Notes under the pieces: generated by a model
What the model saw: the letters and a program-made list of their open reading frames with translations, nothing else
The model's database searches: none
What the model was told of the DNA's origin: nothing
Origin: Clostridia bacterium
Lineage (GTDB): Bacteria; Bacillota_A; Clostridia; Christensenellales; Aristaeellaceae
Assembly (NCBI GenBank): GCA_017938645.1
Contig: JAGBBE010000004.1
Location: 1 to 24,393 of the forward strand
Direction of reading: 5' to 3'
DNA length: 24,393 nucleotides
Program-made: the position numbers and the translations under genes
Shown: one piece after another, positions 1 to 24,393 of the stretch
Position numbering within the stretch: position 1 is the stretch's first letter
How the letters are laid out: every line of letters starts with the position of its first letter

Positions 1-1381
1 AACCCAGATACGCATTTCTGGCGCGAAGAGTGTCTCTCAATTCCTGTGCATTCACTTTGCGTACAGTCGTTTGATGCTTGATCGCCATAGCGGCAGCAAC
101 GCCTGCAGCCAGCCCCCTTGCCATGCAGGGCGGCATGACGCGAATGGCGCCTGCGGCGGTGGAATCTGCGCTTACGCACCGGCCGGCGATGAGCAGCTGC
201 TCCACCCCGGCTGCAATCAGGCTGCGATAGGGAACGCCATAGTAATCGCCGTCAATAGCGATGTATTCATTACTGGTGGGACCGAAACGGCCATGGACAT
301 CCACCGAGTTGGCAGCGAGCAGAATGCTGTCCTCCGGCACCTGCCCGGTAAGCAGATCCTCCGCTGTCAAACGGTAGTCACCCTTGATGTGACGGCTCTC
401 ACGGATGCCCACATGCGAAGCGGTGGCTTTGAGCTTGATGTTCTCACAACCGGGTACATACTTACGCAAAAAATGAAGAATATGTTCTGCCTGACGACGT
501 CCGTCAATTTCAGCACGGGTCAGGCTTTCATTATCTGTACTGTCCACACCCATCAGTCGGGAGGTATTGACGCACCATTCGTCCGGCTTGGGCATGCGGA
601 ACAGGCCAAGGCTGACGCGATTCAGGTTCCAATCGCCCTTTTCACGGGCTTCGCTTATACGCCAATGGAACGAACGGTAGTTAATACCGTCCTTCCTGTA
701 AAAGTTATGCAGGTTGGCCTGAATATCTGCTTCCATAGCAGCTTCATCTGCATTGCAGATGTGGAAAAACATGGTCGCAGGCTGGGTGATTCCCAGCTCT
801 TCGTTGCCCATTTCATAAGGCACTCCGCTGCGGACGGCTACATCACCATCGCCGGTGCAGTCAATCACTACGGTGCCGCGGATCAAATCCAGCCCCCGCT
901 TGGAGGATACGATCACGCCGGTCAGTGTGTTCTCCTCCAGCACAGGCTGCAAGAAGGACGTGTGATACAGGATATGAACGCCGGCTTCCTCCAGCATTTC
1001 GTCGATCACAAGTTTGAGTCCTTCCGGCTCATAAGGGGTAACATGTTCATGACCCAGCACAATCCAGGAGGTAAAGCCGGTACCGGCATGTACTTCGGAA
1101 GGATGAATGGCGTATCCGCGTTCCACCATCCGATTGACAATTTCTTCAAACAGGCCGCGAATGATCATGGTTTCGCCTTTGCGGTCATAACAGGTCATAA
1201 ACGGGCCTACCATGCCCTGGGTTGCCATTCCGCCGCAGGAACCGCCTTGCTCCACCAGCACCACCCGAACGCCTTCGCGTGCTGCAGCGATGGCTGCACA
1301 CATACCAGCAGGACCACCGCCAACCACGATAACATCGGCGGATATTTCTTCTCGTACGGGTCCAAAATCTAACTGGTTCAT
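1..1381 (-). CDS. FAD-dependent oxidoreductase, 3' end outside window
   Basis: I translated this frame by hand from the ATG at 1381. It stays open for 460 codons to the left edge, so the stop lies outside. Residues 18-26 form the Rossmann dinucleotide-binding loop (VVGGGPAGM), followed by an acidic strand end (VLVEQGG). A CTGDGDVA motif lies in the middle, and near the C-terminus is AGRCVSADSTAAGAIRVMP, the typical second FAD contact of the FAD_oxidored family (PF12831). Such proteins are cytoplasmic flavoenzymes, often of unknown substrate, frequently found in sugar-use loci. The start has a purine-rich site (GGGGGAATGGAAC) just upstream. It lies 40 bp after the LacI-type gene on the same strand, so the two are probably one operon and the repressor probably controls this enzyme. 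The family call is secure; the substrate is unknown. Confidence 0.85.
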   Translation of the reverse strand, partial: MNQLDFGPVREEISADVIVVGGGPAGMCAAIAAAREGVRVVLVEQGGSCGGMATQGMVGPFMTCYDRKGETMIIRGLFEEIVNRMVERGYAIHPSEVHAGTGFTSWIVLGHEHVTPYEPEGLKLVIDEMLEEAGVHILYHTSFLQPVLEENTLTGVIVSSKRGLDLIRGTVVIDCTGDGDVAVRSGVPYEMGNEELGITQPATMFFHICNADEAAMEADIQANLHNFYRKDGINYRSFHWRISEAREKGDWNLNRVSLGLFRMPKPDEWCVNTSRLMGVDSTDNESLTRAEIDGRRQAEHILHFLRKYVPGCENIKLKATASHVGIRESRHIKGDYRLTAEDLLTGQVPEDSILLAANSVDVHGRFGPTSNEYIAIDGDYYGVPYRSLIAAGVEQLLIAGRCVSADSTAAGAIRVMPPCMARGLAAGVAAAMAIKHQTTVRKVNAQELRDTLRARNAYLG

Positions 1382-1421
1382 GTTCCATTCCCCCATTGGT
1401 GTTGCAAAACACTGCGACGAT

Positions 1422-2480
1422 TTAACGGTTTCGAACACTGCTGCGGCGCACCAGATAGGGCGGCAGCGTAAAACGTTCAGGTTCTTTTTCCGGATTCTTG
1501 ATGCGCTCAATCAGACAGCGTGCGGCCTGTGCGCCGATTTCTTCCTTGCGGATATTCACGGCGGTCAGCGCAGGTGCCGCATATCCGCACAGCGAGGAAT
1601 CCTCATGAGCGATGATGGACACATCCTCCGGGAGACGAACGCCAATTTGATAAAGATAAGCCATAATACCCGCAGCGCTCTGGCCGTTGGCGGTAACGAT
1701 GCCATCCGGCCTGTTTCCGGCTTCCCAGAAAGTGCGGAACGTATCAAAAGCTGTGCGGCCATTGTTGCTGCGACCGTAGATATTCCACGCCGGGTCAAAA
1801 GAGACACCATAAGCTTCCATGGCACGCAGACAGCCATCCAGTCGCCACTGATGGGAGACCAGCGCATCCGAGCAGTTGAGCAGACAAATCCGGCGATGCC
1901 CTGTTTCCAGCAGTTCGCGAACGGCCATTTCTGTTCCTTCACCGGGATCGGTATAGATGGAATCCACGCCGTCCTGATAATTACCGATGCCAACCAGAAC
2001 GAAAGGCAAACCTGTTTTTTTGAGATTCGGGATAAACTGGGCGCTGTACGGCAAACCTACGATAAAGACACCATCCACCCGTTTTTCGTTGATGATGCGC
2101 GGCAGTTCGTCCGGCATATTGACCGAACAAAACCTTTCCATGATGATGCCGTAATCCGTACCAACCAGACCAGCCATAATGCCATTGCTGAAATTAAAGG
2201 AAGCCAGACCAACGTGCTGGTCATTGTTATAGGAAATCTGGGTGCTCTCAGGCAGATAGTCCTGCATAAAGACGACACCCAGATTGCCGGTTGTTCTTGC
2301 ACTCAAAGCACGAGCGTTGCTGTTGGGTACATAGTGGATTTCTTCAATCACCTTTTCCACCAAAAGGCGGGTTTTTTCTCGTACAAGAGGGCTTTTGTTG
2401 ATTACAAGAGATGCTGTGCTTCTGGATACACCTGCGCGGCGAGCCACATCTTCGATGGTAGGGCTCTGCTTTTTATTCAT
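1422..2480 (-). CDS. LacI-family transcriptional repressor
   Basis: This is a 352-residue protein of normal LacI/GalR length. Residues about 8-28 are the helix-turn-helix (IEDVARRAGVSRSTASLVIN), followed by a hinge helix (PNSNARALSARTTGNLG). From about residue 60 it is a periplasmic-binding-protein-like sugar sensor, with the usual SIIAHEDSSLCGY-type segment near residue 290. It should bind an operator as a dimer and release it on binding a small carbohydrate-type ligand. A 16-bp perfect palindrome lies 23 bp upstream of the ATG, downstream of a strong promoter, which predicts autorepression. The FAD oxidoreductase gene follows after 40 bp. The Shine-Dalgarno site (GAAAGG, about 12 nt from ATG) is weak, fitting low expression of a repressor. 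The inducer cannot be read from the sequence. Confidence 0.93.
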   Translation of the reverse strand: MNKKQSPTIEDVARRAGVSRSTASLVINKSPLVREKTRLLVEKVIEEIHYVPNSNARALSARTTGNLGVVFMQDYLPESTQISYNNDQHVGLASFNFSNGIMAGLVGTDYGIIMERFCSVNMPDELPRIINEKRVDGVFIVGLPYSAQFIPNLKKTGLPFVLVGIGNYQDGVDSIYTDPGEGTEMAVRELLETGHRRICLLNCSDALVSHQWRLDGCLRAMEAYGVSFDPAWNIYGRSNNGRTAFDTFRTFWEAGNRPDGIVTANGQSAAGIMAYLYQIGVRLPEDVSIIAHEDSSLCGYAAPALTAVNIRKEEIGAQAARCLIERIKNPEKEPERFTLPPYLVRRSSVRNR

Positions 2481-2502
2481 CGCGGTTTGGAACCTTTCTA
2501 AA

Positions 2503-2518
2503 TTTGGAGCGCTCCAAA
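2503..2518. promoter_or_regulatory. Probable LacI-type operator (16-bp perfect palindrome)
   Basis: The sequence TTTGGAGCGCTCCAAA is its own reverse complement over all 16 bases, with the central CG of LacI/GalR-family operators. It sits between the promoter at 2543-2571 and the repressor ATG at 2480, about +18 to +33 from the expected transcription start. That is a roadblock or autorepression position. I found no second copy in the window. Confidence 0.75.
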
Positions 2519-2542
2519 AATATAAAAATTTTATATAAACAA

Positions 2543-2571
2543 ATTATATATTATTCTTTTTCCTCTGTCAA
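2543..2571 (-). promoter_or_regulatory. Sigma-A-type promoter of the LacI-oxidoreductase operon
   Basis: On the minus strand, TTGACA (2571-2566) and TATAAT (2548-2543) are separated by exactly 17 bp. Both hexamers match the consensus fully. Transcription would begin near 2536 and run through the palindromic operator into the LacI-type gene. Such a strong promoter for a regulator makes sense if it is normally held off by its own product. Confidence 0.85.
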
Positions 2572-2579
2572 TATGTTTA

Positions 2580-2828
2580 AAACCAAGCACTACTTTTTAT
2601 TTCATCTATGCTTACAGAATTGTTGATAGGTGCTGCAGCAAGTTCTAAGCAAATATTCAAAATTCTATCGACCATATAGCATGGTTCGTGATCAATGATT
2701 ACCAAGTGGCTGAGGACGAGCACTTCGACGGTGGCTCGAGCATGTTTCCAGCCCGTTATAGTACACAGATACCGGAACACAGCTAAATCGCAAGAATGCC
2801 CATGCGACTCATCATCGCAGGGGTGCTT
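2580..2828. other. Gene-free stretch between LacI promoter and recombinase
   Basis: No recognisable gene is present. A 67-codon minus-strand frame (2577-2780, GTG start) lacks a ribosome binding site and resembles no family I know. It could be a remnant of the neighbouring mobile element. The base composition is more AT-rich than in the sugar operon. I see no tRNA gene or clear att repeat here, although this is where the left end of the mobile zone would be expected. Confidence 0.5.
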
Positions 2829-3419
2829 TCACTTCGTCAACCTCAAATATTTGTATATTGTCGGGCGGGAAAACCCACACACCCTAGCTAGCTCACTCAC
2901 ATTCATCTTGCCTGAAGCATAGGTGGGATAATGCTTCAAAAAGATAGCCGGAATATCCTCCTTTGTTTTTCGTGGTCTTCCAAGCTTAACGCCTCTGGCT
3001 CGGCAATTGGCCAAGCCAGAGCGTACTCTTGATCGGGTCATCTGTAATTCTACTTCTGAAAACACACCGACCATCTGCAGAAACGCCACGGACATACAAT
3101 CCATATCACCATTTCTGCAGTCCACGGTGATGCTGCCAAGAATGACCAGCCGCAAATGCTTTTTCTTGATGATATTAATGATCTCACACAGCATTTTCGT
3201 GCTTCTGGCAAGACGGCTGACTTCGCACACCATCAGCGTTGACTGCGGTTCCATGCGTTCCAGCAGATCGTTGAGACAGGCTTTTTCCTTGTCGCCATGT
3301 TCGCGTTCCGTGATGATTTCTTCCGCACCAGCTGCTTCCAGTTCGCGCGTCTGGCGTCGCAGATCCTGACCGCGTTCTTCTCCCAATGAGCAGCGAGCAT
3401 ATGCATATATCTTTGCCAT
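2829..3419 (-). CDS. Serine recombinase (resolvase/invertase type)
   Basis: The 196-residue protein has the resolvase catalytic domain at residues 1 to about 140: KIYAYARCS, with Ser11 as the likely nucleophile, then CEVSRLARS carrying the conserved arginines, and a long dimer helix (FSEVELQMTRSRVRSGLANC). The linker LGRPRKT leads to a C-terminal HTH_7 domain ending NVSELARVCGFSRPTIYKYL. It lacks the large extra domains of the large serine integrases, so it should act as a resolvase or invertase. I chose the ATG at 3419 because AAGGAGGATGCCAA precedes it; an in-frame upstream start at 3467 has no such site. It stands alone next to other mobile-element genes and probably belongs to the same decayed element. 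Confidence 0.9.
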   Translation of the reverse strand: MAKIYAYARCSLGEERGQDLRRQTRELEAAGAEEIITEREHGDKEKACLNDLLERMEPQSTLMVCEVSRLARSTKMLCEIINIIKKKHLRLVILGSITVDCRNGDMDCMSVAFLQMVGVFSEVELQMTRSRVRSGLANCRARGVKLGRPRKTKEDIPAIFLKHYPTYASGKMNVSELARVCGFSRPTIYKYLRLTK

Positions 3420-3673
3420 TTGGCATCCTCCTTGTAAACGAAAACTCTTTTGCGCTGTTTTACACAATATCAGAGCCTGAAACCCGGCTTTCTTCGCTGG
3501 TGGATCTTCGAAGAAAAGTGTTACCGAATATATCTGTTTTTTCTACAGTTGTAATCAGGAAAAATGAGCGAAAAAAACGTTTCCAGCTTTAGGTGGTACT
3601 CTTGTTCGAGTTCATGTCAAAAACAGTTTTTCGGTCAAATTTCGTACATTATTACAATAGATTTTGACCAATG

Positions 3674-3699
3674 GGGGCGCGGGATTAACCCGCAGCCCC
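3674..3699 (-). other. GC-rich hairpin across the ArdC stop codon
   Basis: GGGGC-GCGGG pairs with CCCGC-A-GCCCC around a 5-nt loop (ATTAA) that contains the stop codon of the ArdC-like gene, with a single bulged A. No T-run follows on the minus strand, so it is not a standard terminator. It may protect the 3' end of the mRNA. Confidence 0.45.
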
Positions 3700-4512
3700 A
3701 AGGATCAGCTCAACGACCTTTTCCGCTTTGCCAGCAGTACTAACGATGAAGCACTTGTCATTTTTTAGCACCTGCAGCCAGTTTTGCAGATAGGCTGCGC
3801 TATTGCGGAAACTGGCGGAGGTTTCAAGGCCAACGTGATTGACCAGTGCTGCAGCACCAATTTCAGCGATCAGCTCTTCTTTGCTGTACGCCTCTGAGCC
3901 AAAGAATGCAGTACGCTCCAACCTGTCCAGCCTGCTTTTGTGGCCTGTGCTATGGGTCAGCTCATGAAACGCTGTGCTGTAGTACTCTGCTGTGGCCTTA
4001 AATTGCTTCCTGTGGGGAAGTGTTACAGAATCAGTAGCGGGTTGATAAAAAGCCCTGCCGCCGTCTCGATGCATCAGCTTTACCCCGCTGCGCTGCACAT
4101 AGCCGTCAATGATCTGATCTGCATTCTGATCGGCGGAGGCGGTATCCGGCATGACGGGAGCATGTTTTGACGTCAATCCTTCGCACTGGTCAATGTGGAA
4201 TACGTTGTAATAACGCAGGAAGGGAATCTGCTTGACCTCTTCAGTTTCTGGATCCTTCTCTTCGATCCATTTCCAAAAGACAACCATGCTGGCCTTTTCG
4301 CCCTTCTTCACCTTGCAGCCTTCCTGCTGACACTGTTTGAACGTGACATACTCGCCCGGCCTGCCTAACAGCATCTGATTCAGCAGGCTATACGGCTTGC
4401 CAGCGCTTCTGCTGATCGCGCTGCCACATGCGACCCACGGCTTATGCCAGGGGATGATTCCTTGTTCCATCTGGGCAATGATTCGGTCGGTAACTGCTGC
4501 GTAAATATCCAT
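3685..4512 (-). CDS. ArdC-like antirestriction protein / zincin metallopeptidase domain
   Basis: The 275-residue protein begins with the ArdC N-terminal ssDNA-binding domain (residues 1 to about 110; motif GIIPWHKPW near 19-26, then YSLLNQMLL and KKGEKASMVVFWKW). It ends with a zincin-like domain: H183-E-L-T-H187 is the HExxH zinc site, and E217 in KEELIAEIGAAAL is the probable third ligand. Proteins with this pair of domains are carried by conjugative elements and plasmids and protect or assist incoming single-stranded DNA against host restriction. A strong site (AGGAGGAGCAAAAG) precedes the ATG. It follows two small genes in the same direction, and all three probably start from the promoter near 5190. 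The length is complete, with no obvious damage. Confidence 0.9.
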   Translation of the reverse strand: MDIYAAVTDRIIAQMEQGIIPWHKPWVACGSAISRSAGKPYSLLNQMLLGRPGEYVTFKQCQQEGCKVKKGEKASMVVFWKWIEEKDPETEEVKQIPFLRYYNVFHIDQCEGLTSKHAPVMPDTASADQNADQIIDGYVQRSGVKLMHRDGGRAFYQPATDSVTLPHRKQFKATAEYYSTAFHELTHSTGHKSRLDRLERTAFFGSEAYSKEELIAEIGAAALVNHVGLETSASFRNSAAYLQNWLQVLKNDKCFIVSTAGKAEKVVELILGAAG

Positions 4513-4602
4513 TCTTTTGCTCCTCCTATTGTGGGGAGCACGATCGGTGTGGTAGAATATCCGTACTCCCCCGATGTTCGTCTTGGTTCATTGTGGGGCG
4601 TT

Positions 4603-4640
4603 GCCTGAATGCTGTGGTAGGTGTTCAGGCTTTTTCATTT
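4603..4640 (+). terminator. Hairpin with T-run, antisense to the small gene
   Basis: GCCTGAA (4603-4609) pairs with TTCAGGC (4624-4630) around a 14-nt loop, followed on the plus strand by TTTTTCATTTT. It has the shape of a Rho-independent terminator for plus-strand transcription, yet no plus-strand gene precedes it. Its right arm overlaps the stop codon of the minus-strand gene. It may stop antisense transcription or be fortuitous. Confidence 0.3.
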
Positions 4641-4846
4641 TGATCGGCTTCTCTGATGAAAGCATCCAGTTGACGGCGTATCCAGTAGAGTGCTGCTCCC
4701 ATGGTTTCCATGCCCGTAATCAGGCCGTCCTTTTGCTGACGTTTCAGACCTTGTATGATCATGTCGCCATCGGTTTCGTAAAAGGAAATGGCACCTGATA
4801 TCATGGCGCTCATGCGCTTCAGCTTTTCGTGGGGGATCAGTTCCAT
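4625..4846 (-). CDS. Small mobile-element protein, function unknown
   Basis: The 73-residue protein starts MELIPHEKLKRMSAMISG and is rich in charged and helix-forming residues, with no membrane segment, no cysteine motif and no domain I recognise. I chose the ATG at 4846 because GAGGTG lies 6 nt upstream. A second ATG at 4852 also exists but is too close to that site; it would overlap the TGA of the preceding gene by one base. Either start implies translational coupling to the upstream gene. The gene sits between the ArdC-like gene and another small gene and is probably an accessory gene of the same element. Confidence 0.65.
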   Translation of the reverse strand: MELIPHEKLKRMSAMISGAISFYETDGDMIIQGLKRQQKDGLITGMETMGAALYWIRRQLDAFIREADQNEKA

Positions 4847-4851
4847 GGACA

Positions 4852-5121
4852 TCACCTCACCGAGAAACGGCGCGTGGTTGTGGTCTTGGTGTAAGCCGCT
4901 GCCAACTCTGCATGATCCTTTTTGAAACTGGTACTGTCAAAAAGGCTGGTGGTGTAGGGTGTCCATGTGACCTTGAACGCCCCGGCCAGAAGAGTTTCTT
5001 CGTCGCCCATAACGGCCTTGATGGCTTCTTCGGCTTGGGTAATCTCGTTGTCCAGTTCTTCACGAAGACGCTTGAGTTCCAGCAGTTCTTTGATCTGGGC
5101 TTCCATGATGGGATTGCTCAT
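4852..5121 (-). CDS. Small coiled-coil protein of mobile-element type
   Basis: The 89-residue protein has an N-terminal helix likely to form a coiled coil (residues about 5-40, IKELLELKRLREELDNEI). A compact C-terminal part follows, with GAFKVTWTPY, a Phe-Asp-Ser segment and TKTTTTRRFSV at the end. From memory, small proteins ending in a T-x-x-RRF-x-V tail after an AGAFKVxW segment are common next to recombination genes in clostridial phages and integrative elements; their role is unknown. The ATG at 5121 has AAGGAGG 8 nt upstream, whereas a longer frame from 5157 has none. It is the first gene of a probable three-gene operon with the 73-residue protein and the ArdC-like gene. Confidence 0.7.
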   Translation of the reverse strand: MSNPIMEAQIKELLELKRLREELDNEITQAEEAIKAVMGDEETLLAGAFKVTWTPYTTSLFDSTSFKKDHAELAAAYTKTTTTRRFSVR

Positions 5122-5173
5122 GTAGGGTACCTCCTTTTGATTGTGGGTTGTGTTCAACCTTTACACCATTAAA

Positions 5174-5253
5174 ATACTTGTACAAGTATATGTAAATTGA
5201 CAAATTTCACAATTTTGTACAAGTATGTTTGTGCAAGATTATACTTGTACAAG
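5174..5253. promoter_or_regulatory. Cluster of CTTGTACAAG operator-like sites between divergent genes
   Basis: Four copies of a TTGTACAA-centred dyad lie in 80 bp: a perfect 16-bp palindrome (ATACTTGTACAAGTAT, 5174-5189), a 12-bp copy (5215-5226), a degenerate copy (TTGTGCAAG, 5229-5237) and a 13-bp copy (5241-5253). The outer copies overlap the -10 of the leftward promoter and the -35 of the rightward promoter. The obvious candidate to bind them is the ribbon-helix-helix protein encoded at 5293, but this is inferred. Confidence 0.7.
5185..5212 (-). promoter_or_regulatory. Leftward promoter for the small genes and ArdC
   Basis: On the minus strand TTGTGA (5212-5207), a 16-bp spacer and TATACT (5190-5185) form a plausible promoter about 65 bp upstream of the ATG at 5121. 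The -10 lies inside the 16-bp palindrome, so a protein bound there would block RNA polymerase. Confidence 0.5.
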
Positions 5254-5273
5254 ATGACGGGTTGAAATATAAT
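5245..5273 (+). promoter_or_regulatory. Rightward promoter for the ribbon-helix-helix gene
   Basis: TTGTAC (5245-5250), a 17-bp spacer and a perfect TATAAT (5268-5273) precede the start codon at 5293, giving a very short leader. The -35 is part of the rightmost CTTGTACAAG copy, an arrangement that suits autorepression. Confidence 0.6.
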
Positions 5274-5292
5274 AAAAATGGAGGTGAATACC

Positions 5293-5547
5293 ATGAGCGA
5301 AACCAGAGGAAAAGCCAGTACAAAGGCCAAAAACAAGTATAATGCGGCAAATTATGACAGCCTGCGTATTGTGATCCCCAAGGGCCGTAAGGAGCTTGTT
5401 GAGGAGTATGCCGCCACCTGCCCTGAAAAGTCGATCAACGGTTTGGTCAATGCGCTGTTGCGTAACGCGTTGGGCATGACAGAGGACGAATGGAAGGCGG
5501 ATAAAGAAGATGTGGAAGAGGGGGCTCAAAAAACCCCGCAGCCCTGA
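5293..5547 (+). CDS. Ribbon-helix-helix (Arc-type) DNA-binding protein
   Basis: The 84-residue protein has a basic N-terminus (ETRGKASTKAKNKYNAANYD). A short beta strand (SLRIVIPKGRK) and two helices (ELVEEYAATCPEKSINGLVNALLRNALG) follow, which is the layout of Arc/MetJ-type ribbon-helix-helix repressors. The tail is acidic. The ATG at 5293 follows GGAGGTGAATACC. An upstream in-frame ATG at 5278 contains this site and is unlikely to be used. Proteins of this kind regulate transfer or maintenance genes in integrative elements. It is divergent from the ArdC operon and shares its operator-rich control region, so it probably represses both directions. Confidence 0.75.
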   Translation: MSETRGKASTKAKNKYNAANYDSLRIVIPKGRKELVEEYAATCPEKSINGLVNALLRNALGMTEDEWKADKEDVEEGAQKTPQP

Positions 5548-5726
5548 CGTATTTATCGTCTAACTGCAGGGTGATGTGCATGCTCACTGACCAGCTTTTT
5601 GACCGCAATTCTGACCGCAATGCAGCTTTACACTGCTTGACTCCAGTTGACGTCAAAGCCATGAAAACGCTGGAAAAATGGATCTATTTTTACGAGCCTT
5701 TACGCTATTTTGCCTGTCATCTCAAA
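5548..5726. other. Non-coding left arm of the att region, with a 12-bp-spaced direct repeat
   Basis: No gene is supported here. TGACCGCAAT occurs twice (5600-5609 and 5612-5621), exactly 12 bp apart, with a partial third copy (TGACCAGC) just before. Closely spaced direct repeats beside an att core are typical arm-type binding sites of tyrosine integrases or their excision factors. Short frames in both directions lack ribosome binding sites. Confidence 0.45.
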
Positions 5727-5749
5727 TTCAAATCCTGTCACCTCGACCA
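5727..5749 (+). other. att core: 23-bp copy of a tRNA-Pro-like 3' end
   Basis: The 23 bases read as a T-loop (TTCAAAT), the 3' half of the T-stem (CCTGT), the 3' half of an acceptor stem (CACCTCG), a discriminator A and an encoded CCA. The same T-arm layout ending in CGACCA is that of bacterial tRNA-Pro. The bases to the left do not pair as a T-stem, and no anticodon or D-arm is present, so this is not a tRNA gene. A tRNA 3' end without its tRNA is the classical footprint of integration by a tyrosine recombinase. The isotype is inferred from memory of tRNA-Pro sequences. Confidence 0.7.
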
Positions 5750-5755
5750 GTTAGG

Positions 5756-5790
5756 AAAGTCTTGAAACGTATGGGTTTCAAGGCTTTTTT
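5756..5790 (+). terminator. Rho-independent terminator after the att core
   Basis: CTTGAAAC (5761-5768) pairs perfectly with GTTTCAAG (5775-5782) across a 6-nt loop. The stem can be extended by AAAGT/GCTTT-type pairs, and six T residues follow (5785-5790). It sits 6 bp after the tRNA-like 3' end, just where a tRNA terminator would be, so it probably travelled with the att core. Confidence 0.8.
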
Positions 5791-5843
5791 GTTATGTTCT
5801 TTTGTCTTGAATAAGACCTTGTTTTACTCTGTTTGGGGTGTTT

Positions 5844-5941
5844 TGTCACATCACCTGTCACAAACGTCTCCGCCAATAGTGAGCCAAACGCTTGTATCAT
5901 AAGGGTTTGACGACTTCTGCGGTTGTCACATTGCTGTCACA
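5844..5941. repeat. Paired TGTCACA direct repeats (integrase arm-type sites)
   Basis: TGTCACA occurs four times in two pairs: 5844-5850 and 5856-5862 (12 bp apart), then 5924-5930 and 5935-5941 (11 bp apart). The second pair is inside the 3' end of the integrase remnant. One helical turn within each pair, beside an att core that itself contains TGTCAC, fits arm-type sites of a tyrosine integrase. Confidence 0.6.
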
Positions 5942-6367
5942 AAAAGCAGGAGAAAACATGTTTTCAATACGCTGTCTGGCATGTTCTATGTCCTCCTGCT
6001 GCGTATGCGTGTAACGGTTTTTTAGCGTGTAGATGTCCGCATAGCCGCCAATGGATTGAAGCGTTTTCAACGGTACATTTTCCCTGTCTGCAAATGTCAT
6101 ATAGGTATGGCGAAATACATGCGGCGTTGCTCCATAGACATTGATAGTCCTTTTGATACGCTCCCACATGCGTTTCATTGTCTGCTCCGTGATGGGTTGC
6201 TCGTCGCCGCCAATGACAAACAGGTGGTTTGCTTGAGGATGTAGATACTGCCGTAGCGCGACAGGCATAGGAATAGAACGAATGGCGGCATTGGTTTTTG
6301 GAGTGTCAATGTGCGGCAGATTACATTTGAATGTTACCCCGCGAACCACATGGATAAGATTGTGCTT
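5897..6367 (-). pseudogene. Tyrosine integrase remnant 1 (C-terminal catalytic part)
   Basis: The frame encodes only the last part of a phage/ICE-type tyrosine integrase, about 155 residues where about 380-400 are normal. The first catalytic Arg lies in PKTNAAIRSIPMP, the H-x-x-R box is HVFRHTYMT, and the nucleophile region is NRYTHT. The usual GH of box II reads GGYADI, losing the conserved His/Trp. Upstream, the frame hits a TGA at 6368-6370 and more stops beyond, so the arm-binding and core-binding domains are gone. It cannot be active by itself. Its 3' end carries TGTCACA repeats and lies next to the att core, the normal place for an integrase gene. Confidence 0.85.
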
Positions 6368-6462
6368 TCAGGATTCTTTCTTTTATCTGAACATAGACAA
6401 ATCACCGCCCCTTGAATGCTTTCAGCCCGTTTTTTCAGAACGGATGTCAGTTTTCAGGGGGC

Positions 6463-6837
6463 TTATATCATTGTCAAAGGATTGCTATACAACGATTCTT
6501 CCGCCGTTGTATTTGTCAGTTGCCGTGTCAGATGATCGAAGTTTCTTCCGGCTTCCAATAACTTTTCATTCCGACTGTAAACATAGCGGTTCATGGTGGT
6601 CTGAATGTCCGCATGACCTGCAATGGCCTGTATGGTTTTGATGTTTGTGCCGGTTTCTCCCAGCATGGTCAGATAGGTATGGCGGAGGACATGAGGCGTC
6701 GCGCCATGCAGATTGATGGTCTTGCCAATTCTTTCCAATGCGTGGTCGAACATACTCTCTGTGATCGGCTGTTCCCCTCCGCCTATGACATAGCCTGTAC
6801 CGCCGTTCAGAAGCGGTTTAGCGGTTCTCAGGCACAC
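6463..6837 (-). pseudogene. Tyrosine integrase remnant 2 (C-terminal catalytic part)
   Basis: This is a second, different integrase 3' end. It has ATPHVLRHTYLT (H-x-x-R box), AGHADIQTTMNRY (box II His and nucleophile Tyr, both intact) and a C-terminal tail of about 35 residues. It is clearly related to remnant 1 (shared GGxEQPIT, TINxxGATPHVxRHTYxT) but too diverged to be a recent duplicate. The recognisable integrase sequence begins around residue 15 (GGTGYVIGG). Before that the frame passes into unrelated sequence and a stop near 6880. It is therefore 5'-truncated and inactive as it stands. Confidence 0.8.
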
Positions 6838-6893
6838 AAATTTCTGTGTAGCATCCGATTGATTGAAGCGTCTTGAACGGCGCTTTGGTCAGC
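6818..6893 (-). pseudogene. Possible third integrase sliver (box II segment)
   Basis: In a different minus-strand frame from remnant 2, this stretch reads APFKTLQSIGCYTEI and later ENR before a stop. Remnant 1 reads VPLKTLQSIGGYADI and KNR at the same spacing. The DNA is also similar around 6860-6875 (GATTGAAGCGT followed by AACGG, as near 6055-6070). I take this as a third, very short integrase relic, ending 9 bp before the stop codon of the GH3 gene, but the match is only about 22 residues long. Confidence 0.5.
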
Positions 6894-6901
6894 AGAAAAC
6901 G

Positions 6902-9082
6902 TCAACATTCAATTAAACCATGCACTCCACTCACGCTATCATGCGCCATCCATACATCAAAAAGACTGGTTTCAGAGCATTCGTTCATCAGCACATTATA
7001 GTAGGCCAGTGACTTTTGTGGCACGGTTATTTCAACCCTTTTGGATTCTCCAGGCTGGAGAAATACCTTGCAGATTCCTTTCAGTTCGCGCACAGGCCGC
7101 ACGCGAGCCGCTTTTCTGCGATGAATGTAGCATTGTACGGTCTCTTCACCAGCCATTGTGCCGGTATTGGCAACCATTACACTTGCACGGAAACCATCTT
7201 CCAGCTTATCCAACTGCAGATCGGAATAAGCGTATTCCGTATAGCTCAGGCCGTATCCAAATGGAAACAGCGCCCCGGCAGGCACGTCGGTGTACTTGCT
7301 TGTCCAGAGTGAATCCGCAGCCGGTCTGCCGGTATTTGGATGATTGTAATAAACCGGATTGTCCGCAGGATGACGGGGAAAGCTCATTGCGAGCCTGCCG
7401 CTGGGATTGTACCGTCCAAGAAGCACATCCGCCACCGCGTTGCCCGCTTCGGTTCCCGGATGCCATGCTTCCAGCAGAGCATCGGATAATTCCAGTTCTT
7501 CCGAAAGCGCAATCGGCCGTCCGTTGAACAATACGGTTATGAGCTTTTTCCCCATTCTCCGGATCGTACGAAGCATTTGCTTCTGCCCTTCACACAGCAT
7601 GAGATTGCAGCGCGAACTTGCCTCTCCGCTGGAAGAATAGGATACAGCCGCGATCACGATATCCGCATCAGCAATCGTATCCAGAAGCTCCGCTTCGTCG
7701 AGCGGTCGATTTTCTGCACAGCAGCGACCGCAGCGGAAGGATACGCCTGATTGTGTCAGGGCGTCACGAAGCGTAATGACATCCTCACTTGACCCTAAAG
7801 CGCTCCAGCAGCCCAGCATATCCCCTCGGTTCTGCGCGCAATCGCCGACAAGGGCGATTTTTTCATTGCCCGAAAGCGGAAGCAAATGTCCTTCGTTCTT
7901 CAGCAGCACCATCGAACGGCGGGCAATGTCCCGTGCCTGCTCGCGGTGTGCAGCACAAAGTTGGGAAACGGATATGTCTTCAGGCGTATAAGGCTTTTCA
8001 AACAATCCAAGCTTCATTTTCATGCGCAGAATGCAGCGTACGGCTTCATCCACAAAGCGGATATCCAGCTTGCCGCTTTCGACCAGCTGCGGAACATAGC
8101 GTGAATAGCACTCAGCACCCAGGTCGATATTTACCCCGGCTTCGGCTGCCTGCCGTGCAGCATCCTCAGCGTCTTCCGCCGTGCCGTGCTGAACGCATTC
8201 GCCAATGGCACTTGCATCGCTGATCACAGCGCCCTGAAAACCATACTGCTTACGAAGCACATCCTGCAGCAGATAGCGGTTGGTGGTGCACGGAATGCCG
8301 CTGAGATCATTGAATGCCGGCATCACCGCAAGACATCCGGCATCAACAGCCTCTTTGAACGGCGGAAGGTACATCTCATGAAGCATCGGCAGGCTCATAT
8401 CTACCGTGTTGTAATCACGTCCGCCTTCACATGCGCCGTAAGCAGCAAAGTGCTTGGCGCATGCAGCAATCCGCCCGGAAGCGGAGGGGTCTTGCCCCTG
8501 ATATCCGCGCACTTTGGCTCTGGCAATCCGGGAAGCCAGCCACGGATCCTCTCCAGGGCCTTCGGCACAGCGTCCCCAGCGCGCATCGCGGCTGATATCC
8601 AGCATGGGTGCATAGGTGCAGCGAATGCCCTGTTCCCACGCCTCCTGCGCCGCAATCCGTGCAGAGGTTTCCCAGCATTTTTCATCAAAGCTGCATGCTT
8701 CCGCCAAAGGAACCGGAAAGATGGTTTTCAGGCCATGTACAACATCCAGCGCAATCAGCAGCGGAATGCCCAGACGGCTTTCTTCCACAGCGATGCGCTG
8801 AAGACGGTTGATGCTTCCCGCGTCAAGCACCGCAATCAGCGAGCCTGCTTTTCCCTGCCGGATCAAATCCTCTGCCTGACGCTTGCTCTCGCCCATAACA
8901 ATGGAATCGTACTGTTCCTGCGTGATGCTGCCCTCCTCAAGCATAAGGCGGGCGTCCTCAGCGCTGATCTCAAAGCCTCCAACCGGAGAGGCGGACAGTT
9001 GATTCATCTGTCCTGCCTTTTCCTCCAGCGTCATCTTCGCAAGCAGTTCATCAATTCGTTGTTCAATATTGTTTGTCATCAT
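6902..9082 (-). CDS. GH3 beta-glycosidase (BglX-type)
   Basis: This 726-residue enzyme should hydrolyse terminal beta-linked sugars such as beta-glucosides or beta-xylosides with retention. Domain order is a TIM-like barrel (residues about 1-350), an alpha/beta sandwich (about 380-600) and a C-terminal fibronectin III-like domain (about 645-715). The nucleophile is D289 in GAVISDASA. Substrate-binding motifs DARWGR (166-171) and KHFAAYG (210-216) are intact. No signal peptide is present, so it acts in the cytoplasm on imported substrate. The ATG at 9082 overlaps the stop of the GH127 gene as ATGA, so translation is coupled. It is the last gene of the sugar operon, and the mobile-element relics start right after its stop. 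The precise sugar cannot be told. Confidence 0.93.
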   Translation of the reverse strand: MMTNNIEQRIDELLAKMTLEEKAGQMNQLSASPVGGFEISAEDARLMLEEGSITQEQYDSIVMGESKRQAEDLIRQGKAGSLIAVLDAGSINRLQRIAVEESRLGIPLLIALDVVHGLKTIFPVPLAEACSFDEKCWETSARIAAQEAWEQGIRCTYAPMLDISRDARWGRCAEGPGEDPWLASRIARAKVRGYQGQDPSASGRIAACAKHFAAYGACEGGRDYNTVDMSLPMLHEMYLPPFKEAVDAGCLAVMPAFNDLSGIPCTTNRYLLQDVLRKQYGFQGAVISDASAIGECVQHGTAEDAEDAARQAAEAGVNIDLGAECYSRYVPQLVESGKLDIRFVDEAVRCILRMKMKLGLFEKPYTPEDISVSQLCAAHREQARDIARRSMVLLKNEGHLLPLSGNEKIALVGDCAQNRGDMLGCWSALGSSEDVITLRDALTQSGVSFRCGRCCAENRPLDEAELLDTIADADIVIAAVSYSSSGEASSRCNLMLCEGQKQMLRTIRRMGKKLITVLFNGRPIALSEELELSDALLEAWHPGTEAGNAVADVLLGRYNPSGRLAMSFPRHPADNPVYYNHPNTGRPAADSLWTSKYTDVPAGALFPFGYGLSYTEYAYSDLQLDKLEDGFRASVMVANTGTMAGEETVQCYIHRRKAARVRPVRELKGICKVFLQPGESKRVEITVPQKSLAYYNVLMNECSETSLFDVWMAHDSVSGVHGLIEC

Positions 9083-10737
9083 TCTTTCACCACCGGGTAT
9101 ACACTGAAAGGTTCGTCATGGATATCAGCATATGCCCAGTATTCATGTGCCTGGTCGCCGCGCAGACGCAGCTTTCCTCCGGCCTTCTCAAACCATTCCT
9201 CCGGCTTTTCAGGATTCCACTTGACCTCCACAGGCCACGGAGAACCCATCGCCGCATACAGAAGCGGACCGTATTCCAGCGCATAGCGCTCTGCATCGGC
9301 ACGGCGTTCGCCGCCGGTGTAGCGCGTCACGCGGAAGTACATCGGCAGATCGAATTCGAATACATCGCCTGCCTGGACGTTCTCATGCACGACATAGTAC
9401 GATTTGCCGTCTTCGACAGCCCAGCGAGGCATGCGCAGATGAAGTTTGAAAGGCTTGTCCGCTCCTTTGATCGTCAGCTTCACATGCCCGTCATCCGGCA
9501 GATTGGTTTCGCACACCAGAGACACGCCATTGGGCAATTCAGCTTCGCTGGAGGCGTACAGATCCACATAGACGTCCTCAGGCGTATAGGCGTAGAGGAA
9601 CTGCGGAAGCAGGCCGCACAGTCGGGTGCCAAGGCTTGCGCAGCAGGTGGCGCGATCCAGATAGCGCCAGTCCTTGCCGCGTTCAAGGAAGTTGAGATAA
9701 TGGAAGCCAGTGCTGCCCACCTGTGCAGCCAGAAGGACATTGTAGATGGAGTTTTCGATCTCATCAGCATAATGCGCATTGTCGGGATCAAGCCTGCGCA
9801 TGCGCTGATTGAGCAGGATCCAGAAGTTGGTGGAGCACAGCTCGTTGTAGTTGTGCTTCGGGCTCAGCCACAGACAGCCGGGGAAGTACTCGTCCTCCTC
9901 GCACATGGCGATGCCTCCGCCCACATGCTGCCACTTGTCCTCATACATTTGCAGCGCGCTGACCACTGCGTTCCAGTACAGTTCATCGCCGGTCACGCGG
10001 TAGAGGTCGAGATACCCCTCCAAAGAAGTCAGCAGCGTGGAATGAGGATGATTGCCCGGGTGCTGATAGATGGCTCGGTGATCCTTTTCAATCAACTGCT
10101 TAAGCCACCACGTTTCCTGATAATACTTCTGCGCGACTTCGATGTCCTCCATCTTGCCAACGGGCGAATCATACACGCGGGTCGGCACAAGGATCCCCTG
10201 AAAACCGAGGTTCATGTCCTTGACATAGGGCAGCACCTCGCAGGTGTTGAAGAAATCCGTCATGCCGCGTGCCAGGTCAAAGGCGCGCTTGTGTCCGGCG
10301 TAGCCTGCATCCAGCAGACCGAAGGTGATCCACGCACGGGTGTAGTTGGGATATTCGCGGGTTTTGAATTCATCGCGGGTGATGGGAATGAGGAAACCAT
10401 CCTCCTCCTGATCATCCGCAATCTCGTCAAGGATCGCGTCAATGGTCTTGCGGAGTTCTTCGTCCTCCTGCCACAGGAGCGCAGTGCCTGCGCCCATCAT
10501 GAACTGTCCGGCCGTCTGGCCCTTGAGATTGTTTTCAAAATGACCTGCATCGGCGGCATAGGGTACGCCGGGCGCAGGCTTTCCTGCATGCACGCGGTAC
10601 CAGTAGAGCATGCGGTCAAGGTCAAAGCCTTTGAGGAAGGCAATATTGTTATCAAAAGACTTCTTCAGCCGGCCGCCGGTAAGACGCACGCCGCCGGTGG
10701 GGACATCCGCTTTGTATGCTACGCTGTATTTCGACAT
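9079..10737 (-). CDS. GH127-type glycosidase (DUF1680 family, beta-L-arabinofuranosidase-like)
   Basis: The 552-residue protein matches the GH127/DUF1680 family (PF07944): an alpha/alpha barrel (residues about 25-380) followed by beta-sandwich domains. In the characterised member HypBA1 a zinc ion is held by Glu, Cys and a Cys-Cys pair, one Cys being the nucleophile. Here E299-L-C301 (in YNELCST) and C365-C366 (in ATCCASLG) supply the same set, and E280-E281-D-E283 is a likely acid-base region. The family mainly releases beta-L-arabinofuranose, for instance from arabinosylated hydroxyproline, but includes other activities. No signal peptide is visible, so it is cytoplasmic. AAGGAGAAAACAT precedes the ATG. 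It lies 12 bp after the glycyl radical enzyme and overlaps the GH3 start by 4 bp. At 552 aa it is somewhat shorter than the roughly 650 aa of HypBA1. Confidence 0.85.
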   Translation of the reverse strand: MSKYSVAYKADVPTGGVRLTGGRLKKSFDNNIAFLKGFDLDRMLYWYRVHAGKPAPGVPYAADAGHFENNLKGQTAGQFMMGAGTALLWQEDEELRKTIDAILDEIADDQEEDGFLIPITRDEFKTREYPNYTRAWITFGLLDAGYAGHKRAFDLARGMTDFFNTCEVLPYVKDMNLGFQGILVPTRVYDSPVGKMEDIEVAQKYYQETWWLKQLIEKDHRAIYQHPGNHPHSTLLTSLEGYLDLYRVTGDELYWNAVVSALQMYEDKWQHVGGGIAMCEEDEYFPGCLWLSPKHNYNELCSTNFWILLNQRMRRLDPDNAHYADEIENSIYNVLLAAQVGSTGFHYLNFLERGKDWRYLDRATCCASLGTRLCGLLPQFLYAYTPEDVYVDLYASSEAELPNGVSLVCETNLPDDGHVKLTIKGADKPFKLHLRMPRWAVEDGKSYYVVHENVQAGDVFEFDLPMYFRVTRYTGGERRADAERYALEYGPLLYAAMGSPWPVEVKWNPEKPEEWFEKAGGKLRLRGDQAHEYWAYADIHDEPFSVYPVVKE

Positions 10738-10749
10738 ATGTTTTCTCCT

Positions 10750-12720
10750 TTATACGCTCTGGTAGCTCACGCGCTGCATGATCTGTTCCTGATAGGCACG
10801 ATCCAGCTGCACAAAGTGTCCGCTCCAGCCCCATACGCGCACGATCAGGCTGCGATGCTCCTCGGGATGCTCCATAGCAGCCTGAAGGGTTTCGCGGCTG
10901 ACGGCATTGAGCTGCATCTGATGTCCGCCCAGCAGGACGAAGCTGCGCACCAGCTGTGCTACCTTTTCCGATCCTTCGTCCGTACGGAAGACGGTATCGT
11001 GCAGTTCAAGGGTAAGCGGTCCGCCGTTGATAGCGCGGCTCACCTGGGGCAGCGCCATGGCCCGGATCACTGAAAGCGGACCCGCATCCTTCAAAAGCAG
11101 CGACGGCGAGAAGTTGGCCGGAAGGCGTTCTTCCGGCATATGGCCGTTGCAGAGCGCGGGCAGGCCGTCGGCATGCCACAGATAATACATGGCGCTGCCG
11201 GTTCCGGCGCGGAAAATGCCTCCGCGCTCGTTGCGAAGCGGTGCCAGCACGTCTGCAAAAGAGTCAAGCAGTTCGCCGCCGATTTCTTCGCATGCTTCGT
11301 CGCGGCCCAGCTTGGGAGCCTTTGTACGAAGCGTATGCTTGAGCGCAGAGTGGTTCTCATAGTCCGTTTCAAGCGCTTCCAGCAGTTCTTCCTTGCTGAT
11401 TTTTCCGGCGAACACCATGTCGCGGATTACCGCCAGCTGATCCACCGCGTCGCCGAAGCCCGTGCCATGAACGCCGTAGTTGTTGTATTTGGCGCCTTCG
11501 CTGATGTCACGGGTATAATCGCTCATCAGCACGCTCTGCCACGGAGCGGGCTCCATCCACAGGGATTTGACGCCTTCTGCAATCTTTTCGGCTTCAGAGG
11601 CGAGGTGCTCCCTGACCTTTGCAAAGAAATCACCGTAACTGCTGCATTCACGCAGATGCGAACGCACGCAGTCGCTGACGACATTGGCCAGCGGCATTGC
11701 GCCAATGTTGGGTATATCCATGCCCACGCCCGGAATGATGAACTCCCAGCATGCGGCAACTGTGTAATCCCGCGCATCCTCGACCGCATAGCCAAGCGCC
11801 GTCAGACCGGGAATGATGACGTCGTCGTTGGCGTACTGCGGGAATCCCAGTCCCTGCTTGGTCAGCTGCGTGGCAAGGCGATAAAGCTCCATGGGCGTGT
11901 TTTTATCCACGCGCAGGTTGATCTTTGGATCGATGCAGCGGTTATGCAGGCTGGCCTTGAGCGCAAGCTCCGTCAGAAGATTGACCGCGCAGGTCCCGTC
12001 GGGTTTCACGCCGCCCAGCATCATGCTCTGGCCGTTATCACCCTGCTGCATGCCGGTATAGAGATCGCTGTCGCGGTTAAAGGAGAGGAAAAACTCCTCC
12101 GTCCACTCCAGTGCAGATGCTTCATCCAGTGCTCCGCTTTCCAGATCAGCCTTGAGATACGGCCACATATACTGGTCAAAACGGCCTGCCGTGTTGTGAT
12201 ACACATTGCTGGCCCACAGGCAGAAGTGAAGGATGCGGAACGTTTTGAGCGCTTCGGGATAGGTTTTTGCACCTGTGCGGATGGCGCGGGACAAATCTGC
12301 ATCCTCATAGCGGTCGGCATAGGAAAGCACCGCGTCGATACACAGATCCCGCGCTTCGTTTCCCGTTTTGCGGCACAACAGACCGCTTTTCAGCACACCC
12401 GCCCAGTCGCTGGAGATGTTGCACACGCGTCCCTGCTCGTGGATGTAATGTCCGGACTGCAGCCTTTCCTTTTCGCCTTGCGCATAAATATCCGGGAAAG
12501 CGATGATGGTGCGCCAGGCCGGGATGCGTTCGCCGTAATGAATGATCTGTTCCATTTCCAGCAGGGTCTTCAGCCTGAGGACTGCGCGCATCTCCAGCGG
12601 TAATTCAGGCTGCTGGATCGTTTCGCTCACGCGCGTCCATTCCTCATGCGTCAGTTCACGCCGGTGGGCGCGGTGCGCGCCGGAAGAAAGAAAAGCCCTC
12701 TGTTCATCCATTCTGCTCAT
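10750..12720 (-). CDS. Glycyl radical enzyme of PFL/dehydratase superfamily, novel subfamily
   Basis: The C-terminal box RVWGWSG (628-634) carries the probable radical site Gly631, 26 residues from the end as in all glycyl radical enzymes. The active-site loop is C324-W-E326 (in VAACWEFIIPG). A Cys-x-Glu motif is typical of GRE dehydratases and lyases; pyruvate formate-lyase instead has two adjacent Cys. Other family landmarks are TAGRFDQYMWPYLKADLESG (177-196) and GDNGQSMMLGG (227-237). At 656 residues it is shorter than PFL (about 760) or the dehydratases (about 790-850). It requires anaerobic activation by the radical SAM protein just upstream, whose stop it overlaps (ATGA). Flanked by glycosidase genes, it probably acts on a sugar or aglycone from the same substrate. 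I cannot name the reaction. Confidence 0.88.
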   Translation of the reverse strand: MSRMDEQRAFLSSGAHRAHRRELTHEEWTRVSETIQQPELPLEMRAVLRLKTLLEMEQIIHYGERIPAWRTIIAFPDIYAQGEKERLQSGHYIHEQGRVCNISSDWAGVLKSGLLCRKTGNEARDLCIDAVLSYADRYEDADLSRAIRTGAKTYPEALKTFRILHFCLWASNVYHNTAGRFDQYMWPYLKADLESGALDEASALEWTEEFFLSFNRDSDLYTGMQQGDNGQSMMLGGVKPDGTCAVNLLTELALKASLHNRCIDPKINLRVDKNTPMELYRLATQLTKQGLGFPQYANDDVIIPGLTALGYAVEDARDYTVAACWEFIIPGVGMDIPNIGAMPLANVVSDCVRSHLRECSSYGDFFAKVREHLASEAEKIAEGVKSLWMEPAPWQSVLMSDYTRDISEGAKYNNYGVHGTGFGDAVDQLAVIRDMVFAGKISKEELLEALETDYENHSALKHTLRTKAPKLGRDEACEEIGGELLDSFADVLAPLRNERGGIFRAGTGSAMYYLWHADGLPALCNGHMPEERLPANFSPSLLLKDAGPLSVIRAMALPQVSRAINGGPLTLELHDTVFRTDEGSEKVAQLVRSFVLLGGHQMQLNAVSRETLQAAMEHPEEHRSLIVRVWGWSGHFVQLDRAYQEQIMQRVSYQSV

Positions 12721-13562
12721 AGGACATAAACCTCCATTCCCAGTTCTTCAAACGGTTTGGTGTGGATCTGCGGCGGCTGATCCACCGGAAAGCGCGGCTG
12801 ATACTGCATGCCGGCGCTTTGGTACTTTGCGCCTGCCGCCCTGTGATAGGGCAGAAGCTCCACCCTGTCCAGACACGCGGAACCTGCGATCAGTTCTGCT
12901 GTGCGGCGCATATTTTCTTCGGAATCATTAACCGTTGGGATCAGCGGAATGCGGATGCGGAAGGGCTTTGCGCATTCCTTGAGCCAACGGAGATTGGTCA
13001 GGATCCTCTGATTGGAGACCCCCGTCCATGTCCGGTGCGCATTCTCATCGGCAAGCTTCACATCCATGATCACATAATCCATGGCGGAAATGACGCGTTG
13101 GAAGGTTTCTTCATCGGCATAGCCGCTGGTTTCGATGCATTTGTGCACATCCGGAAGCAGACGGCAGACATCCAGCACGAAATCCGGCTGCATAAGCGGC
13201 TCGCCGCCGGAGAAGGTCACTCCTCCGGCGTTTAGTTTAAGAAGCGCCGCATTCTGCCGGATACGGCTGGCGATCTCTTCAGATTCAACGGGAATGCCGG
13301 CGATCCGGATGGCCTCCTGCGGACAATTTTCCGCACAAAGCCCGCAGCCGGTGCATTGTCCCAGCGAAGGACAACGCTCACTGCATGCGCCGCAGCGGAT
13401 ACACAGGCTGGATGAAATGATCCGCTGCGGTCCCGGAAGGAGCCCCTCGGGATTGTGACACCAGTTGCACCGCAGCGGACATCCTTTGAGGAACAAAACC
13501 GTTCGAATGCCTGGGCCGTCATAAACCGCGAACTCCTCGATATCAAAAATGGATCCTTTCAT
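12717..13562 (-). CDS. Glycyl radical enzyme activating enzyme (radical SAM)
   Basis: This 281-residue protein abstracts a hydrogen from the glycine of the GRE using S-adenosylmethionine. The radical SAM cluster motif CPLRCNWC gives C28, C32 and C35 (CX3CX2C). It is followed by a ferredoxin-like insert with two CX2CX2CX3C sets (C54/57/60/64 and C70/73/76/80), as in activases of the dehydratase-type GREs rather than the short PFL activase. VTFSGGEPL is the SAM-binding GGE motif. I chose the ATG at 13562, preceded by GAGGTAATTCC, over a TTG five codons upstream. It lies 40 bp after the GH31 gene and overlaps the GRE start as ATGA, which makes it the partner of that enzyme. Confidence 0.94.
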   Translation of the reverse strand: MKGSIFDIEEFAVYDGPGIRTVLFLKGCPLRCNWCHNPEGLLPGPQRIISSSLCIRCGACSERCPSLGQCTGCGLCAENCPQEAIRIAGIPVESEEIASRIRQNAALLKLNAGGVTFSGGEPLMQPDFVLDVCRLLPDVHKCIETSGYADEETFQRVISAMDYVIMDVKLADENAHRTWTGVSNQRILTNLRWLKECAKPFRIRIPLIPTVNDSEENMRRTAELIAGSACLDRVELLPYHRAAGAKYQSAGMQYQPRFPVDQPPQIHTKPFEELGMEVYVL

Positions 13563-13602
13563 GGAATTACCTCGCAAGTCTGCTTATGATCTTCTTCTAG
13601 AA

Positions 13603-15678
13603 TTACAAATACGCAAAACCTGTGTGGCTTTCCTGCACCCAGCGGTCATTTTTGTTTTCAAGGCGTACGATCAGCTTGCGTTGATCATGCAGGCGGATGC
13701 GCCACAGCCTTCCGTCAGTCATTCCTGCATAAGATCCTTCCGCCGTAGAAACCAGCAGCGTTACTTCCTCTTCAGATGCGTTCATGCAGATGCGTGTACC
13801 TGCAATCGCGCCGTCCGAATACGCCGCCGTTTCTCCATCGTCCTCATAGAGTACATACTGGCTTTCGCCGCTTTCCAGCGGGAAGAGGTGAACAACCGTT
13901 CCTTCACCGTCCTCCTGCGGGATGATGGCACCCTCACGAACCAGCAGCGCGCCGCCCCATTTTTCCTGGCGTTCATAGGCAACGGTCTGTCCGCCTTCCA
14001 TCCATTCGCCTGTCCATGCATCAAACCAACGGCCTTCAGGCAGCTGAAGCTCCTGCGTATAGCAGCCCACCATGAGCCATGGGCCGAACATGTACTGACG
14101 GGATACATCTTCAAATCCGCCAAAGGCCAGCGTCAGCGGGCGGATCATGGGCATGCCGGTCAGATGCGCCTCCAGAGCAGCAGAATAGATGTAGGGCAGC
14201 AGCCTTCCGCGCAGCTGGGCATAGCGGACAAACATATCTTTCATCTCTTCTCCCGCATACCACGGCTGACGTACGCCCTCCCATGCATTCAGATGCGCCC
14301 AGGGAGCAAAGAAGGCAAAGTGCTGGCTTTCGGGGGTAAAGATATCCATGTCCACCGTGGTGTTGGAAACGCCGGACATTGCCAGCGTCATCAGCCAGAT
14401 CATCGCGCCCAGCTCGCCGCCGTTGTCGCCGGTGGTTTGGGCGCACCATTTCTGCACGCCCATGTAACCGCCGCAGTAGTGCAGCATGGGGCGTCTGCCG
14501 GTCTGGCGTACAAATCCCTCATGCACCTGTTTGGGCAGAAGGAGCTGATTGAGATTGTGCATGCGTTCGTAGTACTCGCCGTTGGCGCAGTCACCGTAGG
14601 GATTGATGCTTTGCCCCATGGTCAGAAGATACGGATCCAGCATGTTGGCAGGGTCCAGCTTAAAGCCGTCCACGCCGGTTTTGACCAGTTCGCCCATATG
14701 GCGGTACCACGGCTCATACGCATTTTCGCTGCGAAGCCCCGCCTCGCGCTCCGCTTCATCTGTGAGGTCGTAATCCACACAGATCCACAGGCTCAGATGT
14801 ATGCCCATGCGCCTGAGCGCGCTGACAAAGGTATCGGGATACGGCTTATCCAGCAGCCATTTGGGCATATGATAGCGTTCCAGACACCACTCCTTATGGG
14901 TGGACATGTCATAGAATTTGGTCATCCATCCGGGTTCAAGGCTGAAGTGACAGCATGGAATGCCCAGCTCCTGCATCTTTTCAGCATCGCGCAGCACGTC
15001 AAACTGCGTGGCAAAGATGGGCGCGATGTAGGTCAGTCCATAGGCCCAGCGCGGGAGCACCATGGAGCGGCCGGTGATACGTGCGTACTGCTTCAGGATC
15101 TCCGCCATGGAAGCAGGCGCAAACACGACGACGTCCAGATCCTCGTAGCCGATCAGGCTGAGGTATCCCGTTCCGCGGCTGTTTACATCCACATAATGCT
15201 TGGTTTCCGCCAGCACAAGCAATCCCCATCCGCCGCTGCTCATGATCAGCGGCACAGGGATTTCATCCGCCTGATACTTGGCAAAATTCTGATAGGCGCG
15301 TCCGTTGAGGCAGACGCGGTCCTTGGAAGCTTCGCCCAGACCAAAGAAGCTTTCATCCTCCTTAACAGGAAAACGGATGGCAAAAGCGCCTTCCAGCGGT
15401 TTCCCGGCAGTGATGGGAAGTGCGTCCGGTTCGCCATCATCCGGGCGGCCGATGATCTGCTTGCGGTTGGTATCGAAAAACTGCTTTTCAAACGCCCGAC
15501 GTTCCTCAGCCCAGCTATCCCACAGGCATTCAAATTCAATTCCCGGGATACTCTGTGCTTCTTCGCCTTCGGGAAGCGCTGCGATCAGACCGTAGCGTTC
15601 CAGATAGGAAGGTCTCGTGCGCTCTCTGACCCGGATGCGCCAGACGTTGGATTCCAGCCTGCTAATGATGATGGACAT
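13603..15678 (-). CDS. GH31 alpha-glycosidase (alpha-xylosidase/alpha-glucosidase type)
   Basis: The 691-residue protein has the GH31 layout: an N-terminal beta-sandwich (residues about 1-195, with ESFFGLGEA), a TIM barrel (about 205-540) and C-terminal beta domains. The nucleophile is D342 in GVDGFKLDPANM. The acid/base is D418 in TTGDNGG, at the position of the usual GDN motif. GH31 enzymes release alpha-linked glucose, xylose or related sugars with retention; the specificity here is not clear, because the residues after the nucleophile (PANML) differ from the common FGE. No signal peptide is seen. The ATG at 15678 follows AGAGGTGAAGACG. It lies just after a terminator-like hairpin that separates it from the transporter genes. 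Confidence 0.9.
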   Translation of the reverse strand: MSIIISRLESNVWRIRVRERTRPSYLERYGLIAALPEGEEAQSIPGIEFECLWDSWAEERRAFEKQFFDTNRKQIIGRPDDGEPDALPITAGKPLEGAFAIRFPVKEDESFFGLGEASKDRVCLNGRAYQNFAKYQADEIPVPLIMSSGGWGLLVLAETKHYVDVNSRGTGYLSLIGYEDLDVVVFAPASMAEILKQYARITGRSMVLPRWAYGLTYIAPIFATQFDVLRDAEKMQELGIPCCHFSLEPGWMTKFYDMSTHKEWCLERYHMPKWLLDKPYPDTFVSALRRMGIHLSLWICVDYDLTDEAEREAGLRSENAYEPWYRHMGELVKTGVDGFKLDPANMLDPYLLTMGQSINPYGDCANGEYYERMHNLNQLLLPKQVHEGFVRQTGRRPMLHYCGGYMGVQKWCAQTTGDNGGELGAMIWLMTLAMSGVSNTTVDMDIFTPESQHFAFFAPWAHLNAWEGVRQPWYAGEEMKDMFVRYAQLRGRLLPYIYSAALEAHLTGMPMIRPLTLAFGGFEDVSRQYMFGPWLMVGCYTQELQLPEGRWFDAWTGEWMEGGQTVAYERQEKWGGALLVREGAIIPQEDGEGTVVHLFPLESGESQYVLYEDDGETAAYSDGAIAGTRICMNASEEEVTLLVSTAEGSYAGMTDGRLWRIRLHDQRKLIVRLENKNDRWVQESHTGFAYL

Positions 15679-15702
15679 CGTCTTCACCTCTGTTTGGATT
15701 TC

Positions 15703-15728
15703 AAAAAAGGGCAGCCCTCAAGCTGCCC
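15703..15728 (-). terminator. Internal Rho-independent terminator between transporter and enzymes
   Basis: On the minus strand a perfect 7-bp stem (GGGCAGC/GCTGCCC, 15722-15728 with 15709-15715) with a 6-nt loop is followed by TTTTTT (15708-15703). It lies 7 bp past the stop of the second permease and only 25 bp before the GH31 start, with no room for a promoter. Downstream genes must depend on read-through, giving more transporter than enzyme mRNA. Confidence 0.8.
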
Positions 15729-15734
15729 CTGAGA

Positions 15735-16625
15735 TCAGCCCTTGATGGCGCCGATCATGACGCCTTTGACAAAGTAACGCTGCAGGAACGGGTAAACCAC
15801 CAGAATCGGCACGGTTGCCACCATGATGGTACAGTATTTGATCAGATCGCGGTTGAATGCCTCCTCCACCATATCGGCGGCGCTGTCGGAGGCGTTGAGT
15901 TCGTTGAGAATGAGCATCTCGCGCAGAATCATCTGCAGCGGATAGAATTTGCGCTCGCGGTGGAAAATGAGCGAGGGATACCAGCTGTTCCACAGGCCTA
16001 CGGCATAATACATGCCGATAACCGCCAGCACCGGCACCGACAGCGGCAAAACAATATGTGCAAGGATCTGCACGTCGTTTGCACCGTCGAGCAAGGCGCT
16101 TTCCTCCAGCGCCTTGGGAAGCGAGAGGAAAAAGCTGCGCATAACGATGAGGTTGTAGGTACTCAGTGCATAGGGAATGATCATGGCCCAGCGTGTATTA
16201 TACATGCCCAGATTTTTGACCACAAAGAAGAACGGAATCAGTCCGCCGCCGAAGTACATGGTGAACATCATGGCCTTCATCATGAAGCGGCGCGGCAGGA
16301 AATAGTCGCGGCTGACCACGAACGCGCCCGCGATGGTCAGAAACATGCTGACGGCAGTGCCAACAACCACATAGAAGATGGTATTGCCGAAGCTGTTGAT
16401 GACGTTGAAGTTGGAAAGCACCGTGCGGTAGCCATCCAGCGTGAAGGGCTCAAGCGGCAGAAGCAGCAGCTGATTGTTGCGCAAAAGAGCGCGCGCATCG
16501 GAGAAAGAAGCGCACATTGTATAGTAGAGCGGATAGATCGTTACCAGCATGACGGCCGTCATCAGGATCATGATGAACAGATTGCACAGCCGGTAGGACC
16601 ACTTTCGGGATTCAGCAAAATTCAT
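15735..16625 (-). CDS. Carbohydrate ABC transporter permease (YtcP/LplC, MalG type)
   Basis: The 296-residue inner-membrane protein has six predicted transmembrane segments, the first at residues about 14-36. It carries the EAA loop that contacts the ATPase at residues about 174-194 (EESALLDGANDVQILAHIVLP). The C-terminal ending (FVKGVMIGAIKG) is characteristic of YtcP/LplC permeases, which pair with LplB-type permeases for import of complex sugars. GGAGATGAAAG precedes the ATG; the gap to the upstream permease is 12 bp. No ATPase gene is present in the operon, as is usual for this subfamily, which borrows a shared MsmX-type ATPase. Confidence 0.92.
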   Translation of the reverse strand: MNFAESRKWSYRLCNLFIMILMTAVMLVTIYPLYYTMCASFSDARALLRNNQLLLLPLEPFTLDGYRTVLSNFNVINSFGNTIFYVVVGTAVSMFLTIAGAFVVSRDYFLPRRFMMKAMMFTMYFGGGLIPFFFVVKNLGMYNTRWAMIIPYALSTYNLIVMRSFFLSLPKALEESALLDGANDVQILAHIVLPLSVPVLAVIGMYYAVGLWNSWYPSLIFHRERKFYPLQMILREMLILNELNASDSAADMVEEAFNRDLIKYCTIMVATVPILVVYPFLQRYFVKGVMIGAIKG

Positions 16626-16637
16626 TCTTTCATCTCC

Positions 16638-17588
16638 TTACCACAGACTGGTGTCGTTGACTTTGCGGGAGATGGTATTTGCGCCGACCAGCAGCAGGAT
16701 GTTGATCAGCGAGTTAAACAGGCCTACGGCGGAACCAAAACTGTACTCGTATTTGGTCAGGCCTGTACGATAGACGTAGGTGGAGATAACGTCGGCGGTT
16801 TCGTAGACGCGTTCGTTGTACAAAAGCACAATCTGATCCCAGCCAAGGCTCATCAGGTTTCCGATGCGCATGATCAGAAGGATGACCACCGTGGGCATGA
16901 TGCCGGGAATGGTTACATGGAGCATTCTGCGCCAGCGGCCTGCGCCGTCGATGAGAGCGGCTTCATGCTGTTCGGGATCAATGGCAGTGAGCGCCGCAAA
17001 AAAGATGATGGAATCCCAGCCCATATTCTGCCACACATTCATACCAATGTAGAGCGGCTGGAAATAGGATGGAACAGTAAACAGGTTGGTTTCTTTCATA
17101 CCGAAGTAGGAAAGCAGTCGGGTGAGGATACCGGTCGAGCCGGAAAACTGCAGCATCAGACCGCAGACCACAACAGTAGAAACGAAGTGAGGCATGTAGG
17201 TAACCGTTTGCGTCACACGCTGAAAACCACGGGAAGGCAATTCGTTGAGCAGCAGCGCAAACAGAATGGGAAGCGGGAAGCCGATCAGCAGCATACCCAG
17301 ATTGATCGACAGCGTATTTCGGACCAGACGGCCAAAATACATGCCGTTGATGAATTTGTCAAAATGCTTCAGGCCCACCCACTTGCTGCCAGCAATGCCT
17401 AGCGCAGGCTTAAAGTTCTGAAACGCGATGACAACGCCATACATCGGCCAGTAGCAGAAGATGATATAGTAGGCCACGACTGGCAGAGCCAGCAGATACA
17501 GCAGCGGATGATTGCGGATGTTCTCCCCAAGCCGCTTCAAAATGGATTTTCGCGGTCTGTTTACAGCGCTTCCTGCCGCAGCATTCAA
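16638..17588 (-). CDS. Carbohydrate ABC transporter permease (LplB, MalF type)
   Basis: The 316-residue membrane protein has a cytoplasmic basic N-terminus (RPRKSILKRL), about six transmembrane segments starting at residues 28-46, and the EAA loop at residues about 209-229 (EAALIDGAGRWRRMLHVTIP). The phrase YWPMYGVVIAFQNFKP after the first segment is typical of LplB-type permeases. The start is a TTG at 17588, supported by GGAGG 7 nt upstream; no ATG fits as well. It follows the binding-protein gene after 107 bp that hold a strong hairpin, and precedes the YtcP-type permease with a 12-bp gap. Confidence 0.92.
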   Translation of the reverse strand: MNAAAGSAVNRPRKSILKRLGENIRNHPLLYLLALPVVAYYIIFCYWPMYGVVIAFQNFKPALGIAGSKWVGLKHFDKFINGMYFGRLVRNTLSINLGMLLIGFPLPILFALLLNELPSRGFQRVTQTVTYMPHFVSTVVVCGLMLQFSGSTGILTRLLSYFGMKETNLFTVPSYFQPLYIGMNVWQNMGWDSIIFFAALTAIDPEQHEAALIDGAGRWRRMLHVTIPGIMPTVVILLIMRIGNLMSLGWDQIVLLYNERVYETADVISTYVYRTGLTKYEYSFGSAVGLFNSLINILLLVGANTISRKVNDTSLW

Positions 17589-17628
17589 GCTGATCCCTCC
17601 GATCGTTTCTTTCAGCAGAATATCAAAG

Positions 17629-17658
17629 GCGGGGAAGAACCTGCAGGCTCTTCCCCGC
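17629..17658 (-). other. Strong intercistronic stem-loop after the binding-protein gene
   Basis: GCGGGGAAGA (17629-17638) pairs perfectly with TCTTCCCCGC (17649-17658) around a 10-nt loop. No T-run follows on the minus strand, so it should not terminate strongly. Stems in this place, after a binding-protein gene, commonly act as 3' barriers to RNA decay and raise binding-protein levels relative to permeases. Confidence 0.7.
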
Positions 17659-17695
17659 GCAGGGTTACATGTTGTCAGTCAAAGTACCCTTGCCA

Positions 17696-19297
17696 TTAGC
17701 GGGCGTTGAAGCGATCCAGAGCAGCCTGCTGGGCAGCGATGGCGTCGTTGATGCCCATGCCTTCCAGACCAGCCACAGCCTCGGTCCAGGCAGCCACGTC
17801 GGCTTCGCCGCAGATGACCTTCAGAGCCAGCTCGGACATGTAGGTCTTGACTTCGGTCATGATCTCGTTAACGAGCACGTCCTCATCAGCGGTCAGCTCG
17901 ATGGCGCCGGGCACGATGCGGGAGTCGTCAACATTCTTGGTCCAGACATCCCAGCAATCCAGGTTGATCTGGGCGTTGTACTGGGCCAGCTCCATGGAGT
18001 CGAGAATCTGAGTGGTCAGGTTCTGGATGTAGTGGAGCAGGCGGTAGGTAGCGAAGGGGAAGTCGGGGTTGTTGCGCAGGTCGTCGGAGTAGTCATACTC
18101 GCCGTTTTCCTTGATGACGTAGGTGGTGGTGCCGTCGCCCAGATCGCCCACACCGAAGGTGTTGAGCAGGTTGATCTCGGGATCATACAGGCAGTCGATC
18201 CACTTCATGGCCAGCTCGGGGTTCTTGCAGCTGGTGGAGATGAAGTAGCGGAATCCGCCGGGACGGCCCAGAACGTTGGAGTAGCCCATGATTTCTTCGC
18301 CTTCAGCCTTGCGCAGGGAGCTGACGGGAACGATTTCGAACTTCTCGTCTTCCAGCTTGCCCAGCTGCTGTACTTCCTGGGTCTCCCAGTTGCCGATTTC
18401 GATCACGCCGGTCTGGCCAGCGAAGAACAGCTTGCGGCAGTCGTCATGAGTGCGGTTGATGTTGTCAACGTCGATGAGGCCTTCCTTCATCCAGCCAGCG
18501 AGCATCTCGAGGAACTCGCCGTAGCCGGGCTGCAGGTAGGAGTGGGTGATCTTGCCTTCGTCGTCCAGGATGAAGGTGTCCCAGGTCACGCCGTAGCCGG
18601 CGGAGAGGACGTTGCCGTTGGTGATGAAGTAATCAGAGAAGCCAGCGAAAGCGAAGGGAACGACTACATCGTAGTTTTCCTTGAAAGCACGCAGAACGTT
18701 GGTGAACTCTTCGAAGGTGGTGGGAACTTCCAGACCCAGAGCATCCAGCCAGTCCTTGCGGATGATCATGCCGGTGTGCTGCTTGCCGCGCACGACGTTG
18801 CTGCCGTTGTCAGCCATCTTGTACACGCCGCTGTCGGTCTTCATGGCCAGCTGGTCGGTAGCAGACTGGGCATTGAACATGGCCAGGTAGTTGGGAGCGT
18901 ACTTTTCGATGAGCTCGTTGTGGTTGATGATGATGCCGTCGGCGATAGCGCCGTCGACCTTGCCGGGATAGCGGCTGATTTCATCAGCGGCCACGAACAC
19001 GTCCGGATAGTCGCCGGAAGCGATCAGCATGTTGAAGAAGGTGCCGTCGTCGCCGATGGGCGGGCAGGTCCATTCAACATGAACGCCGGTGAGCTCTTCG
19101 AGCTTCTTGATGGTGGGGCTGTCGTTGAGGGTTTCCATCAGCTGCTGAGAGCCGGAAGCCATCTGCATGTACACAGTCAGAGTGGTGGGTTCGTCAACCA
19201 GAGGCAGCTTATAGACGTATTCCTCAGCCGCAGCCATACCGCAGCAGGCCATCATAACGCACAGCGTCAGAGCAAGCAGTCGGATCAGTTTCTTCAT
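17696..19297 (-). CDS. Extracellular carbohydrate-binding protein of ABC importer (LplA/YtcQ type)
   Basis: The 533-residue protein begins with a secretion signal: basic KKLIR, hydrophobic core to about residue 22, then AAA-EE, giving a likely cut after residue 24. Cysteines at 17-18 (MMACCG) could instead be a poor lipobox; lipid anchoring is usual in Gram-positives but the motif is weak. The mature part is a large family-1 type solute-binding protein, with LTVYMQ near its start and two alpha/beta lobes. The ATG at 19297 has GGAGGAATCC upstream. It is the first gene of the operon. By eye the codon choice is very biased (GAG, AAG, GCC, CTG, GAC, ATC dominate), more than in the enzyme genes, suggesting high expression. 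Confidence 0.92.
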   Translation of the reverse strand: MKKLIRLLALTLCVMMACCGMAAAEEYVYKLPLVDEPTTLTVYMQMASGSQQLMETLNDSPTIKKLEELTGVHVEWTCPPIGDDGTFFNMLIASGDYPDVFVAADEISRYPGKVDGAIADGIIINHNELIEKYAPNYLAMFNAQSATDQLAMKTDSGVYKMADNGSNVVRGKQHTGMIIRKDWLDALGLEVPTTFEEFTNVLRAFKENYDVVVPFAFAGFSDYFITNGNVLSAGYGVTWDTFILDDEGKITHSYLQPGYGEFLEMLAGWMKEGLIDVDNINRTHDDCRKLFFAGQTGVIEIGNWETQEVQQLGKLEDEKFEIVPVSSLRKAEGEEIMGYSNVLGRPGGFRYFISTSCKNPELAMKWIDCLYDPEINLLNTFGVGDLGDGTTTYVIKENGEYDYSDDLRNNPDFPFATYRLLHYIQNLTTQILDSMELAQYNAQINLDCWDVWTKNVDDSRIVPGAIELTADEDVLVNEIMTEVKTYMSELALKVICGEADVAAWTEAVAGLEGMGINDAIAAQQAALDRFNAR

Positions 19298-19374
19298 GAT
19301 TGGATTCCTCCATTTCTCATTGTGGACATCCCCAGAGCAGGCGCCTTGCCCTTAAGGACATTTCCGATGCTTTC

Positions 19375-19404
19375 AGCATAGATGCCATTGCACACATATG
19401 CAAT
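19375..19404 (-). promoter_or_regulatory. Possible promoter and dyad operator of the sugar operon
   Basis: On the minus strand TTGCAT (19403-19398), 17 bp and TATGCT (19380-19375) form a weak promoter about 75 bp before the binding-protein ATG. A perfect dyad, ATTGCA-6 bp-TGCAAT (19387-19404), covers the -35. A weak -35 with a site on it suits a promoter that needs an activator. A better TTGACC hexamer further upstream has no matching -10, so this call is tentative. Confidence 0.4.
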
Positions 19405-19550
19405 ACGCAAAATGCGGAAAACGAACAGCAAAATATCATTTGAGGTCAAAAAACGCCCATCCGATACCAAAAAGCACCCGTTTCAGATTTTGCTGATCGA
19501 TTTCTAGGAATCTGCTTATTGTTTTGAGAGCGTATGGCAGGTGGGATCGC

Positions 19551-19579
19551 TTGCGGCAATTTCAAATCGAATTTATAAT
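19551..19579 (+). promoter_or_regulatory. Promoter of the AraC-type regulator
   Basis: TTGCGG (19551-19556), a 17-bp spacer and a perfect TATAAT (19574-19579) lie about 60 bp before the GTG start at 19641. The rest of the divergent gap (19298-19640) holds the opposite promoter and an inverted pair, CAGCAAAAT near 19426 and ATTTTGCTG near 19487, which may be regulator sites. Confidence 0.6.
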
Positions 19580-19640
19580 ATAAGGAAATGATTGTCATGG
19601 TCCTGCTGCTATGCAGGTATGAAAAACGGAGGGAACTTTT

Positions 19641-21710
19641 GTGCGTAGGTCGGTCAGAAGGCCGTTGCTGGTCAGCTGGATTCTATCCTATGTCGTGGTG
19701 CTGATCGTCATGCTGGTGTTGTGCGGTCATTTGTACGGCACTTCCAGCAGAATCCTTGAAAACAGCATCCGGGATCTGCAGAGCACCAAGGTACAGCGCT
19801 ATCAGGCCATGGTGGAGGATGAACTGGGCAATCTCAAAATGCTCGCCAACCAGATCTATCTGGATGTGGATTATGCCAATCTGGTATCGCGCTACCGCGA
19901 AGGACTCAAGAGCACCGACTACACCGGCATGAATGGCCTGCGCACGCTGCTGGGTACTTCTCTGAGATCTCTGGACTGTGTGGAAGAGATTCTGGTCTAC
20001 CTCAAGCGCAGTGACTACGGCATTACCAGCAAGGCCTGTCTGCCTCTGGATCAGGTCTATTCCACCACCAGTGAGGCTTATGAGCTGTGGGGCACCTATG
20101 AGGAAATGAACACGCTGCTGTCCCATCGTCTGGCCGATCATGTGGCGCAGGCCGGCGGAAGGCTGTATTACTCCTATGGTCTTTCTCAGGGTTCCTGTGT
20201 GCTATTTACGCTCAACCCAGACGAACTGCTCTCCCTCTACGGCACCGATGATGAACTCTGCGAAACCATCGCCCTGATCGGTTCCAACGGAACACTTTTA
20301 TGCCACAGCAGCGAAGCGTTTCCGCTCGGACCCGATTCCGTTATTTCCTCCGACGTATCCGGCGACGGAGAGTATCTCACATCCATTTTCCGCCTGCCGA
20401 CCCACAACGTGTATGCCGTCAGCCTGATTCCCCGCGATGCGCTCAACGAAACGCTGCACCGCAACTGGGTGCAGATGACTGCACTGATGCTCAGTGCGTC
20501 GTTTTTGTGCTTTTTGTTCATTCTGTTTTTTGTGCACAGACACTATTCTCCCATACGCGAACTGCTCACCATGGCCAATGCCCATGGCTTACAGACAGAC
20601 ACGCACAAGCACGAATACGATCAGCTGCAGCAGCTGCTGCAAAAAGGACTGGACGCCAGACGTAAGCTGACTGCGCACGAAAGCCAGAAGCATGAGCGGC
20701 AGCAGGATCTGCAATTGTATCAGGAGCTGAGCGGTCCGGATGCGGCCCGTATGCTGGAAAAATGCGTCGAAAAGGCAGACCGGAACTTTGCTGCTCTGCC
20801 TTACTGGTGCTATGTGGAACTGATGCTGGTCGACTCGCTGGAGGCCAGCGGGCCGGATCAGGACGAGGACGCTCTGTATGCGCTGGCACAGCAGCTGATT
20901 CACGAAGTGCTCGAGCAGGATTTTTCCGTGGTGGATCTGTGCAAGCATCAGCGCCTTCTGCTGCTGGTGGGACTGTCCAGCCAGAACGAAGAGCAGCGCC
21001 TGCTCCTGGCTGACAGCCTCAACAAAGCCAATGCTTTCCTGCAGGATCATTACTCCTGCGAGTTTCAGTGTTTTATCACAGCCATTCTCCCTGTGTCACA
21101 GGACATGGCTTCGCTTTCCGCTCAGCTGATGGAACAACTCTCACAGATGCGCAGTCTGCCGTCTCACGGCAGCTATCCCGTTCAGTTTTATAGGCAGATG
21201 GAACCTGTGCAGATGCAGATGATGGACGATCTGCGGGTCATGGCTCAGAACATTGCATCCGGAGACGCTGCCAGTCTGGACGTCGTTCTTTCCCATTTTA
21301 CCAGCCTGTCATCCCTGTATCAGCAGACACACTGTGCCTCTCCCGAAACCAGCCGCGAAGACAGCCTGAGTCAGCAGCTTGTTCAGTTGGTGCAGAACAA
21401 CTATTTTGATCCTTCGCTTAACGTTTCCACCATCGCCCAGCAGATCGGCCACCGTCCGGACGAACTCTCCCGCGCGTTCCGTCAGAGCATGAACATGGGC
21501 CCCCTGGAGTACATCCGCAGTGTGCGTATCAAGGCCGCGATTGATCTGCTTTTGTCCAATCCGCAATTGCAAATCAAGCGTGTATGCGAACTGTGCGGAT
21601 ATACCAGCATCGATTCCTTCCAGCGCGCGTTCAAGCGCGTGACCGGAACCACGCCCGGCAAGTTCCGTGCGCAGGAACTCGATGGCTCCGGTGAAAAGAA
21701 AACGCGTTGA
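19641..21710 (+). CDS. Membrane-bound AraC-family regulator with extracellular sensor
   Basis: The 689-residue protein has a transmembrane helix at residues about 9-30, an external sensor region (about 31-275) and a second helix (about 276-298). A cytoplasmic linker with coiled-coil character (about 305-575) leads to a C-terminal AraC DNA-binding domain (about 578-677). The two helix-turn-helix units are seen in NVSTIAQQIGHRPDELSRAF and IKRVCELCGYTSIDSFQRAF, ending in GTTPGKFR. The start is GTG with GGAGGG upstream; later codons offer no better one. Regulators of this design are typically divergent from Lpl-type importers and activate them on sensing the sugar outside, so this is the likely activator of the operon starting at 19297. 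Confidence 0.9.
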   Translation: MRRSVRRPLLVSWILSYVVVLIVMLVLCGHLYGTSSRILENSIRDLQSTKVQRYQAMVEDELGNLKMLANQIYLDVDYANLVSRYREGLKSTDYTGMNGLRTLLGTSLRSLDCVEEILVYLKRSDYGITSKACLPLDQVYSTTSEAYELWGTYEEMNTLLSHRLADHVAQAGGRLYYSYGLSQGSCVLFTLNPDELLSLYGTDDELCETIALIGSNGTLLCHSSEAFPLGPDSVISSDVSGDGEYLTSIFRLPTHNVYAVSLIPRDALNETLHRNWVQMTALMLSASFLCFLFILFFVHRHYSPIRELLTMANAHGLQTDTHKHEYDQLQQLLQKGLDARRKLTAHESQKHERQQDLQLYQELSGPDAARMLEKCVEKADRNFAALPYWCYVELMLVDSLEASGPDQDEDALYALAQQLIHEVLEQDFSVVDLCKHQRLLLLVGLSSQNEEQRLLLADSLNKANAFLQDHYSCEFQCFITAILPVSQDMASLSAQLMEQLSQMRSLPSHGSYPVQFYRQMEPVQMQMMDDLRVMAQNIASGDAASLDVVLSHFTSLSSLYQQTHCASPETSREDSLSQQLVQLVQNNYFDPSLNVSTIAQQIGHRPDELSRAFRQSMNMGPLEYIRSVRIKAAIDLLLSNPQLQIKRVCELCGYTSIDSFQRAFKRVTGTTPGKFRAQELDGSGEKKTR

Positions 21711-22139
21711 TTATTCTTTGCAGGAGGAACGCTGACACGTGTTTTGCAGGGCGGCTGTTAGCACTATTTTGTTCTTGTGGTGAAAACGGCGAATACATTC
21801 AAGATACAAGCGCAAAGAATGAGCAGAGTGTTAATGAACTCTGCTCGTAATCATGCCTCAAAGATGTTTCAAAGTAGTGTGGATGTTGTTTGGAAGTGGT
21901 GTCATAGTAGTTTCAAAGTTGCTTCAAAGATGTTTGAAGATGTGTTCAAAGTAGAAAGGATTCGAAATGGTGACAGCACAACCATGGATGGATATCAGAC
22001 AAAATGAACGGTGTTTTTGAGTGAAACAAAGAAAAGATATATCGCAGTTCCAAACCGCGCGGCAAATGGCGTCGCGCGCTATGGCAGCGTAGTTGATTTT
22101 GGGTGTTTGTTTTCTCTTCTTGTCTTTGAAGTTCGGGAA
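21711..22139. other. Non-coding stretch with a perfect hairpin and CAAAG repeats
   Basis: No gene is supported. GAGCAGAGT (21821-21829) pairs perfectly with ACTCTGCTC (21838-21846) around 8 nt, without a T-run. Between 21858 and 21954 the motif TTCAAAG occurs five times in slightly different contexts (near 21858, 21868, 21912, 21923 and 21945), two of them followed by ATGTTT. A 76-codon plus-strand frame (21777-22007, GTG start) spans these but has no ribosome binding site. AT-rich composition suggests imported or decaying DNA. Confidence 0.45.
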
Positions 22140-22541
22140 TCAAATCATGTTATGCGCCTCGTCACAGATGATGACGTCGAAGAAATAGTGGAAGCCGGGG
22201 TTGTGATATTCCCACACGCCAAACTACGCATAGGTGGTTACAACGATTTTTCCTGAATCAAATTCGGCGGAGGGAAACCATGTGTGCTCAAGGCTTTCTT
22301 CATAGAAAGCATATGGCATGGTAAGCTCCTTCAACCGCCCCAGGCGATGCATGCCATTAGTCGTATCAATCAGATAAAGTGCTGTGCGCGGAGTGGATGC
22401 CAGTTTGGAAATCACGTTGATAGCTACTGTAGTTTTGCCGCTGCCGCAATGTGCGTCAATTAGATTAAACATGCCGTGGACAAAATTGGACGTACGTAAT
22501 ACGTCCTTGAGGGTTTCTTCAAGGTAAATACCGGGTTTCAT
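22140..22541 (-). pseudogene. DEAH-box helicase remnant with in-frame TAG
   Basis: The frame begins MKPGIYLEETLKDVL and carries a Walker A motif in IDAHCGSGKTT, then LIDTTNGM and IVVTTYA, which look like the first part of a superfamily 2 helicase. A single TAG at 22224-22226 breaks it. Reading through, the same frame continues FGVWEYHNPGFHYFFDVIICDEAHN, with the DEAH box, and then ends at TGA (22140-22142). Everything after motif II is missing, whereas such helicases are several hundred residues long. The remnant is thus both nonsense-mutated and truncated. It may be from a prophage or integrative element. Confidence 0.75.
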
Positions 22542-22615
22542 TATGTTATGTTGTTGTCTCCATTTTCACTATGTGATTTGAATAATGAAATGATCTTCTC
22601 TGAGTTGTTGCCAAT

Positions 22616-22644
22616 ATTATACCTCAAATTTTTGAGATGTGCAA
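22616..22644 (-). promoter_or_regulatory. Strong promoter before the helicase remnant, with dyad in spacer
   Basis: On the minus strand TTGCAC (22644-22639), a 17-bp spacer and perfect TATAAT (22621-22616) lie about 75 bp before the helicase start codon. The spacer contains the dyad CTCAAA-2 bp-TTTGAG (22623-22636), a likely repressor site. A second TTTGCACA lies 17 bp upstream of the -35. Confidence 0.65.
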
Positions 22645-22777
22645 ATTCTAATCTGTGCAAACCTTTTATGACATCCAAAATTTGATTTATCTAAAATTCG
22701 AGCGGAAAATATATGTAAAGTAAGAATCAAATCACGGGGTGAAAAAGTAAAAATCAATTTCCTTGACCTTCTGTTTT

Positions 22778-22822
22778 AAAAAAGCAAAGAGCTGAGACAC
22801 GCTGCCTCAGCTCTTGTTTTTT
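22778..22822 (-). terminator. Bidirectional terminator after the response regulator
   Basis: AAGAGCTGAG (22787-22796) pairs perfectly with CTCAGCTCTT (22806-22815) around 9 nt. On the minus strand it is followed by TGC and six T (22783-22778), on the plus strand by G and six T (22817-22822). It lies directly after the response regulator stop codon and ends the two-component operon. It also blocks transcription from the left. Confidence 0.88.
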
Positions 22823-23453
22823 ATAGATGTTTATAATCGCCAATCACCAGTCCACTCTCACGTGCACGAACGGCCAGTTCTGTGCGGTTGGCAAACTGCG
22901 TTTTTTCGCGGATGCGCTGAATATGCTGTTTCACGCGAGTAACGGACAGGCACAGCGTTTCGGCAATGGCGGCGTCCGTTTTGCCGCTGACCAGCTCACG
23001 CAGCACCTCCAGTTCGCGCTCGGTAAAGTCATCGCTTAGTGCTGCACCAAGGCGGGTGACGGGCGCGGAATCCGGATAGATGGATTCGCCTGCCATGGTT
23101 CGATCCATGATCTTCAAAAGCGCCTCGGCGGTAGGCTCCTTGTACCAGAAACTCTCCACGCCAATTTTGCGGGCATGAGCGATGTAGCTGTATTCCGGCT
23201 GGCTGGTAATGATGATGATCTTGATCTGCGGATAATGCTTCTTTAGCTTTTCAGCGGCTTCAATGCCATTGGCATCCAGAGCAGTGCATACGTCCATCAG
23301 GATCAGATCGACCCGGTTGGTCATACAGTACAACTCTGCCATGGCGGCGCTGTCCAAAGAAGGCAGCAGATGATACTGTTCGCTGGTGCTGACGAAGATC
23401 TCCAGCAGTTTTCTTGCCATGGGATCGTCTTCTACAATCAACACATTAACCAT
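22821..23453 (-). CDS. NarL/LuxR-type response regulator
   Basis: The 210-residue protein has a receiver domain (residues 1 to about 120) with acidic pocket E8-D9-D10, phosphoacceptor D54 (ILMDV), Thr/Ser at IITSQ and conserved K105 (WYKEP). A linker leads to a LuxR-type helix-turn-helix at about 138-200 (TERELEVLRELVSGKTDAAI, then SVTRVKQHIQRIREK). It is a cytoplasmic DNA-binding regulator switched on by phosphorylation. Its ATG overlaps the last 8 bases of the kinase gene, so the two are translated together. No target operon is evident in the window. Confidence 0.94.
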   Translation of the reverse strand: MVNVLIVEDDPMARKLLEIFVSTSEQYHLLPSLDSAAMAELYCMTNRVDLILMDVCTALDANGIEAAEKLKKHYPQIKIIIITSQPEYSYIAHARKIGVESFWYKEPTAEALLKIMDRTMAGESIYPDSAPVTRLGAALSDDFTERELEVLRELVSGKTDAAIAETLCLSVTRVKQHIQRIREKTQFANRTELAVRARESGLVIGDYKHL

Positions 23454-24393
23454 CCATTGTCACCCCTTTCTCAAAGATGATGGTCAACACAAACTGAGGA
23501 ATCGTCTCAATGCGCATCTGTCCACCGGCAGCTTCGATTTTTCTGCGGGCGGTGCTCAATCCTCCGCCTTCTGTGATCAGGCCAGCCGGGACGGTGCCGT
23601 CATTGGTATATCGTATCACATGCGCGGCTTCGTTTTCTTCCACGTCGATCCACAGCTGCTTTGCGCCTGCATGGCGAACGGCGTTGGTCAGCGTTTCTGC
23701 ACCGATGGCAGCAATGAGCTTTCTGACCTGTGCATTTGGCGGAAGCTGGCCGTTTACATGCACCTGCATGCCGATGGCGCTGGCAGCTTTCTGCAGACTG
23801 GCCATAGAGTCCGTTTGCTGCTGAGGTTCCGTTTCCAGACGTAGCACGTCGATGTTGCGCTGCCAGATGTCAATGATCTTCTTTGGATCGCCGGAATCAT
23901 ACTGCAGATGGTGCCGCGTCATCAGCAGCGCCTGTCCGAGAAAGCCGTGCAGATTCACGCGTGTCTCCAGGCGTTCGCGGGCGATGACATATTCATCAAC
24001 CTTGCTGCCGTAGCTGCGGATGCGGGCGTTCATTTCTTCCAGTTCACGGTGTTTGGATTGCAGTTCATCCACAAGCTGATGCTGATGGGTTGTGTCAGCC
24101 GCAGTGATCTGAATCGCACCGTCCAGCGCTTCACGATGAAAGGTCCAGATCGTGCCATCCGGCAGACGGAATTCAGGCTGTTCACCGGCGGCAATGCGTG
24201 TTACAGACTCAACGGGTGGATCGCTGACCAGAGCCTTCCAGAACAGATTTGCATTCTGAATGGCTTTGCCAAAGAGCGTGTGACTAAGCTCATTCATCCT
24301 GTGATTGGTCAGCAGCACCAGACCATTGGGCTGTGAGAAACAAAGGCCAGTTTCCAACTGATCAAGGCTTTCCTTAATAGAGGAAGGCGTGAT
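23446..24393 (-). CDS. Sensor histidine kinase, 5' end outside window
   Basis: The frame is open to the right edge, so the start lies beyond it; a TTG at 24357 inside it is unlikely to be the start, because sensible coding continues upstream (SIKESLDQLETG). Order in the visible 315 residues: a PAS-like segment (SQPNGLVLLTNHRMNEL), a coiled coil (about 35 residues from HQLVDELQSKHRELEE), a dimerisation and phosphoacceptor part with NLHGFLGQALL, which resembles the HisKA_3-type H-box (His then GQxL), and an ATPase domain with N-box ETLTNAVRHA and G-box EGGGLSTARRKIE. No membrane helix is seen in this part, so it may be cytoplasmic or have its helices upstream. It phosphorylates the adjacent response regulator. 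Confidence 0.88.
   Translation of the reverse strand: MTPSSIKESLDQLETGLCFSQPNGLVLLTNHRMNELSHTLFGKAIQNANLFWKALVSDPPVESVTRIAAGEQPEFRLPDGTIWTFHREALDGAIQITAADTTHQHQLVDELQSKHRELEEMNARIRSYGSKVDEYVIARERLETRVNLHGFLGQALLMTRHHLQYDSGDPKKIIDIWQRNIDVLRLETEPQQQTDSMASLQKAASAIGMQVHVNGQLPPNAQVRKLIAAIGAETLTNAVRHAGAKQLWIDVEENEAAHVIRYTNDGTVPAGLITEGGGLSTARRKIEAAGGQMRIETIPQFVLTIIFEKGVTMDG

Follow-up and report, generated by a model that had tools for sequence, protein, structure and literature searches.

The window, by which we mean the whole stretch of 24,393 nucleotides analysed here (contig JAGBBE010000004.1 of a Clostridia bacterium), encodes a short glycyl radical enzyme (GRE) that is best explained as belonging to a family of short glycyl radical eliminases as yet uncharacterised, for which elimination is the predicted reaction. 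While its linkage to GH31 and GH3 glycosidases is local, the linkage of this family to L-arabinofuranosidases (GH127 and GH51-type) is recurrent. We tentatively propose that the substrate of this family is a free sugar, or a compound directly derived from one, which is dehydrated to a deoxy sugar; L-arabinose is the candidate with the best support.

As a sequence-only reading of this DNA had described, the GRE and its activase form a five-gene same-strand operon with three glycosidases (Table 1). The GRE and activase genes as well as the GH3 and GH127 genes overlap by 4 bp (ATGA; 12717-12720 and 9079-9082, respectively), while gaps of 40 bp and 12 bp separate GH31 from the activase and the GRE from GH127, the latter containing an AGGAG site. 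This arrangement is not due to chance, since in 71 of the 81 loci, the window counted, the GRE gene has an activase gene as its neighbour, and the adjacency of GRE and GH127 is recurrent. The sugar importer expected upstream on the same strand was also found, with a binding protein and two permeases, and a terminator-like hairpin intervenes between it and the operon. The hairpin has a folding energy of -18.7 kcal/mol, was equalled in stability by 15 of 200 shuffles and is absent from the terminator-scan list; judged from the sequence, the glycosidase and GRE genes may possibly be transcribed apart from the importer genes. The Pfam scan covered 20 window ORFs (the total being 70 ORFs of at least 80 aa, mostly overlapping), and among these 20 we detected no importer ATPase, no PTS family and no shell-protein, aldehyde dehydrogenase or alcohol dehydrogenase family.

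Table 1. Features of the GRE locus and the adjoining importer genes in the window.
Feature	Coordinates	Strand	Evidence
Sugar ABC importer solute-binding protein	17696-19297	minus	PF01547/PF13416 above cut-off
Strong hairpin 3' of the binding-protein gene	17629-17658	minus	13-bp stem; z -5.5; 0/200 shuffles as stable
ABC permease, UgpA-like	16638-17588	minus	PF00528; best NCBIfam match UgpA/GlcT, below cut-off
ABC permease, GlcU/MalG-like	15735-16625	minus	PF00528; GlcU/MalG matches below cut-off
Terminator-like hairpin	15703-15728	minus	GC-rich, followed by T6; between last permease and GH31; read from sequence
GH31 glycosidase	13603-15678	minus	PF01055, PF21365, PF17137; top NCBIfam match alpha-xylosidase, below cut-off; ATG at 15678, open frame to 15687
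Radical SAM GRE activase	12717-13562	minus	PF04055, PF00037; TIGR02494 271 bits (cut-off 174); CxxxCxxC and two ferredoxin-type cluster motifs; ATG start, TTG upstream at 13577
Short GRE	10750-12720	minus	PF02901, PF01228
Short-form GH127 (beta-L-arabinofuranosidase family), 552 aa	9079-10737	minus	PF07944 101 bits (cut-off 24.9), PF20736
GH3 glycosidase, BglX-like	6902-9082	minus	PF00933, PF01915, PF14310; BglX model NF011678 691.5 bits (cut-off 666)

The GRE has a length of 656 aa, and its relatives, which span Bacillota, Bacteroidota and Verrucomicrobiota, mostly measure 640-700 aa. Diplocloster agilis is among the cultured bacteria that carry the family. It belongs to the superfamily with a PF01228 score of 62.8 bits (cut-off 22.2). 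The radical glycine is G631 in RVWGWSG (conservation of 95% or more over 81 sequences), and the thiyl cysteine is C324 in the Cys loop, where C324-W325-E326 forms a CXE eliminase motif (conservation over the same 81 sequences). A CXE motif in this loop is described for GRE eliminases in PMC7077986. The predicted model (pLDDT 90.2) gave 1r8w as its best Foldseek match, and the top structural matches included glycerol and 1,2-propanediol dehydratases, although fold scores do not discriminate among GRE eliminases. The protein is about 25% identical to its closest solved relatives (PflD and glycerol dehydratase) and scored far below all NCBIfam cut-offs, so that no characterised family tested was reached; the assignments to pyruvate formate-lyase, HypD, CutC or a sulfonate lyase were ruled out in this way. 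Firm clustering with pyruvate formate-lyase or a known dehydratase was not observed either, although YbiW and PflD are the only characterised GREs in the tree, which has 81 family rows including the window. Among openly licensed papers, preprints excluded, no study pairing GH127 with the term 'glycyl radical enzyme' was found and none of the matches listed described the short family, which is weak evidence of novelty; PMC11528403 gave no match to sugar or glycosidase terms.

The linkage of the GRE to glycosidases was then compared across 40 genomes, which represent 40 of 80 loci chosen by us, mostly on longer contigs, with second GRE copies in three genomes left out of the counts. GH127 was found within 10 kb of the GRE in 8 of the 40 genomes versus about 1 expected, and GH51-type enzymes in 9 versus 0.6 expected, where the enrichment P values treat genomes as independent and, among the nine GH51 cases, five come from closely related genomes. 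GH3 reached this distance in at least 2 of the 40, which is the chance level (that of L025 lies just beyond 10 kb), even though it is commoner overall, with at least 213 matches versus 86 for GH51-type enzymes. Among the 80 relatives, BLAST labelled a window-like GH31 in two and GH3 in four, the ORFs having been called in a simple way by which some genes are missed; of eight additional regions drawn from the L046 family, three had weak GH3 matches. The GH31-GRE-GH127-GH3 set was accordingly rejected as the conserved unit; of the three glycosidase families whose neighbourhood to the GRE in many genomes the sequence-only reading had suggested as a check, GH127 alone recurs. A glycosidase link nevertheless recurs among the relatives, through both GH127 and GH51-type enzymes.

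The short GH127 type of the window is rare, being present in 5 of 396 genomes, and four of these five carry the GRE. The score of its Pfam catalytic domain places the protein in GH127, and its NELCST and TCCAS segments align with the ExC and CC motifs of 6ex6. Both segments are identical in five of six cluster members, the sixth (L077) having NELCCT and HCCCG instead. The Glu and Cys residues of these motifs correspond to the Zn-binding set of HypBA1.

Operon neighbours of the GRE (n = 213; same strand, gaps of at most 200 bp, at least 150 aa) were tallied by Pfam for 144 proteins plus the GH127 of L041, added by hand at 325 bp from its neighbour, while 69 were excluded by our choice. In many relatives the GRE adjoins sugar importers or glycosidases, and other copies lie beside GH36/raffinose-synthase-like, trehalase-like or GH106 genes. 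The GREs of Bacteroidota adjoin a xylose-type MFS sugar symporter and an aldose epimerase, and no diol-forming enzyme was seen near them among the 25 families listed out of 34. Alcohol dehydrogenases, kinases and aldolases are found near some Bacillota GREs. The earlier statement that the locus lacks dehydrogenases, shell genes and a dedicated transporter holds for the 20 ORFs scanned in the window but not for every relative, given the MFS symporter in Bacteroidota and the alcohol dehydrogenases in some Bacillota. A sugar kinase and a deoxyribose-phosphate aldolase (DeoC) stand beside the GRE in a few Bacillota loci; four loci have the DeoC module, which we did not see in the window. An SftI-like isomerase had no PDB match, and the beta-propeller of the DeoC module gave weak PDB matches only. 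E. coli YjjI is a GRE-activase neighbour of deoC; a link to it was rejected, as among the matches listed BLAST gave weak ones only (best L003, E 0.002). L-arabinose isomerase scored above cut-off in 16 of the 40 GRE genomes, which means that the GRE does not simply take the place of this enzyme, and loss of the isomerase was dropped as support, many of the other genomes being metagenome assemblies.

Since the cut-off of no characterised family tested was reached, the 20 window ORFs scanned include no partner or microcompartment gene, and importers or glycosidases adjoin the GRE in many relatives, radical chemistry on a sugar released by the glycosidases is the best reading of the locus. The sequence-only reading had also considered a released aglycone, for which we found no support. 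A doubtful alternative is that the sugar varies by subfamily and that the arabinofuranosidase link reflects merely the plant-fibre diet of the hosts. The heterogeneous neighbours fit such a view, as do the 60 of 81 tree rows in which BLAST detected neither GH127 nor GH51 in the available flank (58 unlabelled and two with DeoC only); this far from universal linkage also speaks against L-arabinose, as do the copies beside GH36/raffinose-synthase-like, trehalase-like or GH106 genes and those with sets of isomerase, kinase and class II aldolase. The labels were assigned with one representative per type, so that remote members may escape, and L047 and L071, which carry both types, are labelled GH127. 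However, GH3 is also typical of fibre degraders and more numerous, yet shows no enrichment near the GRE; the short GH127, a rare type, is found together with the GRE; and the arabinofuranosidase labels switch repeatedly across the tree, although losses or short contigs may account for these switches instead of gains.

For the GRE acting on L-arabinose or a related free sugar, the following course can be envisaged. Oligosaccharides would enter via the ABC importer, and glycosidases probably located in the cytoplasm, GH127 foremost, would free monosaccharides. The activase would place the radical on Gly631, after which the thiyl Cys324 would take a hydrogen adjacent to a hydroxyl, with Glu326 as the assisting base, and water would be lost to give a deoxy-carbonyl sugar. 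In the few Bacillota relatives mentioned, an FGGY kinase would phosphorylate the product and a DeoC-type aldolase would split it into acetaldehyde and glyceraldehyde phosphate; the window may use a comparable downstream route, none of whose genes was seen in it. Sugar C-O lyase chemistry is likely, and L-arabinose is the best-supported substrate. Whereas the computations show membership of the superfamily, the catalytic motif, the predicted fold, the operon and its recurrent linkage, we infer the identity of the sugar, the dehydration and the position of the lost hydroxyl; a 2-deoxy product is speculative. The full scheme, in which a pentose/pentitol dehydratase removes the 2-hydroxyl of L-arabinose to reach the level of a 2-deoxy-L-pentose, an FGGY kinase and DeoC yield acetaldehyde and L-glyceraldehyde-3-phosphate, and a Gpr-like reductase forms sn-glycerol-3-phosphate, appears unlikely. 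Here the Bacteroidota aldose epimerase, which suggests an aldose substrate, conflicts with the simplest DeoC route, which begins with an alditol.

Arabinose is among the most abundant plant sugars arriving in the gut. The recurrent pairing of GRE and arabinofuranosidase suggests an undescribed route of arabinose breakdown in anaerobes that feed on plant fibre, and this repeated linkage narrows the substrates of an orphan GRE to a short list that can be tested directly. A new fermentation entry for plant pentoses may thereby be revealed in bacteria of herbivore guts and digesters. If true, a GRE present in three phyla would provide an alternative to the isomerase-kinase-epimerase route that works by radical chemistry and is sensitive to oxygen.

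Among known systems, the B12-independent glycerol and 1,2-propanediol dehydratases share the eliminase fold and the CXE motif with the window GRE and are among its best structural matches. It is rather unlikely that the GRE is itself a small-diol dehydratase (for ethylene glycol from glycolaldehyde, 1,2-propanediol or glycerol) in the last stage of fermenting pentoses or deoxyhexoses. Sets of isomerase, kinase and class II aldolase at some loci (L109 and L074), with an Fe-alcohol dehydrogenase in L109, do have the layout of a diol-ending pathway. On the other hand, H281, S282 and D447, the substrate contacts of glycerol dehydratase, correspond at moderate alignment confidence to Y174, H175 and N338. 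The GRE family conserves these three, so that the substrate-side residues of glycerol dehydratase are replaced. Pocket residues were derived from sequence alignment, with low confidence at residues 221-230, where Phe333 of glycerol dehydratase, a residue named in PMC7077986, aligns with Gln225. Y174, H175, Q225, D228, N229, K266, N268, R270 and N338 are among the conserved residues predicted to form the pocket lining. GRE microcompartment loci have shell proteins and aldehyde-processing enzymes nearby, as PMC6325248 states, whereas neither occurs among the 20 window ORFs scanned. A diol substrate would also leave the recurrent arabinofuranosidases and the Bacteroidota epimerases unexplained.

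Ring opening of an anhydro-sugar or sugar phosphate through C-O cleavage, in the manner of the 1,5-anhydro-sugar-6-phosphate lyases PflD and YbiW, was considered as well. It is improbable: the two lyases are longer (765-810 aa) and about 25% identical to the GRE, only 11 (YbiW) and 15 (PflD) of 51 family-conserved sites are alike while 36 to 40 are changed, E. coli pflD sits among PTS genes that are missing from the 20 window ORFs scanned, and GH127 and GH51 products are not expected to be anhydro-sugars. Characterised GH127 enzymes act on extensin-type hydroxyproline arabinosides, and HypD, a CXE eliminase like the GRE, is among its four closest PDB sequences; still, it is most improbable that GH127 strips beta-L-arabinose from such arabinosides for the GRE to dehydrate the hydroxyproline set free, as the HypD model NF043068 scored 212.6 bits, a fifth of its cut-off of 1100, the essential Asp278 aligns with the invariant His175, the segment with Asp339, likewise essential, and Phe340 has no counterpart in the alignment, no proline-pathway gene occurs among the labelled neighbours, and GH51 and sugar symporters indicate a sugar.

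Pyruvate formate-lyase shares the superfamily, the Gly radical domain and an activase with the window GRE, but the TIGR01255 score was 26.7 bits versus a cut-off of 994, and the GRE has C-W at the site of the adjacent cysteines C418/C419 named in PMC10591478. The GH127 of the window is short and remote in sequence from the solved GH127 enzymes, with no match to the C-terminal domain, yet it has the Pfam catalytic domain and the ExC and CC motifs in common with the HypBA1-type enzymes.

The minus strand of the window carries genes for the solute-binding protein and both permeases of an ABC importer, then for GH31, the activase of the glycyl radical enzyme (GRE), the GRE, GH127 and GH3; the gene overlaps and gaps given by the sequence-only reading are exact. 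A hairpin with six T lies between the permease and GH31 genes; it was only moderately better than shuffled sequence and was absent from the terminator-scan output for the window. Importer and enzyme transcripts may be split at this site. A far stronger hairpin (z –5.5 against shuffles) follows the binding-protein gene. The 3' end of the operon is flanked by a mobile-element remnant, in which one integrase piece starts 64 bp past the GH3 stop codon on the same strand.

Features flanking the operon in the window
Feature	Position	Strand	Remark
FAD-dependent oxidoreductase	within 2-2480		PF12831, 400 bits; downstream of mobile remnant, same strand
LacI regulator	1422-2480		downstream of mobile remnant, same strand
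Mobile-element remnant	2829-6837		
Resolvase N-domain	2829-3467		mobile remnant
ArdC-type antirestriction protein	3685-4512		mobile remnant
Integrase, two separate pieces	5897-6349, 6463-6837		mobile remnant
AraC-type regulator, 689 aa	19641-21710	+	divergent, beyond importer
LuxR-type response regulator	22821-23453		beyond importer
ORF matching no Pfam family	23446-24357		upstream of LuxR-type response regulator

At 656 aa, the window GRE is ~110–155 residues shorter than E. coli PflD (765 aa) and YbiW (810 aa), and its top Pfam stretch covers positions 245–637 of the 647 in the PFL-like profile. The listed NCBIfam GRE models all scored far under their cut-offs: PFL2-3 (228 bits, cut-off 678), HypD (213, cut-off 1100), CutC (160, cut-off 1050) and PFL (27, cut-off 994); identity as any of the last three was rejected on these scores. 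Among PDB sequences, the window GRE comes nearest to glycerol dehydratase and PflD. A protein search scored 7,998 candidates, of which 7,715 passed; the best 120 of these share 63–97% identity with the window GRE and all except one measure 639–675 aa. The best 80 of 311 relatives, kept from a genome scan, are 45–79% identical and belong to Bacillota (mostly Clostridia), Bacteroidota and Verrucomicrobiota. Across the resulting 81 sequences, 154 of 656 positions are ≥95% conserved, including most of YHNT (174–177), QQGDNGQS (225–232), DPKINLR (264–270), AACWEF (322–327) and WGWS (630–633), and 71 of the 81 loci have an activase gene directly beside that of the GRE. In a FastTree phylogeny with YbiW and PflD as the only characterised GREs, a long branch sets the 81 apart from both. 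Judged by these comparisons, the window GRE is a member of a distinct short family.

Neighbours were tallied in same-strand gene runs. The 22 Bacteroidota/Verrucomicrobiota loci (57 proteins) hold 20 sugar MFS transporters, nine GH51-type alpha-L-arabinofuranosidases, six aldose 1-epimerases, three melibiases and two GH127; one transporter taken as representative most resembles the D-xylose symporter, and it or a relative was found by BLAST in 23 of 80 GRE loci. The 37 other loci, mostly from Clostridia (88 proteins), contain eight LacI regulators, six GH127, two each of FGGY kinases, GH43 and GH28, and parts of ribose-type importers (eight Peripla_BP_4, four ABC_tran, four BPD_transp_2). Measured against whole-genome counts, and with kinship ignored, 8 of 40 genomes have a GH127 gene no more than 10 kb from the GRE, where 1.03 would be expected (Poisson P 1e-5), and 9 of 40 have a GH51-type gene at such a distance (0.63 expected; P 3e-8), five of these nine being close kin. 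GH3 was not enriched among the matches listed (2 of 40 genomes, 1.44 expected; P 0.42). The kinship problem is partly answered because the labels change repeatedly on the tree of 81, with at least eight gains or losses for GH127 and at least five for GH51, although some changes may be losses or short contigs rather than gains.

The window GH127 is a short form, 85% identical in the genome of the closest relative (L001) and 70–73% in three others (L002, L007, L052), in one of which (L052) the GRE is only ~50% identical to that of the window. Among 396 genomes of the order, the GRE occurs in 16, the short GH127 in 5 and both in 4 (P 9e-6); two of these four are sources of our loci, so that the test is not fully blind, and in two the genes lie on different contigs. 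In L001, two tandem GH127 genes follow the GRE (5833–9425), a short one and a full-length one of 644 aa with M and C domains.

Four loci (L046 of Diplocloster agilis, L105, L104 and L065) add an FGGY kinase (incomplete in L104, where it runs off the stretch end), DeoC, a Zn-alcohol dehydrogenase and an NHL-propeller-like protein. The tree places L046 and L065 in different clades, L105 being close kin of L046; the L104 binding protein resembles ribose-type monosaccharide binders. DeoC scored 230–231 bits (cut-off 117) in the two loci scanned, and the catalytic lysine and aspartate of E. coli DeoC are retained at the corresponding positions. The aldo-keto reductases (AKRs) of L046 and L104 are 54–55% identical to E. 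coli Gpr, annotated as L-glyceraldehyde 3-phosphate reductase, and score 411 and 400, somewhat below the NCBIfam Gpr-model cut-off of 448; that of L105 is 97% identical to the L046 enzyme, and L065 has no AKR as close to Gpr. DeoC would cleave an L-configured 2-deoxy-pentose phosphate to L-glyceraldehyde 3-phosphate, the Gpr substrate; this fit is no more than suggestive of such a route. The 2-deoxy-pentose could arise if L-arabinitol is dehydrated, as glycerol is by glycerol dehydratase, or if the ring loses water to give a 3-keto-2-deoxy sugar that would then be reduced, which recalls a ribonucleotide reductase half-reaction. In three loci (L109, L074, L058) the GRE is instead paired with an SftI-like isomerase, in the first two additionally with a kinase and a class II aldolase, and therefore the downstream route is not fixed.

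In L046 and L105, the gene for a cupin-like protein (L046:8556–9053; ureidoglycolate lyase/DUF4867 match) closely precedes that of the activase; L079 and L062 have such a gene near their GRE. In E. coli K-12 (L112:516–3103), the GRE gene yjjI and the GRE-activase gene yjjW adjoin deoC, possibly a second GRE–DeoC neighbourhood; no close relation of YjjI to the family was seen among the BLAST matches listed.

Certain GRE copies sit with GH36, raffinose-synthase-like, trehalase-like or GH106 genes. In the subclade of L068 and L075 (partly L042), the GRE follows raffinose-synthase-like, GH36, trehalase-like and phosphoesterase genes and, in L068 (2169–14516), MFS genes as well, a context hinting at another sugar; L068 also has a PHP-domain protein downstream.

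That the family comprises sugar C–O lyases is proposed with fair confidence, that the substrate is L-arabinose or a derivative with moderate confidence, and a 2-deoxy product is a lead. Confidence is graded in this way because 60 of the 81 tree rows lack both GH127 and GH51 in the flank examined (58 unlabelled, 2 with DeoC), L-arabinose isomerase is kept in 16 of 40 GRE genomes, other sugar contexts occur, and no downstream enzyme of the proposed pathway was seen in the window. In the open-licence literature, nothing on the short family appeared among the matches listed, and no paper joined GH127 with "glycyl radical enzyme". Since sugar-acting GREs are already known in YbiW and PflD (PMC12441222), the short family would be a variation on these enzymes.
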